Assembly (NCBI GenBank): GCA_012730045.1 | Contig: JAAYBR010000047.1 | Span: 1-64,000, forward strand | Direction: 5' to 3' | Source: Candidatus Hydrogenedentota bacterium | GTDB taxonomy: Bacteria; Hydrogenedentota; Hydrogenedentia; Hydrogenedentales; CAITNO01 | Length of the DNA stretch: 64,000 nt | In this document: piece by piece, positions 1-64,000 of the stretch | How the letters are laid out: each line of letters opens with the position of its first letter | Position numbering within the stretch: position 1 is the first letter of the stretch | Program-made: the position numbers and the translations under genes | Notes under the pieces: generated by a model | Told to the model about the DNA's origin: nothing | The model's input: the letters and a program-made list of their open reading frames with translations, nothing else | Databases searched by the model: none

Positions 1-138
1 CGCCGCCCTGCCTCATGCCGGGCGGCTGTCAAACATTGTACACACTGCGACCGGGCAAAGTCAGCCCCATTTCCGGCCGACAAGAAGCCCCCCGAGTGCC
101 GGCTGTCCTCAAGGCGTCTGTGCGGCTCAGGAGGCCAT

Positions 139-181
139 GACCGGGCTGGTACCCCGTCGTTGTACCCTGAAGGTGACGGCG
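139..181 (+). repeat. 43-nt imperfect direct repeat, left copy
   Basis: Matches 2536-2578 at 39 of 43 positions in the same orientation. Each copy contains two GTACCC-type half units about 14 nt apart and ends in GGTGACGGCG. The two copies bracket the beta-helix/PASTA gene at 305-2337. The rest of positions 1-304 holds no gene I can support. Confidence 0.7.
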
Positions 182-304
182 CGCCCTGTCGGCCTTCTGC
201 CAGGCTTTCAGGCCCATCAGGCCCTGGTGTGCACAGGCCGGTGTTTCGTCAAGTGACGAAATTGGATCCGCTCGCAGTTGGGACCGCCCGCGATAAACGA
301 TACG

Positions 305-2337
305 CTATGCTTTCCTGCGGCCAACCACCGCGAGCAGGCTCAACGCCAGACCCGCCAAAAAGAGATCGCCCAGACGCCGCTTCAGGTTCATCAGTGTGAA
401 CCCGGATTTCTGGCATCCAAAACAACCGGCCTCCTCGTCAAGGCCAAGTTCTGCCCTGCCCAGCGCACCGTCGCCATCGGTGTCCAGTTCATTGAAGACG
501 GCCAGGGTAAGCCCTGGAATCGCGGCCAAGGCCTCCGCATAACTGATGCGCCCGTCCCCATTGGTATCCGCAGCATTAAATCCTGCGGCCAACAAGGCAT
601 GCACCTCCTCCACTGTGGGGGCCAGTGGCGGCTCGCCCTCGCCTTCGCCTGGGTCCGGTCCCTTCGAAACCACCAGGGACACCGAGCTGCCGGGGGCCGC
701 CTGCGCGCCCGCCGCCGGATTTTGGCTGATCACTGATCCCGCGGGAACCGTGGCGCTATACGCCTCGGTCACCGTGCCCACCGCAAGATCCGCCCCCGTG
801 ATGGCGGTCTGGGCCGCGCTCTGCGTCATGCCCACCACATTGGGCACGGAAACCGGCTGAGGACCCTTGGAGACCACGAGGTCCACCGCGTAACCGGCGG
901 ACACGCTGGTGTCCGCAGCGGGGGTCTGGCTGATGACCTGGCCCACCGGAACCGTGGCGTTATACGCCTCGGTCACCGTGCCCAGGGTGAGCCCGGCCCC
1001 GGTAATCAAAGTGGTGGCTGAAGCCTGTGTCTGGCCTACCACATTGGGCACCACAACCGCCGGCCCCTTGGAGACCAAGAGGGCCACCGCCGAACCGGAT
1101 ACCGCCTGCGCGCCGCCTGCTGGATCTTGGGAAATAATAGTGCCTGATGGAACGGAGTTGTCAAAGGTTTGGGTTACTGCGCCTAGTGTCAAGTCCGCCT
1201 CCCGTATGGCAGTGGTGGCCACTGCTTGTAGATACCCCTCCACGCTGGGAACAAAAACAGAATAGGGCACATACTCATAAGCGCCCATGTCAATACCCAC
1301 GCCATTTGGGCGGACTGTGCCAACCAAATCCACGAGGGGTGCCCCAGATGAGGTGCCTCTGTCAATACAGGGGGAATCCGCCCGCAAACGAAAATCACCC
1401 AGTGAGGGATTGATAAAACTGGGCTCTCCAACGATGTTGCCGGTGCCGCTCATGGTGGTGGGAAGACAACTGTATGACATAAGCGTAGACGATGTTTGTG
1501 AATTTGCCCCTGTATTTCCCGAAATAACACAGTTAACCGCTGCGCCCTCATATAACCCGGAGCCCAACGGCGCCGTGTTATATGCCACAGAACAATTCAT
1601 CGCTGTGCCTTGGTACATCCCGCCGCCGTAGAACCCACTACTGTTAAGCGTGAACAAACAGTTTATAGCCGTACCTTGGTGCATCCCGCCCCCGGAAGAC
1701 GCACGATTGTTTCTAAATATGCTTCTCGTTGCCGTGCCTTGGTACATGCCGCCCCCACCGCCAATTGCGGTGTTGAAAATAAACGCACAGTTTACGGCAG
1801 TGCCTTGATACAACCCAGCCCCATCAGTTGCCGTGTTATAAGTGAACACGCAGTTGGTGGCGGTCCCCCCGAACATTCCCCCGCCGTTGAGGCCTCCAGT
1901 TGATGAATATGTCGCTTTGCCCCGGTCATGGTGAAGCCATCCACTGCACCGCCGGAGATGGCGTACACACAGCGGCGGGCGTCTTCCCCGTTAATAATCG
2001 AGACGTTGTCGGTGTAGCTTCTATCGTCCCGGGCAGTTTCCGCGCCGGTGAAGCCACCGTAGAGGGTCACGCCGGATTTTAGCGTGACCACACCAGTGTC
2101 ACCAGTTCCGGTGTAAGACCCGGCCATGACCCAGATTTCATCGCCGGAGGATGCCTTGTCCACGGCCGCCTGGAGGGTGCCGCATGCCGTGGCCCATGAA
2201 GTCCCGGACTGTTCCCCTGCCCCGGCGGGGGTGACATACCAGACAGCGGCGTTGGCCGCAGTGGTGGGCAGCATGAGTAGGGTTGCCAGAAGGAAAAGAA
2301 CGGCAACGGACATACGTTGAGTCAAGCAGGTTTTCAT
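305..2337 (-). pseudogene. beta-helix/PASTA surface protein, frameshifted
   Basis: The reading frame starts at ATG 2337, 7 nt after an AGGAG, with an N-terminal signal peptide (hydrophobic core AVLFLLATLLML, cleavage near ANA-AVW). A polymorphic-beta-helix N-terminal domain follows. Near position 1917 the frame shifts by one base: adding one A to GCAAAGCG restores the continuous reading TGAKATYSSTGGLNGGG. The second part (ending at 305) has repeated GGGMYQGTA..C beta-helix rungs, then three PASTA-like repeats (each with VP..VG and VSKGP), an acidic/Pro linker, an EF-hand pair (DTNGDGRISYAEA and DTDGDGALGRAEL), and a C-terminal GCFGCQKSG plus hydrophobic helix plus GRRKA. This looks like a secreted, calcium-binding, surface-anchored protein of about 680 residues. 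Everything but one base is coherent, so the shift may be an assembly error rather than true decay. The ligand is unknown. Confidence 0.7.
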
Positions 2338-2535
2338 GGCGATTCTCCTTTGTGTCAGCCACCTAAAAAACAAACTACTGAGGTCACCCCCACTTTGGAC
2401 AGGGACCGGCTCAACTCAGGATGACGCGGGGGCGGCAACTTGGCCGCTTCTCGGCCCCCTGTCGCCTCAATCCTAGCAGATTGCCTGTGGGGTATCAATA
2501 TGCCGCTTTCTTCGGATTAACCCATGGCTGAGCCG

Positions 2536-2578
2536 GACCGGGCTGGTACCCTGCCGTTGTACCCTGCCGGTGACGGCG
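2536..2578 (+). repeat. 43-nt imperfect direct repeat, right copy
   Basis: Partner of 139-181, with four mismatches in 43 nt. It lies in the 255-bp gap between the start of the beta-helix gene and the end of hsdR. Within it the unit GTACCCTGCCG occurs twice, 14 nt apart. Confidence 0.7.
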
Positions 2579-2592
2579 AAGCCCGCTGGCGG

Positions 2593-5500
2593 TCAGACGG
2601 AAGTGATGGCATACACCATGTCGCTGATCGCGCGGCGGAAGGCGTCGTTCTCGACGAACTGCTTGTAGACCTGGGTGTCATCCCGCAGGAGGCCCTGCAT
2701 CACCCGGTGCAGGGCCTGGTCGTGGGCCATGCGGGCGGTGTGCGGGGTGTTTTCCAGGGCGTTGCGGAACACGGTGTCCGCGGCCACCTTCGGCGCGATG
2801 TCGTCGCGGATGCGCCGGGCCACCCGGTCGGCGTCGTCAAACAGGGTTCCGAACTGCTCGTTGAAGGTTTTCAGGATGTTGCTGAGCCGGTCGTACTCCG
2901 GGTCGGGCTTCATGCCGCCGCCCTCGACGGGGACGGGGGGAATCTCCACATCCTCGTCCGCCAGCGCGATTCTCATCACCTCCCGCTTCTCCACCCGGTA
3001 ACTGTCCATGTCAATGGCTTCGAGGATGCCCTTGGCACCGTCCGGCTCCAGCGGCGCGGGCAGTTTCGGGATGAGCAGGTTGAGCAGGATGGACAGCCGT
3101 TCCCATTCGCGGTTGGTGTAGGTGATGACCGACGCGAGGAAGTCATAGGCGCGTGTGAAGGTTTTCGCCTTGCCCTTGAAGTCCACCTGGCCGTCCTCGT
3201 CGAGCCGCTCCACGTAAACGGCCACGCAGGCGTCGAGAAGGGGGTCGAGCTCCTCGCGGGGAGCCCCGGTGAGAAACAGCTCCACCACCCGGTCCCGCTG
3301 CTCAGGCGAGTACACCTGGGCATTGTCCAGCGCGGCCTTGAGGTCATGCAGCTTGTCCGGGTCCGTCTCCTCGGCGAGCAGTGTCGTGCGGTAATAGTCC
3401 TGAAACGCGTAGGTGACGGCCTCCGCGTTGTCCTGGAAGTCGAGCACAAACACGTCGTGCTTCTTCGGGTGGGCGCGGTTCAGCCGGGACAGCGTCTGCA
3501 CCGCCTTCACGCCCGACAGGGGCTTGTCCACATACATGGTGTGGAGCAGCGGCTCGTCATAGCCCGTCTGGAACTTGTCCGCGCAGATGAGGAAGCGGTA
3601 CGGGTCCTCCTGGAACGCCTCCGGGATGTCGCCGCTGGGAATGCCGTTGAGCGACGACTCCGTCACCTTCGCGCCACCGTATTCATGCTCCCCGGAAAAG
3701 GCGACGAGGGCGTGGTAGGGGCTTTTCCGCTCCAGCAGGTACGTCTGGAACGCGTGATAGTACTGGATGGCCCGCTCGATGCCGGAGCACACCACCATGG
3801 CCCGGGCCTGTCCGCCGATCTTTCCATACGCCAGCACCTGGTCGTGGAAATGGTCCACCATGATCTCCGCCTTCAGGCGGATCGCGTGGTCGTGGCTCTC
3901 CACATACCGGCGCAGCTTCTTCTTCGCCTTCTTCGTGTCAAATTCCGGGTCGTCCTCCACCTTCTTCACCAGCCGGTAGCAGCTCTCGACCGGCGTGTAG
4001 TGCCGCAGCACGTCGAGGATGAACCCCTCCTGCACCGCCTGCTTCATCGTGTAGCTGTGGAAGGGGCGGTGGCGCACCCGGCCCTCGGCGTCCGGCGGAA
4101 GCGCCTCGCCGAACATCTCCAGCGTCTTGTTCTTGGGGGTGGCCGTGAAGGCGAAATAGCTCGCGTTCCTGAGCATCTTCCGCGCCGCCATGCGCTTTTC
4201 CAGCGCGGCGTTCACCACGTCCTCCGGGTCCGGGCCGTCCGCCTCCCCGCCCAGCGCCTGGTTCATGGCCGAGCTCGTCTTCCCGCCCTGGCTGGAATGC
4301 GCCTCGTCAATCACGATGGCAAAGCGGCGTCCGCCCTCCCCGGCGATCTCGTCGAGGATGAACGGGAACTTCTGTACCGTCGAGACGATGATCTTCTTTC
4401 CCTGCTCGATGAACTTCCGCAGGTCCCCAGAGTGCTCGGCGTGGCCCACCGTCGCCTGCACCTGCATGAACTGCTTGATCGTCTTCTGGATTTGGTCGTC
4501 CAGCACCCGCCGGTCCGTCACCACGATGACCGAGTCAAACACCTCTTTCCCGCCGCGCTTCACGCCGATCAGCTGGTGCGCCAGCCACGCGATGGAGTTC
4601 GACTTGCCGCTCCCCGCCGAATGCTGCACCAGGTAGCGCCCCCCGGCCCCGTGCGCGTGGACCGCCGCCAGCGCCTTCCGCACCACGTCCAGCTGGTGGT
4701 ACCTGGGGAAGATTTGCACCCGCTTCTTCTTGCCCGTCTTCCGGTCCCTGGTCTCGACGATCTGCGCGTAGTTCTCCAGAATGTCCGTCAGGCCCGCAGG
4801 CGTCAGAATGTCCTTCCACAGGTAGTCCGTCTTCAGCCCGGCCGGGTTCGGCGGGTTTCCCGCGCCGTCGTCCCAGCCCTTGTTGAACGGCAGGAACCAG
4901 GACGCCTTGCCCTTCAGCTCCGTGCACATCCGCACCTCCGCGTCGTCCACGGCAAAATGCACCGCGCACCGGCCAAAGGCGAAGAGCGGCTCGCGGGGGT
5001 CCCGGTCGCGCCGGTACTGCTCCACCGCGTCCTCCACCGTCTGCTTCGTCAGGCTGTTCTTCAGCTCAAAGGTGGCAAAAGGCAGCCCGTTCACAAACAG
5101 GCACAGGTCCAGCGCGCGCCGCGTCTCGTCCAGGCTGTACGCCAGCTGCCGCGTGACCGAGAGCCGGTTCTCCGCGTGCAGCGCCGCCGCCGTCTCATTC
5201 CCCGGCGAGGGCGTCCCGTAGAACAGGGTGAAATGCTGCGGCCCGTGGTCCACGCCCCTCCGCAGCACGTCAATCACCCCCCGCTTCGTGATCTCCGACG
5301 ACATCCGCGACAGAAACTTGATGCGGATGATGTCGTTCGGGTCCCCGTAATTCCCCAGGCCGAGCTTCTCAAACGCCTCCTCCTGCGTCGCCTTCAGAAA
5401 CGCGAACAGCTGAAACGTGTCCAGGCAGTGCGCCCGGTCATAGTCCTTCGGGCTCCCCGCATGATAGCCCGCCCCCGAAGCATACCCCGCCGTCAAGTCC

Positions 5501-5598
5501 CCCACCGCGCCCCCCGACCCGGCGGACAACCCGTCCGTCCCCGTCAGGTGGCGCATGATCAGCGTCTCCAGGCCCTTCTCTGTGATGTCCGTGGTCAC
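2593..5598 (-). CDS. hsdR: type I restriction enzyme subunit R
   Basis: HsdR is the motor and nuclease subunit of a type I restriction-modification complex (R2M2S). It translocates DNA using ATP and cuts unmethylated DNA far from the target. Visible are a PD-(D/E)xK-type nuclease segment with FATFELKN near residue 175, Walker A AGSGKS near 327, VIDEAH near 430 and the helicase motif FTATP near 484. The C-terminal region ends in helical coupling segments. I chose the GTG at 5598, preceded by AAGGGG, giving about 1001 residues, normal for the family; an ATG at 5709 would add 37 residues of atypical Pro/Lys-rich sequence. Unlike a compact hsdRMS operon, hsdR is separated from hsdM/hsdS by other defence genes and lies beyond a terminator at 6309-6347, so it probably has its own promoter. 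Confidence 0.95.
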   Translation of the reverse strand: MTTDITEKGLETLIMRHLTGTDGLSAGSGGAVGDLTAGYASGAGYHAGSPKDYDRAHCLDTFQLFAFLKATQEEAFEKLGLGNYGDPNDIIRIKFLSRMSSEITKRGVIDVLRRGVDHGPQHFTLFYGTPSPGNETAAALHAENRLSVTRQLAYSLDETRRALDLCLFVNGLPFATFELKNSLTKQTVEDAVEQYRRDRDPREPLFAFGRCAVHFAVDDAEVRMCTELKGKASWFLPFNKGWDDGAGNPPNPAGLKTDYLWKDILTPAGLTDILENYAQIVETRDRKTGKKKRVQIFPRYHQLDVVRKALAAVHAHGAGGRYLVQHSAGSGKSNSIAWLAHQLIGVKRGGKEVFDSVIVVTDRRVLDDQIQKTIKQFMQVQATVGHAEHSGDLRKFIEQGKKIIVSTVQKFPFILDEIAGEGGRRFAIVIDEAHSSQGGKTSSAMNQALGGEADGPDPEDVVNAALEKRMAARKMLRNASYFAFTATPKNKTLEMFGEALPPDAEGRVRHRPFHSYTMKQAVQEGFILDVLRHYTPVESCYRLVKKVEDDPEFDTKKAKKKLRRYVESHDHAIRLKAEIMVDHFHDQVLAYGKIGGQARAMVVCSGIERAIQYYHAFQTYLLERKSPYHALVAFSGEHEYGGAKVTESSLNGIPSGDIPEAFQEDPYRFLICADKFQTGYDEPLLHTMYVDKPLSGVKAVQTLSRLNRAHPKKHDVFVLDFQDNAEAVTYAFQDYYRTTLLAEETDPDKLHDLKAALDNAQVYSPEQRDRVVELFLTGAPREELDPLLDACVAVYVERLDEDGQVDFKGKAKTFTRAYDFLASVITYTNREWERLSILLNLLIPKLPAPLEPDGAKGILEAIDMDSYRVEKREVMRIALADEDVEIPPVPVEGGGMKPDPEYDRLSNILKTFNEQFGTLFDDADRVARRIRDDIAPKVAADTVFRNALENTPHTARMAHDQALHRVMQGLLRDDTQVYKQFVENDAFRRAISDMVYAITSV

Positions 5599-6308
5599 GC
5601 CATGTGTCCCCTTGTGTTTTCCCGGTAAACCGCGCGCTATCCGCCGTTTCGTTTTCGCCCGCGCCTTGGCGGGTGTTGCCGCCGGGCCTCCGCATTTTTC
5701 CGGGTTCACGGCCCGGTGCGGCGATATTGGCTTTGCTCTTCAAAAAATGAAGTGCTATCCGTCCATCGGCGGGCGTTCCCCGGCGGGAAGACGCCCGCTG
5801 CGGGGCTCGCCGAAGGCGGTTTCGCATACCCTCCTTTGCTTCCGGCCATTCCCCGTGGGGGCGGGGCAACCGGCACCGTCCCCCATGGTGGCACAACCCG
5901 TTTCCCAATGCAACCGGGCCGCGGGGGCGTCACGCCGACTTGTCCAGCACTTCGTGAGCGCCTGATCGTACGATATGATTCTCCGGTCGTCGGCCCGCCG
6001 TGCTCATCGTCGCGCTTCACGCCCCGCTCCGGTTCTTTCCCGGCGCGCCGATTGGCTAATACTTCCACAACACCTTCCCAACCGCCCGGAAATTAACTAA
6101 TCCGTAAGACGTATCTGCGCAATGGGTTGAGAAAGAAAGACCATAGCAAGGTCAAGATAATATCCATAGACTATGGCGCGTTCAGGGGCGGATTTAACTA
6201 AAGACGCTCCAAGCCGTTCCACCCAGCCTCCCCGGGCCGTTCATGCCGCGTTGCGCTTTTGGCCCACCCCCTTATGAGAGCCTTGGGTTTACGGCCTTTC
6301 CTGCAGGC
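5599..6308. other. 710-bp gap upstream of hsdR
   Basis: No convincing gene; the open frames here are short and lack start signals. It should hold the hsdR promoter. A perfect inverted repeat CCATAG-A-CTATGG lies at 6164-6176, with a further CCATAG half-site at 6141-6146, in the only AT-rich stretch (about 6090-6175). An operator is possible. I could not place a convincing -35/-10 pair. Confidence 0.4.
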
Positions 6309-6347
6309 AAAACGAAGAAAAGCCGCCGACCTAACTGGCCGACGGCT
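6309..6347 (-). terminator. intrinsic terminator of the defence operon
   Basis: On the minus strand AGCCGTCG (6347-6340) pairs with CGGCGGCT (6328-6321), with one G-U pair, around an 11-nt loop. A T-rich tail (TTTCTTCGTTTT) follows directly. It lies 24 nt after the stop of the 50-codon gene and marks the end of the hsdM-to-small-ORF transcript. Confidence 0.7.
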
Positions 6348-6370
6348 CGCTGGCGCATGATTTGCCGTTG

Positions 6371-6523
6371 TTACGTGGTCTTGGGCTTCTGGCTGACGGG
6401 GGCCTTCGGGTCTTTCCAAGCCGGAAGGGTCTTGACATCATTGGCCGCCCTTCGCACGGCCTCCTGCATTTCCTTTGGGCTTAGATGAAGCTTTTTTACC
6501 TGCTCCGCCGGGTTGCTGGCCAT
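6371..6523 (-). CDS. 50-residue protein overlapping avcD 3' end
   Basis: A small gene starting at ATG 6523 behind AAGGAG with 7-nt spacing and ending in TAA at 6371. It overlaps the last 86 nt of the dCTP deaminase gene in another frame. The product begins MASNPAEQVKKLHLSPKEMQ and continues as a charged, helix-forming sequence with an RRAANDV segment and a Pro/Lys-rich tail. I do not recognise a family. Support comes from the strong ribosome site, the balanced composition, and the terminator just downstream. By contrast the overlapping deaminase tail is low-complexity Gly/Lys/Pro, suggesting that the small frame is the one under constraint. By position it could be an immunity or regulatory partner of the deaminase; this is inference. 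Confidence 0.6.
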   Translation of the reverse strand: MASNPAEQVKKLHLSPKEMQEAVRRAANDVKTLPAWKDPKAPVSQKPKTT

Positions 6524-8045
6524 CGGGGTCTCCTTTCAGGTGCGTTTTGAGAATAGTAACAACAAGCGCCTCCCGTTGCAAATAGCTGGAGGGAAGCATG
6601 GGAATCCTTATGGTTCCCGCCTTCCGGTTCCAGGGCACCGTTGCGCCGGTGTCCTTGTTCTTCCGCGTCAAGGGGAATCCGGACCCCTGCCTCATGGAAA
6701 AAAGATCGAAGAACCGGCGGGGGCCGATCCCCACGAAGGGCTCGAAAGCCACAAGCCCGCCCTTCTTCTGGTCGCGCTGGAAGCCCGGAAAGGCCGCGTC
6801 GTCATGGAACTTCAAGGCCCTGCTCTTGGGATAGGGCTCGATGTAGACCACCCGCGTGATGCCGGCGGCGATGATGTGCTTGGCGCAGTTGTGGCAGGGG
6901 AAGGTGGTCGAGTAGAGCGTCGCCCCCTTGCAGTTGATGCCGTTCCGGGCGCAGGTCATTAGCGCGTTCATCTCGGCATGGACAACGCGTCCGTACTCCG
7001 TGATGTCGTCTATGGGGCTGCGCCCGATGGCCTCCCGTATGGCCTTTTCACTGGCGGCCCTGCCCTCCTGTCCGCACGCGGCGCACACCCCCTCAACGGC
7101 GCGCACAAGGCTGTTGACCAGCTCCGCCTTTTCCGCGTCATTGCTGTCGCATTTCCGCCTGTAGTCCCTTCCCCGCGGCGTGTCGAGCACCTCCCCGGAG
7201 GGGGTGACATGGGGCCAGTAGGCGCCCCCGCCCGCGCAGGGGCACTCGTTGACGCCGGTTGCGAGCACCTCATTGTCCCGGGCGATCACCGCGCCGATCT
7301 GCCGCGAGAGGTCCGCCGAGCGGGTGGCCGCGGCGAAGGCCATGAACATGGCGTATTCGTCGAACAGCGGGGTGCGGTAGGGGTCCGCGAAGACAACGTC
7401 AAAAAAGCGGGTCAGGGACTGCCGCGCCGTCCGGTCCAGGTGGATGAAGAAATCGCTGAGATGAAAGGTGTCCCGCGTCCGCTGTCCGCAGGGAACCCCC
7501 TCGGCCTCGTCCCGCTGCATCAGCGCCCGCGCCTCCGAGTCCTTCATGTCTTTAGTTTTGAGGAGGTTGGTGTGGCGCTGTTTGGGGTCCACATAGACCC
7601 CGACGAGGAAGAACCCGTTTCCATAGATGCGGCGCAGCAGGTTCACCTCGTCCGGATGCTTCAGGGAGTTGATCACAAAAGCGTGCCGGGGGCGCGGCGA
7701 GGAGTCGGTCCGGCCCCCGTATATCTGCGCCGAGGCCACCATGGCGAGAATCGCGTTGTCCTTGGATGTTTCCCGCGCCTCGTTCCCGAGCGTCATCATG
7801 GTGTCTATGCGCGTGTATTCGCTCGCCCCCGCCAGGTCCGGAACCTCCACCACATGGGAAATCAGCTCCGAGAGCCGGATCACCACCGTGGTGTAGTCAT
7901 ACCGCTCCAGACAGCTGCTGATCCGCGGAACAAGCGACCCCAAGTCCGCGCCCACTGAACCCACCAAGCCGATAACAAGCTCAGCACCTGGAAGCTGTCC
8001 GGACAGAATGCTCCTGTAATGTTCTTCACGGTCCGCGTTGTCCAT
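6438..8045 (-). CDS. avcD: anti-phage dCTP deaminase (AvcD/DCD type)
   Basis: A two-domain protein of 535 residues. The N-terminal third is P-loop kinase-like (LVIGLVGSVGADLGS near residue 25). The C-terminal half is a zinc-dependent cytidine/deoxycytidylate deaminase fold with HAEMN near residue 356 (His ligand and catalytic Glu) and PCHNC near 382 (two Cys ligands). Known members deplete dCTP/dCMP after phage infection and block viral replication; in Vibrio the enzyme is held inactive by an upstream small RNA, AvcI. Here the ATG lies only 14 nt after the hsdS stop, leaving no room for an independent upstream RNA. It is co-transcribed with the restriction genes. The last 30 residues are low-complexity and overlap a separate small gene. 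Family assignment is strong; the mode of control here is unknown. Confidence 0.88.
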   Translation of the reverse strand: MDNADREEHYRSILSGQLPGAELVIGLVGSVGADLGSLVPRISSCLERYDYTTVVIRLSELISHVVEVPDLAGASEYTRIDTMMTLGNEARETSKDNAILAMVASAQIYGGRTDSSPRPRHAFVINSLKHPDEVNLLRRIYGNGFFLVGVYVDPKQRHTNLLKTKDMKDSEARALMQRDEAEGVPCGQRTRDTFHLSDFFIHLDRTARQSLTRFFDVVFADPYRTPLFDEYAMFMAFAAATRSADLSRQIGAVIARDNEVLATGVNECPCAGGGAYWPHVTPSGEVLDTPRGRDYRRKCDSNDAEKAELVNSLVRAVEGVCAACGQEGRAASEKAIREAIGRSPIDDITEYGRVVHAEMNALMTCARNGINCKGATLYSTTFPCHNCAKHIIAAGITRVVYIEPYPKSRALKFHDDAAFPGFQRDQKKGGLVAFEPFVGIGPRRFFDLFSMRQGSGFPLTRKNKDTGATVPWNRKAGTIRIPMLPSSYLQREALVVTILKTHLKGDPDGQQPGGAGKKASSKPKGNAGGRAKGGQ

Positions 8046-8059
8046 CGGTGCGACCTCCC

Positions 8060-9400
8060 TTATTCTCCCTCATCATCCATGATTTCGTCCGGGGAGGCAA
8101 ATTCCTCCTCCTCGGGGGACGGGTCGGGCTCGGGACTCCCGGCGGCCGCCGGCAGACGCGACGCCGCCGCCCGCACGTCCAGCTTCCCCGTTACCACGTC
8201 CGACGTCAGACGCGTCCGGTATTCGCGCAGAAGGGTGATTCGACGGAGCAGACATGATATCGCAGCCGTGAGCGGGGCTGTCTCGCCAATAAGATCTCGG
8301 GCGATAAGCTCTCCTTCGCTCTCAGGGGGAAAGGGAACGGCAAGGTTCTTAATGCGCTCCACAGAAAGCCCCGGCTGGGCCGCAGACTGGGAGTATTGGT
8401 TGAGGTTCATCGTACGGAGGAGCTCCCCTAACCACTGCACAGATATTCCTGGTCGCAGAGTTGCCACAACCGCATGTTCTGAGGCGAAGAACTTTCCTTG
8501 AGCATAGTTGATATTGCCGCAAAGCGCCCCCTGCCTACCTATCAACACGTAGTGCCCATCGTGTGTGTATCTTGATGTGTATCCCCGCATGCCGTTTCCG
8601 CCAAACACTGGGTAGGGGCCGGTTTCTTCAATCTCCTGAGAAGTGATCCCGTCCCCACTCTTTAGCTGAGCTATGTTCTTCATCCGCCTCACCTCCCAAT
8701 GGGCGGGGATGTCCCCTAGCCAGGGGATGCCGGAGGGTTTCAGGGGGGCGTTGGGGTCGAGGCCGCGGGTGACGGCGCGGTGGATGATGGCCTGTTTCTG
8801 CTCGTTGAGCAGGGTGATGATCTTCCGCTTCGCCCGGATCGCCCGCTCCAGCCGCCCGTTCGCCCAGTCCAGAAAACGCACGATCGCCGCCTGCTCCTCC
8901 GCCGGGGGGAGGGCTACCGGCATTCTCTTGAAGTGCGAGAAGTCCAGATTTTGGCGGAGTCCGGATCCATAGCCGTATATGGCCTTGCTTCTGTCCCAAA
9001 CATTGAGAAACTGGAAGCCAAAAGAGGGCGCCATCCCCGCTTTTGTTCGCAGGGCCAAATAGGCCGAGGTGATGATTCCCCGATCATGAACCATGCCCAC
9101 GCGAAGGCTCGTGTGATCGTTTTGAAGGTCGGTGGTTCGGAGGACGATGTCGCCGGGGTTGACAATCTGATAGGTCTCGAAGGACTCCGGGACAAGCCCG
9201 TGCAGCTTGTCTGCTGGCTTGACGACAATGCGCCCGTAACTGAGAGAGAGGACGGTCTTCTCCCTTAGACCGCGATTCCGCTCAAGAACGGGCGTATACG
9301 CCCCAAACGCTGGGCGAAGCTCCCAATGCCCCGGCACGCTTCCCGCCCACGGGAGCCCGGAGTCCTTGTATTCGGGGTAGGGCTTGAGGTCGGCGATCAT
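8060..9400 (-). CDS. hsdS: type I restriction specificity subunit S
   Basis: A 446-residue HsdS. Two target-recognition modules are visible, each introduced by a similar segment: SGLPWAGSVPGHWELR near the N-terminus and SGIPWLGDIPAHWEVRR near residue 228. Each is followed by a helical spacer containing the usual LL.EQKQAII or LREYRTRL pattern. HsdS binds the bipartite DNA target and directs both HsdM and HsdR. The start codon overlaps the stop of the DUF262 gene upstream (ATGA), so translation is probably coupled. The end carries an acidic tail (PDEIMDDEGE). It is intact and of normal length. Confidence 0.92.
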   Translation of the reverse strand: MIADLKPYPEYKDSGLPWAGSVPGHWELRPAFGAYTPVLERNRGLREKTVLSLSYGRIVVKPADKLHGLVPESFETYQIVNPGDIVLRTTDLQNDHTSLRVGMVHDRGIITSAYLALRTKAGMAPSFGFQFLNVWDRSKAIYGYGSGLRQNLDFSHFKRMPVALPPAEEQAAIVRFLDWANGRLERAIRAKRKIITLLNEQKQAIIHRAVTRGLDPNAPLKPSGIPWLGDIPAHWEVRRMKNIAQLKSGDGITSQEIEETGPYPVFGGNGMRGYTSRYTHDGHYVLIGRQGALCGNINYAQGKFFASEHAVVATLRPGISVQWLGELLRTMNLNQYSQSAAQPGLSVERIKNLAVPFPPESEGELIARDLIGETAPLTAAISCLLRRITLLREYRTRLTSDVVTGKLDVRAAASRLPAAAGSPEPDPSPEEEEFASPDEIMDDEGE

Positions 9401-11499
9401 GCCTGCCCTCCGTCGCCCATCTGGCGTTCGAGGGCCTGGCGGACGAGTCCCATGATGTAGGGGAGGTCATCGAGGGACTTGAAGCCGATTTCCACGTCGC
9501 CGTTTCCCCAGCGCCCCCGGTCTGTGACATCGGTGCAGAGGCTCTTGGGGTCGTTGATTTCGTTGAAGGGCAGGTTGAGGCTGAGGCGGAGTTGTTTGGC
9601 CTGGGGGACAACGTCCACGAAGTTGGTTTCGGCCTTGTAGGCCACATAGAGCTTGAGGAACTCCTCGACCACGCAGGGGTCCAGAGCGAGCACCTCTTTC
9701 CGGAAGGCCTCGAAGAGGTTGCGCATGCCGCCTTTGGCGAGGGCTTTGTGGTCCTTGATGGAGTAGCCGCCGGTCGCGGGGGCCTTTTTCGGCTTATAGG
9801 CGGCGAGAGTGGTGGCGTCGAGCCGGGGCGCGGCCCACACCTGGAGGGCGAGGTCGGCCAGCTGTCCGGCGCGGTTCTGGATGGCGGCCTCGTTCCACGC
9901 TTTCGCCTGTTTCAGGGCTTTGTTGAGCTGGAGCGGGCTTTCCTTGAAGCCGCCCGTCATGTCGCGCTTTTTGTCAAAGGGCTTGTCGCTGTATTCGGCG
10001 TTGTATCCCGTGAGGGTGAGGTTGCCGAGGGTGTGGAGCCACTGCTGCTGGACGCGCTGCCAGTCATCGCCCAGGGCCTTCCGCCACGCCGGGGAGAGGT
10101 CGGGGTTCTGGGGCAGGATGTGCTCGATGGTGTACTCGTCCACCGCCACTCGCTCCTTGCGTTTGTGGTTCTCCATGCGGCGCAGCCAGTAGCTTCGGCT
10201 GCGGAAGTTGTAGAGGTCGCGGGTGTGCAGGTCGCGGCGGAACTCGTCGTCGCGGGGGAAGCGGCGGTAGGAGGGCAAGGACAGGAAATGCGCCTGGATG
10301 CTTTCGAGGTAGCGGTCCTTCTTGAGCGCCTTGCCAAAGTTGGCGAAAGTCTTTCCTATCGAGTTGGTGGGGATGGCGCATACGGCGCGGCGGAACACAT
10401 AGGCCTCCACCAGGCGCACGGCGGCGGCGAGGTCGGCGGCGGAGAGGGTTTTGCCGATGTAGTCGTGGTACAGCTCCAGGAGGAAGGGGTAGGCCACGTC
10501 CACTTTCAGCTCGCGCAGGTCGTGGAAGGCGGCAGCGAGGGCGCGGTTCTTCTCCCGTCCCAGGGCGAGGGCGCAGAAATACCCGGCAAAGGCGCGGATG
10601 TTCTTCACCAGTTCCTCGATGCCCGCCTCCAGCACGGGCTTTGTGCGGGAGTGGTCCTTGAACGCCTCGTAGACCTCGCGCTCGCGCGGAATGTCGCCGG
10701 TGCGCACGGTCAGGTAATGGCGCATGAAGCTGTCGAACTGGGTGCCGTAGGCCTCCTGGCCGAAGTCCTGCTCCATGGGCCGCCAGTAGTCCTCATAGAG
10801 GCGGGTTTGGAGGTCGGGCTCGAGCCCCATGAGGATGAAGTTGCGGATCAGGTCCGCCTGGCTCAGCTCCTTGCCGGTGGAGTTCATGCTCTCGAAGATG
10901 AGCTGGGGGTTGTCATGTTCCCCACTGAGGGCGATGTCCACCACCCCCAGCTTGGCCAAACCCCGCCACACCGGCACAAGGTCGTCCTTCCGCGCCGCGA
11001 TGAGGTCGGTGAACAGATCAAAGTTCTGCATCACGCGCAACGAGGGTTCCTCGGGCGGCTCGGTGTTTCGGATGACCGACTTGAGCGTGGCGTTGTCCGT
11101 CTGCGAGAGCAGCAGCTTAAAGAAGCGGTCGCCCTTCTCAAGGCGGTTGGTGAGGTAGTACTCACGCAGCTTGGGGGCGGAGAATCCGTCCTCCGGCTCG
11201 GTGTCGCCGAGGGCGCGGGCGAGCGCCTCCATGAGCAGGGAGACCGAGGCGAGCCGCTGCTGGCCGTCAATCACCAGCAGGGGGGCCTGGTGCGAGACTT
11301 GGGAGAGCCCCTGCTCCACGTAGACGATGGAGCCGATGAAGTGCACCGAAATATTGCCGCTGGACCCGGCGCGCAGGATGTCGTCCCAGAGCTGGCGGCA
11401 CTGTTTCTCGGTCCACGAGTACGTGCGCTGATAGATCGGGATCACAAACTGCGGCGACTTCTGCAGGAACACAAGCAGCTTGGCTTCAGTGGCTTTCAT
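9397..11499 (-). CDS. DUF262/DUF1524 GmrSD-like defence protein
   Basis: A 700-residue protein in the style of GmrSD type IV restriction enzymes and Brx/SspE-like nucleases. The N-terminal DUF262 ParB-like domain has IPIYQRTYSW near residue 18 and DGQQRLAS near 75, the nucleotide-using motif. The middle/C-terminal DUF1524 region has the HNH-type motif EHILPQNP near residue 460 followed by LGNLTLTGYN. The last 120 residues resemble a DUF5655-type domain (NLPFNEI, DVEIGF). Related enzymes cleave modified phage DNA. The gene is flanked by an Abi gene and hsdS and overlaps hsdS by 4 nt. The association with hsdM and hsdS suggests a layered defence: type I against unmodified DNA and this protein against modified DNA. 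The substrate is inferred. Confidence 0.88.
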   Translation of the reverse strand: MKATEAKLLVFLQKSPQFVIPIYQRTYSWTEKQCRQLWDDILRAGSSGNISVHFIGSIVYVEQGLSQVSHQAPLLVIDGQQRLASVSLLMEALARALGDTEPEDGFSAPKLREYYLTNRLEKGDRFFKLLLSQTDNATLKSVIRNTEPPEEPSLRVMQNFDLFTDLIAARKDDLVPVWRGLAKLGVVDIALSGEHDNPQLIFESMNSTGKELSQADLIRNFILMGLEPDLQTRLYEDYWRPMEQDFGQEAYGTQFDSFMRHYLTVRTGDIPREREVYEAFKDHSRTKPVLEAGIEELVKNIRAFAGYFCALALGREKNRALAAAFHDLRELKVDVAYPFLLELYHDYIGKTLSAADLAAAVRLVEAYVFRRAVCAIPTNSIGKTFANFGKALKKDRYLESIQAHFLSLPSYRRFPRDDEFRRDLHTRDLYNFRSRSYWLRRMENHKRKERVAVDEYTIEHILPQNPDLSPAWRKALGDDWQRVQQQWLHTLGNLTLTGYNAEYSDKPFDKKRDMTGGFKESPLQLNKALKQAKAWNEAAIQNRAGQLADLALQVWAAPRLDATTLAAYKPKKAPATGGYSIKDHKALAKGGMRNLFEAFRKEVLALDPCVVEEFLKLYVAYKAETNFVDVVPQAKQLRLSLNLPFNEINDPKSLCTDVTDRGRWGNGDVEIGFKSLDDLPYIMGLVRQALERQMGDGGQA

Positions 11500-11550
11500 C
11501 TGTCAATTTCCTTTCGACATTGTCGGTACCGTCATTTCCCAAAGCAGAGG

Positions 11551-12447
11551 TCACAGCTTTCCGGCCTGTGCGCCGCCGCCCTCAAAACCCATGTTGCGCC
11601 TCGGAACCCCGGGAAAGGCGTCCATCAAGGCATTCCATTCACGCCGAAACTCCCCGTCTTTCTCCAGAGGGGTCAGGAGTGATTTCAACACAAACACTTG
11701 GGCCGCGAGCCGGGTATGTCCGCTTCCTGATTCCTTGAAGGCATTGGGCAATGCCGGCCTGATCTTGAAGTCGCGGTTCCATATGCGGGAGTGGTGGGCG
11801 CAGAGGTTTCTCAGCACAGAGAGGGCGTGTATCCAGGACTGGAGATGGTACGGCTTCGTGGAGAAGACGCCGGCCACCGCCTTCTTGGCTTCGTGACTGG
11901 CAAGATGCGCGTATATCTTTGACCAGCGGCCAATGGACAGGATTTCGCTCATCATCCAGGCGGGCGGGGTCGGGGGCTCGTCGTATTTGGCCCGGTAGCT
12001 GCGGATGAACACCTCGTCCTTGTTGCGTTCCGACTCCTCCTCGCAGTCGGTGCGCAAACGGACAAAATGAAACCGGTTGTCGTACATGCCGGGATTCAGA
12101 TGCCAGTGCGAATCATTGGTCCGCGTGCAGAGTTCATGGCAAACGGCCGCCCGGAACGCCACCTCAACGGGTTCTATGAACCGGAACAGCAGCGCGCGCA
12201 GGCGGGAATCGAAGTCATACAGGTACAGGACATCCTCGATCCTTGTTCCTGCGGCAAACTGGTGTGTCCGCTGGCCGCCGGAAAACAGCTCGTAGTGGAG
12301 GGCATACCCCGAGAACCGGTAGTAGTTCAGATGCAGGAGCGCGTTCTCAGCGGCCTTCTCATCGGCGATCAGCATGCCCCGTGTTTTCAGCAGGGCGACC
12401 TGGTCCGCCAAAGCGAGGGGCGGCTTGGAGAAGACATTGGCGCTCAC
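11551..12447 (-). CDS. Abi_2 family (AbiD/AbiF-like) protein
   Basis: Abortive-infection-type protein of the Abi_2 family. Seen are the N-terminal LNYYRFSGYALHYE pattern, LYDFDSRLRALLF and IEPVEVAFRA in the middle, and the conserved C-terminal RNLCAHHSRIWN, a HEPN-type R-x4-H motif typical of these putative RNases. The start is taken as GTG 12447, preceded by GGGGAG; an ATG at 12603 would add 52 residues unlike the family. The length, 298 residues, is normal. It lies between hsdM and the DUF262 gene in the same direction with no terminator between. Known relatives cause phage-induced growth arrest, some by acting on RNA, so an RNase role is probable but not proven here. Confidence 0.85.
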   Translation of the reverse strand: MSANVFSKPPLALADQVALLKTRGMLIADEKAAENALLHLNYYRFSGYALHYELFSGGQRTHQFAAGTRIEDVLYLYDFDSRLRALLFRFIEPVEVAFRAAVCHELCTRTNDSHWHLNPGMYDNRFHFVRLRTDCEEESERNKDEVFIRSYRAKYDEPPTPPAWMMSEILSIGRWSKIYAHLASHEAKKAVAGVFSTKPYHLQSWIHALSVLRNLCAHHSRIWNRDFKIRPALPNAFKESGSGHTRLAAQVFVLKSLLTPLEKDGEFRREWNALMDAFPGVPRRNMGFEGGGAQAGKL

Positions 12448-12682
12448 GGCAGGCTCCCCTCTGCCATACAACGCGCCAACAGGCTTTTTGGCTGGGATAG
12501 CGGCGCGTCTTCCGGAGAAAAAAGGAAAGGCCCACCCTGGTTCGCAGTTTTCCCGGAGGAAAACCGAGGCGCGGTGGGCGCTGTTACTCTTACTATACCA
12601 CAAACTGGCACAGATTCAAACTGGCGTTGCACCGGTGCAACGAAAAAGAGGCCGTGTGCGCGGCGGGTTGCCCGGTTCCCTC

Positions 12683-15040
12683 TCATGCGTCGGCGCTCCC
12701 CTTCAGGAGCCCGTCCAGCAGCCCTTCGGCCTCCTTTTCGGCGGCGAGGATGTCTGCGGCAATTTCCTCGAGCGTCCGCAGGGGGGCGGGCTGGTAGAAG
12801 TGGCGGGTGAAGCTGATTTCGTAGCCGATTTTGGGGTCCTCGTCCTTGATCCAGGCGTCGGGGGTGTAGGGGAGGACTTCGCGGCGGAAGAAGGCGTCTA
12901 TGCCCTCCCTGGAGGAGGCTTCGGTGGGCAGGCCGCCGGGGTTGCCGGAGGGCGGGGCTTCGAGGAAGGGGATTTGCTCGGTGTCGCGGAGTTCGGGGTC
13001 GGGCTCGTATTCGACGAGGACCGGTTTGCCGTCCACGACGGCCTCGAAGAGTCCGCGCAGGGGGTTGGGAGGGGTCTTCCCCGGCTTGAGGACGCGGGCG
13101 ATGACGGGGGGCGCGGTCTCGTCGCGGAGGCTGAGGGCGCTGAGGAGCGCGCGCCGCTCGACGGTGGACAGGCGGACACCGAGGCGGCGGAGGGTTTCCT
13201 CGGCGGTGTCGCGGAAGGCGTTGTAGTCGTCGAAGGGGGCGCCGCCGAGGGCCTCGAAGAGGGCGGTGGCGGCGTCGGCGAGGCGTCCGTCGCGTTCCCA
13301 GGTCTTGGGGTCAAGGAGCTTCTTCCGGCGCTTCTCGGGGAGTCCCTTGCGGGGGGCGGTGTCGGCGCTGTCCTCGTCCTCGTCGGTTTCGTCGTCGGTC
13401 CAGTCGTCGAGGTGTTTCTCCACATCTTTGGCGCGGGCGGGGAAGTTGGTGAAGAGGTCGTCGCCGAGGCGGTCGTGGAGTTCGCGGCGGAGTTCGGGGT
13501 CGCCGGAGGCGTAGCGGAGGGTGTCGGCGGCGCCGGGGGTGATTTGTGCCCGGAGGCGCAGGGGGCGCTCGACGGTGACTTTCCAGTAGCCGAAGGCGGC
13601 ATTGGGGAAGATTTTGGATTCGGGGGTTTCCTGGAAGTCGAGGAAGGCGCGGGTGACGCGCTCGATGTCTTCGGGGGACAGCTCGCAGTTCTTCTTGCCG
13701 AGGTTCTTGCGGAGGGGCTTGAACCAGCGGGTGGCGTCTATGAGCTGGACTTTGCCCCTGCGGTGTTCGGGTTTGCGGTTGGAGAGGACCCAGACGTAGG
13801 TGGCGATGCCGGTGTTGTAGAAGAGGTTGAGGGGCAGGGCCACGACGGCCTCGAGCCAGTCGTTTTCGATGATCCAGCGGCGGATGTTGCTCTCGCCCTG
13901 GCCCGCGTCGCCGGTGAAGAGGGAGGATCCGTTGTGGACCTCGGCGATGCGGCTGCCGGGGGGGGACTTGTGGTTCATCTTCGAGGCCATGTTGGCGAGG
14001 AAGAGCATCTGGCCGTCGCTGGAGCGGGTGACCAGGGGGAGCTCCGCGCCGCCGTGCATGACGCGGAAACGGGGGTCGCGCATGCCGTCTTTTCCGCCCA
14101 TGGCCTCCAGGTCCTTCTTCCAGCTTTTGCCGTAGGGGGGATTGGAGAGCATGAAGTCGAACTCGCGGGCGGGGAAGGCGTCGTGGGAGAGGGTGGACCA
14201 TTCCGCGCCGCCGACGATGTGGTCGGCGTGGCCGCCCTCGCCCTTGAGGAGCATGTCGGCCTTGCACACGGCGTAGGTTTCCGGGTTGATCTCCTGGCCG
14301 TAGAGGTGGCAGTCAATCTCGAGGCCGCGCCGGGACGCGATGGCGGCGAGGGTCTCCTCGGCGACGGTGAGCATGCCGCCGGTGCCGCAGGCGCAGTCGT
14401 AGAGCAGGTAGGAGCCGGATTTCAGGCGGTCCTCGATGGGGAGAAAGATGAGGTTCGCCATGAGCCGGACCGCGTCGCGGGGGGTCCAGTGCTCGCCCGC
14501 CTCCTCGTTGTTGTCCTCGTTGAAGCGGCGCACCAGCTCCTCGAAGACGGTGCCCATGGCGTGGTTGTCTATGCCTGCGGGGGACAGGTCCATCTCGGGG
14601 TCGAGAAACTTGGAGATGAGGGTGCCGAGGGCGTCGGCCTTGGACAGGGTGGGCAGCTGGTTGCGGAACTTGAAGTTCTCCAGGATGTCCTGGACGTTCG
14701 GGGAGTAGCCGTTCAGGTAGTCCTCGAAGTCCGCCAGGAGCTTCTGCTGGGTGGCGCGGGATTTGAGGTCGCGCAGGGTGAAGGAGGAGGTGTTGTAGAA
14801 GGCCTGCCCGGCGGCGGTCTCCAGGGCGGCGCGCTGCTCCACGATGCCGGCCGCGTCGAGCATCCGCTTCGTTTCCAGCACGGCCTGCTTGGTCGGCTCC
14901 AGCACGGCGTCCAGCCGCCGAAGCACGCACATGGGCAGGATGACGTCGGGATACTTGCCCCGTTTGAAGAGATCGCGGAGCACGTCGTCGGCGATTCCCC
15001 AGATAAACGACACAATCTTGTTGTGGATGGCCTGGTCCAT
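12683..15040 (-). CDS. hsdM: type I DNA methyltransferase subunit M
   Basis: N6-adenine methyltransferase subunit of the type I system. The N-terminal helical HsdM domain (MDQAIHNKIVSFIWGIADDV...) is followed by the SAM-binding motif CACGTGGM near residue 215 and the catalytic NPPYGKSW near 298. At 785 residues it is much longer than the classic 500-residue HsdM. The extension, from about residue 560, is rich in Arg/Glu/Asp and contains ETLRRLGVRL and a late EISFTRHFY. Its first gene position, own promoter (15083-15111) and preceding terminator mark it as the head of the defence operon. Long HsdM variants with a C-terminal extension are known; the extension's function is not evident. Confidence 0.93.
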   Translation of the reverse strand: MDQAIHNKIVSFIWGIADDVLRDLFKRGKYPDVILPMCVLRRLDAVLEPTKQAVLETKRMLDAAGIVEQRAALETAAGQAFYNTSSFTLRDLKSRATQQKLLADFEDYLNGYSPNVQDILENFKFRNQLPTLSKADALGTLISKFLDPEMDLSPAGIDNHAMGTVFEELVRRFNEDNNEEAGEHWTPRDAVRLMANLIFLPIEDRLKSGSYLLYDCACGTGGMLTVAEETLAAIASRRGLEIDCHLYGQEINPETYAVCKADMLLKGEGGHADHIVGGAEWSTLSHDAFPAREFDFMLSNPPYGKSWKKDLEAMGGKDGMRDPRFRVMHGGAELPLVTRSSDGQMLFLANMASKMNHKSPPGSRIAEVHNGSSLFTGDAGQGESNIRRWIIENDWLEAVVALPLNLFYNTGIATYVWVLSNRKPEHRRGKVQLIDATRWFKPLRKNLGKKNCELSPEDIERVTRAFLDFQETPESKIFPNAAFGYWKVTVERPLRLRAQITPGAADTLRYASGDPELRRELHDRLGDDLFTNFPARAKDVEKHLDDWTDDETDEDEDSADTAPRKGLPEKRRKKLLDPKTWERDGRLADAATALFEALGGAPFDDYNAFRDTAEETLRRLGVRLSTVERRALLSALSLRDETAPPVIARVLKPGKTPPNPLRGLFEAVVDGKPVLVEYEPDPELRDTEQIPFLEAPPSGNPGGLPTEASSREGIDAFFRREVLPYTPDAWIKDEDPKIGYEISFTRHFYQPAPLRTLEEIAADILAAEKEAEGLLDGLLKGSADA

Positions 15041-15082
15041 GCTGGCTGCTTCCCCCGTGGACGGTTTGCGTTTGCCGCGCCC

Positions 15083-15111
15083 ATGGTAGCGCAGGCCGCG
15101 CGCTATTTCAA
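15083..15111 (-). promoter_or_regulatory. sigma70-like promoter of hsdM operon
   Basis: On the minus strand TTGAAA (15111-15106), a 17-nt spacer, and TACCAT (15088-15083). It places the transcript start about 35 nt before the hsdM ATG, and it lies downstream of the terminator that insulates it from the HTH gene. Confidence 0.55.
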
Positions 15112-15148
15112 CCGAGAAGGGGGTTCGTTTACCAGTGGGAAATGCGGC

Positions 15149-15177
15149 AAAAAAAAGAAACGGCCCCTTCCGCCGTT
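15149..15177 (-). terminator. intrinsic terminator after the HTH gene
   Basis: Minus-strand AACGGC (15177-15172) pairs with GCCGTT (15164-15159) around a 7-nt loop and is followed by TCTTTTTTTT. It separates the HTH gene from hsdM. A perfect 16-bp palindrome GCATGCCGCGGCATGC lies at 15231-15246, between the terminator and the HTH stop codon. Confidence 0.8.
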
Positions 15178-15290
15178 CCTTTTCCGGGACAATGACGCTG
15201 ATTCACCCCCGGCTGAGGATTCTCTCCGCCGCATGCCGCGGCATGCAGGGAAACGGGAATACCCATAGAACGGGACGGCGGGGTGTCCTT

Positions 15291-15893
15291 TCAAGAAGGA
15301 TCGAAGTCCGGCGCGTAGAACCCGAGGGGGGTTTCACTGGGTTCCCGGGGAACCTCCGGTTCCGGGAGGGTTTCGAATGCGGCGGAGGGGGGAAGGTCCA
15401 TGCCGAACACCCTGCGGCCGAGGGCGGCCTCTTTCTCCACGTCGAAGTGGTTGGCCGGGTTGTAGGTGACCTCCACTTTGGTGCCTTTTGCGAAGCGGCG
15501 GCTGGGTTCCCGGTCCAGGATGGCCGTGGAGCACCGGACCCGGAGTTCGATGGGCGCGTCTATCTCGCCGATGGTCACCTTGTACAGCAGATTGACTGCG
15601 GCCGTCACGGCGTCAATCCCGAGGATCTTCTGGGACTCGAGCAGTGCGCAGGCGTTTTCCACCAGGATGCGTTCGACCTCCTCCTGCACGTCCTCGGACT
15701 CGATGACCCGGGCCGCCAGGGCGGGTGACATGCCCAACCGCCGGGCCACGGCCGAGGAGGAGAGTCCTATGGCGCACAAGCGGGCGATTTCCCGCTTGTG
15801 GTCGTTGAGCCCGGATTCCGTCACCATCAGGGCGTCATGCCTGCGGGTCGTCGGCAGGGACCCGGGACGATCTTCATTCTGTCGCTTCTTCAT
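15291..15893 (-). CDS. small helix-turn-helix protein, function unknown
   Basis: A 200-residue protein starting at ATG 15893 behind AAAGGA. Residues about 28-65 form a resolvase- or terminase-small-subunit-like helix-turn-helix (REIARLCAIGLSSSAVARRL then GMSPALAARVI), followed by a helical segment (DVQEEVERILVENACALLES) and a beta-rich part containing APIELRVRCSTAILDREPS. The C-terminus is Pro-rich. The pattern recalls phage terminase small subunits and related DNA-binding proteins of integrative elements, but I cannot assign it. It is the gene closest to the tRNA-fragment edge of the island, and a terminator isolates it from hsdM. Regulation or packaging by the mobile element would fit; this is inference. 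Confidence 0.55.
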   Translation of the reverse strand: MKKRQNEDRPGSLPTTRRHDALMVTESGLNDHKREIARLCAIGLSSSAVARRLGMSPALAARVIESEDVQEEVERILVENACALLESQKILGIDAVTAAVNLLYKVTIGEIDAPIELRVRCSTAILDREPSRRFAKGTKVEVTYNPANHFDVEKEAALGRRVFGMDLPPSAAFETLPEPEVPREPSETPLGFYAPDFDPS

Positions 15894-16131
15894 TTCTTGG
15901 ATCCTTTCAGTGGGGGGTGAAAAAAAGTAGTGTGCTCGGTGAGCGGGGGTGATTGATTGCGATGTCCCTGCCGTTTCCCCCCCCGTGCCCCCCCCGGGGG
16001 GGGCGCGTCGTGTCCCGACGAGGCGTGGGTGAGGCCGTCCTGGAATCTGGACAGGGGGTTGCCACCCGGCCGGAGGCCCGAGGGCTGCCGGACAGCGGGC
16101 GAATAGGGGAGACACATCCGGGATGGGGCAG
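15894..16131. other. gap at the island end
   Basis: No gene is supported here. The stretch contains a self-complementary run of C then G (about 15989-16009) that can form a strong GC hairpin, and probably the promoter region of the HTH gene. Together with 16132-16344 it forms the terminal segment of the island next to the attachment site. Confidence 0.4.
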
Positions 16132-16395
16132 TCACTTGCCAACCTCCCCGTGAGGCTGCCCTGTCAGTACCTCCGCCAGGACGGCGAGAAGCGTTTCCCT
16201 GTCAAGTGAGCGAAACAGTGCGAGCGCGGCCTGTTTGGGGTCGGTGGTTGCCCCCTTCTCCAAATCTGGGGCAAGTTGTGGGGCAGGTGTGGGTGTTCCA
16301 TCCGCGCAAGTTACTGATAGATATTCGTTTACATCTCCATGCGGCCAGCTTCCCAAGCTGGATGTCGCGGGTTCGAACCCCGTGTCCCGCTCCAT
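16132..16395 (-). other. ORF entering the island from the att site
   Basis: An 87-codon frame whose first 16 codons are the antisense of the tRNA-Gly fragment (MERDTGFEPATSSLGSW). That phrase is a familiar artefact where integrase genes read through tRNA attachment sites. The remainder (ATTDPKQAALALFRSLDRET, then LLAVLAEVLTGQ) has ordinary protein-like composition. It could be the C-terminal tail of an integrase gene that would be complete only in the excised circular form, or a chance frame. It has no ribosome site of its own. Confidence 0.3.
16345..16394 (+). other. tRNA-Gly(CCC) 3' fragment, attachment site
   Basis: The anticodon arm is intact (CCAGC, loop TTCCCAA with anticodon CCC, GCTGG at 16345-16361). 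It is followed by a 5-nt variable loop, a T arm (GCGGG, TTCGAAC, CCCGT), the acceptor 3' strand GTCCCGC, discriminator T and encoded CCA. The acceptor 5' strand should read GCGGGAC about 26 nt upstream, but that stretch is AT-rich unrelated sequence, and no D arm exists. A tRNA 3' half lacking its 5' half is the standard footprint of an integrative element at its distal end. The element lies to the left, host DNA to the right. The intact tRNA should lie beyond the left end of the window. Confidence 0.8.
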
Positions 16396-16464
16396 TTTCT
16401 TTTTAAGCGGGTCTTTTTGGCAGGCGAAGCATCGGGGGAACGGCGCGGGGGAGGCAACTGGCAG

Positions 16465-18081
16465 TCAGAAGAGCACCTTGAGAAGCCCCGGCAAAACGAA
16501 GGAGGCCGCTTTGTCCAAATGGGGCGGTTCGACGGAGTCCGAATTGTAGAGGTCCGCAACGGTGCGGGCCACCCGCGCGAGCCGGTCCATGGACCTTGTG
16601 GTAATGCGATGGCTGTCCACAAGCTCCTTGTACCGGGTCGCGGCCGATGCTGAGAAGGAACAGTAGTCCATGATGTGGCCGCCGGGAATGGCCGCGTTGA
16701 AGGGAATGGTGGTTCCCTCAAAGCGCTTGTCCTGCCGCCGTCGTGCGATTTCAACGCGTGCCCGGAATTCGGTGGAAAGGTCCTTGGCTGGTTCGGCGAA
16801 GCGTTCCTCCGTGCTCAGCGTCTGCATTTCCACCTTCAGGTCAATGCGGTCGAGAATGGGACCGCTTATCCGGCTCTGGTACTTCTTGACATCCTTTTCG
16901 GAGCACCGGCAGCGCTCATCTCCGTAGTATCCGCAGGGGCATGGGTTCATTGCGGCGACCAACGTGAAACGGCTGGGATACTCAACGCTGGCGCCGACCC
17001 GGGAAATGCGGACGACTCCATCCTCCAGCGGTTGGCGGAGAGCTTCCAGGGTGGACGGAGAGAACTCCGGCAACTCGTCAAGAAACAGCACCCCCAAGTG
17101 GGACCGTGTGATTTCCCCTGGGACAGGGACCCCCGCCCCGCCACCAACGAGGCCGGGTTTGGTGACGGTATGGTGAACGGTTCTAAAGGGGCGTCGATGC
17201 ACCACCATGCCGTCTTCTTTCAGTTCGCCACAGGCCGAATAGATGGTGGTGATTTCAACGACTTCCCTGCGGGACAATCTTGGAAGGATTCCAGAAATGG
17301 CGTTTGCCAGAAGGGTTTTTCCTTCCCCTGGCGGGCCGATGAGAAGAATGTTGTGGCCCCCCGCCGCGGCAATCAGAGCCGCATCCTTGGCCTCCTTCTG
17401 TCCCTTCACCCTTCCTATGTCTGGGGCTTTTTCGACGACGGCGTCATAGTCAATCTTCTGCGCCAATGCGTTTGGAAGGGGGTGCACCCCCTTGAAGTAA
17501 TCCACGACCTGCTCCAACGAGGACACCGGACAGATAGCGGTCCCCTCGTGACCGGCTGCGGCCGTGATAAGAGAGGCCTCCCGTTCGTTGCCTGCGGGCA
17601 GGATAATCGCCTGACCCGCCGTGGTAAGCCCTGCAAGGGAGAGCACACCCGGAACGCGGCGGACGTCACCATGAATTCCGATTTCGCCAATCACCAGAAA
17701 ACGCTCTTCCGAGACTTCTCTAAGGTCAGGCAGAATCCCTGCGGCCTGCAATGAAATGATGGCTATGGGAAGATCGAGCCAAGTCCCGCCCTTGGGAAGG
17801 TCCGCCGGAGACAGATCCACCAAGATTTTGACATGTGACTGCGGAATCTTGAGCTTTTTGAATGCGGCGTCAATCCTCCGGGCGCTTTCCTTGATAATGT
17901 CCTTTGCCATGCCGGTTATCTGAACGCATGACATGACGTCACAGGGGCCGGGCAGCACGGATGTGGCGCGGGCACGAAGTTCTACGCGCCTGCCTTCCAG
18001 GCCCCAAAGAACCCCGCTGTACAGGGTGTGATCCCTTTCCAGGAGATGGTCGAGTTCGCGCTGGCTGTATCTGGGGTGCAT
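16465..18081 (-). CDS. comM: YifB/ComM family Mg-chelatase-like AAA+ ATPase
   Basis: A 538-residue member of the YifB/ComM family, a hexameric helicase that promotes branch migration during integration of transforming DNA. The N-terminal Lon-like domain (ELRARATSVLPG...FLVIGEIG) is followed by Walker A GPPGEGKT near residue 250, Walker B GVLFLDELPEF near 325 and the Cys cluster NPCPCGYYGDERCRC near 375. The C-terminal Mg_chelatase_C region has the usual RVARTVADL. The start ATG 18081 follows AGGAGGG by 6 nt. It is the first normal chromosomal gene right of the attachment site, with its own promoter (18117-18146). Confidence 0.93.
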   Translation of the reverse strand: MHPRYSQRELDHLLERDHTLYSGVLWGLEGRRVELRARATSVLPGPCDVMSCVQITGMAKDIIKESARRIDAAFKKLKIPQSHVKILVDLSPADLPKGGTWLDLPIAIISLQAAGILPDLREVSEERFLVIGEIGIHGDVRRVPGVLSLAGLTTAGQAIILPAGNEREASLITAAAGHEGTAICPVSSLEQVVDYFKGVHPLPNALAQKIDYDAVVEKAPDIGRVKGQKEAKDAALIAAAGGHNILLIGPPGEGKTLLANAISGILPRLSRREVVEITTIYSACGELKEDGMVVHRRPFRTVHHTVTKPGLVGGGAGVPVPGEITRSHLGVLFLDELPEFSPSTLEALRQPLEDGVVRISRVGASVEYPSRFTLVAAMNPCPCGYYGDERCRCSEKDVKKYQSRISGPILDRIDLKVEMQTLSTEERFAEPAKDLSTEFRARVEIARRRQDKRFEGTTIPFNAAIPGGHIMDYCSFSASAATRYKELVDSHRITTRSMDRLARVARTVADLYNSDSVEPPHLDKAASFVLPGLLKVLF

Positions 18082-18116
18082 TCGAAACCCTCCTATTGCG
18101 ACACGCTTCTGAGGGG

Positions 18117-18146
18117 AGTGTAGTTCCAGAGCGCCCTCCCTTTCAA
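18117..18146 (-). promoter_or_regulatory. sigma70-like promoter of comM
   Basis: Minus strand: TTGAAA (18146-18141), 18-nt spacer, TACACT (18122-18117), located 36 nt before the ATG at 18081. Confidence 0.55.
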
Positions 18147-18171
18147 TAGAAACCGCATGATTAGAATCCTT

Positions 18172-18972
18172 CTATACTTTGCCATCGCCGTCCAGCGAGA
18201 CGCCGCAGTGGGGGCACCGCTTTTTTTCAACGCGCCTGGATTTCTTCGCGTATTCCATGAAACCGGCGCTGACAATGCCGGTGGGGAGGGCAAACATGAG
18301 GATGCCCAGAATGGAGATCATGTAGCCGCAGAATTTTCCCGCCGTCGTCACGGGCTGCGCATCCGCAGAGGCGGAGGCGGTCAGCGTTCCAATGGCCCAC
18401 GAGAGGGAGGTCGGGACGTCCGGGAACTTTTCCGGCTGCACCGGGTTCTCGCAGTAGTAGATCGCGGAGCCGCTGATGAGGGTAAGCATGAGAAAGAGAA
18501 CCACGCAGAGGATCAACTCCTCCCGCTGTTCCAGCACCACGTTCCGTATGGCGTCCGCAGCCACGCGGTATCCCTTCAGCCGGACCAGGCGGGCAATCCG
18601 AATCAGCCTGACAAGGCGCAGGGTGCGCAGGTCCACGGAAACGAATGTGAAGAAGAACGGGGCAATCGCCAGAAGATCAATCAGGGCCAGCGGGGTAAAG
18701 AGGTATCGGAGACGGCCATGCCTTTCCTCATAACGGGGGTCGCACGTACAGGCCCAAGCCCTCACGGCGTACTCGATGACGAAGATGAGTACGCTGCCCC
18801 ATTCAAACCATTTGAGCAACGTCCCATAACGCGCTTCAAGACCGCCATTCGTTCCCAATACGGCGGCCGCAGCATTCAAGACAATCAGGGCTGTCATGAA
18901 AAGGCCGTAGAACCGCGCAACACGGCTTTTCTTGTCCAGACTCTCCAGTACGGTCCAGATATGCGTTTTCAT
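18172..18972 (-). CDS. voltage-gated-type ion channel, atypical filter
   Basis: A 266-residue six-helix VIC-superfamily channel subunit. S1 covers about residues 18-40, S2 52-72 and S3 91-112. The S4 voltage sensor has arginines at every third position (LRTLRLVRLIRIARLVRLKG). S5 follows (ILCVVLFLMLTLISGSAIYY), then a pore loop and S6 (MISILGILMFALPTGIVSAG). The tail has a single CPHC knuckle. The pore loop aligns without gaps to potassium channels, but the filter TxGYGD position reads ASASAD (TLTASASADAQP), so the K+ signature is missing while flanking residues (W, TLT, D, P) are kept. Ion selectivity therefore cannot be predicted. ATG 18972 follows GGAG by 6 nt. It lies 90 bp upstream of comM, same direction. 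Confidence 0.8.
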   Translation of the reverse strand: MKTHIWTVLESLDKKSRVARFYGLFMTALIVLNAAAAVLGTNGGLEARYGTLLKWFEWGSVLIFVIEYAVRAWACTCDPRYEERHGRLRYLFTPLALIDLLAIAPFFFTFVSVDLRTLRLVRLIRIARLVRLKGYRVAADAIRNVVLEQREELILCVVLFLMLTLISGSAIYYCENPVQPEKFPDVPTSLSWAIGTLTASASADAQPVTTAGKFCGYMISILGILMFALPTGIVSAGFMEYAKKSRRVEKKRCPHCGVSLDGDGKV

Positions 18973-19215
18973 GCTGCGCTCCGTCCCTGTGGCCTCTTAC
19001 GTTGACTGCGACTCCGGCCAGCACTATACACCTCCGTATGTGCGAAGGGACAAGTGCGCGCTTTCAAGCAGCGTCCCCGAACCCGAATCGCCGGATAAGG
19101 AATGACTGTTGATTAACGTGAGAGAAAACGCGCCTTGTGAATTCACGCCGAATGCCTCTTGGGCGGCGAAGATGTCCGTTCACCCATGGGATGCGGCAGG
19201 CTTGGGCCGTTCTGA

Positions 19216-19315
19216 CACGAGATTGCTTCACTTCGTTCGCAATGACGTGTGTTTTCGCGTCACTGCAATGACGTGTGTTTCCGCGTCATTGCGAACGAAG
19301 TGAAGCAATCTCGTG
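19216..19315. repeat. 31-bp perfect inverted repeat with tandem core
   Basis: 19216-19246 is the exact reverse complement of 19285-19315. The outer part reads CATTGCGAACGAAGTGAAGC, a motif common in intergenic repeats of many bacteria. The interior carries two 26-nt tandem units (19241-19266 and 19267-19292, 24 of 26 identical). The structure could fold into a long hairpin. It sits in the 568-bp gap between the divergent ion channel and glycosidase genes; no gene is supported in that gap. Confidence 0.85.
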
Positions 19316-19415
19316 CCCGCCGCCGCTTCGGCTCGCGCCCACCTTATCCGGCAATCAGGGCTCTAAATGCCTCGCTGCGTGGCGGATCAGGGGCATGCGT
19401 TCGGCCCGAGGAATG

Positions 19416-19431
19416 CCACGCTGGAGCGTGG
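19416..19431. repeat. short hairpin CCACGCT-GG-AGCGTGG
   Basis: Perfect 7-bp stem with a 2-base loop, about 110 nt upstream of the glycosidase start. There is no T-tract, so it is not a terminator. It is probably one copy of a dispersed intergenic repeat. Confidence 0.5.
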
Positions 19432-19540
19432 TGGTCCCAGGGTGCGTTTGCCCACATCCATCGCACGCTTCCTGCGGTTCGCTTGAACGGGGGCGGGGTG
19501 CGTAGAATGGGGGGCAGACACATGGTTGATGGAGGTTCTC

Positions 19541-22300
19541 ATGAGCGTGCTGCGTTGGGCTTCGGTCGTGGTGCTGGGATGGGGATGTTCCGTTTCGGCG
19601 GTGGCAGGGGAGGGGGGTGCCCCGGTGGCGCTGCCGGGGGCGGACCGCCCGTTTGCGGAGCGGTTTGCCTCGCCGCCGGCGGAGGAGCGGATTCTGCCGA
19701 TCCTGCACACGATGCCGGGGGAGGCGGAGGGGCAGGAGGCGTGGTTTGACCAGGCGGCGGCGCGGGGCTTCGGCGGGGTGGCCACGAATGTGAATTTCAA
19801 GGACTATCTGAAGAGTGAGGAGCATTGGGCGGCGTTCCGGCGGGGGCTGGAGGCGGCGCAGCGGCGGGGGATGTCGCTGTGGCTGTATGACGAGCGGGGG
19901 TATCCGTCGGGGCTGGCGGGCGGGCAGACGCTGGAGGGGCATCCGGAATGGGAGGCCCGGGGGCTGCTGATCGCGCAGGTGGAGACGGCGGGCGGGCCGG
20001 TGTCGCTGGACTGTCCGCCGGGCGCGCCGGTCCTCGTGGCGGCGTACCCGGTGGCGGGGGGCGCGCTGGAGCTGCCGGGGGCGGTGGACCTTTCCGCGCG
20101 GATTCAAGACGGGAAACTGTCGTGGGAGGCGCCCGCAGGGGCGTGGCGGGTGCTGGTGCTTACGGAGGACCGGCTGTACGAGGGCACGCACGCGGCGGTG
20201 AGCCTGGCGGACAAGCTGCCGTACATCAACCTGCTGATGCCGGAGCCGACGGCGCGCTTTCTGGAGGTGAACCACGACGCCTACGCGGCGCGGCTGGGCA
20301 AGGACCTCGGGAAATGGTTTGTCTCCACGTTCACCGACGAGCCGTCGCTCATGAGCATCTTCATGCGGAAACAGCCGTGGTCGGTGCTGCCGTGGTCGCC
20401 GAACCTGCCAGAGGCCTTTGAGAAGCGCAACGGCTACCCGGTCTCGTCCGTGCTGCCGCATCTGGTGTGGGGGGCGGGGCCGGCGGCGGAGAAGGCGCGG
20501 CACGATTTCTGGGGCACCGTGGGCGACCTCGTTTCGGAGCATTATTTCGGCCAGATACAGGACTGGTGCGACCGCCATGACGTGCTGTCCGGCGGGCACC
20601 TGCTGTGCGAGGAGTCCGTTCTGGCGCACCCGCCGCTCTACGGCGACTTCTTCCAGTGCCTGCGGCGCCTGGACGCGCCGAGCATGGACTGCCTGACAAG
20701 CGTCCCGTCCGAGGTGCCGTGGCAGGTGGCGCGGCTGGTGTCCAGCGCGGCGGACCTGGAGGGGCGCGCGGTCACGATGAGCGAGGCGTCGGACCACAGC
20801 CAGCGCTGGCGCGCCGCGGGAGACACGCGGCCCGTCTATGCCGTGACGGAGGACGAAATCCGCGGCTCGCTGAACCGGCAGATGGTCGCGGGGATCACGA
20901 CCTTCACGAGCTATTACCGGTTCAAGGATTTCCCGGACGACGCGCTGGTCCGGCTGAACGAGTGGACGGGCCGCTGCTGCATGGCGCTCAAGGGCGGGCG
21001 GCAGGTGACGGACCTTGCGGTGGCCTACCCCGCGGACACGCTGAAGGCCCATTTTACGCCGTCGCGCGAGTGGACCCGCGACCTGCCCGCCGGGGTCCAG
21101 CGCATCCAAAAGGTGTACAACGAGGCGTCGCGCGCGCTGTTCGCCGCCGGGCGCGATTTCACCTATGTGGACGGCCGCGCGCTGGCGGAGGCCCGCGTGC
21201 GGCGCGGGGCGCTGCGCGTGAACGGGCTGGCGTGGCGCGTGGTGGTGCTGCCCGCCGTGGACACCCTGCCGCTGAAGGCGTGGGAGAACCTGCACGCCCT
21301 CTGGCGCGCCGGGGGCGGTGTGGTGGCGTTGGGCGCGCTGCCCGTGAACAGCGACAAGGGGTTCCCCTGCGAACGGACGGGAGAGATCCGGGACGCACTG
21401 TTCGGCAACGGCGTGTCCGGGGAAGTGCGCACGAACGGCCAGGGCGGGTTCGCGCTGCATCTAGCGGCGGGGCAGGAGGGGCTGCTGGTGCGCGCGCTCG
21501 ACGGCGTGCTGGCGCCGGACCTTTCCATGCCTGCGGGCGCGCCCCTGCGGATGACTCACCGGCGGATAGACGGCCAGGAGGTGTACTTCCTCATCAACGA
21601 CGGGCCGGAGGCGTGGGCGGGAGTCGTGTCCCTGTGCGCCGAGGGGGACGGGATGCGCTGGGACCCCGCCACCGGCCAGAGCGCGGAAGAGCCCGACGCG
21701 CGGGACATTTCCCTGAGCCTTGGCCCCTATGGCGGCATGCTCTTCACCTTTTCCCGCGCCGAAAAACCCGAATGGCGGGAACCGCGGGACGGGGGGCTGC
21801 CGGGCATGACCGTGGCGGCGCTGCCCCCCACGGAGCCCGTGGCGCTGGGCGGGGAACATGTCCGGGGCGACATTCACCGCCTCGCCGACGGGGGCCCGTG
21901 GACCGTGATGGCGGACGTGACGAAGTCCGGCGTGGACGTGTTTCAGTTCCTGTGCTTCTCCTGGCAGGCCGATGTCGATCTTTCAGGAGCCGCATGCCTG
22001 GTGTTTGACGCCGAGGTGCCCGCCGCCCAGACCTGTGCCACAACGATGCTGGTGGTGGTCCGCGACGCGCGCGGCGTGGAGGCGCTGGCTGACACGGGCG
22101 TCCCCCTCGGCGGGGCGGGCCGTACGCGGGTCTATGCGCCCCTGAGCGCCTTCCAGCGGGCGGGCTGGAGCGGCGGTCCTGCGGGGCCGGTGGATTTCGC
22201 GCAGCTCCGTGACATCCGCATCGGCTGGGGCGGCTATTTCGGCACCCAGGGGGAGCGCGTGGTTTTCACGGTTTCAGCGCCCAAGTCGGGGAAGTTCTAA
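19541..22300 (+). CDS. secreted GH106-like glycoside hydrolase
   Basis: A 919-residue exported protein: signal peptide MSVLRWASVVVLGWGCSVSA with cleavage near AVAG. The catalytic part shows the hallmark of alpha-L-rhamnosidase-like GH106 proteins, LWLYDERGYPSGLAGG near residue 110, then FVSTFTDEPS near 260, GHLLCEES near 350 and SEASDHSQRW near 410. The C-terminal third is beta-rich. GH106 enzymes remove terminal rhamnose, but many GH106-like proteins in this lineage are uncharacterised, so the substrate is uncertain. I chose the ATG at 19541 because GGAGG precedes it by 5 nt; an in-frame ATG lies 15 nt upstream. It faces a GH89 gene across the DUF559 cassette. Confidence 0.8.
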   Translation: MSVLRWASVVVLGWGCSVSAVAGEGGAPVALPGADRPFAERFASPPAEERILPILHTMPGEAEGQEAWFDQAAARGFGGVATNVNFKDYLKSEEHWAAFRRGLEAAQRRGMSLWLYDERGYPSGLAGGQTLEGHPEWEARGLLIAQVETAGGPVSLDCPPGAPVLVAAYPVAGGALELPGAVDLSARIQDGKLSWEAPAGAWRVLVLTEDRLYEGTHAAVSLADKLPYINLLMPEPTARFLEVNHDAYAARLGKDLGKWFVSTFTDEPSLMSIFMRKQPWSVLPWSPNLPEAFEKRNGYPVSSVLPHLVWGAGPAAEKARHDFWGTVGDLVSEHYFGQIQDWCDRHDVLSGGHLLCEESVLAHPPLYGDFFQCLRRLDAPSMDCLTSVPSEVPWQVARLVSSAADLEGRAVTMSEASDHSQRWRAAGDTRPVYAVTEDEIRGSLNRQMVAGITTFTSYYRFKDFPDDALVRLNEWTGRCCMALKGGRQVTDLAVAYPADTLKAHFTPSREWTRDLPAGVQRIQKVYNEASRALFAAGRDFTYVDGRALAEARVRRGALRVNGLAWRVVVLPAVDTLPLKAWENLHALWRAGGGVVALGALPVNSDKGFPCERTGEIRDALFGNGVSGEVRTNGQGGFALHLAAGQEGLLVRALDGVLAPDLSMPAGAPLRMTHRRIDGQEVYFLINDGPEAWAGVVSLCAEGDGMRWDPATGQSAEEPDARDISLSLGPYGGMLFTFSRAEKPEWREPRDGGLPGMTVAALPPTEPVALGGEHVRGDIHRLADGGPWTVMADVTKSGVDVFQFLCFSWQADVDLSGAACLVFDAEVPAAQTCATTMLVVVRDARGVEALADTGVPLGGAGRTRVYAPLSAFQRAGWSGGPAGPVDFAQLRDIRIGWGGYFGTQGERVVFTVSAPKSGKF

Positions 22301-22320
22301 AAGGGATGAGGGGGCGCCTG

Positions 22321-22375
22321 TCTTGGTCCCCCCTAGAGGGGGGTGGTTCGCGGGAGCGAACCGGGGGATGTTCTT
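22321..22375 (+). repeat. 55-bp terminal inverted repeat, left
   Basis: Matches the reverse complement of 22866-22920 at 53 of 55 positions. It contains two internal hairpins, CCCCCC-TAGA-GGGGGG and GGTTCGC-GGGA-GCGAACC. It begins 20 nt after the glycosidase stop, and its last base is the last base of the DUF559 stop codon. Confidence 0.9.
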
Positions 22376-22749
22376 CACTCCGGATTTTCCAACGCGATGG
22401 CAATCGCGGCGACCACCCGAGCGGCATCTTGCCGTACCTCTGTCTCGGTGAAACGGATCACTCTGATGCCAAGGGCTTCCAGACGCTCTTGGCGTTCCAC
22501 GTCCCGTGCTCCGACATCAGGGTGTCGGTGTGTGCTTCCATCCACCTCCACCGCCAGCATTTTCTCCGGACAGAAGAAATCCAGGATGTAGTCCATGACA
22601 GGCACCTGTCGGTGGAACTCGACGCCGAGAACTTTCTTCTTTAGGGCCTGCCAGAGCAGTACCTCGCCCAGAGTTCCATGCTTTCGCAGTTCCCGCGCGA
22701 GGGCATTCAAATGCGGTTGGTAGGGAAGATTTTTTCGTGGTCCGGCCAT
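22375..22749 (-). CDS. DUF559 (Vsr-like) endonuclease-fold protein
   Basis: A 124-residue protein of the DUF559 family, related in fold to very-short-patch-repair endonucleases. The core is visible: TLGEVLLWQALKKK, then GVEFHRQVPVMDYILDFFCP with the putative catalytic Asp, then LAVEVDGSTH with the E-V-D-G-x-x-H catalytic signature, and IRVIRFTETEV near the end. A GGAAG precedes ATG 22749; an upstream ATG at 22842 would add a non-conserved leader. The gene fills the space between two 55-bp inverted repeats. Members of this family are often found as multiple copies in a genome, with unknown role; a nuclease acting on the repeat itself is conceivable. Confidence 0.85.
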   Translation of the reverse strand: MAGPRKNLPYQPHLNALARELRKHGTLGEVLLWQALKKKVLGVEFHRQVPVMDYILDFFCPEKMLAVEVDGSTHRHPDVGARDVERQERLEALGIRVIRFTETEVRQDAARVVAAIAIALENPE

Positions 22750-22865
22750 GTGTGTGTCTTCCGGTATATAGCGCGCGCGAAGAGAGCGGAATTTCGGTGC
22801 CTTCTGCAAGCTATCACATCTAGAGGTGCTTTCCAAGAACACGACATGGGTCTATGCCAAACCCC

Positions 22866-22920
22866 AAGAACATCCCCCGGTTCGCTACCGCGAACCACCC
22901 CCCTCAAGGGGGGACCAAGA
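22866..22920 (-). repeat. 55-bp terminal inverted repeat, right
   Basis: Inverted partner of 22321-22375 (two mismatches). Its outer 36 nt are translated as the C-terminus of the GH89 gene. Confidence 0.9.
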
Positions 22921-25098
22921 TACCTCCGCGTGGTACTTTTCCCACAGTTCGAGGGAGACCGTCACGGGATCGCCCGAAGGCGTTGATGCGTGCGGGTCTG
23001 TCCTTCGGGTCCAGGCGTCCTCCCATAGCTGCATCTGCCTGGTGAAAGCCTCCCCGTCGAAGTCCTTTCCGTTCGCCAGCGATTCCTCCAATCGCGCGAG
23101 GAACTGCTCCCAGCGGGGCCGGTAGAAGTCCCTGACGAGTCCGGCCCACTGTTTCTGGGCGTAGTCGTGCAGCACGCCCTCGGGCGGCCCCCAGAGGGTG
23201 ATCTGCGTGCGGGCGTTCCACTCCAGCAGCGCGCGTTCTTTGTCGTCCGCGCCCCAGCGCTTCGCGTCCTCCAGCCAGCGTCCCAGCAGAAACTCGCCGC
23301 GCGTGGCGAGGAGCCGGTCGAGGTCGTCGAGGAGTTCCAGATAGGCGTTGGCCTCCTTGCGGAAGAGATCGGCGTCCCTGGCGGCGTGGGCCTTCATGGC
23401 GCGGGCGAGGCGGATTCCGGCGAGGTCGGAGAGGACCTGCCGTGTGACGAGGACCAGGTCGTACCGGTAGGCGTCCACGTCCTTGAGTTCCGGGGCGCAG
23501 GCGGCGAGGTCGCCCCAGGCCGCGGCGAGCGCCGGGAGGTCGTAGGCCGTGGGGCCGCCGCCCCAGAGTTCCTTGGGGTCCAGTGCCGGCCGCATGCAGA
23601 CAACCGACCTGCCCCGGCCTGACTGCCGGTACACGGTGTTCAGGAATCCCGTCCAGGCGGCTTCGGCCTTCGGCAGGGACTTGCCGTAGCGCTGGCGGGC
23701 ATGACCCGTGACCCACTCATTGAGGTCCGGGGACACGGGGTCCCAGAACAGGTCGCTGAGGAGGTCGTTCACCACGGGGTTGTAGCCCAGCCCCTCCATG
23801 ATGATGCCCGCGCCGCGCAGGCTGCCGCGCGCCGGGTCGTTGAGGGCCGCCGGAAGGTCCGCAGCGATGCGGGGCAGGCCGCCGTGCATGCCCACCACGT
23901 CGCCGAAGTCCTGGATGACGCACCAGATCCACGGCTTGCCGTGGAAGGACTCGGTGACCTTCCAGGCGGGCCGCTCCTCGCACCAGAGGTCCAGCACCGT
24001 CATGCGGTCGTCCGGCACCGACGTGAGGAGCGCCCTCGTCTGCGGCGCCTTCCAGTAGGCGGCGTTGTTCACGAAGAGCCAGCCCTGCATGATCCAGACC
24101 GCCTCCGGGTCGCCCGCGCGCATGGCCTCAAACACGGCCTTGCCCATGGCGTCGAGGAAGGCGGGGTCGTCGCTCGGCGGCGACATCTCGATGAACGTGT
24201 CCGCGGCGTAGAGGTGGTCCGTGCCGAACTGCCGGGTCTGCTCCTCCACAAAGGCCTTGCCCAGGGTGACGAAGAGCGGGTCCTGCGGGTCCACGAAGAG
24301 CGTGCCGGGGAACCCGCACCAGCTCGGGAGCTGCTGGAACTTCGCGTCCGGGAACTTGCCCTTGAGCGCGGCGGGGACATGGCCGGTGAACCCCTGAAGG
24401 ACGGGTTTCATGCCCAGCTCCCGCTCGCGCGCCACAATGCGGCGCTGGAGCTCCGCGTGGCGGGCGGTCCAGTCCTTCGGGAGCGGCCCGCCCCATCCGT
24501 CCATGCAGCCCATCCAGCCGAAAGGCAGATAGCCCGGACCGACAAAGAAGGCGTCCATGTCCGCCTGCGTGAGGCCGAAAGACTTTCCGGCTTCCGCCCA
24601 GACAGACTCCTGCCCCGTGACGGCGAGGGGCATGTTGACGCCGTTCATCGCCATCCAGTCAATGATGCGCTCCCACTCCGCCCAGTCCCACCAGGCCAGG
24701 GAATAGCTGAAACAGCAGTAATTGAAACAGTAGCGCCAGTCGAGGGGGGTGGACTGGCGCACCTTGGGCGAAACGGCGGGGAGAGGGTCCGGGAGCGCGG
24801 TCTGTGTGCCGCGCCACGACACATTCGCGTTGCAGTGGTGCTTCAGATACCAGTTCAGGGCGGACGCGACGGCCACCCCCGACGAGCCGCGCAGGGTGAC
24901 TGTGCCCCCCGCAGACTCGATCTCAAAGACATCACGGCCCGCCTCCTGCGGGATTTCCTCCACCGTGAAGAGGGCGGCCTTCTCCGGCAGCACCCGTGCG
25001 ATCAGGCCGCGCCCCGCGGACAGGGTGTCGGCCAGCGCGGGCAGGGCGGCGGACAGAACCAGGGCGGCCAACAGAGCGGGGACGAGTCTGCGCTTCAT
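22885..25098 (-). CDS. secreted alpha-N-acetylglucosaminidase, GH89
   Basis: A 737-residue exported GH89 enzyme (NAGLU family), which removes terminal alpha-linked N-acetylglucosamine, for example from heparan-type chains. The signal peptide MKRRLVPALLAALVLSAALP ends near ALA. The family's N-terminal helper domain is followed by the very conserved stretch FSYSLAWWDWAEWERIIDWM with GVNMPLAVTGQESVW, then FGWMGCMDGWGGPLP, GFTGHVPAALK, WIMQGWLF, DLWCEERPAW and GYNPVVNDLLSDLFW. The C-terminal helical domain is present. The last dozen residues are encoded by the inverted repeat of the DUF559 cassette, so the natural C-terminus was probably HAEV or slightly longer. It is the last gene of a four-gene minus-strand cluster. 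Confidence 0.92.
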   Translation of the reverse strand: MKRRLVPALLAALVLSAALPALADTLSAGRGLIARVLPEKAALFTVEEIPQEAGRDVFEIESAGGTVTLRGSSGVAVASALNWYLKHHCNANVSWRGTQTALPDPLPAVSPKVRQSTPLDWRYCFNYCCFSYSLAWWDWAEWERIIDWMAMNGVNMPLAVTGQESVWAEAGKSFGLTQADMDAFFVGPGYLPFGWMGCMDGWGGPLPKDWTARHAELQRRIVARERELGMKPVLQGFTGHVPAALKGKFPDAKFQQLPSWCGFPGTLFVDPQDPLFVTLGKAFVEEQTRQFGTDHLYAADTFIEMSPPSDDPAFLDAMGKAVFEAMRAGDPEAVWIMQGWLFVNNAAYWKAPQTRALLTSVPDDRMTVLDLWCEERPAWKVTESFHGKPWIWCVIQDFGDVVGMHGGLPRIAADLPAALNDPARGSLRGAGIIMEGLGYNPVVNDLLSDLFWDPVSPDLNEWVTGHARQRYGKSLPKAEAAWTGFLNTVYRQSGRGRSVVCMRPALDPKELWGGGPTAYDLPALAAAWGDLAACAPELKDVDAYRYDLVLVTRQVLSDLAGIRLARAMKAHAARDADLFRKEANAYLELLDDLDRLLATRGEFLLGRWLEDAKRWGADDKERALLEWNARTQITLWGPPEGVLHDYAQKQWAGLVRDFYRPRWEQFLARLEESLANGKDFDGEAFTRQMQLWEDAWTRRTDPHASTPSGDPVTVSLELWEKYHAEVSWSPLEGGGSR

Positions 25099-25108
25099 GG
25101 CGGGCCTC

Positions 25109-25915
25109 TCAGGGCGTTGCGGGCACAGGGTCGCGCCACGCCAGCGCGGCGCGGCAGGGGAAATGGTCGGAGGCGGTGCGGGTGGTGCCGGTCACATGGA
25201 CTACGGACTCCACGGTCTGGAAATGTGGGGATGCGAGGATGAAATCAATCCGGCGCGCCTTTTTCGCGCCCGGGAGCGACCCCTCGTCCTTCGGCCCTGT
25301 GAAGGTGTCGGCGAGTTTCTCCCGGAGCCGAGCCACGGCGGGGCCGTCCGGCCCTTCATTGAGGTCGCCGAGCAGGAGGGTGGGGGTGTCCGGACGGAAA
25401 AGCGGCAGGACGTCCTCCACCTGCGCGGCGCGCTCCTTCGGACTCAGGCCCAGATGCGTGTTGTGGATGTCCACCTCGCGGTCCTGCCAGCGGACCGTCA
25501 CGGTGAGGCATCCCCGCGGTTCCGCGACGCCTTCCGGGTTGGCGAGGGGGGTGTTCTTCTGCGCGAGGAGCGGCAGTCGGGTCAGCGTGAGCACGCCGTA
25601 GTCGCCGCCGGAGAATTGGTAGTTGACGCCGTAGGCGGACGTCATTTTCAGCTTCTCCGCGAAGAGCGAGGGCATGTCCAGCTTTTCCGTGCGCGGCTGA
25701 TTGCGGTCCACCTCCTGGAGGCAGACCACGTCCGCGTCCAGCTCCCGGAGGATTCCCGCGATCCGGTCCAGGTCCAGCCGGCCGTCCGTGCCCTCGGCGT
25801 GGTGGATGTTGTAGGTCGCCACCCGGAGACGGGGTCCGTCCTCCGCGGCACGGCACAGGCGGGGAAGCCCCAGGGACAGGGCGCTGACTCCGGCAAGAAA
25901 CGCGCGACGGTTCAT
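25109..25915 (-). CDS. Tat-exported endonuclease/exonuclease/phosphatase family hydrolase
   Basis: A 268-residue EEP-superfamily hydrolase. The signal MNRRAFLAGVSALSLG is of twin-arginine type, with cleavage near CRA. The metal- and substrate-binding residues are visible: ATYNIHHAEG (Asn), CLQEVD (Glu), IHNTHLG, LLLGDLNEG (Asp/Asn), RRIDFILAS and TASDHFP (catalytic His). Such enzymes cleave phosphodiester bonds in nucleic acids, sphingolipids or inositol phosphates; the substrate is open. Start ATG 25915 follows AAGGAG by 8 nt. It lies 10 nt upstream of the GH89 gene and 29 nt downstream of the regulator gene. Confidence 0.87.
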   Translation of the reverse strand: MNRRAFLAGVSALSLGLPRLCRAAEDGPRLRVATYNIHHAEGTDGRLDLDRIAGILRELDADVVCLQEVDRNQPRTEKLDMPSLFAEKLKMTSAYGVNYQFSGGDYGVLTLTRLPLLAQKNTPLANPEGVAEPRGCLTVTVRWQDREVDIHNTHLGLSPKERAAQVEDVLPLFRPDTPTLLLGDLNEGPDGPAVARLREKLADTFTGPKDEGSLPGAKKARRIDFILASPHFQTVESVVHVTGTTRTASDHFPCRAALAWRDPVPATP

Positions 25916-25944
25916 GCGGAACACTCCTTCATCGGTTGGCGTCT

Positions 25945-27294
25945 TCAGGCGCGGGTGTCGTCTTCGCCGTACTGGGCGAGCTTGCGGTAGAGGGTGCGCA
26001 GGCCGATGCCGAGCATGCGGGCGCAGGCGGCCTTGTCGTAGTCGCAGTGGCGCAGGGTTTCCTCGATGGCGGCGCGCTCGATGACGGCCATGGGCACGCC
26101 GAGGGGCACGCGGAGCTCCCCCTTGGCGGGGCGTGCGGCCTTCCTCAGATACGGCGGGGCGATGTCCAGGCCCAGGGGGCCGGGGGCGGCGCTCAGGTCC
26201 ATGCCCTCCAGCACCGCCTCCAGTTCCCGCACGTTTCCCGGCCAGTCGTAGCGGGCGAGCAGTTCCAGCAGGGCGGGGGAGACCGTGCGGGGCTCCGACT
26301 GGGCGGCGCGGGCGCGCCGGTCGAGAATCTCGCGCACGAGCAGGGGAATGTCCTGGGGACGCCGGCGCAGGGGCGGCATTTCCACGACCAGCGCGGACAG
26401 GGCCTCGGCGAGGGCGGGGGAGAGGCCGTCCCCGCCGCGCAGGCCGGCGGGGCTGCGGCGGGTGGCGGCGATGAGGCGCGCGTTGGCGGAAACCTCCCGC
26501 GCCGTTCCCGCCCGCTGGAGTTTGCCGCACGCCAGCCAGCGGGTCAGGCGCTCCTGCGCCTCGGGGCACAGGGCCTCCGCGTTGTCGAGGAAGAAGGTGC
26601 CGTCCTCGGCGGTCTCAATGAGCCCCTCGCGGTGCCCCTCGCCGAAGAGCGCGCGCGCCTGCTCGGCGGGGGGGAGGGCGGCGGCGTCCGCCTTGACCAT
26701 GGGGGCGTCGCGGCGGGGGCCGGTGGTGTGGATGGCCCCGGCGGCGATTTCCTTGCCCGAGCCCGGCTCGCCGCACACCAGCACGGGGGTGGAGAGGGGG
26801 GCGGCGTGGCGCACCTGCCGGTAGACGTCGAGCATGCGCCCGGACCGGCCCGTGAGCCGCATGAGGCCGAACTGCTCGTCCAGCCGGCGCTGCAGCTCGA
26901 CGCGCTCGCGCCGCAGGTCCTGAAACGCGTATCCGCGCCGGAGCGCCGCGTCGAGGCGCGGCAGGTCCACCGGTTTGACCAGGTAGTCCTGCACCCCCTC
27001 GGCGAGCAGGGCCAGCGCGCGGCCCGCCTGCGCCTCCGTGACGGAGAGCACGACGCACATGTCGGGGTACCGCGAGAGGGCCACGCGGGCGAGCCGCTCG
27101 CCGTTGACGCGCTGCGCGCCGAACTCGGCGACGAGGGCGTCCCACGGCTGGGCGTCGAGACGGTTGAAGGCCTTCTCCCCGCTGTCCACGGCCACTGCGG
27201 CGTGGCCCCGGTCGTTGAGCCAGTCGGCCAGGACCCGGCCGGCCCTGGCATTCTGGTCCACAACGAGGACGGCGGCTTTGCGGCGGTCTGCCAT
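25945..27294 (-). CDS. degenerate NtrC-type response regulator
   Basis: A 449-residue protein with the three-domain layout of sigma54 activators: receiver (about 8-120), AAA+ (about 145-370) and Fis-type HTH (IERAAIEETLRHCDYDKAAC then ARMLGIGLRTLYRKL). Key residues are missing. The receiver phosphoacceptor position reads E (WDALVAEF), and its acidic pair is VVDQ. Walker A is kept (GEPGSGKE), but the GAFTGA loop is deleted (LFGEGHREGLIET), Walker B reads FFLDN instead of FLDE, and the arginine-finger helix is LSPALAEALS. It is therefore unlikely to be phosphorylated normally, hydrolyse ATP or remodel sigma54 polymerase, yet domain borders and the DNA-binding helix are intact. It may act as a plain DNA-binding regulator. 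It lies 18 nt after a galE-like gene. Confidence 0.85.
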   Translation of the reverse strand: MADRRKAAVLVVDQNARAGRVLADWLNDRGHAAVAVDSGEKAFNRLDAQPWDALVAEFGAQRVNGERLARVALSRYPDMCVVLSVTEAQAGRALALLAEGVQDYLVKPVDLPRLDAALRRGYAFQDLRRERVELQRRLDEQFGLMRLTGRSGRMLDVYRQVRHAAPLSTPVLVCGEPGSGKEIAAGAIHTTGPRRDAPMVKADAAALPPAEQARALFGEGHREGLIETAEDGTFFLDNAEALCPEAQERLTRWLACGKLQRAGTAREVSANARLIAATRRSPAGLRGGDGLSPALAEALSALVVEMPPLRRRPQDIPLLVREILDRRARAAQSEPRTVSPALLELLARYDWPGNVRELEAVLEGMDLSAAPGPLGLDIAPPYLRKAARPAKGELRVPLGVPMAVIERAAIEETLRHCDYDKAACARMLGIGLRTLYRKLAQYGEDDTRA

Positions 27295-27312
27295 GGGGCC
27301 CCCTGCGCGCGG

Positions 27313-28257
27313 TCAGCCTTCTTCGGCGGCCTTTGCGCGCTGTTCCACGATGAACGCGACGGTCCGCTCGAGGCCCTCCTTGAGCGGCACTTCGGGCTTC
27401 CAGCCGAGGACTTCGGCGGCCCGCGCGCCGGTGATGAAGATCTTCTGCACCTCGCCGGCGCGCAAATCCTTGAGCGCGGGCTTTCCCTCGAACTTGGTGA
27501 GTTTCTGGATGATCGTGAAAAGCTCCTTGACGGAGGTGCCCTTGCCGGAGCCGAGGTTCAGGATGTCCCGGTCGCCCTTCTTGAGGGCGAGCAGGCAGCC
27601 GCGCGCGATGTCGCCCACGTACACATAGTCGCGCAGGGGCTCGCCCTGGCCGTAGAGCACCGGCGCGGTCCCGTCCAGCATGAGCCCGGCGAGGATGGAG
27701 CAGACGCCCGCCTCGCCGTGGGGGTTCTGCCGGGGGCCGTAGACGTTCGGGAACCGGAGGATGGTGTACGGGAGCTTGTGCAGCCGCCCGTAGAGGCCGA
27801 TGTACTGCTCCACGCAGTACTTGCTGACCCCGTAGTGCGACTCGGGCAGGGCGGGGCAGGTCTCGGGCGCGGGCAGCTTCTCCGGCGAGCCGTAGATCGC
27901 GCCGCCGGTGGACGCGAAGAGGAACTTCTTCACGTTGTGCGCCCGGCACATCTCCAGAAGGTTGAGGGAGCCGCGGACGTTCACGTCCGCGTCGTAGAGC
28001 GGGTCCTCCACACTGCGGCGCACGTCAATCTGCGCGGCGAAGTGGTAGACATACTCGGGGCGGCGTTCCTCGAAGACCTCGGCGAGCTGCGCCGCCCGGA
28101 TGTCCATCTCGTAGAAGGACGCCTTCGGGTTGAGGAAGTCCCCGCACCCGGAGGAAAGGTCGTCCACCACCGCGACATCGTGCCCCGCCTCAACCAGCGC
28201 GTCGCACACATGCGACCCGATGAACCCGGCGCCGCCCGTGACGAGAATCCTGCTCAT
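27313..28257 (-). CDS. NAD-dependent nucleotide-sugar epimerase (GalE-like)
   Basis: A 314-residue short-chain extended epimerase. The Rossmann motif GGAGFIGS is at residue 8, the Ser/Tyr/Lys catalytic set is FASTGGAIYG and YGVSK near 145, and RFPNVYGPRQ and PLRDYVYVGDIA are typical of UDP-glucose 4-epimerase-like proteins. It interconverts a UDP-hexose, probably glucose/galactose or the N-acetyl forms. The ATG at 28257 follows GAGAGG by 8 nt. It is the first gene of a minus-strand run with the NtrC-like, EEP and GH89 genes, and is divergent from an epimerase on the other strand. Confidence 0.87.
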   Translation of the reverse strand: MSRILVTGGAGFIGSHVCDALVEAGHDVAVVDDLSSGCGDFLNPKASFYEMDIRAAQLAEVFEERRPEYVYHFAAQIDVRRSVEDPLYDADVNVRGSLNLLEMCRAHNVKKFLFASTGGAIYGSPEKLPAPETCPALPESHYGVSKYCVEQYIGLYGRLHKLPYTILRFPNVYGPRQNPHGEAGVCSILAGLMLDGTAPVLYGQGEPLRDYVYVGDIARGCLLALKKGDRDILNLGSGKGTSVKELFTIIQKLTKFEGKPALKDLRAGEVQKIFITGARAAEVLGWKPEVPLKEGLERTVAFIVEQRAKAAEEG

Positions 28258-28323
28258 GGATAATGCCTCTCTCCGCGCGTGCCCGGGGCGCAGGCCGGGG
28301 GCGGCGCGTTCGTTTGTGATTGC

Positions 28324-28341
28324 GTGTATGGTACCCTACAC
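28324..28341. promoter_or_regulatory. 18-bp near-palindrome between divergent epimerases
   Basis: GTGTATGGTACCCTACAC has 16 of 18 symmetric positions around GGTACC. It lies centrally in the 130-bp gap between the galE-like and rfbE-like genes, a natural operator position for both directions. No regulator is identified. Confidence 0.35.
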
Positions 28342-28387
28342 GGGCGCGCGACTTCCATTCGCGCCGCAGTTAACGGAGGACGCAGCC

Positions 28388-29452
28388 GTGCGGAAGATAC
28401 TCGTCACCGGCGGGGCCGGGTTCGTGGGAAGCGCGCTGGCGCTGGCCTTCAAGGCGGGCGGCGAAAACGTGTCCGTCACCGCGCTGGACAATCTGCGCCG
28501 CCGCGGGTCGGAGTTGAACCTGCCGAGGCTCGCCGCGGGCGGCGTGTCGTTCGTGCACGGCGACGTGCGCTCCCCCGGCGACCTGGAGGCCTGCGGCCCC
28601 GTGGACCTTGTGGTCGAGTGCAGCGCGGAGCCGTCCGTCCTCGCGGGCTACGACGGGTCGCCCGACTATGTGCTGGACACAAACCTCACCGGGGCGGTGC
28701 GCTGTCTGGAGCACGCCCGCCGCCACGGCGCCGCGATGGTCTTCCTTTCCACGAGCCGGGTGTACCCCGTGGCGCGCCTGAACCAGATATCGCTTTCCGA
28801 GGGGGAGACCCGTTTCGAGGCGGCGGCGGAGCAGGCGCTCCCCGGCGTGTCCCCGGACGGCGTCACGACCGCCTTCCCGCTGGACGGGCCGCGGTCCCTC
28901 TACGGGGCGACCAAGCTGTGCGCCGAGCTGCTCATCGCGGAGTACGCGGACATGTACGGTCTGCCCGCCGTGGTCAACCGCTGCGGCGTGATCGCCGGGC
29001 CCTGGCAGATGGGCCGGGTGGACCAGGGGGTGGCGGGGCTGTGGGCCGCGCGGCATGTCTACGGGGGAAACCTCGCCTACATCGGCTACGGCGGCGCCGG
29101 GAAGCAGGTGCGCGACATGCTGCACGTGGACGACCTGGTCCGGCTCGTGCTTCTCCAGTCGGAAAACCCCGGCCGCCGGGCCGGGCAGGTCTTCAACGCG
29201 GGCGGCGGCCCCGGCTCCTGCGCCTCGCTGCTTGAGTTGACCGGCCTGTGCCGGGAGGCAACGGGCAACAGCATCCCCGTCGGGTCCGTGCCGGAGACCC
29301 GCGCGGCCGACGTGCCGTGGTATGTCACCGACAACGCCGAGATCACCGCCGCCACGGGCTGGCGGCCGGAGAAGGGCGTGGCGGACATTGTCGGCGACCT
29401 GTGCCGCTGGATCACCGACCACCGGGACGCCCTCGCCGGCATTCTCGCCTGA
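28388..29452 (+). CDS. rfbE: CDP-paratose 2-epimerase-like protein
   Basis: A 354-residue NAD(P)-dependent extended SDR. GGAGFVGS is at the N-terminus, the catalytic Tyr/Lys is SLYGATK near residue 178, and NRCGVIAGPWQMGRVDQGV followed by GYGGAGKQVRDMLHVDDL closely match CDP-paratose/tyvelose epimerases, which form CDP-tyvelose for lipopolysaccharide O-antigen. The start is a GTG at 28388, 7 nt after GGAGGA; a longer upstream frame overlaps the divergent epimerase gene and is not needed. No other CDP-tyvelose genes are nearby, so the sugar may be a related CDP-dideoxyhexose. Confidence 0.8.
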   Translation: MRKILVTGGAGFVGSALALAFKAGGENVSVTALDNLRRRGSELNLPRLAAGGVSFVHGDVRSPGDLEACGPVDLVVECSAEPSVLAGYDGSPDYVLDTNLTGAVRCLEHARRHGAAMVFLSTSRVYPVARLNQISLSEGETRFEAAAEQALPGVSPDGVTTAFPLDGPRSLYGATKLCAELLIAEYADMYGLPAVVNRCGVIAGPWQMGRVDQGVAGLWAARHVYGGNLAYIGYGGAGKQVRDMLHVDDLVRLVLLQSENPGRRAGQVFNAGGGPGSCASLLELTGLCREATGNSIPVGSVPETRAADVPWYVTDNAEITAATGWRPEKGVADIVGDLCRWITDHRDALAGILA

Positions 29453-29639
29453 TTCGTTTCCCCTGTCCATTTCCCGGCACTGTGCGCCCTCGCACCCCGG
29501 TTTCATACTGTAAAAAAGGTGAAACCTTCCCCATGAAGGGCTTGTCAAATCAATGGAAAAGGGATACACTTTTCCTGTAGTGGGAAGTAGGCAGGCGTTC
29601 AACCCGGGCCCGGCAGGGCCAAGAAGGAGGAATGAATTC

Positions 29640-30683
29640 ATGAGCAGGTCCAGAAAAGGGTTCACTCTCATCGAGCTACTGGTGGTCATCGCCATCATCG
29701 GCATCCTGGCGGCGATCCTGCTGCCGGCCCTCGCCCGCGCCCGCGAGGCGGCCCGGCGCTCCAGTTGCCAGAACAATCTGAAACAGTGGGGCCTCGTTTT
29801 CAAAATGTACAGCAACGAGGCCAAGGGCTCGTTTCCCCCCTTGCAGGTGGTGCGCGACCGCACCCAGTGGAACAGCGACGGCATTTCCGTGGAGCTGGCG
29901 GCCGGCCCGGCGGTCTATGCCATCTATCCCGAATACCTGACGGACCCGAATATCGCACTGTGCCCCTCGGATCCGGAACTGGGTTCGCACCAGAAGAAAC
30001 AGGTTTTCCAGCCGGACAACAACGAGGGCGGCGTCCCCGGAACGCCTCGCCTCTCCTTTGAGCCGGAGGAGATTGACGCCAGCTACATGTACCTTGGCTG
30101 GTGCTTTGACAACCTCAAGCTGACGGAACGGTCCAGCGTCTTCACCATCACCGCCATCCTGGATGCCTTCGGCGGCACCATGACCGGCGACCCGTGGGTG
30201 CCGGTCCAGATCGGCGCCGCCCTCGACGGGTTGGCCGCAAAGGAGGGGGCGGGCCTCTTTGGTCTGGCCGAAGACCCCTACGGGCTGGCCCGGGTGCTGG
30301 ACCAGGATTCGCCCCTCACGCCGGCCTTTGCCGGCTACGCCGGGAACGGCGGCGGAAGCACCATCTACCGTCTCCGCGAGGGAATTGAGCGTTTCCTGAT
30401 CACCGACATCAACAACCCCGGCGCGTCCAACATGGCCCAGAGCACCCTGTGGATCATGTCCGACACCATCTCCGCGGGTGGGTCGGAACCCCTGTTCAAC
30501 CACATCCCGGGCGGCTGCAATGTCCTCTACATGGACGGCCATGTGGAGTTCCTGCGCTATGTGCCGGTGCCCAGTCTGGCCACCGCCGGGTCCGCCGTGG
30601 AGGCGACCCAGCTCATGCAGGGGTCCTTCCCCCCGGTCATGGGCACCGTGGCCGACTTCGTCGGCGGCATCATGGGCGGCTGA
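29640..30683 (+). CDS. DUF1559 prepilin-type protein
   Basis: A 347-residue pseudopilin-like protein. The class III signal is [20 protein letters not shown] after a short basic leader, with the conserved Glu at +5; it would be cleaved and N-methylated by a prepilin peptidase. The rest is a soluble DUF1559-like domain, ending with [19 protein letters not shown], an H-X9-DG-type motif with one extra residue. Such proteins are greatly expanded in Planctomycetes and relatives; their role, probably in a type II secretion-like or pilus-like structure, is not established. ATG 29640 follows GGAGG by 9 nt. It is a single gene, closed by a strong terminator. Confidence 0.9.
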
Positions 30684-30705
30684 GCCGTCCCCCGTTTGAA
30701 ACGGA

Positions 30706-30741
30706 ACGCGCCCCGGCCGGTGCCGGGGCGCGTTTTCTTTC
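30706..30741 (+). terminator. intrinsic terminator after the DUF1559 gene
   Basis: ACGCGCCCCGG (30706-30716) pairs with CCGGGGCGCGT (30723-30733) around a 6-nt loop, followed by TTTCTTTCT. It lies between convergent genes. Confidence 0.9.
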
Positions 30742-30757
30742 TGTTAGGGCCCGTCTC

Positions 30758-31738
30758 TCAGGAGAAACGGGCGATCGTCTCCTCAAACAGCGGCTTGAAC
30801 CGGTCGTACTCCTCCCGCGTCATCGGGGCGCGGTCGCTCATGTAGGGGTTGCTCGCCTGCGAGCGGTTGTGCAGCGGCGTGGGGAAGCCCTTCTCCGTGG
30901 CGTAGGTCTTCAGGAAGTCCACCGGGCTCGGGCTCTTCCGGACCATCAGGTTCACCGCGTCCTGCGCCTCCAGCACGCCCTGCCAGTCGTTCCGGTCATG
31001 GGCGTCCAGCATGAAACGGATGAGCTGCGGGTTGACCGTCGTGCCCTGGCCGATGCAGGCCCGCGCGCCGAGGGAGAGCCCCGCGTAGTAGAGCATCTCG
31101 CAGCCGATGATGAACCCGAACTCCTTCCCGCGCACCGCCCGCAGCAGCTCGTAGAGGTAGTACCCGTCCACGCTGGAGATTTTCGCGCCGACGATGTTGT
31201 CCATGTCCGCCAGCCGCGCCATCACCTCCGGCGACATTTCATAGTTCTTCGGCGTCACCGGCGGCTGGTAGATGAGCACCGGCCCCTTCACCTGGGCGCA
31301 CACGGCCTCGAAATACCGCAGGATGACGTCTGACTCCGTCTGCCCGGCCGCCGGCTTCAGGCACTCCGGCACGGTGTACACCACGCCGTCCGCGCCCTGG
31401 TCCAGGGCGTACTGCCCCAGCTCGATCCCCTGGGCGAGATAGGTGTCCGGGTCCGGAAGCCGGTCCAGGTTGCGGTCCCAGATCCCGCTGCAGCCCACCA
31501 CCACCGCCGCCTTGCCCCGCAGATGCGCGCACGCCACCCGCGCCATCTGCTTTGTGTCCTCCATTGAGTACGTGTACATCAGCCCCATGCCCGACCGCAC
31601 GAAGTGCGCGCTGATATCCCCCGACTGGAGCAGGAAATTCAGGAAGGTCCGCTGGCCGTCCTCGTCCAGGGCGCCGTTCTCCTGGAACACGCTGAAGACC
31701 GGCGCAATCGCGCCGCGCACATACTGGGGCACTTTCAT
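30758..31738 (-). CDS. DapA-family (dihydrodipicolinate synthase-like) aldolase/lyase
   Basis: A 326-residue TIM-barrel lyase of the DHDPS/N-acetylneuraminate lyase family, which uses a Schiff-base lysine. The lysine is likely in IVGAKISSVDGYY near residue 170; the family tyrosine is in VLIYQPP near 140. The substrate-binding GTTVNPQLI segment is present. Not classical DapA: the usual GTTGE near the N-terminus reads VRSGMGL. The substrate is therefore probably a sugar acid or sialic-acid-like compound, not aspartate semialdehyde. The ATG at 31738 follows AAAGGA; an upstream ATG would add a non-homologous leader. Confidence 0.82.
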   Translation of the reverse strand: MKVPQYVRGAIAPVFSVFQENGALDEDGQRTFLNFLLQSGDISAHFVRSGMGLMYTYSMEDTKQMARVACAHLRGKAAVVVGCSGIWDRNLDRLPDPDTYLAQGIELGQYALDQGADGVVYTVPECLKPAAGQTESDVILRYFEAVCAQVKGPVLIYQPPVTPKNYEMSPEVMARLADMDNIVGAKISSVDGYYLYELLRAVRGKEFGFIIGCEMLYYAGLSLGARACIGQGTTVNPQLIRFMLDAHDRNDWQGVLEAQDAVNLMVRKSPSPVDFLKTYATEKGFPTPLHNRSQASNPYMSDRAPMTREEYDRFKPLFEETIARFS

Positions 31739-31951
31739 GGGGAGGTTCCTTTCAGTGGTGGGCCAGGCCGCTTCCCGCGCCGGAAAACACACGCCGGAGG
31801 GGCGCGGCTGGTGGGGACATCATGCACCATCCGACCGCGACCGCGCAAACAGGCTGCCGCGCGCGGATGGTCATTGCCCCCGCGACTGGCGCGGAAAGAA
31901 CCATGTCCGCTATAGTCTTTTCCCGGAGAATATGGGTCGAGGGATAATGGC

Positions 31952-33109
31952 ATGAATCTACCGAAGAACCATCCCTCCCGCATCCGCCCGGTGCTTGATG
32001 AGGAGGGGAAGTGCGTCGCCATCCGGTACCGTCCAAGCCGATGGCAAGCCCTGCTGGTGTTCCCGTACCTCGCGGTCGTGGCCATGGGAATCCTCGTAGT
32101 GTACTGGTTTGTATCCCAAGTTTGCAGCGTCCCTCTTGCGGGCACCAGCACCTACGATGAGGCTTGGATATGGAAATCCCTGGCGATCGCCGTTATCTTG
32201 TTGCCCACCTTGGTTGTCCTGGCGGAAATGGTTGCCGTGGAGGCGTTCCGTCAATGGCCCTACCTTCGCCGGAGGACCACGATAACCTTCTGCTCCGACC
32301 GCATGGTCATCTCTCCCGAGGGGTGTGATTCAGTGGTTCTGCCCTGGGATCAGCTGGAGTCGGTCCGTTCGGACAGAAGATGCCTTGTCTTCAAGGGAGG
32401 CCGGAGGGTCCACCTCCCCATGCTCTTCTGGACGAGAGAATACCCCTTCCACAAGGAGTCTTTTCGCCAGCTTTTTGGCCGCCTCATCGAAGCCCCCTTC
32501 CGTCTCCCAGAAGACGGTGTCTTCCGGCGGACTATGGACAAGGGCCAAAAGATACTTGAGGACGACTTTCAAGAGACCTATGGCAGACAATGCCGGGTAA
32601 TCCGTAATGATGACGGACACGTCAAGGAGATCGTGCTTCCCCTTTCGCGGCTCACATATTGGGGGCACGCCCTTGGTATGGTTCTGATGGTTCTGTTTCT
32701 CTTCCTGGTGCTGTACGGCATGCTGACCGAAAGGTTTCCATGCACGATGGCAATACCCTTTGGGGTTCTTGGCCTGTTCTTTCTCACATGGAATGGGTAT
32801 TTCGGAATGAAATATCTGGCCTTCTGGTTTCCGGGGCGCGGAGCGCTTCATTTTCAGCGCGAGCGGCTCGTGGTTGTCCGGCACGGACACGAAATGGTTG
32901 CGCATCAGTGGGGAGACCTGCTGAAGATACAGGCTCGATCTGACTTCTGCATGATGGCCTTCAGAAACGGCGGCAACGCCCTTCTTCCTGTGCGTTACAA
33001 GGTGTTTTTTCGCGCGACCAAGGCTTGTGAGAATGATTTTCACAACCTTCTCGGTGATCTCTTGGAAGAGAAACGGGTGTTCTCGCTTCTCGAGCGTTTC
33101 AACTGGTAG
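31952..33109 (+). CDS. membrane protein with two TM-pair/PH-like modules
   Basis: A 385-residue integral membrane protein with no name I can give. It consists of two similar halves. Helices about 32-58 and 75-98 precede a beta-rich soluble segment (RTTITFCSDRMVISPEGCD, LPWDQLESVRS). Helices about 238-258 and 265-285 precede a second one (LHFQRERLVVVRHGHEMV, HQWGDLLKIQ). The repeat of W-x-x-L-x-x-(V/I) after a strand pair resembles YcxB-like or bacterial-PH domains. GAGGG lies 8 nt before the ATG, and a TATAGT box is at 31911-31916. It is monocistronic. GC and codon use look milder than in its neighbours. Confidence 0.6.
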   Translation: MNLPKNHPSRIRPVLDEEGKCVAIRYRPSRWQALLVFPYLAVVAMGILVVYWFVSQVCSVPLAGTSTYDEAWIWKSLAIAVILLPTLVVLAEMVAVEAFRQWPYLRRRTTITFCSDRMVISPEGCDSVVLPWDQLESVRSDRRCLVFKGGRRVHLPMLFWTREYPFHKESFRQLFGRLIEAPFRLPEDGVFRRTMDKGQKILEDDFQETYGRQCRVIRNDDGHVKEIVLPLSRLTYWGHALGMVLMVLFLFLVLYGMLTERFPCTMAIPFGVLGLFFLTWNGYFGMKYLAFWFPGRGALHFQRERLVVVRHGHEMVAHQWGDLLKIQARSDFCMMAFRNGGNALLPVRYKVFFRATKACENDFHNLLGDLLEEKRVFSLLERFNW

Positions 33110-33252
33110 ACGCACCCGGCCCCGTCTTCTCCCCGCACAGCGTTCCCCCCATACTTCCCATACCTCCCATCCCCCCGCCGTATCCCGCGCGACTGGCACC
33201 AATGTAAACCCCTCCGGTATAGTCATCGGCGGACAGGAGCGGTCTTTCCGCC

Positions 33253-34371
33253 ATGCGCTTGGGTATGGACATCACGCCGCTGACGCGGCGTTCCTCGGGG
33301 GTGGGCAATTATGTCCGCCAGGTGCTGGCGCATCTGCCGCCGCTGCTGGCGCCGGGGGACGCGCTGCTGGGCTGGGCCACGGGGCTCCATGCGCCGTGCG
33401 GCGCGCCGCCGGAGATGCGGGTCCGGCATGTTCCCCTGCCGACGCGGGCGGTGTATGCCTGCTGGGGCACCGCCGGTCTCCCGTGTCCGGACACGCTGCT
33501 GGGGGGGCTGGACGTCTTCCACGCGACGAACTATTTCCTGCCGCCGGTCCGCCGGGCGCGGCGGGTGCTGACCATCTACGACCTGGCTTTCCTTGTGGAG
33601 CCGCGCTGGGCGAGCCCGAAGGTGGTGGACCTGTTCGCGCGGCGGGTGCCGGATTTCGCGGCGCGGGCGGACGCGGTGATCACCTGCTCGGAGCACAGCC
33701 GGAACGACATTGTCCGCCTGTGCGGGGTGCCCGCGGAGAAGGTCTTCGTGGCCCACGGCGCGCCGGACCCCGCGCTGGCCCCCATGGAGCGCGGCGCGGC
33801 CCGCGCGCGGGCGGCGGCGCTGTTCGGTTTCGACGCCCCCTATGTCCTCCATGTGGGCACGGTGGAGCCGCGCAAGAATCTGGAAACGCTGGTGCGGGCC
33901 TTCGCGAAGGCCTGCAAGGGCCGCCCGCACCGGCTGGTGCTGGTGGGCGCGCCGGGCTGGGGGATGGACGCCTTCCACGCCGCGGCGGCGCGCGAGAACA
34001 TCGGCGACCGGCTGGTGATGGCGGGCTACCTTCCGCGGCGGGGGGATCTGGCGGCGGTGTACTCGGCGGCGGACCTCTTCGTCCTGCCGTCGCACTACGA
34101 GGGATTCGGCCTGCCGCTGGCCGAGGCGATGGCCTGCGGCTGCCCGGCCGTGGCGTCGGAGAGTTCCTGCCTGCCTGAGGTGGGCGGCGACGCCGCGCTG
34201 TATTTCCCGCCGGCGGACGCGGACGCCCTCGCGGAGCGGATCAGCGAGGTGCTGGACACGCCGGACCTGACGGCGCGGTTGCGGGCAATGGGCCCCGCGC
34301 AGGCCGCGCGGTTCACCTGGGCCGAAGCCGCCCGCCGCACGGGGGACGTCTACCGGAGGCTCGCGCCATGA
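33253..34371 (+). CDS. GT4 family glycosyltransferase (first of pair)
   Basis: A 372-residue GT-B glycosyltransferase. The N-terminal acceptor domain has RRSSGVGNYVRQVL. The C-terminal nucleotide-sugar domain has VGTVEPRKNLETLVRAF near residue 205, LPSHYEGFGLPLAEAMACG near 283 with the conserved E-x7-E, and a late SSCLPEVGGDAAL. No membrane segment, so it is a cytoplasmic or peripheral enzyme extending a lipid-linked or exported glycan. A TATAGT box at 33218-33223 with TGGCAC 18 nt upstream could be the promoter. The stop overlaps the start of the next glycosyltransferase (ATGA). Confidence 0.88.
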   Translation: MRLGMDITPLTRRSSGVGNYVRQVLAHLPPLLAPGDALLGWATGLHAPCGAPPEMRVRHVPLPTRAVYACWGTAGLPCPDTLLGGLDVFHATNYFLPPVRRARRVLTIYDLAFLVEPRWASPKVVDLFARRVPDFAARADAVITCSEHSRNDIVRLCGVPAEKVFVAHGAPDPALAPMERGAARARAAALFGFDAPYVLHVGTVEPRKNLETLVRAFAKACKGRPHRLVLVGAPGWGMDAFHAAAARENIGDRLVMAGYLPRRGDLAAVYSAADLFVLPSHYEGFGLPLAEAMACGCPAVASESSCLPEVGGDAALYFPPADADALAERISEVLDTPDLTARLRAMGPAQAARFTWAEAARRTGDVYRRLAP

Positions 34372-35468
34372 GGGTGCTGCTGAACGCCCTCCAGGCTGGG
34401 AACCGCAGCGGCACGGGCCGCCACGCCGCCGAACTCTGCCGCGCCCTGCCCGCGGCCGACGCGGACCTGGAGCTGGTGCTGGCCTGGCCCGCCGGGGCGG
34501 GCGCGCCCCCGGCGCATCCCCGCGTGACCGCCGTGCCCTTTCCCGAAGGCGGCCCGGGCCGTTTTCTGTCGGAGGCGCGCGGGTTCCCGGACCTTGTGCG
34601 GCGCTTCGGCCCGCAGGTGCTCCATTACCCCGCCTCCACCGGACCGCTCACCCGGACCCGCCCCCTCGTGGTCACGGTCCACGACCTGTGCTTCCTGCGC
34701 CACCCGGAATGGTTCCCCGCCGCGAAGGCGCTCTACTACCGCGTGTTCATTGCCCGGGCCGCCGCGCGGGCGGACCTGATTCTCGCGGACTCCCAGGCCA
34801 CGGCGGACGATGTGCGCGACCTTCTCCGCGTGCCGGAGGACCGGGTCCGCGTGGCGCCCCTGGGCTGCGACGCGCGGTTCCGCCCGCCCGACCCGGAAGA
34901 CATCGCGCGTCTGAAAACGCGTCTCGGGCTCCCCGACCGCTACTTCCTCTTCGTGGGCACCCTGGAGCCGCGCGAGAACGTGGCGCGCCTGGTGGAGGCC
35001 TGGGACCGCATCGCCGGGGAGCCGGACATGCCGGGGCTTGTTGTCGCGGGGCGCGGTGGCTGGAAGACCGGGCCGATCGAGGCGGCCCTGCGCGGGGTGC
35101 GGTGTCCGGAGCGGCTGAGGCGGCTGGACCATGTGCCCGACGCCGATCTGCCCGCCCTGCTGGGCGGCGCGGCGGCCTTCGTGTGGCCGAGCCTCATGGA
35201 GGGCTTCGGGCTGCCCGTGCTGGAGGCGATGGCCTGCGGCGTGCCGGTGGTCACGTCCGGCACCTCCAGCCTGCCGGAGGTGGCCGGGGACGCCGCCCTG
35301 CTGGTGGACCCGCTGGACACGGAGGCGCTCTGCGACGTGATGCGGCGTGTGGCGGGGGATGCGGCGTTGCGGGAGCGGCTGTCCAATGAGGGCGTGAAAC
35401 GCGCGGCGCACTTCACTTGGGAGCGCACGGCGGCGCTCACTGCGAAAGCCTACCGGGAACTTGCGTGA
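34368..35468 (+). CDS. GT4 family glycosyltransferase (second of pair)
   Basis: A 366-residue paralogue of the preceding gene, translationally coupled by a 4-nt overlap. Shared signatures are GNRSGTGRHAAELCRAL at the start, FVGTLEPRENVARLVEAW near residue 204, LMEGFGLPVLEAMACGVPVV near 277 and TSSLPEVAGDAALL. Together the two probably add successive sugars to one glycan. Neither donor nor linkage can be read from the sequence. Confidence 0.87.
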   Translation: MRVLLNALQAGNRSGTGRHAAELCRALPAADADLELVLAWPAGAGAPPAHPRVTAVPFPEGGPGRFLSEARGFPDLVRRFGPQVLHYPASTGPLTRTRPLVVTVHDLCFLRHPEWFPAAKALYYRVFIARAAARADLILADSQATADDVRDLLRVPEDRVRVAPLGCDARFRPPDPEDIARLKTRLGLPDRYFLFVGTLEPRENVARLVEAWDRIAGEPDMPGLVVAGRGGWKTGPIEAALRGVRCPERLRRLDHVPDADLPALLGGAAAFVWPSLMEGFGLPVLEAMACGVPVVTSGTSSLPEVAGDAALLVDPLDTEALCDVMRRVAGDAALRERLSNEGVKRAAHFTWERTAALTAKAYRELA

Positions 35469-35505
35469 GGAATCGGGCAAAGAGGGGGTGGGAGCACAAA
35501 CGTAG

Positions 35506-35524
35506 ACGCGCCATCTTGGCGCGT
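35506..35524. repeat. hairpin ACGCGCC-ATCTT-GGCGCGT
   Basis: Perfect 7-bp stem with a 5-nt loop in the 139-bp gap between the convergent glycosyltransferase and paaK genes. There is no T-run on either strand, so it is not a classic terminator. It is probably a dispersed intergenic hairpin. Confidence 0.5.
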
Positions 35525-35607
35525 TCGGCGGCCCCCCAACGCTTCCTGACGACTATCCACAGCGGCCGGCCTTGCGAAGTTTCAGGGAATGCGAGGGGGC
35601 ATCCGGT

Positions 35608-36933
35608 TCAGGCCCGCAGCTTCCGGTTGTCCACGACGCGGACGGCCTTGCCGACGGAGCGCTCGATGGTCTTGGGGGCGACCAGTTCCACGGAGACGTG
35701 GATGCCGGTGAAGGCCTGGATTTTCCGGTCAATGCGGTCGCGCAGGGCCTGCATCTCGCTCATCTTGTCGGAGAAGAACTCGGGGCGGACCTCCACCTTC
35801 ACCGAAACCTCGTCGAGGTTCTGGGGGCGGCTCACCTCGATGAGGTAGTGCGGCGCGGTGCCCTCGACGGCCAGGAGGGCCTCCTCGATCTGCGAGGGGA
35901 ACACGTTGACCCCGCGGATGATGAGCATGTCGTCCGTGCGGCCGACCACGCGGCCCATCTTGCGGCCCGTGCGGCCGCAGGGGCAGGGGCACGTGTCCAG
36001 CGCGGCGATGTCGCGGGTGCGGTAGCGGATCATGGGAAGCGCCTCGCGGGTGAGGGCCGTGATCACCAGTTCCCCGTAGGAATAGTCCTCCACGGGCTCC
36101 AGGGTATCGGGGTCCAGGCACTCGACCAGGAAGTGGTCCTCCTGGAGGTGCATGCCCGAGCGCGCGGCGCACTCGCCGCTGACGCCGGGGCCGATGATCT
36201 CGCTGAGGCCGTAATTGTTGAACGCGAGGATGTCCAGCTCGCGCTCGATCTGGGCGCGCATGTCCTCGGTCCACATCTCGCCGCCGAAATGGGCGAACTT
36301 CAGGCTCAGCCCGCGGGGGTCGAGGCCCATGGAGCGGCAGACCTCGGCGATGTTGAGGGCGTAGCTTGGCGTGCAGATGAGCACCTCGGGCTGCAGGTCG
36401 CGCATGAGCATGATCTGGCGGCTCGTGTTGCCCGACGACGCCGGGATGATCGCCGCGCCCACCCGCTCAATGCCGTAGTGCAGGCCGAACCCGCCGGTGA
36501 ACAGGCCGTAGCCGAAGGACACCTGCACGGTGTGCTCGGGGCGCAGGCCCCCGGCCACAAGGAACCGGGCGCAGAGCCCCGCCCACATGTCCAGGTCGTT
36601 CTTCGTGTAGCCGACGAAGGTGGGCATGCCCGTGGTGCCGGAGGACCCGTGGATGCGCGCGAGCTCCGCGCGGGGCACCGCGCACAGGCCGAGGGGATAG
36701 TTTTCCCGCATGTCCGACTTGTTCGTGAACGGCAGCCGCCGCAGGTCGTCCAGCGTTTTGATGGATTCCGGCGTGATCCCCTCCTTTTTGAAGAGGGCGG
36801 CATAGAACGGCACCTGACCGGCGCGGGCGACAGTCTCCCGGAGCCGATGGAGCTGCAGCGCGTGCAGGTCGGCGCGCGGCATGGTTTCGGCGGGGTCAAA
36901 GATGCGGTTCTCGTAGGCGAACTCGGTGCTCAT
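35608..36933 (-). CDS. paaK: phenylacetate-CoA ligase-type enzyme (first)
   Basis: A 441-residue AMP-forming aryl/acyl-CoA ligase of the PaaK family: adenylates an arylacetate-type acid and transfers it to CoA. Visible are the P-loop-like HGSSGTTGMPTFVGYT near residue 95, [18 protein letters not shown] near 235 and IRYRTRDIA near 305, plus the small C-terminal domain with [18 protein letters not shown] and the late catalytic-Lys region SVGKAVRVVDNRK. A strong GGAGG precedes ATG 36933. It is the third member of a ligase/ACT/ligase cluster on this strand; the two ligases are paralogues, suggesting two substrates or a heteromer. Confidence 0.9.
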   Translation of the reverse strand: MSTEFAYENRIFDPAETMPRADLHALQLHRLRETVARAGQVPFYAALFKKEGITPESIKTLDDLRRLPFTNKSDMRENYPLGLCAVPRAELARIHGSSGTTGMPTFVGYTKNDLDMWAGLCARFLVAGGLRPEHTVQVSFGYGLFTGGFGLHYGIERVGAAIIPASSGNTSRQIMLMRDLQPEVLICTPSYALNIAEVCRSMGLDPRGLSLKFAHFGGEMWTEDMRAQIERELDILAFNNYGLSEIIGPGVSGECAARSGMHLQEDHFLVECLDPDTLEPVEDYSYGELVITALTREALPMIRYRTRDIAALDTCPCPCGRTGRKMGRVVGRTDDMLIIRGVNVFPSQIEEALLAVEGTAPHYLIEVSRPQNLDEVSVKVEVRPEFFSDKMSEMQALRDRIDRKIQAFTGIHVSVELVAPKTIERSVGKAVRVVDNRKLRA

Positions 36934-36992
36934 GAAACAACCTCCGGTCCGGCCGGGATGCCGGACGGGTTTGGACGGCGGCGGGCCGGGGG

Positions 36993-37433
36993 TCAGCCCC
37001 CGGCGCGGTCGTAGAGCTCCACGCCGCCGATGACGTTGATCCCGTTGTCCTTCAGGACCTGGATGGCCGCGTCGGCGTCGTTGAACCGGAACACCAGCAC
37101 CGCCCGGTCCCCGGAACGGAACGTGAAGGCGTACATGTACTCAATGTTCAGCCCGGCCTTCTCGATCACCTCCAGGATGGTCGCCAGGCCGCCCGGCTTG
37201 TCCTCGACCTCCGTGGCGACCACCTCGGTGACCGTGACCACGCAGCCCGCCTGGGAGAGGACCTCGCGCGCCTTTTTCCAGTCGCGGACGATCAGGCGCA
37301 GGATGCCGAACTGCTGGGTGTCGGCCAGGGACAGGGTCACGATGTTGATGCCCGCCTCGGCGAGGCGCCGGCAGGGGTCGCTCAGGCGGCCGGGCTTGTT
37401 TTCCATGAACATGCTCAACTGCGGGATTTTCAT
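36993..37433 (-). CDS. tandem ACT-domain regulatory protein
   Basis: A 146-residue protein made of two ACT domains (about 3-68 and 72-140): MFMENKPGRLSDPCRRLAEA at the first and VEDKPGGLATILEVIEKAG at the second. ACT pairs bind amino acids and usually regulate enzymes. AGGAGG lies 4 nt before the ATG. It sits between two paaK genes with 67- and 59-bp gaps. This layout recurs in anaerobes that oxidise aromatic amino acids via indolepyruvate ferredoxin oxidoreductase, whose acyl-CoA products such ligases process; no oxidoreductase gene is in the window. Sensing of an aromatic or branched amino acid is therefore inferred. Confidence 0.88.
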   Translation of the reverse strand: MKIPQLSMFMENKPGRLSDPCRRLAEAGINIVTLSLADTQQFGILRLIVRDWKKAREVLSQAGCVVTVTEVVATEVEDKPGGLATILEVIEKAGLNIEYMYAFTFRSGDRAVLVFRFNDADAAIQVLKDNGINVIGGVELYDRAGG

Positions 37434-37500
37434 GTCACCTCCTTGCTCTTGTTTCTCAATGCCGGGGTTTCCGCGGGCGCCGGCCGCGCGGCGCGGCGGG

Positions 37501-38832
37501 TCACTTCTTTCGCTGGTCTATGACGCGCTTGGCCTTGCCCTCGCTGCGGGCGATGGTGTTGGGCTCCACGAGCCGCACCTTCACGCGGATGTTGATGATG
37601 CGCTCGATGGCCGCGCTGATCTTCTTCGCCAGCCCCTCCACCGCCGCGATCCGGTCGCTGAAGATCTCCGGCGTCATCTCCACATGCACCTCGATGTCAT
37701 CCATCGTCCCGTCGTTCGTCAGCACGATGACGTAGTGCGGCGCCGTGCCCTCGACGGACAGGAGCGCCTCCTCGATCTGCGACGGGAACACGTTCACGCC
37801 GCGGATGATGAGCATGTCGTCGCTGCGGCGCGAGATGCGGCGGATGCGCCGGATGGTGCGGCCGCAGGGGCAGGGCTCGGCGAAGATGGACGTGATGTCG
37901 CGGGTCCGGTAACGGATCATGGGCATGGCCTGCTTGCTGAGCGTCGTCAGCACCAGCTCGCCCTCCTGCCCGTCCGGCAGCGGCGCCAGCGTCTCCGGGT
38001 CCACGATCTCCGGGTAGAAATGGTCCTCGAAGATGTGCAGCCCGTTCTGGTGCGCGCACTCGTTGCCCACGCCCGGCCCGATGATCTCGGACAGGCCGTA
38101 GATGTCGTAGGCCTTGATGCCCGACTCCGCCTCAACGCGCTTGCGCATCTCCTCGGTCCACGGCTCCGCGCCGAACACCCCCGCCTTCAGCGGCAGGTCG
38201 CGCAGCTCGATCCCCATCTCCCGCGCCCGCTCGATGATCCGCAGGAAGTAGCTCGGTGTGCAGCAGATCGCCGTCGTACCGAAGTCCTTCATCACCATGA
38301 TCTGCCGGTCCGTGTTGCCCCCGGAGATCGGGATCACCGTCGCCCCCAGCGCCTCCGCGCCGTAGTGCGCCCCCAGGCCGCCCGTGAACAGGCCGTACCC
38401 GTAGCCGTTCTGGATCACGTCGCCGCGCTGGAGCCCGCACGCCGCAAACGCCCGCACCATCACGCTCGCCCAGACCTTCAGGTCCTGCTGCGTGTAGGCC
38501 ACCACGATCGGCTTCCCCGTCGTGCCGCTGGACGCGTGCAGCCGCACCACCTCGCTCATCGGGCTGGCGAACAGCCCGAACGGGTAGGTGTCCCGCAGGT
38601 CCGTCTTCACGGTGAACGGAAGCTGGGCGATGTCCGCGAGGCAGTGGATGTCGTTCGGCGTCATGCCCCGCGCGTCCATCCGCGCGCGAAAATGGGCCAC
38701 GTTCTCGTAGGCCCGCCGCACCACCGCATGAAGCCGGTGCAGCTGCAGCTGCCGGAGCTGCTCCACCGGCAGGTAATCCATCGCGCTGGCCGGATGAAAC
38801 TCGCATCCGGGATCGTGCCAGAACTCCATCAT
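37501..38832 (-). CDS. paaK: phenylacetate-CoA ligase-type enzyme (second)
   Basis: A 443-residue paralogue of the ligase at 35608-36933, first gene of the cluster. Signatures are [16 protein letters not shown] near residue 95, [18 protein letters not shown] near 240, [10 protein letters not shown] near 310, [18 protein letters not shown] and the C-terminal [13 protein letters not shown]. The start ATG 38832 has AAAGGA 8 nt upstream, with a second ATG immediately after it; a longer frame reaching 39012 lacks homology. The first ligase and this one differ throughout the substrate pocket, so they are likely not redundant. Confidence 0.9.
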
Positions 38833-39090
38833 GCCCTGATTCCTTTCCTGAAAAAGTTGACCCCGCGCGGGGACCGCCGCGCCCTTGAACCCGACAGAAA
38901 TGCACCCCTCCCGGCGTGCCTGAGGCCCCGCCCGGGAGAGGCTTGTAGTATAGCCGCGCATTTCCTCCCGTGCAACCCGCGGCGGGATACTGCAAGAAAT
39001 GCGGAAAACCAAAGCGGGCGGCGCCGGTCTCCAGGCGGCCCTGTTTTGCGCCGGGAATTGCCGCGTCGGTCCGCGTGAGCCGGTGCGGTG

Positions 39091-39120
39091 TTGGACGGTG
39101 GCCCCGGAATTGGCTATACT
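39091..39120 (+). promoter_or_regulatory. sigma70-like promoter of the ABC-F gene
   Basis: TTGGAC (39091-39096), 18-nt spacer, TATACT (39115-39120). It leaves a 5' leader of about 35 nt before ATG 39162. Confidence 0.6.
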
Positions 39121-39161
39121 TCGCGCGATTCTTCCATTCCGAGAGGCATTGCACGCGCGTC

Positions 39162-41048
39162 ATGAGTCTTGTCCGTCTCGAAAACATCACCAAATCATAT
39201 CTGGGACGCCCTGTCTTGGACGGGGTGAGCCTGCGCATTGAGCCGGGGGAGCGGGTGGGGCTCATCGGCCGGAACGGCACGGGGAAGTCCACGGTGTTCC
39301 GGGTGATCACGGGGGAGGTGGACCCGGATTCGGGGGTGGTGGAGCGGATGCGGCGGCTGCGGCTGGCGTGCCTGGAGCAGCTTCCGAGGGTGGCGGAGGA
39401 GAAGACGATCCAGGACATCGTGATGGAGAGTTTTCCGGAGATTCTGGAGCTGGAGGCGCGGCTGGCGCGGCTGGAGGAGCGCATGGCGGCGGAGGGGGAC
39501 GCCCTGCTGGCGGAGTACAGCGACGCGCAGCACGCCTTCACGGCGATGGGGGGCTACGGGTTCCGGACGCGGGTGAAGCAGGTGCTCCAGGGGCTCGGCT
39601 TCCGGCCGGAGGAGTTCTCGCTGCCCTTCCGCGCCCTCAGCGGGGGGCAGCGCACGCGGCTGCGCCTGGCGCTGGCGCTGCTGCGCGACGCCGACCTGCT
39701 GCTGCTGGACGAGCCGGAGAACCATCTGGACGTGGAGGCCCGGGAGTGGCTGGAGTCGTACCTGACGAGCTGCCGCGAGGCCGTGATGATCATTTCGCAC
39801 GACCGCCAGATGCTCAACAACGCGACCACCCGGATCGTCGAGGTGGAGCGGGGCCAGCTCTTCGACTACTCGGGGAACTACGCCTTCTACCACAAGCAGA
39901 AGGCGCTGGTGCGCGAGCAGTACCAGAAGGCCTACGAGCGGCAGGAGGACTTCATCCGCAAGGAGGAGGCCCTCATCGAGCGCTTCCGCTACAAGAACAC
40001 CAAGGCGCGCCAGATGCAGAGCCGCCTCAAGCGGCTGGACAAGATGGAGCGCATCGAGGCCCCACCGCCGGAGGCGGACACGGCGGCCTTCCGCCTCGGC
40101 GAGGTGGAGCGCAGCGGCGAGGTGGTGCTGGACGTGCGCGACGCCGCCATGGCCTACGGCGACCTGACCCTGTACGACGGGATCAGCTTTACCGTGCGCC
40201 GGGGCGAGCGCGTGGGGATTGTCGGCCCGAACGGCGCGGGCAAGACGACGCTCCTGCGCCAGATCGCCGGGATGCACACGGGCACGGGCGGCGCGGTGAC
40301 CCTGGGGCACAAGGTGTCGCTGTCCTTCTTCGAGCAGAACCACGACAACGTGAACCGGGCGAACGACATCCTCTCGGAGGTGCTTTCGGTGCGGCCCGAC
40401 TTCACGCCGGAGCAGGCGCGCCGCTTTCTCGGCCGGCTGCTGTTCACGGGCGAGGACGTGTTCAAGCCCGTGTCCACCCTCAGCGGCGGCGAGCTGGCCC
40501 GCGTGGCCATGGCGAAGATGATCCTCGGCGGGGCCAACCTGCTGCTGCTCGACGAGCCGACGAACCACCTCGACATCGCGTCGCGCGAGGCGCTGGAGGG
40601 CGCGCTGGCCGCCTTCGGCGGGAGCATCCTGCTGGCCAGCCACGACCGCGCCCTGGTGGACGGGCTGGTGGAGAAGCTCGTCATCATCCGCGACGGCAGG
40701 GCCCGGGTCTTCCTGGGGAACTACGCGGACTTCCACCGCCAGTCCGGCCAGGCCGAGGAGGACGTCTCGGACAAGACGGCCGAAGAGGTTCTCCGCATCC
40801 GCCGCGTCGAGAAGGAGCGCGAGGCCAAGAAGACCCGCCTGCGCGAGGACCGGAAAGGCCAGAAGCGCCTCGCCAAGGTGGAGGCGGACATCGCGGCCAT
40901 GGAGGCCCTGCTCGCGGACTACACGGGCAAGTTCGCCGCCCTGGACCCGGCGGATTTCACGGCGGCCCAGGCGCTCACGGACGAGTACAACGGCCTCAAG
41001 GAGGACCTCCGGGGGCTCTACGAGGAGTGGGAGGAGCTCGCCGGGTGA
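39162..41048 (+). CDS. ABC-F family ATPase
   Basis: A 628-residue soluble protein with two ABC cassettes in one chain and no membrane segment. The first has Walker A GRNGTGKS near residue 36, signature LSGGQRTRLRLALALL and Walker B LLLLDEPENHLD. The ABC-F linker follows, rich in charged helices (FIRKEEALIERFRYKNTKAR). The second has GPNGAGKT near 355, LSGGELARVAMAKMIL and LLLLDEPTNHLD. The C-terminal coiled coil is rich in Lys/Glu/Arg. ABC-F proteins bind the ribosomal E site to relieve stalling; some give antibiotic protection. Which subgroup (Uup, EttA-like, resistance) is not clear. The 3' end is 20 nt before the lon promoter. Confidence 0.92.
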   Translation: MSLVRLENITKSYLGRPVLDGVSLRIEPGERVGLIGRNGTGKSTVFRVITGEVDPDSGVVERMRRLRLACLEQLPRVAEEKTIQDIVMESFPEILELEARLARLEERMAAEGDALLAEYSDAQHAFTAMGGYGFRTRVKQVLQGLGFRPEEFSLPFRALSGGQRTRLRLALALLRDADLLLLDEPENHLDVEAREWLESYLTSCREAVMIISHDRQMLNNATTRIVEVERGQLFDYSGNYAFYHKQKALVREQYQKAYERQEDFIRKEEALIERFRYKNTKARQMQSRLKRLDKMERIEAPPPEADTAAFRLGEVERSGEVVLDVRDAAMAYGDLTLYDGISFTVRRGERVGIVGPNGAGKTTLLRQIAGMHTGTGGAVTLGHKVSLSFFEQNHDNVNRANDILSEVLSVRPDFTPEQARRFLGRLLFTGEDVFKPVSTLSGGELARVAMAKMILGGANLLLLDEPTNHLDIASREALEGALAAFGGSILLASHDRALVDGLVEKLVIIRDGRARVFLGNYADFHRQSGQAEEDVSDKTAEEVLRIRRVEKEREAKKTRLREDRKGQKRLAKVEADIAAMEALLADYTGKFAALDPADFTAAQALTDEYNGLKEDLRGLYEEWEELAG

Positions 41049-41068
41049 TCCCCGGCGGCGGCGCGGCG

Positions 41069-41097
41069 TTGTGAACACCGGCCCAAACCGGTATAAT
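41069..41097 (+). promoter_or_regulatory. sigma70 promoter of lon
   Basis: TTGTGA (41069-41074), 17-nt spacer, perfect TATAAT (41092-41097). The transcript would carry a leader of about 90 nt before ATG 41194. No heat-shock sigma32 or CIRCE-like element is seen. Confidence 0.75.
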
Positions 41098-41193
41098 GTC
41101 CATAAGGGGGACCCGGGGGGGCGGCGCAGTCTGCGCGCCCGCCGCAACGGGGCGTCCCCCGCGCGTACCAGGAATCAACGGAGCCCTTGGCTG

Positions 41194-43572
41194 ATGCCCA
41201 AAATCACCCGAAAAAAGAAGACGGAAGACGTTCTGCTGCCCCTGCTGCCGCTGAAGGACGCGGTGGTGTTCCCCCGGATGACCGTGCCGCTGTTTGTGGG
41301 CCGCCCGGCCTCGCTGGCGGCGGTCGAGGAAAGCATCCGCACGGGCACGGCGCTCTTCCTCTGCACCCAGAAAAACGGCGAGGAGGAGGAGCCGAAGGCC
41401 GACGGAATGTACCGGGTGGGCACGGGCGCGAAAATCATCAACGCCCTGCGCATGCCCGACGGCTCCATGAAGATCGCGGTGGAGGGGCTCGGCCGCGGCC
41501 GGGTCCGGCGCTTCAACCTGCGCGGCGAGTCGTGGGAGGCGATGGTGGAGCAGGTGGAGTCGTCCGTTCCCAAGGGCATCGAGCTTGAGGGCAAGACGCG
41601 CGCCGTGCTCCACCAGTTCGAGGAGTACGTCCGCCTCACCCAGCGGATCGCCCCCGAAATCTTCATGGCCATCCAGGGGATGCAGGACCCCGACATGTTC
41701 GCGGACACGATCTGCGCCTTCCTGTTCGTGTCCACGGCGGAGCGGCAGGAGCTGCTGGAGTGCCTCGACGTGGGCGCCCGCCTCGACATGGCGGCGGTCT
41801 TCCTGGAGCGCGAGATAGACCTCGCCCGCATCGAGCAGAAGGTGCGCGGCCGCGTGCGCGAGCAGATGGAGCGGGGCCAGCGGTCCCACTATCTCCAGGA
41901 GCAGCTCAAGGCGATCCAGCAGGAGCTGGGGGTGCGCGACGAGAGCGGCGGCGAGGCCGCCGAGCTCCGCGAGATGGTTGAGAAGGCGGGGATGCCGGCC
42001 GAAATCGCCGAGCGCGCGGAGCGCGAGGTGGTCCGCTACGAGAAGCTCCCCTTCATGAGCCCCGAAAGCGCCGTGATCCGCGGCTATCTTGAGACCCTGT
42101 GCGAGCTGCCCTGGGCAAAGCGCACCAAGGACGCGCTCAACCTGAAGCGCGCCCGCAAAGTGCTCGACGAGGACCACTACGGGCTGGAGAAGGTGAAGGA
42201 GCGCATCCTGGAGTTCCTGGCGGTCCTCAAGCTCAGCAAAAACGCCAAGGGGCCGATCCTCTGCCTGGTGGGCCCCCCCGGCGTGGGCAAGACCTCCCTC
42301 GGCCAGTCCATCGCCCGCGCCATGGGCCGCAAGTTCATCCGCATTTCCCTGGGCGGCGTCCGCGACGAGGCGGAAATCCGCGGGCACCGGCGCACCTATA
42401 TCGGCTCCATGCCCGGGCGCGTGATCCAGGGCATAAAGACCGTCGGCGTGCGGAACCCCGTGTTCATGCTGGACGAGATAGACAAGATGAGCATGGACTT
42501 CCGCGGCGACCCCTCGGCGGCGCTGCTGGAGGTGCTCGACCCGGCGCAGAACAAGAATTTCAGCGACCACTTCCTGGAGGTCGGCTTCGACCTGTCGGAG
42601 GTCTTCTTCATCACCACGGCGAACAGCGAGTATGACATCCCCCACGCCCTGCACGACCGCATGGAGATCGTGCGCATCCCCGGGTACACGCACGAGGAGA
42701 AGGCGCGCATCGCGCGGGGCTTCCTGATTCCCCGGCAGTTCGCGGAGAACGGCATTCCGGACGGGCTGGTCACCTTCGAGGACGCCGGGCTCGACGAGAT
42801 CATCCAGCGGTACACCAAGGAGGCGGGGGTCCGCGAGCTGGAGCGCTCCATTGCGGGCATCTGCCGCAAGACCGCCCGCCGTGTCGTCGAGGAAAAGGCG
42901 CGCGGCCATGTCTCCGTGGACGCCAAAGTCGTCGGGGACCTTCTGGGGCCGCCCATCTATTCCGCGGTGCACCCCGAGGCCGTGGCCGAGCCGGGCGTCG
43001 CCGTGGGCATGGCGTGGACCCAGGCGGGGGGCGACATTCTCCGCATTGAGACCAGCGTCATGTCCGGCAAGGGGGGCCTCGCCCTCACGGGGCAGCTGGG
43101 CGAGGTGATGAAGGAGTCGGCCGCCGCCGCCTACACCTACCTGCGCGCGAACACGAAGGCGCTGGGGGTTCCGGCGGACTTCCACAAGAAATACGACCTC
43201 CACGTCCACGTGCCCGAGGGCGCCATCCCCAAGGACGGGCCCTCCGCAGGCGTCGCCATTCTGGTGTCCATGATGTCCGCCCTGGTGAACCGCGCCCCCG
43301 CGGACGCCCTGTCCATGACCGGTGAAATCACCCTGCGCGGCCGGGTGCTGCCCGTTGGCGGCGTCAAGGAAAAGGTGCTCGCCGCGCGCCGCGCGGGCAT
43401 CCGCACCATCATCCTCCCCAGGGACAACGAGAAAGACTTCCCCGACCTGCCCGCCGAGGTTCTCAAGGAGGTCCGCTTCGTGCTCGTGGACAACGTCAAC
43501 GACGCGCTGAAGGCCGCGTTTCCCGCCGCGCCGGCCAAACGCCGCGCCGCGAAGCCCCGGAAAGCCTCTTGA
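41194..43572 (+). CDS. lon: ATP-dependent protease La
   Basis: A 792-residue LonA: cytoplasmic hexameric AAA+ serine protease that degrades misfolded and regulatory proteins. The N-terminal LON substrate-binding domain ([20 protein letters not shown]) is followed by a long helical region, Walker A GPPGVGKT near residue 360, Walker [11 protein letters not shown] near 425, and the protease domain with catalytic Ser in KDGPSAG near 682 and catalytic Lys in [14 protein letters not shown] near 725. The length is normal and all catalytic residues are present. ATG 41194 has ACGGAG 10 nt upstream. The stop overlaps the TTG start of engB. Confidence 0.95.
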
Positions 43573-44180
43573 AGATCACCAGCGCCACATTTCTGAAAAG
43601 CGCCTCCCTGCCGGAGCACTTTCCCGGCGACGGCCGCCCCGAGGTGGCCTTCGTGGGAAGGTCCAACGTGGGCAAATCCTCCCTGCTCAACACCCTGCTC
43701 CGCCGCAAGGGGCTGGCCAAGACGAGCAGCGCCCCCGGAAAGACGCGGCTGGTCAATTTCTTCGACGTGAACGGCCGCTTCTACTACGTGGATCTTCCGG
43801 GCTACGGTTTCGCCAAGGCCCCCAAGTCCATGCGTGACGAATGGGTGGTCCTCATGCGCGACTATCTGGGCGGGCGCGAGTCCCTGAGACTGGCCGCCCT
43901 GCTGCTGGACATCCGGCACAAGCCCTCCGCCCAGGACGCCGAAATGGTGGAGATGCTCGAATCCTACGAGCGCCCGACCGTCCTCGTGGCCACCAAGGCG
44001 GACAAGCTGTCCCGCAACCAGCAGGGCGCCGGCGTGGCCGCCATCCGCCGCGAGCTGGGCCTGGACCGCGAAGCCCTGATCATCCCGTTCTCCTCCGAGA
44101 CGGGGCAGGGCCGCCGCGAACTGCTCGCCGTCATCGGCGACGTGTTCGGCGCCCCCCCCGCGCAGGGGGAGGAGGACTAG
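43569..44180 (+). CDS. engB: ribosome biogenesis GTPase YsxC/EngB
   Basis: A 203-residue TrmE-Era-EngA-YihA-family GTPase needed for 50S subunit assembly. G1 GRSNVGKSS is near residue 30, G2 TSSAPGKTRLVNFF near 54, G3 VDLPGYGFAK near 76 and G4 ATKADKLS near 145, with FSSETGQGRREL as G5. The start is TTG at 43569, overlapping the lon stop as TTGA, so translation probably depends on lon. The lon-engB pairing is common in bacteria. The 3' end overlaps the stop of the convergent beta-helix gene by 4 nt. Confidence 0.94.
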   Translation: MKITSATFLKSASLPEHFPGDGRPEVAFVGRSNVGKSSLLNTLLRRKGLAKTSSAPGKTRLVNFFDVNGRFYYVDLPGYGFAKAPKSMRDEWVVLMRDYLGGRESLRLAALLLDIRHKPSAQDAEMVEMLESYERPTVLVATKADKLSRNQQGAGVAAIRRELGLDREALIIPFSSETGQGRRELLAVIGDVFGAPPAQGEED

Positions 44181-45490
44181 AAGGGCGTCACCTCCAGGGT
44201 GCAGCCCTGGCTTTCCGGGGTGAATTCCGCGCGCGCCGCGCCCGGGCCGCGCCGCCGGATGTTTCCTGTGACATTCACCGCGCCCTTTTCGCCCTGGTCC
44301 TCCTCCGTCTTGAGCGCCGCGCGGTCCAGGCAGTCATACACGGCGCAATCCACAAACTCCACGCCGCCGTGCCGCCGGGTGATGCTGTCCCGGTTGAGCG
44401 AGAGGACCAGGGGCCACCACGGGTGCTTTTCCGTGGAGCGCGTCGCCGTGTTGCGGAAATTGCATCCGCTGAAGCGCACCAGCGCGGCCTCCGCCGATTT
44501 GTCGTAGACGTAGGCGCCGCCGTTCCGGGTGTTCTCGACCGTGCAGTTGCGGAACTCGATCAGGCCGGAGGGGCCGTCGTCGCCCACCGCCCCCACGCCG
44601 ATGCCCTGGTCGTTCCCGCTGCGCACATGGCAGTTTTCAAAGAGGATGGAGAGGGGTTCGGAGGTCTTGCGGAGCGGCTTGAGGTACACGAGGATGCCCG
44701 CGCCCCAGTTGTTGGCCATGACGCAGTTGCGCACCGTCACGTTCACGAGGCACTCGTTCGCGCTGTTGGGCTCCAGGTCTATCCCCGCCTGCGGCGCCGT
44801 GCCTTTGGTCCCGAAAAAGCGGCAGTTCTCAATCAGCAGGTTCTTCGCGCTGATCACGCTGATGCCCTGGCGGTGGTGGTTCCAGCACAGCACGTCCCGG
44901 ATGACCACCTCCTCGCAGCGGGGGAGCGCCTCCGTCGCGCCGAGGTAGATGCCGTCGCCGCCGCTGTTCTCCAGCGACAGGCCCTCCACGCGGATGTTGC
45001 GGCACCCGGAGAAGGTCAGCGTGGTCCGCCATTCGGCCTTCTCATAGGCGTCGGACTGGTAGTCCGCCTTGCGCATCCGCAGCCGCGCGCCGTACCCGCG
45101 CACGGTGATGTTCTGCGCGTCCTTCGCGGAGAAGAGGCTGTCGCCCCCGCCCTTGAACTCCCCGGGCTTGGCGAGCACCACCACGCCCGGCTCGAAGACC
45201 AGCTCCAGGTTTCCCCGCAGGCGGACGGGGCGGATCACCCAGGGCGCGCCGGTGTACGGCACCACGATCCGGGCCGCCCCCGAATCCACCGCGGCCTGGA
45301 GGGACTCCGTGGCGTCGGCGGGATCAAATCCCCACCACGACGCTGCCGCCTCCGTCCGTTGACCGGCGGCCACTTCGGCGATCCTGGCCTCATCCCGAGG
45401 CAGGGCGCCTTCTCCGGCGGCGGCGGCTCCCGCCGCGGCGGCCAGAATCAGGCACAGCGTGACAGCGGCACATTCCCGTGTTCTCTTCAT
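44177..45490 (-). CDS. secreted right-handed beta-helix protein
   Basis: A 437-residue exported protein: signal peptide MKRTRECAAVTLCLILAAAA with cleavage near AAA-GE. It has a pectate-lyase/polygalacturonase-like parallel beta-helix made of NITVRGYGARL, NIRVEGLSLENSGGDGIYLG, EVVIRDVLCWNHHRQGISV, LLIENCRFFG and similar rungs. The N-terminal part (DATESLQAAVDSGAARIVVP) is typical of rhamnogalacturonase-like folds. No clear catalytic Asp triad can be named, so it may be a lyase, a hydrolase or a binding protein. AAGGGAG lies 7 nt before the ATG. It is convergent with engB. Confidence 0.78.
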   Translation of the reverse strand: MKRTRECAAVTLCLILAAAAGAAAAGEGALPRDEARIAEVAAGQRTEAAASWWGFDPADATESLQAAVDSGAARIVVPYTGAPWVIRPVRLRGNLELVFEPGVVVLAKPGEFKGGGDSLFSAKDAQNITVRGYGARLRMRKADYQSDAYEKAEWRTTLTFSGCRNIRVEGLSLENSGGDGIYLGATEALPRCEEVVIRDVLCWNHHRQGISVISAKNLLIENCRFFGTKGTAPQAGIDLEPNSANECLVNVTVRNCVMANNWGAGILVYLKPLRKTSEPLSILFENCHVRSGNDQGIGVGAVGDDGPSGLIEFRNCTVENTRNGGAYVYDKSAEAALVRFSGCNFRNTATRSTEKHPWWPLVLSLNRDSITRRHGGVEFVDCAVYDCLDRAALKTEEDQGEKGAVNVTGNIRRRGPGAARAEFTPESQGCTLEVTPF

Positions 45491-45510
45491 GACATGCTCC
45501 CTTCCGGTGC

Positions 45511-45963
45511 TCAGGGTTTCCAGAGGTTTCCCGCGCCGGGGATGCCCGGCGATTCCTTTTCACGCGCCAGTTCCGCCAGTCGGCCTGCGGCGCACAGATG
45601 CAGGCGCAGGTTCGGCAGCTCCGCGACAGGGACGAACACCGCCTCCGCCACCCGCGCGTCGTCCCCCGTGGCGCGGGGCGCCCCGGAGAGGATCTCCGCG
45701 CGGAACACCAACTGCACCACGTGCCGCGCGCCGTCCGGGGACACCGCCTCCTCGAAGGACACCAGCGGGCCGGGCGCGACCTGCAGCCCGGTCTCCTCCC
45801 GCAGTTCGCGGTGCAGGGCGTCGGCCAGGGTTTCCCCCCGGTCCACCCCGCCGCCGGGCAGGAGCCAGCGTGTCTCGCCGTCTTTCACATGGCGCACCAG
45901 CAGAACGCGGTCGTCCCGGATGACCAGCGCCGCGACGCGCAGCCTGGGTCCGTCCGCGCTCAT
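45511..45963 (-). CDS. Nudix hydrolase
   Basis: A 150-residue Nudix protein. The Nudix box is complete: G-GVDRG-E-TLADALH-RELREETGL, the metal-binding helix. Strands before it (LRVAALVIRDDRVLLVRHV) and the HVVQLVFRAEI strand after it fit small ADP-ribose- or (d)NTP-type hydrolases; the substrate cannot be read. The ATG overlaps the hflX stop (ATGA), so it is translationally coupled to hflX. Confidence 0.88.
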   Translation of the reverse strand: MSADGPRLRVAALVIRDDRVLLVRHVKDGETRWLLPGGGVDRGETLADALHRELREETGLQVAPGPLVSFEEAVSPDGARHVVQLVFRAEILSGAPRATGDDARVAEAVFVPVAELPNLRLHLCAAGRLAELAREKESPGIPGAGNLWKP

Positions 45964-47282
45964 GCCCCGCTTCCTTCGCCGATCTCCGCCCACTCGGCGA
46001 AGCGTCCGGCAGCGCCCGACTCCACCTCGGCGTCCACGAGCACATCGTTTCCCTCGTACCGGATTTCCAGAATGCGGGCGCGCGCGCGCAACTGGGACAG
46101 GACGGCGGCCCGGTTCTGCGGCACCCGCAGCCGGAGCAGCGTGCGCCCCCGCCGCAACTGGTCCTGGGTCATCTCAAGCAGTGCGCGGAGGCCGTCGCCC
46201 CGCAGGGCGGAAACGACCGCGTGCGGCGCCCGGTCCGTTGTCAGGCCCGCCAGCAGGCCCTCATCGAGGAGGTCGGCCTTGTTGTACACCTTGACAAAGG
46301 GGATGGCCGCCGCGCCGATTTCCTCCAGCACATTGCGCACCGTCCGCAGGTGCTCCTCCATGGCCGGATGCGACGCATCGAGGACCAGGAGGAGCAGGTC
46401 CGCCTCGTTGACAGCCTCCAGCGTGGCTCGGAACGCGGCGACCAGGGTGTGGGGAAGCCGCCGCACGAAGCCCACGGTGTCGGCGAACAGGGCCTCGCCG
46501 CCGCCGGGCAGGGAGCAGCGCCGCACCAGGGGGTCGAGGGTGGCGAAAAGTTTGTCCTCCGCCAGGGCGTCCGCGCCCGTGAGGGCGTTGAGCAGCGACG
46601 ATTTCCCGGCGTTGGTGTACCCGACGAGGGCCACCGTGGGGATGCCCTGGGCCGTCCGCCGGTCCCGCTGGATGCGCCGGTGCTTCCGCACCTCCTCCAG
46701 TTCGGCCTTCAGCCGGGTGATCCGTTCCCGGATGACCCGGCGGTCCACCTCCAGTTTCTGCTCGCCCGGCCCGCGCACGCCGATGCCGCCCTGCTGCCGC
46801 ATGATGGAGCCCCGTCCCGTGAGGCGCGGCAGGAGGTACTGAAGCTGGGCAAGCTCGACCTGCATGCGGCCCTCGCGCGTCTGCGCGCGCCCGGCGAAGA
46901 TGTCCAGAATCAGCTGCGTGCGGTCCACGATCTTGACACCAAGCGCTTTTTCCAGCTTGACGCCCTGCGCCGCGCCCAGGTCCGCATCGAAAAGGACCGT
47001 CTCCGCGCCGAGTTCCCCGATCGCCGCCTTGATGGACTCCAGTTTCCCGCCGCCGATGTAGGTGGCCGGGTCGGGGCTGGAGCGGTGCTGTTCGAACGTG
47101 CAGACGATGTCGGCCCCGGCGGTCCGCGCGAGCTCCCGCAACTCGTGCAGGGCCTCCTCGGCCTCCGCGGGGCTTTCCTGCGACAGGACAACGCGCACGG
47201 CGACGGCCTTTTCAATGACCGGGGGGTGCGGAATGTCCACCATCCTGCTGTCCTGCCCGGTTTCGTGGCCCTCGGTGTGCAT
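45960..47282 (-). CDS. hflX: ribosome-splitting GTPase HflX
   Basis: A 440-residue HflX. The N-terminal domain has TYIGGGKLESIKAAI, the middle coiled segment GPGEQKLEVDRRVIRERI, and the G domain GYTNAGKSSLLNAL (G1, near residue 205), TVGFVRRLPH (G3 region), YNKADLL (G4) and SALRGDG (G5). HflX dissociates stalled 70S ribosomes under stress. ATG 47282 follows GGGAG by 6 nt; upstream frame extension is not conserved. It is first in a two-gene unit with the Nudix gene, and divergent from the HDOD gene across about 100 bp. Confidence 0.93.
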   Translation of the reverse strand: MHTEGHETGQDSRMVDIPHPPVIEKAVAVRVVLSQESPAEAEEALHELRELARTAGADIVCTFEQHRSSPDPATYIGGGKLESIKAAIGELGAETVLFDADLGAAQGVKLEKALGVKIVDRTQLILDIFAGRAQTREGRMQVELAQLQYLLPRLTGRGSIMRQQGGIGVRGPGEQKLEVDRRVIRERITRLKAELEEVRKHRRIQRDRRTAQGIPTVALVGYTNAGKSSLLNALTGADALAEDKLFATLDPLVRRCSLPGGGEALFADTVGFVRRLPHTLVAAFRATLEAVNEADLLLLVLDASHPAMEEHLRTVRNVLEEIGAAAIPFVKVYNKADLLDEGLLAGLTTDRAPHAVVSALRGDGLRALLEMTQDQLRRGRTLLRLRVPQNRAAVLSQLRARARILEIRYEGNDVLVDAEVESGAAGRFAEWAEIGEGSGA

Positions 47283-47386
47283 AATTGACTCCCATCTCGG
47301 CAAAATGCGAGTATAACACGTCAGGCGGCGCATCCCCGACGGTCATGAGGGGGGTGGAAGTGCCTTGGCGAGTCAGGAGGTCTGCT

Positions 47387-48952
47387 TTGGCATCGGAAAA
47401 CGCAACCAGAATTGTGTCCTGCAAGCACTGCGGACAGCGCATGCGCGTCCCCCAGGTCGCCACGGCGCGTTTCTTCAAGTGCCCGAAGTGCGGCGGACTC
47501 ATTCCCGCAAGCGACACGGGCCACCCGGACGCGATGGAGGAGGGCGGCGGTGGGGACCAGTCTCCCGGCGCCAAGGTTTCTGACCCGCTCATGCAGCTTT
47601 TCCGCCAGTCCGGCAAGGTGGCCCCGGAGCATGTGGAGGAGGCGCTGGCCGTCAAGACGGCCCAGGGGGGCAAGCTCTACGAAATCCTGATACGTCTGGG
47701 ACATCTGAAGGCCGAGGACCTGCACAGCCTTCTCTCCCGGCAGCCGGGCATCGCGGCGGTCCATCTGGCGAACATCGCCATGGACCGGGACATGGTCAAC
47801 CTGCTGCCGCACGAGATCGCCCTGCGCAATTTCGCCTTTCCCATTGACCGCCTCGGGAAGCTGATGACCGCCGCCATGGTTTGTCCGCTGGACATGGAGG
47901 CCATTGCGGAAATCCAGAACCACACGGGGCTGAGCGTCAAGCCCGTGCTCTGCTCCCTGGACGATTTCTACCAGGTGGTGGAAAAGTACTACCACATCAA
48001 GCGGAATCCCGACGGCGTGACGGGCGTGTCTTCTGCCTCCGGAAGCGCCAAGGCTGCGGCCGGGGCCCCTGCGGCGCCGGCGCAGGCGCCGCCGGCGCAG
48101 GGGGAAAAGGCCGCGCCCGCAAAAGAAGCCGCTGCGAGGGAGGAGGCCGCCCCGCCCCCCGCGCCGGTCGAGGCGCCGCCCTCCATCGCAGACCGGATGG
48201 AACAGTTGGATCAGCTTGAAATCTCGCCCCGTGTCGCCACGCAGATATCCTCTCTTGTCGGCTACGGCAGGGAGGGGCTGCGCAAAATGAGCGAACTGGC
48301 CCCCTGGTCCCCCCCGCTGGTCGCCACCCTGCTCTCCGCCGCCAACAGCGCGGCCTACGGGATGCCGGGCATGGTGGACAACCTGGCCCTGGCCACGGCC
48401 CTGCTCGGGGACCAGGGCGTGGGCCTGCTTTGCTCCAACATGCGCGAGGCGAACCCGCAGACAGAGAAGCAGATGGCTATTGTCGCCCGTCATTCCCGCC
48501 AAACGGGAAACGTGGCGGCCCTCCTCGCGGCGGCCTGTGAACGCTCCGTGCCCAGCATCGTTCAGAGCGCCGGATACCTGCATTCCCTGGGAAGTTTCGC
48601 GCTGGCGATTCTGGAGCCGGAGGAGTCCAAGAAGATAGACCGGCGTCTTGTCGGCGCCTCGCGCACCCTGGCAGAACAGCAGGTGTTCGGTGTCGGGGGG
48701 GACGAGTTGGGCGCGCGCCTGCTGGTGCTGTGGCGCATTCCCCCGATCATCTCAGAGTGCGTGCGCCTGTACACGCACCCCGAGGAGGCGGGGGATTATC
48801 AGGACATGGCCTGCCTGCTCCTGGCCGCCTCGTTGTCCGTGGGGCCGGACGGCGCCTTTAACGAGGACATCAGCGACGCGGGCCTGAATGCCCTGTATTC
48901 CCTGGGGCTGTCCGCCGAACAGGCCCAGACCGCCGTGGCGGAAACGGCCTGA
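47387..48952 (+). CDS. zinc-ribbon / MshEN / HDOD fusion protein
   Basis: A 521-residue fusion. An N-terminal zinc ribbon has CKHCGQRM and CPKCGG (residues about 10-32). A type II secretion ATPase N-terminal (MshEN/GspE-N) module, about 60-195, has KLYEILIRLGHL and IAMDRDMVNLLPHEIALRNF; such modules bind c-di-GMP in relatives. Then comes a Pro/Ala linker (about 210-260) and an HDOD domain (about 270-480, with LLSAANSAAYGM and GDQGVGLL), a metal-less HD relative used in signalling. The best start is TTG 47387, six nt after AGGAGG. The fusion suggests a cytoplasmic signalling protein possibly sensing a cyclic dinucleotide. It lies 28 nt upstream of the Nif11-like gene. Confidence 0.7.
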   Translation: MASENATRIVSCKHCGQRMRVPQVATARFFKCPKCGGLIPASDTGHPDAMEEGGGGDQSPGAKVSDPLMQLFRQSGKVAPEHVEEALAVKTAQGGKLYEILIRLGHLKAEDLHSLLSRQPGIAAVHLANIAMDRDMVNLLPHEIALRNFAFPIDRLGKLMTAAMVCPLDMEAIAEIQNHTGLSVKPVLCSLDDFYQVVEKYYHIKRNPDGVTGVSSASGSAKAAAGAPAAPAQAPPAQGEKAAPAKEAAAREEAAPPPAPVEAPPSIADRMEQLDQLEISPRVATQISSLVGYGREGLRKMSELAPWSPPLVATLLSAANSAAYGMPGMVDNLALATALLGDQGVGLLCSNMREANPQTEKQMAIVARHSRQTGNVAALLAAACERSVPSIVQSAGYLHSLGSFALAILEPEESKKIDRRLVGASRTLAEQQVFGVGGDELGARLLVLWRIPPIISECVRLYTHPEEAGDYQDMACLLLAASLSVGPDGAFNEDISDAGLNALYSLGLSAEQAQTAVAETA

Positions 48953-48980
48953 AACAGCCCACATCTTCGGAGGGTGTCCC

Positions 48981-49238
48981 ATGTCGGTGGACAATGCGCT
49001 CAAGTTCCTCGCCCTGGCCAGGAGAAGCCCCGGGGTGCGGCGAAGGCTCGCCAAGTTCACCGGCAGGGAGGCGTTGGCCGGGCTGGTGGCGGTGGCGGGG
49101 GAAAGAGGCCTCGTCTTCTCGGAGGAGGAATACCGGCAGGCCGTGGTGCGGTCGGCGGCCGGGGAACTCGACACGGACTCCCTGAACGGCGTGCTGGATG
49201 AGATAGGGCTCGGCGGCATCCCGGAGGTTCGGGACTAG
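48981..49238 (+). CDS. Nif11-like small protein
   Basis: An 85-residue protein matching the Nif11 domain: MSVDNALKFLALARRSPGVR at the start, then a helix with AGLVAVAGERGLVFSEEEYR, the classic second half. Nif11 domains occur as leader peptides of ribosomally made natural products and as free small proteins in nitrogen-fixation and other loci. The region after the domain is short (SLNGVLDEIGLGGIPEVRD) with only one GG and no Cys/Ser/Thr-rich core, so a modified-peptide precursor is not strongly indicated. GGAGGG lies 7 nt before the ATG. It is probably co-transcribed with the upstream HDOD fusion. Confidence 0.72.
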   Translation: MSVDNALKFLALARRSPGVRRRLAKFTGREALAGLVAVAGERGLVFSEEEYRQAVVRSAAGELDTDSLNGVLDEIGLGGIPEVRD

Positions 49239-49254
49239 TCGCGCGCGGTGCGGG

Positions 49255-50037
49255 TCACAGGTTGGCGCTGAAGAAGTTCGCGATGAGGGAGGGGCAGCCG
49301 TCGCAGCCGGAGCATATCCGGTGGATGGATTCGTCCACGGCATGGGGCAGGCTGGGGTCGCGCACCACGTCATGCAGCCGTTCGCGGAGCGCGTTCCCCA
49401 TCCGGTACTGCTCCAGCCCGTCCACCAGTCCGCAGGTGAAAAGCTCGCCCGCCGCGTTCACGTAGATCATCCGGGCAGGACCCTGGCAGCGGGGCCGCCC
49501 GCCGTCCTCCTCCTGCGGGTTCGCCGTCCACAGGACAAACCCCTGATCCTCCAGGGGCTTCAGTTTTGCCAGCGACTCGCGGCGCACCAGCAGGCGGAGC
49601 CGGTCCCCGTCCAGCCCCTTGAGGCGCGCCGCCTCTTCGGGCGTGACATCGTCCTCCACCAGATGAAGGCCGACCATCATGCCGTGGGCTTCCTGCGCCC
49701 ATCGGCAGAGCTCCCAGACATCCTCGTGGCGGGAAAGGTGCGTGGTCAGGGACAACACCACCCAGCAAGCTCCGAGAGAGGCGGCCTCGTCGAGAACGTT
49801 CAGCCAGTCCTGGAGCGTCAGCCTTTGGGACTCATGGCCGCCGGCCGGGCTTTCACCGATGCCCTGCGGGCAGACGCACACCCAGAGGTACGTCACCTGG
49901 CGCCTGCTCTCGCCCCCCTCTTTGCAGCACTCCTTGAGCCGTTTCCGCACATCGCGCGTCAGGGCGAACAGCTCCTTGGTTCCGCCCGCGGCCTCAGGGC
50001 CGCCTTTCCCGGTCTTACCGCACTTGCTCACAGGCAT
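49255..50037 (-). CDS. SPASM-like protein lacking the radical-SAM motif
   Basis: A 260-residue protein that looks like a radical SAM/SPASM enzyme without its active cluster. The barrel-like part has TYLWVCVCPQG where CxxxCxxC would be expected, then TLQDWLNVLDEAASLGACWV and VVLSLTTHLS (a beta-alpha step resembling the GGEP region, but GGEP is absent). The C-terminal part keeps SPASM-type features: C-Q-G-P with NAAGELFTCGLVDG, a GN motif (YRMGN) and a late CSGCDGCPSL. It probably binds one auxiliary Fe-S cluster. It is convergent with the Nif11-like gene, 16 nt apart. Function is unknown; it may be a degenerate maturase or a redox protein. Start and family are uncertain. Confidence 0.55.
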   Translation of the reverse strand: MPVSKCGKTGKGGPEAAGGTKELFALTRDVRKRLKECCKEGGESRRQVTYLWVCVCPQGIGESPAGGHESQRLTLQDWLNVLDEAASLGACWVVLSLTTHLSRHEDVWELCRWAQEAHGMMVGLHLVEDDVTPEEAARLKGLDGDRLRLLVRRESLAKLKPLEDQGFVLWTANPQEEDGGRPRCQGPARMIYVNAAGELFTCGLVDGLEQYRMGNALRERLHDVVRDPSLPHAVDESIHRICSGCDGCPSLIANFFSANL

Positions 50038-50352
50038 ACCTCGAAGTTCTGGTTTTTTGCAGGGACCGAATCATAGGGGTCTTCCCGGCGCAAATGCAAC
50101 AACGAAGCGGGGGAAAGGCCGTCTTTTCCACGCTTTGGAACATCACGGGAACCCCGTTTCTTCCCGGAAACCGGTCTAAAAGGTGGATTCTTCGCCGTCC
50201 TTTCCCGCTCCGCCCCCCCCCAAACGTCCGCAGACTCCTGTGCTTTTTTGTCCACGCTGTGCGCGCTGTTCCGGGGTGTGGTAAGATTGGGCGTCAGCAC
50301 ATAGCGTCCGGCGGCAGGGCTTTCCCGTCGGACGGTTTACGCATGGCTTTTT
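50038..50352. other. gap upstream of candidate 6S RNA
   Basis: No gene is supported. An imperfect hairpin (GTCCGGCGG with CCGTCGGAC, about 50306-50334) lies just before the candidate RNA. The region should contain promoters for the divergent SPASM-like gene and the RNA, but no clear boxes are visible. Confidence 0.35.
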
Positions 50353-50524
50353 CCCTGCCGTGCGCGCCGGGTAATGCGCCTGTCCTTTCCGCGTGATACG
50401 GGAGTTCAATATCTGCGCGGCCTACGGCATGCCTCCCTCGAGTGGACGTCGGACGGCCGCCGTGAGAACACCCACCTGCTGAGGATGAGGTTCACGCGCC
50501 AACTTTCGGCCCGCACGCGCAGGG
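50353..50524 (+). ncRNA. ssrS: candidate 6S RNA
   Basis: A 172-nt segment with a 6S-like layout. The ends pair as a long closing stem: CCCTGC (50353-50358) with GCAGGG (50519-50524), a one-base bulge, then CGTGCG (50359-50364) with CGCACG (50512-50517). The 3' arm contains ACACCCACCT followed by a short hairpin and AGGTTCACG, the conserved 3'-arm pattern of many 6S RNAs. A T-rich run (TTCTTCTTTTT) follows immediately. 6S RNA binds sigma70 RNA polymerase and dampens transcription in stationary phase. No open frame covers it. The usual zapA/ygfA neighbours are absent. The assignment is by eye from structure and motif, not by covariance search. Confidence 0.5.
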
Positions 50525-50565
50525 TTCTTCTTTTTGGGGGGAGGGCGGAGTGTGGGGGGGAAGGG

Positions 50566-50784
50566 CTAGAAGTCCTTCATGACATCGCCGGTGTCCTCAT
50601 ACCAGACCGTGACGACGATGATGGGCTCGTTGCCGCGCCCGTCGTGGTGGATGTCCGTGCCAAAACACTGGCACACATAGGCCGGCTTGATCTTTGCCCG
50701 TTTCATCCACTCGTTAATCTGCTGGTCCATCTGCTGCAGGCCGCCGATGCTCACCTTGCCGATAAAACTCTGCACTTTCATCAT
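50566..50784 (-). CDS. conserved-looking small protein, unknown function
   Basis: A 72-residue soluble protein starting at ATG 50784 behind AGAGGGG. It begins MMKVQSFIGKVSIGGLQQMD and has an amphipathic helix (QQINEWMKR) and a beta-rich end (PIIVVTVWYED) around a lone CQCFG. I do not recognise the family. The alpha/beta pattern with strand-helix-strand resembles dodecin- or ACT-sized small folds, but this is only shape. A longer frame to 51000 overlaps aroE and is unlikely. It follows aroE on the same strand after 152 bp. Confidence 0.6.
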   Translation of the reverse strand: MMKVQSFIGKVSIGGLQQMDQQINEWMKRAKIKPAYVCQCFGTDIHHDGRGNEPIIVVTVWYEDTGDVMKDF

Positions 50785-50936
50785 TGCGCTTCCCCTCTCT
50801 GCTTGGTTGACCATTCCGCATCCCAGGCTGAAGGCGGCCGGCTCTTCCGGCCTCGCGTCTGCGTCACTCATCGCACTTCTCTTTATCAGCAAGCCGGGAA
50901 CAGCCACACTGCTCCCGAACCCGGCGTCCGCCGTTC

Positions 50937-51803
50937 CTATTCCAGACCCCGCTCCAGCGCCCGGCGCATGACATCCACCGGCGCGGGAAGCCCGGTCCAC
51001 AGCTCATACTGAAGCACCGCCTGATGCAGCAGCATCGCCATGCCCTCTATGGTAGCACACCCGGCCATCAGCGCGTCCTGCAACAAACGCGTGCGGCGCG
51101 GCCGGTACACCATGTCAAACACCGCGTGCTGCGGGCGGAGACGTTCCGGCGGCACGCAGCTCGCCCCCACGTCGTGCCCGTGCATTCCCAGGGGGGTCCC
51201 GTTGATGATCACATCGTGGGTGGCCAGCGCCTCGTCCAGCTCGAAGACGAGGGACCCGTCGCCCACGTCCACGCCCTCCGCAGCGCGGCGAAGGTCCGCG
51301 GCCAGGGCCACCGCCTTCTCCCGGCTTCGTCCCAGAATGGTGACGCGCTCCGGCCCCGCCTCGGCCGCGGCGAAGGCCACCGCCCGCACCGCGCCGCCCG
51401 CCCCGAGGAACAGCACGCGCCGGCCGGCCAGGGAGACGCCCGCCTCGGCCAGGGCGCGCAGCGCCCCCGTGCCGTCCGTGACCGAGCCGCGCAGCACGCC
51501 GTTCTCGTTGGTCACCGTGTTGACGCAGCCCACCCGCTGAGCCATCGCGTCCACCTCGTCCAGGCACGCCATCGCCCGCACCTTGTGCGGGATGGTCACG
51601 CTGAGTCCGCGGAAGGACGGTGCCGCCCGCATTCCCGAGAGAAAGGCGGGAACATCCTCCACGTCAAAGGCGAGATAGGCAAAGTTCAGCCCCGCCGCGC
51701 GGAACGCGGCGTTGTGCATGGCCGGGGAGAGGGAGTGCGCCACCGGGTGGCCGATGACCGCGCAGAGCCGTGTTTCCGTGGTGATTTCGAACGCCTCGGC
51801 CAT
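50937..51803 (-). CDS. aroE: shikimate dehydrogenase
   Basis: A 288-residue AroE, which reduces 3-dehydroshikimate to shikimate with NADPH in aromatic amino acid synthesis. The shikimate-binding residues are visible: HSLSPAMHN near residue 23, VTIPHK with the catalytic Lys near 72, CVNTV near 93 and the catalytic Asp in TDGTGALRAL near 110. The NADPH fold has LGAGGAVRAVAFA near 135 and NGTPLGM near 203. AGAGGGG precedes the ATG. It lies 12 nt after the HIT gene and is co-directional with it. Confidence 0.93.
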   Translation of the reverse strand: MAEAFEITTETRLCAVIGHPVAHSLSPAMHNAAFRAAGLNFAYLAFDVEDVPAFLSGMRAAPSFRGLSVTIPHKVRAMACLDEVDAMAQRVGCVNTVTNENGVLRGSVTDGTGALRALAEAGVSLAGRRVLFLGAGGAVRAVAFAAAEAGPERVTILGRSREKAVALAADLRRAAEGVDVGDGSLVFELDEALATHDVIINGTPLGMHGHDVGASCVPPERLRPQHAVFDMVYRPRRTRLLQDALMAGCATIEGMAMLLHQAVLQYELWTGLPAPVDVMRRALERGLE

Positions 51804-51815
51804 GCCGCGCCCCTC

Positions 51816-52163
51816 TCAGCCCGGAGGCCAGGTGAAATCCCGGCCGCCCAGCAGGTGCAGGTGAAGATGGAACACTTCCTGGTTGGCGGCCTTTCCGCAG
51901 TTGATCACCATGCGGTAGCCGCCCTCGGCGATCCCCAGCTGGCGGGCGACCTTGTTGGCGCAGAGCACCAGCCCCCCCAGCAGCGCCTCGTCGGCCTCCT
52001 TCGCGTCGCTCACCTTGGGGAGCGGCTTCTTGGGGAGCACCAGCACATGGGTTGGCGACGCGGGGTCGATGTCGTGGAAGGCGAAATACCGGTCGTCCTC
52101 GTACACCTTGTCGCAGGGAATCTCCCCGCGGATGATCCTTCCGAAAATGGTGTCTTCAGCCAT
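51816..52163 (-). CDS. HIT-family (HINT-like) nucleotide hydrolase
   Basis: A 115-residue histidine-triad protein. FGRIIRGEIPCDKVYEDD at the N-terminus and NQEVFHLHLHLLGGR near the C-terminus give the HxHxH triad of HINT/HinT-type phosphoramidases acting on nucleotide conjugates. AAGGAG lies 8 nt before ATG 52163. It is the middle of a likely rsmE-HIT-aroE run. Confidence 0.93.
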   Translation of the reverse strand: MAEDTIFGRIIRGEIPCDKVYEDDRYFAFHDIDPASPTHVLVLPKKPLPKVSDAKEADEALLGGLVLCANKVARQLGIAEGGYRMVINCGKAANQEVFHLHLHLLGGRDFTWPPG

Positions 52164-52241
52164 GAAACCGCTCCTTGTTGGACGGGGAAACACCGCCCGC
52201 CGCCTGTTCTATACCCAGACTACCATTCCGCGTTCCCGCCT

Positions 52242-52979
52242 TCAAGGAAAGGCCAGCCGGGCACCGAGCTGCCCCGCCGCGTTCAGGGCGAGCGTGGCCA
52301 GCACTGCGGAAGCCGCCTCGGTCCGCAGAACCAGCGGCCCAAGACTCACCCGGAGGGCCCCCTGTGCGGTGATTAGACCGCGCTCCCGCCCCGTGAAGTC
52401 CCCCTCTGGCCCCGCCAGCAGCAGCACGCGGGTCGTTTCGGGGGGCAGCAGAACCGCCCCGTCCGCGCCGCTGTCCAGATCGGCGGCCACCACCGCGCCC
52501 GTTTCCTCCGACAGGAGGGCGTCCAGAGAGTCCCAGGCGCGCAGCAACGGCAGGGTGTCCCGGCCGCACTGTTTGCACGACTCCACGGTGTGCCTCTGCC
52601 AGCGCTCCACGGCGCCCGGCGCCCGCTGGCTTCGGTCAGCCCGCCAGAAGTGGAACCCCGCCACGCCCAGCTCCGTGCCCCGGCAGACGATTTCATCCAC
52701 CACCTTGTCCCGGTGCGGCCAGGCCGGTGCCAGAAAAACGGCGACAGCCGGGGCTTCCCGCCGGGTCATCCGCTCCAGGGCCACCACGGCCTCCGCGCGG
52801 CTTCCCCGCAGGAAGACGCCCGCGCCCGCCAGCCCGCGGCCGTCAAACACCTCCACCGGGTCGCCGGCCCGCAGCCGGAGCACGGACACGGCATGGCGCG
52901 CCTCCGCATCGGGGAGGGAGAGTTCCCCCCCGGCGGCGGCGTCCATACCGGGGCAGTAGAAGCGGTGCGTGTGGGGCAT
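52242..52979 (-). CDS. rsmE: 16S rRNA m3U1498 methyltransferase
   Basis: A 245-residue SPOUT-family enzyme that methylates U1498 of 16S rRNA. The N-terminal PUA-like part is short (HAVSVLRLRAGDPVEVFDG). The SPOUT trefoil is shown by LLLAGPEGDFTGRERGLI near residue 190 and LGPLVLRTEAASAVL near 222. ERWQRHTVESCKQCGRDTLP in the middle is also family-typical. ATG 52979 is taken; the longer frame beyond it overlaps tlyA. It is divergent from tlyA across 90 bp. Confidence 0.92.
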   Translation of the reverse strand: MPHTHRFYCPGMDAAAGGELSLPDAEARHAVSVLRLRAGDPVEVFDGRGLAGAGVFLRGSRAEAVVALERMTRREAPAVAVFLAPAWPHRDKVVDEIVCRGTELGVAGFHFWRADRSQRAPGAVERWQRHTVESCKQCGRDTLPLLRAWDSLDALLSEETGAVVAADLDSGADGAVLLPPETTRVLLLAGPEGDFTGRERGLITAQGALRVSLGPLVLRTEAASAVLATLALNAAGQLGARLAFP

Positions 52980-53057
52980 GGGGAAAGGATAGCAGACCGG
53001 GAAGGCCGCTTCATCCTTTCGCGGCCCCGCCGCTGGCCGGAGGGGCGGGCATGCCGC

Positions 53058-53063
53058 TATACT
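53058..53063 (+). promoter_or_regulatory. TATACT -10 box just before tlyA
   Basis: TATACT ends 6 nt before the A of the tlyA ATG, and no Shine-Dalgarno lies between. The transcript would start on or next to the start codon, giving a leaderless mRNA. No good -35 is visible (best is CTGGCC, poor). Confidence 0.4.
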
Positions 53064-53069
53064 TCCCCC

Positions 53070-53834
53070 ATGGCGAAGGAACGGCTGGACATGCTGGTGC
53101 AGGCGAGGTTCGGGTTGACCCGCGCGCGGGCGCAGGGGGTCATCCAGGCCGGACAGGTGTGTCTTCCCGACGGCCTCACGCTGGACAAGCCCGGCGCGCG
53201 CTACCCGGACGACACCCCGCTCGTGCTTCGGGAGCCCCCGCGCTTCGTCAGCCGGGGCGGCGACAAGCTGGAGGGCGCCTTTGAGGCCTTCGGCCTCGAT
53301 GTGGCGGGGAAGACCGCGATGGACGTCGGTGCGTCCACGGGCGGGTTCACCGACTGCATGCTCCAGCACGGGGCGGCGAGGGTGTACGCCGTGGACGTGG
53401 GCTACGGCCAGCTCGCCTGGAAACTGCGGCAGGACCCCCGGGTGGTGGTTTTGGAGCGATGCAACATCCGCTATCTGGAGCCGGAGCGGCTGGAAGAGCC
53501 CCCTGTCTTCTTCACCATAGACTGCTCGTTCATTTCCCTCAAGCTCGTGCTGCCCGCCACCCTCCGCCTGATGGGCCCCGATCCGGAGGGGGTCGCCCTG
53601 ATCAAACCGCAGTTCGAGGCGGGCCGCAGCCGGGTGGGGAAGGGGGGCGTGGTCCGCGACGGGGCCGTCCATGCGGAGGTGGTGGAGGACGTGCGCGCGG
53701 CGGCGGCGGCGCTGGGATTCCGGGACGTGGATGTGGTACCGTCTCCGTTGCTGGGCCCCTCGGGGAACCGCGAGTTTCTGGCGCGGCTCCACCGGTTTTC
53801 AGCGCCCCCCGACACGCCCGGCGGAGTATCCTAA
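53070..53834 (+). CDS. tlyA: TlyA-family rRNA 2'-O-methyltransferase
   Basis: A 254-residue TlyA. The N-terminal S4 RNA-binding domain has ERLDMLVQARFGLTRARAQG near residue 4, and the FtsJ-like SAM domain has MDVGASTGGFTDCML near 88, AVDVGYGQL near 108 and FFTIDCSFISLKLVLPA near 148. The K-D-K-E-type catalytic region includes LIKPQFEAGR. Relatives 2'-O-methylate 16S and 23S rRNA cytidines; similar proteins are often annotated as hemolysins. A -10 box sits right before the ATG. The gene ends 7 nt before recN. Confidence 0.9.
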   Translation: MAKERLDMLVQARFGLTRARAQGVIQAGQVCLPDGLTLDKPGARYPDDTPLVLREPPRFVSRGGDKLEGAFEAFGLDVAGKTAMDVGASTGGFTDCMLQHGAARVYAVDVGYGQLAWKLRQDPRVVVLERCNIRYLEPERLEEPPVFFTIDCSFISLKLVLPATLRLMGPDPEGVALIKPQFEAGRSRVGKGGVVRDGAVHAEVVEDVRAAAAALGFRDVDVVPSPLLGPSGNREFLARLHRFSAPPDTPGGVS

Positions 53835-53841
53835 ACGCCCC

Positions 53842-55515
53842 ATGCTGGACGCCCTGCACATACAAAACTACGCCCTGATTGACCGGCTGGAGGTGGCGCT
53901 TTCCCCGGGATTCAACGCCCTCACCGGCGAGACCGGCGCGGGCAAGTCCATTGTGGTCGGCGCGCTGAACCTCGTGCTGGGCGCGCGCGCCTCGGCCGAC
54001 CTGGTCCGCGCCGGCGCCGACGCGGCCCGGGTGGAGGCGGCGTTCTCCCTCGACCGGCCCTCCGCGCGCCTGCGAGCCCTGCTCGCGGAGCACGACATCC
54101 CCCTGGAGGACGGCGTCCTTATCCTGGCGCGCACGGTCCTGCCCGACGGCAGGAGCAAGGCCTTCGCGGGCGGGCGCATGGTGCCCGTCGCGGTGCTGGC
54201 CGCCCTCGGCGACGAGCTGGTGGACCTCCACGGACAGCACGAGCACCAGTCCCTCCTGCGCCCCGACCTCCAGCGGGAGGTGCTCGACGCCTACGCGGGC
54301 GCGGGCCCTCAGGCGGAGGCGCTGGCGGAGAAGGTGGCCGCGCTCAACGCGCTGGCCCGCGAGATCGCGGCCGTGGAGTCGAACGACCGGGACACCGCCC
54401 GGCGCATGGATTTTCTGCGCCATGAGATCGCGGAGATTGACGCCGCGGGGCTCCAGCCCGGCGAGGAGGAGGAGCTGAGGAACCGCCTGAACCGCATCAT
54501 CCACGCGGAGAAACTGCGCGGGCTGTCCGAGTCCGCCTATGCCGCCCTCTACGAGGGCGAGGCGCCCTCCGTCGTGGACCTGCTGGACCGCGCCCTGTCC
54601 GGCATCGCGGAGTTGGGGGGGATCAGCGCGGAGTTTCTGGAGCTGTCCGCGCCCCTGCAAGACGCGCGCGCGCAGGTGGAGGCCGTGGCGGAGACCCTGC
54701 GCGGCAACCTCTCCGACGCCGAGTACGACCCGGCGGAGCTGGACGCGCTCCACCGCAGGCAGGGGATGATCAACGACCTGAAGCGGAAATACGGCGCGGA
54801 CATCGCCGAAATCCTGGCCTACCGGGACCGGGCCGCCGCCGAACTGGCCGGGTACGACTCCCGGGACGCGCGGCTCGCGGAGATGCGCGGACAGGAGGCG
54901 CGCCTGCGCGGCGAGGCGACGGAGGCGGCGAACGCCCTGTCCGCCCTCCGCCGAAAGGCGGCCGCCGCCCTGGACAAGAAGATCGCGGAGACCCTGCGCG
55001 ACCTGGACATGAAGGGCGCGCGCTTCGAGACGCGGTTCACGGACATCCCGCTGTGCGCCCACGGCGTGGACGGCGTGGAGTTTCTCCTTTCGGCCAACGC
55101 GGGGGAGAAGCCGAAACCCCTGCGCGCCGTGGCCTCGGGCGGCGAGATGTCCCGGATCATGCTGGCGCTCAAGTCGGTCTTCGCGGGGATGGACCGCATC
55201 CCCACGCTGGTCTTTGACGAGATAGACGCCGGCGTCGGCGGCGTGGTCGCGCGGCGCGTGGCGGAGAAGATGGCGGCGCTGGCGGCGTCGCACCAGGTGC
55301 TGTGCATCAGCCACCTGCCGCAGATCGCCGCCGCCGCGGAGGCGCATTACCGGGTGGAGAAACAGGTCCGCAGGGGCGTCACGGCGACTGCCGTGGCGCG
55401 CGTGGACGGCGAGGCGCGGGAGCGGGAGCTGGCCAGACTGCTGGACGGGTCGCTTTCCGACGTTTCCCTGGAGCACGCGCGCGCGCTGCTGCGGGACATG
55501 GGATCAAAGAAGTAA
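53842..55515 (+). CDS. recN: DNA repair protein RecN
   Basis: A 557-residue SMC-like ATPase for double-strand break repair. The N-terminal Walker A is TGETGAGKSIVVGAL near residue 28, followed by VDLHGQHEHQSLL, a central coiled coil (about 160-360), ASGGEMSRIMLALKS signature near 432, Walker B VFDEIDAGVGG near 455 and CISHLPQIAAAA. The tlyA-recN order is common across bacteria. All ATPase motifs are intact and the length is standard. There is no strong ribosome site; translation may be coupled to tlyA. Confidence 0.94.
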   Translation: MLDALHIQNYALIDRLEVALSPGFNALTGETGAGKSIVVGALNLVLGARASADLVRAGADAARVEAAFSLDRPSARLRALLAEHDIPLEDGVLILARTVLPDGRSKAFAGGRMVPVAVLAALGDELVDLHGQHEHQSLLRPDLQREVLDAYAGAGPQAEALAEKVAALNALAREIAAVESNDRDTARRMDFLRHEIAEIDAAGLQPGEEEELRNRLNRIIHAEKLRGLSESAYAALYEGEAPSVVDLLDRALSGIAELGGISAEFLELSAPLQDARAQVEAVAETLRGNLSDAEYDPAELDALHRRQGMINDLKRKYGADIAEILAYRDRAAAELAGYDSRDARLAEMRGQEARLRGEATEAANALSALRRKAAAALDKKIAETLRDLDMKGARFETRFTDIPLCAHGVDGVEFLLSANAGEKPKPLRAVASGGEMSRIMLALKSVFAGMDRIPTLVFDEIDAGVGGVVARRVAEKMAALAASHQVLCISHLPQIAAAAEAHYRVEKQVRRGVTATAVARVDGEARERELARLLDGSLSDVSLEHARALLRDMGSKK

Positions 55516-55527
55516 AGGAGTCATGGC

Positions 55528-56106
55528 ATGGACTGCAGCAGGATCAAGATCGGCGTCATGGGGTCTGCGGGCGGAAAAATGGACCCGGAGATTGAGGAGC
55601 GGTGCCGCACCCTGGGCCGGGCCATCGCGGAGGAGGGGTGCGCCATCCTCACCGGCGGATGTCCGGGCCTTCCCCACCAGGCCGTCATCGGCTGCAAGCT
55701 TTCCGGCGGGCTCACCATCGGCGTATCCCCGGCCCTCAGCGTGCGCGAGCATGTGGACCACTACGGCAGCCCCACGGACCACATTGACGTCATGATCTAC
55801 ACCGGCGCGGGCCTCATGGGGCGCGAGATCGTCGGCGTGCGCAGCTGCGACATCATCATCATCGTCGGCGGGCGCTCCGGCACCCTCGGCGAGTTCGCCA
55901 TCGCCTACGACGAGGGCCGCATGATCGGCGTGCTCACCGGCACCGGCGGTTTTGCGGACCATGTGGACGACATCCTCCCGGTGATCGAGAAGCCGACGGG
56001 ATCGCGCCTGTTCTTCTCCGCGGACCCGGTGGACCTCATCCGGAAATGCGTGGCCTCGTTCCGGGAGAACCCGCCGGTCATCCGCGAGCGCGAGGCCGCC
56101 GGGTAA
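55528..56106 (+). CDS. LOG/SLOG-family Rossmann protein
   Basis: A 192-residue protein of the TIGR00725/LOG-like group. IKIGVMGSAGG opens a Rossmann fold, ILTGGCPGLPHQAVIGCKLS is the PGG-type nucleotide-binding turn, and VGGRSGTLGEFAIAYDEGR contains the GGxGTxxE signature. Relatives are cytokinin-riboside-phosphate phosphoribohydrolases or unknown nucleotide-binding proteins. AAAGGAG lies 7 nt before the ATG. It follows recN by 12 nt and is probably co-transcribed. Confidence 0.85.
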   Translation: MDCSRIKIGVMGSAGGKMDPEIEERCRTLGRAIAEEGCAILTGGCPGLPHQAVIGCKLSGGLTIGVSPALSVREHVDHYGSPTDHIDVMIYTGAGLMGREIVGVRSCDIIIIVGGRSGTLGEFAIAYDEGRMIGVLTGTGGFADHVDDILPVIEKPTGSRLFFSADPVDLIRKCVASFRENPPVIREREAAG

Positions 56107-56122
56107 GACGTCAGGTCTTTTT
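56105..56122 (+). terminator. weak intrinsic terminator after the LOG gene
   Basis: AAGAC (56105-56109) pairs with GTCTT (56115-56119) around a 5-nt loop, followed by TTT. The stem is short and overlaps the LOG stop codon; it lies between convergent genes. Confidence 0.3.
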
Positions 56123-57676
56123 CCCCTTCGGGGCGGGTGGGCCTCCGGGGTAGTTCGGCGAATACAGCACCGCGTGCGGCCGGGTGACGAGCCTGCCGTT
56201 CTTCACAAACTCCTCCCCGCGCGGGGCCAGATGCTCCGTCATGCGCCCGCGCCATTCCGCCAGCACTCCGGCACTGCCGGGGACACCGGAAAGGTCCCGC
56301 AGCTCGCGCGGGTCCTCCGTCAGGTCGAAAAGCTGCTCGCGGCCATCCTCGAACTGGTAGATGTACTTCATCCGCCCGTCTGTGAGGGCCGTCCAGTTGT
56401 GGCTTTCCGCGTAGCACCGGCAGTGCTCCAGGTCAATCCAGGGACGCCAGTCCGCCTTCGGGTCGCGGGCGAGCCGCAGCAGGCTGCTCCCGTCCATCGC
56501 CGGGGCGCCGGTGACGCCCGCCGCATCGAGAAACGTCGGCAGCACGTCGCGAAGCTCGACGGGGTGGTCCAGCCGCGTCCCGGCCGGGGCCGTGGTCCAG
56601 TCCGCAGGACAGCGCACGATCATGGGGATGCGCGCAGAGCCCTCGTAGGCGTAGGTCTTGCGCCAGAGATGGTGGTCCCCCGTCATGTCGCCGTGGTCGG
56701 CGGTGAACAGGATCAGCGTGTTCTCCAAGTCCCCGCGGCGCTCCAACGCGGCCAGCACCCGCCCGATCTGCTCGTCCAGGAAGGACACGGAGCCGTAGTA
56801 GCCCTGCCGTGCGGCGCGCGCCGCCTCCGGGCCGAGGTCGCCGTGCCACAGGCTGGGTCCGTCGCCGCTGCGCGTGGCGAGCCGCGCCGCCCAGTCGCCC
56901 ACGGCCCGCTCTGGCAGGGGGGCGTCGCGGTAGGCGTCCATGAAACGTGCCGGGGGATCGTAGGGGCTGTGGGGCCGCGCGAAGGACACCTTTAGGAAGA
57001 AGGGGGCGTCTCCCGAATAGGAATCCAGAAACCGCTCCGCCACGTCCGCCGTCCAGCGCGTGGGGTGCAGCTCCTCCGGCAGGGCGTAGGGCGCGGAGGT
57101 GTTGTCGTTCCAGCCGATGCCCGTGGCGTCCGGGTCCAGCGTCGGCGCCTGAGACCGGAACCAGCCCCGGTAGTCGCTGCGGAACTCCGGCGACTCCGCC
57201 CGGCCCGACTCGTCCAAAACCGTCTCATGGTAGCCGTGAAGGTTCCGCTGGGGCGTGAAGTGCATTTTTCCAACGGCGTAACAATGATACCCGGCGTCGC
57301 GCAGGGCCTGGGGCTTCTCATACGGGTACTTCTCCGCCACCCGGCCGTACCCGAGCTGTCCGTGGTTCCAGGGCGACATGCCCGTAAGCAGCGCCGCCCG
57401 GGCCGGGGTGCAGGAGGGGGTCGAACTGTATGCCCGCGCGAAATGGAAGCCCTGGGCGGCCAGCCGGTCCAGGTGCGGCGTCTGGATGACGGGATTCCCC
57501 GACACGCCCAGGCAGTCCCCCCGCATCTGGTCCGCCATAAGGAACAGGATGTTCGGTTTTCTGGCAGGCGCGGAGGGGGCCGCCCCCAAGGCCGGCCGCA
57601 CCGCTGCGGCGGCCACCGCCGCCCCCGCGCGCCCCATGAATGTCCTGCGCGAAATGCCGCCGGAACCTCTTGCCAT
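56111..57676 (-). CDS. Tat-exported sulfatase (A)
   Basis: A 521-residue type I sulfatase of the alkaline phosphatase superfamily. The twin-arginine signal is SRRTFMGRAGAAVAAAAV. NILFLMADQMRGD holds metal-binding Asp residues, and the formylglycine site is SSTPSCTPARAALLTG (Cys in C-T-P-A-R near residue 85). GKMHFTP, FFLKVSFARPHSPYDPP and FTADHGDMTGDHHLWRK complete the site. The HDPP-like and GDH motifs resemble choline-sulfatase/arylsulfatase groups, but a carbohydrate sulfate is more likely by context. GGAGG precedes the ATG by 8 nt; TATACT lies at 57696-57701. It is divergent from sulfatase B. Confidence 0.92.
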   Translation of the reverse strand: MARGSGGISRRTFMGRAGAAVAAAAVRPALGAAPSAPARKPNILFLMADQMRGDCLGVSGNPVIQTPHLDRLAAQGFHFARAYSSTPSCTPARAALLTGMSPWNHGQLGYGRVAEKYPYEKPQALRDAGYHCYAVGKMHFTPQRNLHGYHETVLDESGRAESPEFRSDYRGWFRSQAPTLDPDATGIGWNDNTSAPYALPEELHPTRWTADVAERFLDSYSGDAPFFLKVSFARPHSPYDPPARFMDAYRDAPLPERAVGDWAARLATRSGDGPSLWHGDLGPEAARAARQGYYGSVSFLDEQIGRVLAALERRGDLENTLILFTADHGDMTGDHHLWRKTYAYEGSARIPMIVRCPADWTTAPAGTRLDHPVELRDVLPTFLDAAGVTGAPAMDGSSLLRLARDPKADWRPWIDLEHCRCYAESHNWTALTDGRMKYIYQFEDGREQLFDLTEDPRELRDLSGVPGSAGVLAEWRGRMTEHLAPRGEEFVKNGRLVTRPHAVLYSPNYPGGPPAPKGKKT

Positions 57677-57718
57677 GACCGTGTCCTCCATGTGGGCGGC
57701 CAGTATAGCAGACCCTTT

Positions 57719-57789
57719 CACGGACCGACACGGACCTGCACGGACAGGCCTCTGTCCATTCCGTCCATAAAGTCCATGTCGTCCATGCT
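57719..57789. repeat. short-period tandem repeats, 10-nt and 9-nt units
   Basis: Three CACGGAC units at an exact 10-nt period (57719-57748) are followed by four GTCCAT units at an exact 9-nt period (57754-57789). GTCC is the complement of GGAC, so the two halves are weakly inverted relative to each other. They lie between two divergent sulfatase genes, immediately upstream of the promoter of sulfatase B. Confidence 0.7.
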
Positions 57790-57808
57790 GCCCCGAACAC
57801 ACTTCCGC

Positions 57809-57837
57809 TTGCCCGGACTTTCCGAACGTGCTACAGT
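57809..57837 (+). promoter_or_regulatory. sigma70-like promoter of the sulfatase operon
   Basis: TTGCCC (57809-57814), 17-nt spacer, TACAGT (57832-57837), 33 nt before ATG 57871. Confidence 0.5.
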
Positions 57838-57870
57838 GAAATCCGCACCCACACCACAGGAGGGCCGCGC

Positions 57871-59274
57871 ATGGCCGGGTTGAACCGAAGGGCTTTCATG
57901 GCGGGAATGGGAGCCGCTTCACTATCCTTCCTGGCCGCGCGGCGCGCGCCCGCGCGGGACACCGCGCCCCCAAACTTCGTCGTCATCATCACGGACGACC
58001 ACCGCTGGGACATGGCCGGGTTCGCCGGGCACCCCATCCTCCAGACGCCGGAGATGGACCGGCTGGCCGCCGGGGGGGTGCATTTTCGGAACGCCTTCGT
58101 CACCACGCCCATCTGCTGCACCAGCCGCGCCTCGATCCTGACGGGCATGCACGCCCGCAGCCACGGGGTGCATGACTTCGCCACCCCCCTGGCGCCGGAG
58201 GACCTGGCGCGCACCTATCCGTCTCTGCTGCACGCGGCGGGCTATGAAACCTGCCATGTCGGGAAGTACGGTGTCGGCGGCACGCCGCCCGCCGCGCTGG
58301 GCGTGCGGCCGCTTCCTCCCGGCAACGAGCCCTTCTTCCGCGAGGTGGACGGCGGGCGCCGTCATGTCACCCGCATCACCGCCGACATGGCCTCGGACTT
58401 CATCGCCTCCGTTCCGAAAGGACACCCCTTCTGCCTCACCGTCGGGTTTGACGCGCCCCATTCCCACGACTACGCGCGGCGGCCCTATCCGCCCGAGCCG
58501 GAATGCGAGTCCCTTTACCGGGACGTCGCCGTGCCGCCGCAGCCGCACTCCTCCTGCGGGGACTACGAGGCCCTTCCGGACTTCCTGAAGAACAGCGAGG
58601 GACGCATGCGCTGGGGCGTCCGCTTCTGCACCCCCGACTTTTATCAGGAATCCATGCGCGACGTGTTCCGCATGATCACCGGGGTGGACCGGGCCATCGG
58701 CCGCATCCGCGCCGCCCTGGACGCCGCCGGGGTCGCGGACAATACGGTCATCCTGCTCGTCGGGGACAACGGCGCGTTCTACGGCGAGCGCGGCCTGGCC
58801 GGGAAATGGTACGCCTACGAGGAGAGCATCCGTGTGCCCCTGGTCCTGTTTGATCCCGCGATTCCCGAGGGAATGCGCGGGCAGGCCCTGGACCCCATGG
58901 CACTCAACATTGATCTGGCCCCGACCATCACTGAGCGGGCCGGCCTGGCCGTGCCGGACACCATGCAGGGCCGCAGTCTCCTGGAACTGGCGCGGGGGGA
59001 CAGCCCCGGGGACTGGCGGAGGGACTGGTATTTCGAGCATCTCTTCAAACACCCACTCATCCCCCGGAGCGAGGGCATCCGCGCCGAGGGATGGACCTAC
59101 ATCCGGTGGGTGGACACGGACCCCTTGATGGAGGAACTCTACGACCTGACGGCGGATTCCCATGAGACGCGCAATCTCGCGGCGGACCCCGCGCATGCCG
59201 AACGTCTGGAGACCCTGCGCGCGCGCTGGGCGGAGTGGCGCGAAACCCTTCCCGAGAGGATTCCTGCGTCATGA
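57871..59274 (+). CDS. Tat-exported sulfatase (B)
   Basis: A 467-residue sulfatase. The signal is LNRRAFMAGMGAASLSFLAA. FVVIITDDHRWDMAG gives the metal Asp pair. The formylglycine motif is TTPICCTSRASILTGMH (C-T-S-R, the variant with Thr in place of Pro, near residue 82). GKYGVGG, FDAPHSHDY and LLVGDNGAFYGERGLAGKW are the other active-site strands. It ends with the common DLTADSHETRNLA region. GGAGG precedes the ATG by 7 nt. The stop overlaps the next sulfatase start (ATGA). The substrate is not readable. Confidence 0.92.
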   Translation: MAGLNRRAFMAGMGAASLSFLAARRAPARDTAPPNFVVIITDDHRWDMAGFAGHPILQTPEMDRLAAGGVHFRNAFVTTPICCTSRASILTGMHARSHGVHDFATPLAPEDLARTYPSLLHAAGYETCHVGKYGVGGTPPAALGVRPLPPGNEPFFREVDGGRRHVTRITADMASDFIASVPKGHPFCLTVGFDAPHSHDYARRPYPPEPECESLYRDVAVPPQPHSSCGDYEALPDFLKNSEGRMRWGVRFCTPDFYQESMRDVFRMITGVDRAIGRIRAALDAAGVADNTVILLVGDNGAFYGERGLAGKWYAYEESIRVPLVLFDPAIPEGMRGQALDPMALNIDLAPTITERAGLAVPDTMQGRSLLELARGDSPGDWRRDWYFEHLFKHPLIPRSEGIRAEGWTYIRWVDTDPLMEELYDLTADSHETRNLAADPAHAERLETLRARWAEWRETLPERIPAS

Positions 59275-60692
59275 AGAGCCTGTCCCGCAGAACCTTTCTG
59301 GGCGTGTCCGCCGGAAGCCTTCTGGCCCTGCGCCGCGCCGGGGCGGTGGGCGACGACGCGTACCGGCCCAACATCCTGCTGATCTGCAGCGACCAGCAGC
59401 ATGGCCGCGCTTTGGGTGTGGCCGACCCCTTCTTTGACACCCCGGCGCTCGACCGGCTGGCAAAGTCGGGCATGTGGTTCCGCGAGGCTTTCTGCACCAC
59501 CCCGCAATGCTCCCCGAGCCGCTCCACGCTGTACACGGGGCTGTACCCCCACCGGACCGGTGTGCTGGGGAACCTCGACGTCCAGCGGCATGACGGGGGG
59601 CGGATCGGGGCGATGGCGCCCGGCCCTCCCACGCTGGGGCGGCTGCTGAAGGACGCGGGGTACCACACCGGCTATTTCGGCAAGTGGCATCTGGGGAACC
59701 GGGAGCGTTTCGCGGCGGACTTCGACGCCAGCGATCTGGACGGCGACGCCCACGGTGGCGCGACGGAGAAGGCGCTGGCTTTCCTGAAATCCCGGGCGGA
59801 TGGCGAAGAAGGGCCCTTCGCCCTTTTCGTAAACTACATCAACCCGCACGACATCTACGGGGCGGCGAAAGAAATCTCCGCCGACAGCCCCCGGCCCGAG
59901 GGGCCGACGGTGCCCCGTCCCGCCTCGTGGGCGGACACGTTGGAGGGCAAACCCGCCCCCCAGCGGCAGTTTCTCACGGAGGACCAGGGCAAGCCGTTCT
60001 GCGGCTGGCCGGACGCCGCGCTGGAGAAATACCGCCTGGCCTACCGGGAGAAGTGCAGGCTGGTGGACCATGAGGTGGGCCGGCTGCTGGACACGCTGGA
60101 TGCACTGGATTTGGCGGAAAACACCGTGGTGGTGTACGTCTCCGACCACGGCGACATGGACACCCACCACCGCCTGGTCTACAAGGGGCCGTTCATGTAC
60201 GACCAGCTCGTGCGCGTGCCCCTGATCATCCGGGTGCCCGCGCGCTTCGGGGGAAGCGCAGGCGTCCGCAGCGACGACCTCGTTTCGCTCGCGGATGTCA
60301 CGCCGACGCTTTGCGCCCTCGCGCGGAGGGAGGTGCCCGAAGGGGACGGCATGTCCCTCGCCCCTGCGTTGTCCGGCGGTGTCCCGTTCGTGCCGAGGGA
60401 CGGCGTGGCCGTGCAGTACTACGGCAAGCAGCAGTGGGTGAACCCCATCCGCACCTGGCGGACGCGGGACTGGAAGTACAGCCGCTATCTGGAGCATGGT
60501 GAGGAACTCTACGATTTGAGAAACGACCCGGAGGAGACGCGCAATCTTGCCGGGGACCCCGCCTGTTCGGAACGGATGGCGGAGATGCGCGCCGCCCTGG
60601 ACGGGGGGATGCGGGGACACGGGGACACACGGTTCGACACCTACTGGCCCACGGACCGGCAGGGGGGGAGGCTGAAACCGAAGAATGGCTGA
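59271..60692 (+). CDS. exported sulfatase (C)
   Basis: A 473-residue sulfatase coupled to the preceding gene by a 4-nt overlap. The signal MKSLSRRTFLGVSAGSLLAL is Tat-like. NILLICSDQQHGRALGV is the N-terminal metal site, CTTPQCSPSRSTLYTGLYPH the canonical C-x-P-S-R formylglycine motif near residue 80, FGKWHLGN and YVSDHGDMDTHHRLVYKGP the rest. Three sulfatases within 5 kb, all with a modifiable Cys, imply a formylglycine-generating enzyme elsewhere in the genome; none is in the window. Confidence 0.92.
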   Translation: MKSLSRRTFLGVSAGSLLALRRAGAVGDDAYRPNILLICSDQQHGRALGVADPFFDTPALDRLAKSGMWFREAFCTTPQCSPSRSTLYTGLYPHRTGVLGNLDVQRHDGGRIGAMAPGPPTLGRLLKDAGYHTGYFGKWHLGNRERFAADFDASDLDGDAHGGATEKALAFLKSRADGEEGPFALFVNYINPHDIYGAAKEISADSPRPEGPTVPRPASWADTLEGKPAPQRQFLTEDQGKPFCGWPDAALEKYRLAYREKCRLVDHEVGRLLDTLDALDLAENTVVVYVSDHGDMDTHHRLVYKGPFMYDQLVRVPLIIRVPARFGGSAGVRSDDLVSLADVTPTLCALARREVPEGDGMSLAPALSGGVPFVPRDGVAVQYYGKQQWVNPIRTWRTRDWKYSRYLEHGEELYDLRNDPEETRNLAGDPACSERMAEMRAALDGGMRGHGDTRFDTYWPTDRQGGRLKPKNG

Positions 60693-61818
60693 CACGCGGC
60701 GGGCCGACATTGACTGGCTGCGCATCGGGGCGGTGCTCCTGCTGGTTCCCTTCCACACAGCGTGCGTCTACGGCGCGTGGGGCGATTTCTATGTGAGAGG
60801 GGGGGAGAGAAGCCTCCTGCTCAGTGCGCTGGTGGTGACGGGTTGCGGTGCTTGGCACATGCCCCTCCTGTTCTGGCTGGCGGGGGCGTCCGCCCGCATG
60901 TCCCTCGCCGCGCGCGGCGCGGGCGGCTTCCTGGCGGAGCGGGTCCGCCGCCTGCTGGTTCCCTTTGTCTTTGGCGTGCTGGTGGTGGTGCCGCCCCAGT
61001 CCTATCTGGCCTGCCTGGTGCGCGGCACCTGGTCCGGCGGCTATTTTTCCTGGTACCCCCGCCAGTTCTTCACCATCGGCCCGGCGGGCCTCTCAGGCTA
61101 TGAAGGCGGGTTCACCCCGGCCCATCTCTGGTTTGTGCTGTTCCTCTTCGTCTATGTGTGCGTGTCGTTTCCCCTGCTGAAATGGCTGGCCGGGGACGCA
61201 TCTGCACGATTTCGAGGATGCCTCGCCGCTCTGCTGGAACATCCGGTGGCGTTCTGGCTGGTCCCTGTTCCGTTCATGCTCGCGCAGCTCGTCCCGGATA
61301 TTGGGGACAAAAACATCCCCTATTTCTTTCTCATATTCATCGCCGGTTTCTTGTGGCAGGCGGACCCCGCGATTGCCGCCGCTCTGGAAAGGCGCAGGCG
61401 CGCCGCCTTGATCGTTGGTCTCCTGTGTCTGGCGGCACCCATTGCCGGATGGGTTGCCGGCGCGCACCACCATTTCTGGGTCGGCAAGGCTCTGGACATT
61501 TCTTACGAGGGCTTTGCCATGTGGTGCCTGGTGGTCGCTCTGGTTGGATACGGGAAACGCCTCGCGGACCTGCGGCCGGCGATTCTTCCGCATCTTGCGG
61601 AGGGGGCCTATCCCTTCTACATCCTTCACCAGACCATCGTGGTCTGCACCGCGTTTTTTCTCCGGCCATTCGCGTTGCCGCCGCTGCCGGGGTTCCTGAT
61701 CGTGACGGCGGGGGCGGGGACCTTCACGGCGCTGCTCTATCTGGGGCTGGTGCGGCCGTTCAACCCGGTCCGCTTCCTCTTCGGCATGAAACCCCGGCGA
61801 AAAAGGGCGGCCGCATGA
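60685..61818 (+). CDS. acyltransferase-3 family membrane protein
   Basis: A 377-residue multi-pass inner-membrane protein of the acyltransferase-3/OpgC type, which O-acetylates or succinylates extracytoplasmic glycans. The hallmark start is DWLRIGAVLLLVPFHTACVY with its catalytic His. About ten hydrophobic segments follow, including ERVRRLLVPFVFGVLVVVPP, HLWFVLFLFVYVC and YPFYILHQTIVVCTAFFL (the conserved late YPFYxLH). It overlaps the sulfatase C gene by 8 nt, so it is part of the same operon, which suggests it modifies or protects a related polysaccharide. Confidence 0.9.
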   Translation: MADTRRADIDWLRIGAVLLLVPFHTACVYGAWGDFYVRGGERSLLLSALVVTGCGAWHMPLLFWLAGASARMSLAARGAGGFLAERVRRLLVPFVFGVLVVVPPQSYLACLVRGTWSGGYFSWYPRQFFTIGPAGLSGYEGGFTPAHLWFVLFLFVYVCVSFPLLKWLAGDASARFRGCLAALLEHPVAFWLVPVPFMLAQLVPDIGDKNIPYFFLIFIAGFLWQADPAIAAALERRRRAALIVGLLCLAAPIAGWVAGAHHHFWVGKALDISYEGFAMWCLVVALVGYGKRLADLRPAILPHLAEGAYPFYILHQTIVVCTAFFLRPFALPPLPGFLIVTAGAGTFTALLYLGLVRPFNPVRFLFGMKPRRKRAAA

Positions 61819-61891
61819 TTGACTCCGGCGGGGTCCAACCCCTACCTTTGTCCTGCGGCGTCGCGGACTGCGGGCGCCGGAGACAGGATCC

Positions 61892-63037
61892 ATGAAACTG
61901 GTCATTGCCCCAGACTCCTTCAAGGAGGCGGCGTCCGCCGCGCGCGTCGCGGCGGCGGTCGCGGACGGGTGGCGGTCTGTCTGGCCGGAGACGGAGTTGT
62001 GCCTCGTTCCCATGGCCGACGGCGGTGAGGGAACGCTCGACGCCCTGGTCGGCGGCGGGCGCGGGCGCGTGGAGCGGGTGGAGACGACGGGCCCCCTGGG
62101 CGAGCCTGTCACCGCGTCCCTCGGGTTTCTGGACGAAGGCCGGGCCGCCGTGGTGGAGTCGGCCCAGGCGGTCGGCCTCTCGCTGATTCCGCCGGAACGG
62201 CGTAATCCCGCCCGGACCACCACCTTCGGCATTGGCAGGATGATCGCCGCCGCGCTGGACCGGGGAGCGCGGCGCATCCTCGTGGCCGTGGGGGGCACGT
62301 CCACCAACGACGGCGGCGCGGGCATGGCCCAGGCGCTGGGCGTGTCGTTGAAAGACGCCGAAGGCCGGGAGCTTCCCCCGGGCGGGGAGGCCCTGCTGAG
62401 GTTGGACCACGTGGACCTGTCCGGGCTGGATCCGCGCATCGCCGAGACGGAAATCCTGGTCGCCTGCGATGTGAACAACCCCCTGTGCGGACCCGCAGGG
62501 GCTTCTCTCCTGTACTCGCCGCAGAAGGGTGCGGACCCGGTCCTGGCCGAACGGCTTGACGATGCCCTGGCCCATTTCGCCGGGGTGGTCCTGCGGGGCC
62601 TGGATAAGGATGTTCGCATTCTGCCGGGGGGCGGCGCGGCGGGCGGACTGGGCGCGGGCCTGGCGGCGTTTCTCGGCGCGCGTCTCGTGCCCGGCGTGGA
62701 GGTGGTGGCCCGCGAGGCGGGGCTGGAGGAGGCGCTGCGCGGGGCGGACCTCGTGATCACGGGGGAGGGCCGGCTGGACGCCCAGTCGCTCTGGGGGAAG
62801 GTGCCCGTGGGGGTGGCCCGGCTGGGCCGCGCCGCCGGGGTGCCGGTCATCGCCCTGGCGGGAAGCCTGTCCGGGGATCTGTCGGCCCTTTGCGCGGAGG
62901 GGCTGACCGCCGCCTTCGCCCTGGCCGACGGCCCCATGTCCCTGGAGGAATCCATGGTCGCCACGGAGGAACTGTTGCGGCGCCGAAGTGCCATGCTTGC
63001 CCGTGTCTGGCGCGCCGCCCAGGAGGTGCGGCCATGA
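61892..63037 (+). CDS. glycerate kinase (GlxK/GarK type)
   Basis: A 381-residue glycerate kinase of the PF02595 family, forming phosphoglycerate from glycerate. MKLVIAPDSFKEAASAARVA opens the protein, MADGGEGTLDAL is at about residue 42, VAVGGTSTNDGGAGMAQALG near 130 is the phosphate-binding core, LPGGGAAGGLGAGLAAFLGA is near 250 and TGEGRLDAQSLWGKVP near 290. It is downstream of a sulfatase/acyltransferase run, and its stop overlaps the next gene's ATG. Glycerate from sugar-acid breakdown is a plausible input. Confidence 0.92.
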   Translation: MKLVIAPDSFKEAASAARVAAAVADGWRSVWPETELCLVPMADGGEGTLDALVGGGRGRVERVETTGPLGEPVTASLGFLDEGRAAVVESAQAVGLSLIPPERRNPARTTTFGIGRMIAAALDRGARRILVAVGGTSTNDGGAGMAQALGVSLKDAEGRELPPGGEALLRLDHVDLSGLDPRIAETEILVACDVNNPLCGPAGASLLYSPQKGADPVLAERLDDALAHFAGVVLRGLDKDVRILPGGGAAGGLGAGLAAFLGARLVPGVEVVAREAGLEEALRGADLVITGEGRLDAQSLWGKVPVGVARLGRAAGVPVIALAGSLSGDLSALCAEGLTAAFALADGPMSLEESMVATEELLRRRSAMLARVWRAAQEVRP

Positions 63038-64000
63038 AGTCCCCGGACACGGCACACGCGGGGCTTCCGTTCTCCCCGGGGCGTCTTTTGCGCACGGTGA
63101 CGCGCCTGCATCCCGCCCAGGTCGGCTGGCGGCTTCTGCGCACGGCGCAGCAGCCCTTTGCGCCCGCGGCGGCGCGGCGGTGCGGTCCCGGAACACAGGG
63201 GGCGCTTGACACGGAGACGCTGTCCCGCCTGCGCGCCTTTTTGGAGGATGCGGCCCGCGCCGGGCTGGCGGCGGGGGGGGGACTGCTGGAAGCCCTTCGC
63301 TCGGGACACCCCGTCTTTCTGAACCGTGCGGCCTCCGCAGCGGGGTATCCGTGGAACGATGCCGCGCTGCCCAAACTCTGGCGCTACCAGCTGCACGGGT
63401 TCCGTTGGCTGATGTTGCTGGCCCTGGAGAACACGCACGCTCCCCGGCCGGAGGACCGCGCATTGGCGCGGGACGCGTTCTCAGACTGGATGCGGAACAA
63501 CCCGCCGGGGACGGGCGACGGATGGGAACCGTTCCCGGTTTCGGAGCGTATCCTGAACTGGTCGCTTGCGGGGGCGGTGTTTACCCCGGAGGATCTGGAT
63601 CTGCGCGCCTCCGTGGAGCACCAGGCCCGGTGGCTGGCGCGGCGGTTTGAATGGGACCTTCAGGGGAACCATTTGCTCAAGAACGCCTGCGCCCTGGCGG
63701 TGGCGGGCGCGGTGCTGGGCGATGCGGCTCTGTGGACGCGGGGCGCGGCGGAGGCAATGAGGCAGTTTGACCGGCAGGTGCTGTCTGACGGGGGGCACTG
63801 CGAGCGGAGTCCCATGTACCACGCCCTGGCGTTGTGGGACGGGCTGGTGCTGCATGCCGCCCTGGGGGACGAGCACCCCGCCGCGGAGCGGTTGCGCCCT
63901 GTGCTGCTGCGCATGGCGGACTTTCTCCAGGGGGTGGCGCATCCCGACGGCGACATTCCGCTGTTCAACGACGCCGTGCTCGGGGAGGCGTTCCCGGCGC
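63034..64000 (+). CDS. heparinase II/III-like lyase, 5' part
   Basis: This gene runs off the right edge; 322 codons are visible. The N-terminal toroid of heparinase II/III-family proteins is recognisable: RLHPAQVGWRLL near residue 20, WEPFPVSERILNWSLAG near 165 and FEWDLQGNHLLKNACALAVA near 208, with SPMYHALALWDGLVL near 258. Such enzymes eliminate uronic-acid-containing chains such as heparin, heparan or alginate-like glycans; in some lineages they act in surface polysaccharide synthesis loci. AGGAGG lies before the ATG, which overlaps the glycerate kinase stop. Placed with three sulfatases it fits breakdown of a sulfated glycosaminoglycan-like polymer. No signal peptide is obvious at the start. 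Confidence 0.85.
   Translation, partial: MKSPDTAHAGLPFSPGRLLRTVTRLHPAQVGWRLLRTAQQPFAPAAARRCGPGTQGALDTETLSRLRAFLEDAARAGLAAGGGLLEALRSGHPVFLNRAASAAGYPWNDAALPKLWRYQLHGFRWLMLLALENTHAPRPEDRALARDAFSDWMRNNPPGTGDGWEPFPVSERILNWSLAGAVFTPEDLDLRASVEHQARWLARRFEWDLQGNHLLKNACALAVAGAVLGDAALWTRGAAEAMRQFDRQVLSDGGHCERSPMYHALALWDGLVLHAALGDEHPAAERLRPVLLRMADFLQGVAHPDGDIPLFNDAVLGEAFPA

Follow-up and report, generated by a model that had tools for sequence, protein, structure and literature searches.

A tRNA-Gly(CCC) fragment at the edge of a Hydrogenedentota defence island probably adjoins the stranded C-terminal end of a tyrosine integrase

What does the isolated 3' half of a tRNA gene mark when it lies between a cluster of defence genes and an apparently normal comM gene? 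We addressed this question for a stretch of 64,000 bases from a Candidatus Hydrogenedentota genome (hereafter the window; bases 1–64,000 of contig C47, so that its left end is the contig end). The first-pass annotation of the window had reported a 3' half of tRNA-Gly(CCC) at 16345–16394 and had read it as the distal end of a tyrosine-recombinase element that targets this tRNA gene. Genomic islands targeted to tRNA genes are a familiar phenomenon, and Mx8 and SSV provide known examples of integrases that reach across the attachment site attP (PMC4383910).

The reported 50 nt read CCAGC TTCCCAA GCTGG ATGTC GCGGG TTCGAAC CCCGT GTCCCGC T CCA and comprise the whole anticodon arm (CCC), the variable loop, the T arm, the acceptor 3' strand, and CCA. 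They are identical to the 3' part of the intact tRNA-Gly(CCC) in many Hydrogenedentota relatives (E down to 1.7e-25), which excludes a chance origin and confirms the first-pass identification, except that the homology already begins at G26 (16344), one base further to the left. The D arm and the acceptor 5' strand are lacking, as had been claimed: unrelated sequence takes their place, and the 5' part of the relatives' intact genes (GCGGGACTAACTCAGTTGGTAGAGTG) is missing here. ARAGORN called no tRNA in the window, and the score of the fragment against the Rfam tRNA model was sub-threshold (19.9 bits at a cut-off of 29). The break near the anticodon arm could recall an intron-split tRNA or one assembled from two separate gene halves, but it falls at nt 26, ahead of the anticodon loop, and the genes of the relatives are uninterrupted. 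The motif GCGGGAC, which the first-pass annotation had named as a sign against its own reading if found together with a D arm at an intron-sized distance upstream, is absent from the + strand everywhere left of the fragment in the window, and thus no intron-split 5' half is present here. The only 5' half detected in the whole assembly is that of tRNA-Gly(TCC), none being found for tRNA-Gly(CCC), so that a split tRNA is refuted as far as the assembly goes and has, in our estimate, a nearly negligible probability.

The defence genes announced to the left of the fragment are indeed there, encoding HsdM, HsdS, HsdR, a GmrSD-type protein, AbiD, and a dCTP deaminase (Table 1). The cargo of nine complete elements in related genomes is mixed: some carry restriction genes, and others encode AAA_25 or DnaB-like helicase and primase domains; defence is therefore a frequent cargo and not the rule.

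Table 1. Features of the island end and its right-hand neighbour in the window
Feature	Position	Strand	Evidence or remark
PASTA/EF-hand protein	305..1876	−	Cargo; PASTA protein in G007 island too
HsdR, type I restriction subunit	2593..5709	−	Cargo
Anti-phage dCTP deaminase	6438..8045	−	Cargo; NCBIfam equivalog above cut-off; PADLOC dCTPase 2e-160
HsdS, type I specificity subunit	8060..9400	−	Cargo
GmrSD-type restriction protein with DUF5655	9397..11499	−	Cargo
AbiD/Abi_2 abortive infection protein	11551..12603	−	Cargo
HsdM, type I methyltransferase	12683..15040	−	Cargo
ORF just inside distal end	15291..16142	−	35% identical over 119 aa to ORF at distal end of G007 island; no known family
Open frame of 86 codons: tRNA-antisense stretch ERDTGFEPATSSLGSW, then predicted stranded integrase C-terminal tail	16135..16392	−	Frame and translation; tail-profile match; frame same as G007 integrase end
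Predicted helical hairpin of tail	16162..16239	−	AlphaFold2 on tail alignment; helices at tail residues 37–46 and 50–62; local pLDDT ~87–90
tRNA-Gly(CCC) 3' part, nt 26–76; probable distal attachment site of island	16344..16394	+	Sequence; 100% match to tRNA positions 26–76; intact genes in relatives
comM, complete, outside island	16465..18081	−	Mg_chelatase, ChlI, and Mg_chelatase_C domains

A complete counterpart of the island exists in G007, a genome from the same family, where a tyrosine integrase of 576 residues on contig C68 enters an intact tRNA-Gly(CCC) (11623–11698) from its 3' side and a 3' fragment of the same tRNA lies at 31531, the distal end of a 19.9-kb element with a core of 58 nt. 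The other genes of this element encode an HTH protein, HsdM, HsdS, HsdR, a Schlafen AlbA_2 protein, and a PASTA protein, of which the type I restriction-modification genes and the PASTA protein, together with an ORF adjoining the distal end, are shared with the window island. The G007 integrase ends in ERDTGFEPATSSLGSWHSTN, residues that are read from the antisense strand of the tRNA, and its catalytic residues (R300, H431, R434, H457, and Y467) all lie before the core in a single ORF. Fragments of tRNA-Gly(CCC) also occur in G027, G030, and G023.

What the first-pass annotation had overlooked is that the fragment belongs to an integrase reading frame as well. An open frame on the − strand runs from the fragment into the island and, read antisense in the same frame as the integrase of G007, continues beyond the tRNA-encoded stretch ERDTGFEPATSSLGSW for 70 more residues that end in TDPKQAALALFRSLDRETLLAVLAEVLTGQPHGEVGK and a stop. 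The distal end in G007 reads on in the same way and is 52% identical to the window tail over 82 codons; a tail was likewise seen at the fragment in G023, not in G030. Judged from its sequence, this frame encodes a conserved integrase C-terminal module. AlphaFold2 gave disorder outside the predicted hairpin (mean pLDDT 65 for the tail), and no known domain matched the tail convincingly. Because the integrase runs antisense through the tRNA and the distal end continues in its frame, attP would lie inside the integrase gene, and the C-terminus would be replaced by tRNA-encoded residues. The long integrase form referred to below is a computed join of the two ends of an element rather than a natural ORF, as no natural full-length integrase ORF across attP was found in IMG/VR or in the genome loci. 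A tRNA pseudogene that arose through decay or through rearrangement without an integrase would be in line with the absence of an intact partner from the assembly; however, the 50 nt are undamaged, the break coincides with the site where the integrase-associated fragments of the relatives begin (tRNA positions ~26–31), and integrase tail sequence directly adjoins the fragment, which makes such a pseudogene very improbable.

The same arrangement was found in all 10 complete Hydrogenedentota elements, located at nine tRNAs: the integrase is antisense through the 3' half of the tRNA, and the distal end extends its frame by ~60–90 residues. When the ends of seven of them, at tRNA-Arg(CCG) (twice), Phe, Asp, Ala, Pro, and Gly, were joined at the core by script, the integrase was each time extended in frame by 69–92 residues beyond the core midpoint. 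The frames of both ends also match in the other three, at Lys(CTT), Glu(CTC), and Val(TAC), the Val(TAC) fragment being cut by a contig edge. The two tRNA-Arg(CCG) elements use different frames of the tRNA, and each tail follows the frame of its own integrase. A profile built from 11 tails matched in 21 of the 68 genomes of the order, and tails were present in 16 of the 22 genomes with the integrase versus five of the 46 without it (p = 6e-7). Among the 19 tail loci outside the profile set, a tRNA match lies directly upstream in 16, mostly spanning tRNA position ~26–31 to the 3' end; one of these 16 is ambiguous, matching only ARAGORN's own call at that place (L352), and another has a stop inside the tRNA stretch (L354). 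Values of pN/pS among similar tails (~0.3–0.7, uncorrected) are as in translated sequence. Beyond the Hydrogenedentota, eight readable complete elements with related integrases were available, all from Planctomycetota; seven have an in-frame tail that reaches 66–92 residues beyond the core and mostly ends alike, and the eighth (L227) has no such tail. In phage records, relatives of the integrase were limited to short matches around the catalytic motif.

These comparisons also bear on one alternative, an ordinary tRNA-targeted island in which fragment and integrase have no special relation and the adjoining open frame is due to chance or to an unrelated gene. Long open frames are common in high-GC DNA, and the window's own integrase is not visible, both of which would suit that explanation. 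Yet a stretch of at least 60 codons is open in the integrase's frame in 14 of 15 elements versus seven of the 30 other frames at these ends (p = 1e-5), the tail sequence is conserved between elements at different tRNAs and always stands in the integrase's own frame, and the tail profile picks up further tRNA fragments. We therefore consider an ordinary island improbable.

One distal end in another genome departs from the single-tail arrangement: on contig C40 of G002 (L153), two tail copies lie close together, at 7540–7848 (+) and 8079–8186 (+), and outside the tRNA-Glu fragment the frame is similar to the terminal part of another integrase, a constellation that suggests the remnant of a tandem array.

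The first-pass annotation had predicted an intact tRNA-Gly(CCC) and an integrase beyond the left end of the window; neither is visible, since the contig has no sequence to the left of the window. No intact tRNA-Gly(CCC) was found anywhere in the assembly, in which the best other matches to the fragment are tRNA-Gly(GCC) and tRNA-Gly(TCC) (83–84%). A search of the same assembly for the mate end found none; the integrase of this family on contig C4 belongs to another element, since it is located at tRNA-Val(TAC).

The assembly (G000) holds several other elements at tRNA genes. That on contig C4 (L096, L109) is the genome's second element of this integrase family, with the integrase at 951–2579 (+), ~950 bases from the contig end, and tRNA-Val(TAC) at 2525–2601 (−); no distal end was found for it in the assembly, and the same integrase end occurs in the same-genus genome G001, also at tRNA-Val. 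Contig C14 carries a 5.8-kb element whose two ends are tRNA-Ala(GGC) and a 52-nt repeat of the 3' part of that gene (L097; 3537–3588 and 9300–9351), with an integrase of 456 residues that is of a different family and distant from the intact tRNA; a related element lies near tRNA-Pro(GGG) on contig C94 (L098). On contig C75 (L100), two complete and identical copies of tRNA-Leu(AAG) (3440–3524 and 10848–10932) stand 7.4 kb apart within a 90-nt identical block and enclose a tyrosine integrase, which suggests that in this case the entire tRNA, and not its 3' half, is duplicated.

To the right of the fragment, the description of a normal comM gene holds in so far as the gene is complete, whereas its placement in the stable backbone is less certain. 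The same-genus genome G001 has long matches to window positions 21152–31000 (86–87% identity), and its contig ends at the point corresponding to window ~21152, short of the place where an empty site would lie; between 16395 and 21152 it gave no comparable match. Since, in addition, the best relatives of the window comM are in other families (60% and 57% identity, others ~42%), the segment 16395–21152 may be variable or acquired. Further to the right, the gene at 27313–28257 is matched in G010 (77%) and in G005 (73%), in both cases within a few kb on the downstream side of the intact tRNA-Gly(CCC), and this mildly supports the idea that the window site is the old tRNA-Gly(CCC) locus. A 600-base segment at window ~22311–22917, absent at that place in G001, is bounded by inverted terminal repeats (TTGGTCCCCCCT...GAGGGGGGTGGTTCGCGG), copies of which were found at numerous sites in G001; it looks like a miniature inverted-repeat transposon.

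The proposal of a tyrosine-recombinase element at tRNA-Gly(CCC) with the fragment as its distal end thus gains support from the complete arrangement in the same-family genome G007 and from the in-frame integrase sequence left of the fragment. With high probability, the fragment is the distal attachment site of a tyrosine-recombinase element that has attP inside its integrase gene and exchanges the C-terminus of the enzyme on integration; the architecture itself, an attP within the gene and a tail stranded at the distal end, is very likely. The crossover by which the element entered tRNA-Gly(CCC) would have fallen between its anticodon arm and its 3' end, leaving the chromosome's original 3' half in the window, while a new 3' half brought by the element would keep the tRNA whole beyond the contig end. 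In the excised circle, the integrase frame would pass antisense through the tRNA-like core in attP and end in a C-terminal module of ~60–90 residues. Integration would cut the gene at the core and leave the module behind the tRNA fragment (window 16135–16344), the resident integrase gaining a short tRNA-encoded end in exchange, and excision would bring back the long form. The sequences directly show the fragment, the frame, the conserved tail, and the complete architecture in relatives, whereas the left end that this island lacks, the excision itself, and the consequence of the swap are the parts of this scheme that we infer. By analogy with Mx8, the favoured effect of the swap, at roughly even odds, is a lowered or altered integrase activity after integration: the long form would integrate, and a weaker or altered trimmed form would stabilise the insertion. 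As the catalytic residues are all upstream of the core, the resident, trimmed enzyme may still be a recombinase. For the family as a whole, we slightly favour the view that this is a bacterial integrase lineage, widespread in Hydrogenedentota and Planctomycetota, whose attachment site is situated in its own gene. At many different tRNA genes, antisense tRNA sequence would serve as its coding linker, and every integration would swap a conserved helical module at the C-terminus, so that the gene itself would be the switch that sets either an integrating or a resident form.

Among known systems, Islander-type islands share with these elements a tyrosine integrase, an adjoining intact regenerated tRNA, a displaced 3' fragment at the far end, and a length of 5–20 kb (PMC4383910). 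They also resemble the Myxococcus phage Mx8, whose attP, according to a review, lies within the integrase coding sequence, so that integration gives int a new 3' end that changes its behaviour without inactivating the integrase (PMC6070905); an attP inside the integrase gene and a renewed 3' end are also what we propose for the Hydrogenedentota and Planctomycetota elements. A frame that passes through attP into the far end was found in the relatives, from joined ends and matching frames, and the window shows the far end only. Mx8 is, however, a full phage. The elements described here are short, with genes for defence or replication as cargo, and their integrases, unlike that of Mx8, use many tRNA genes with antisense tRNA as coding linker. 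No homology to Mx8 Int was detected (3.3 bits with the integrase profile, no match with the tail), and a search of the openly accessible literature found nothing relevant on such integrases in Hydrogenedentota or Planctomycetota; what appears to be new here, from sequence comparison, is an integrase family distributed over many tRNA genes in two phyla and without recognisable relationship to Mx8 Int. The archaeal suicidal integrases of SSV1, pTN3, and pT26-2 likewise have their recombination site within the integrase gene, and integration alters that gene (PMC8371274), but they split the N-terminal from the catalytic part, whereas in G007 no catalytic part is separated: the catalytic domain is whole and only the C-terminal module would be exchanged. 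In practical terms, the tail profile locates distal island ends even where an assembly lacks the integrase end, as in the window. A routine island footprint is thereby tied to a possible built-in switch, in which the integrated or free state would be written in the C-terminus of the integrase. Self-disrupting recombinases have been reviewed as exclusively archaeal (PMC8371274); together with Mx8, the elements described here argue against gene-altering recombinases being confined to archaea.
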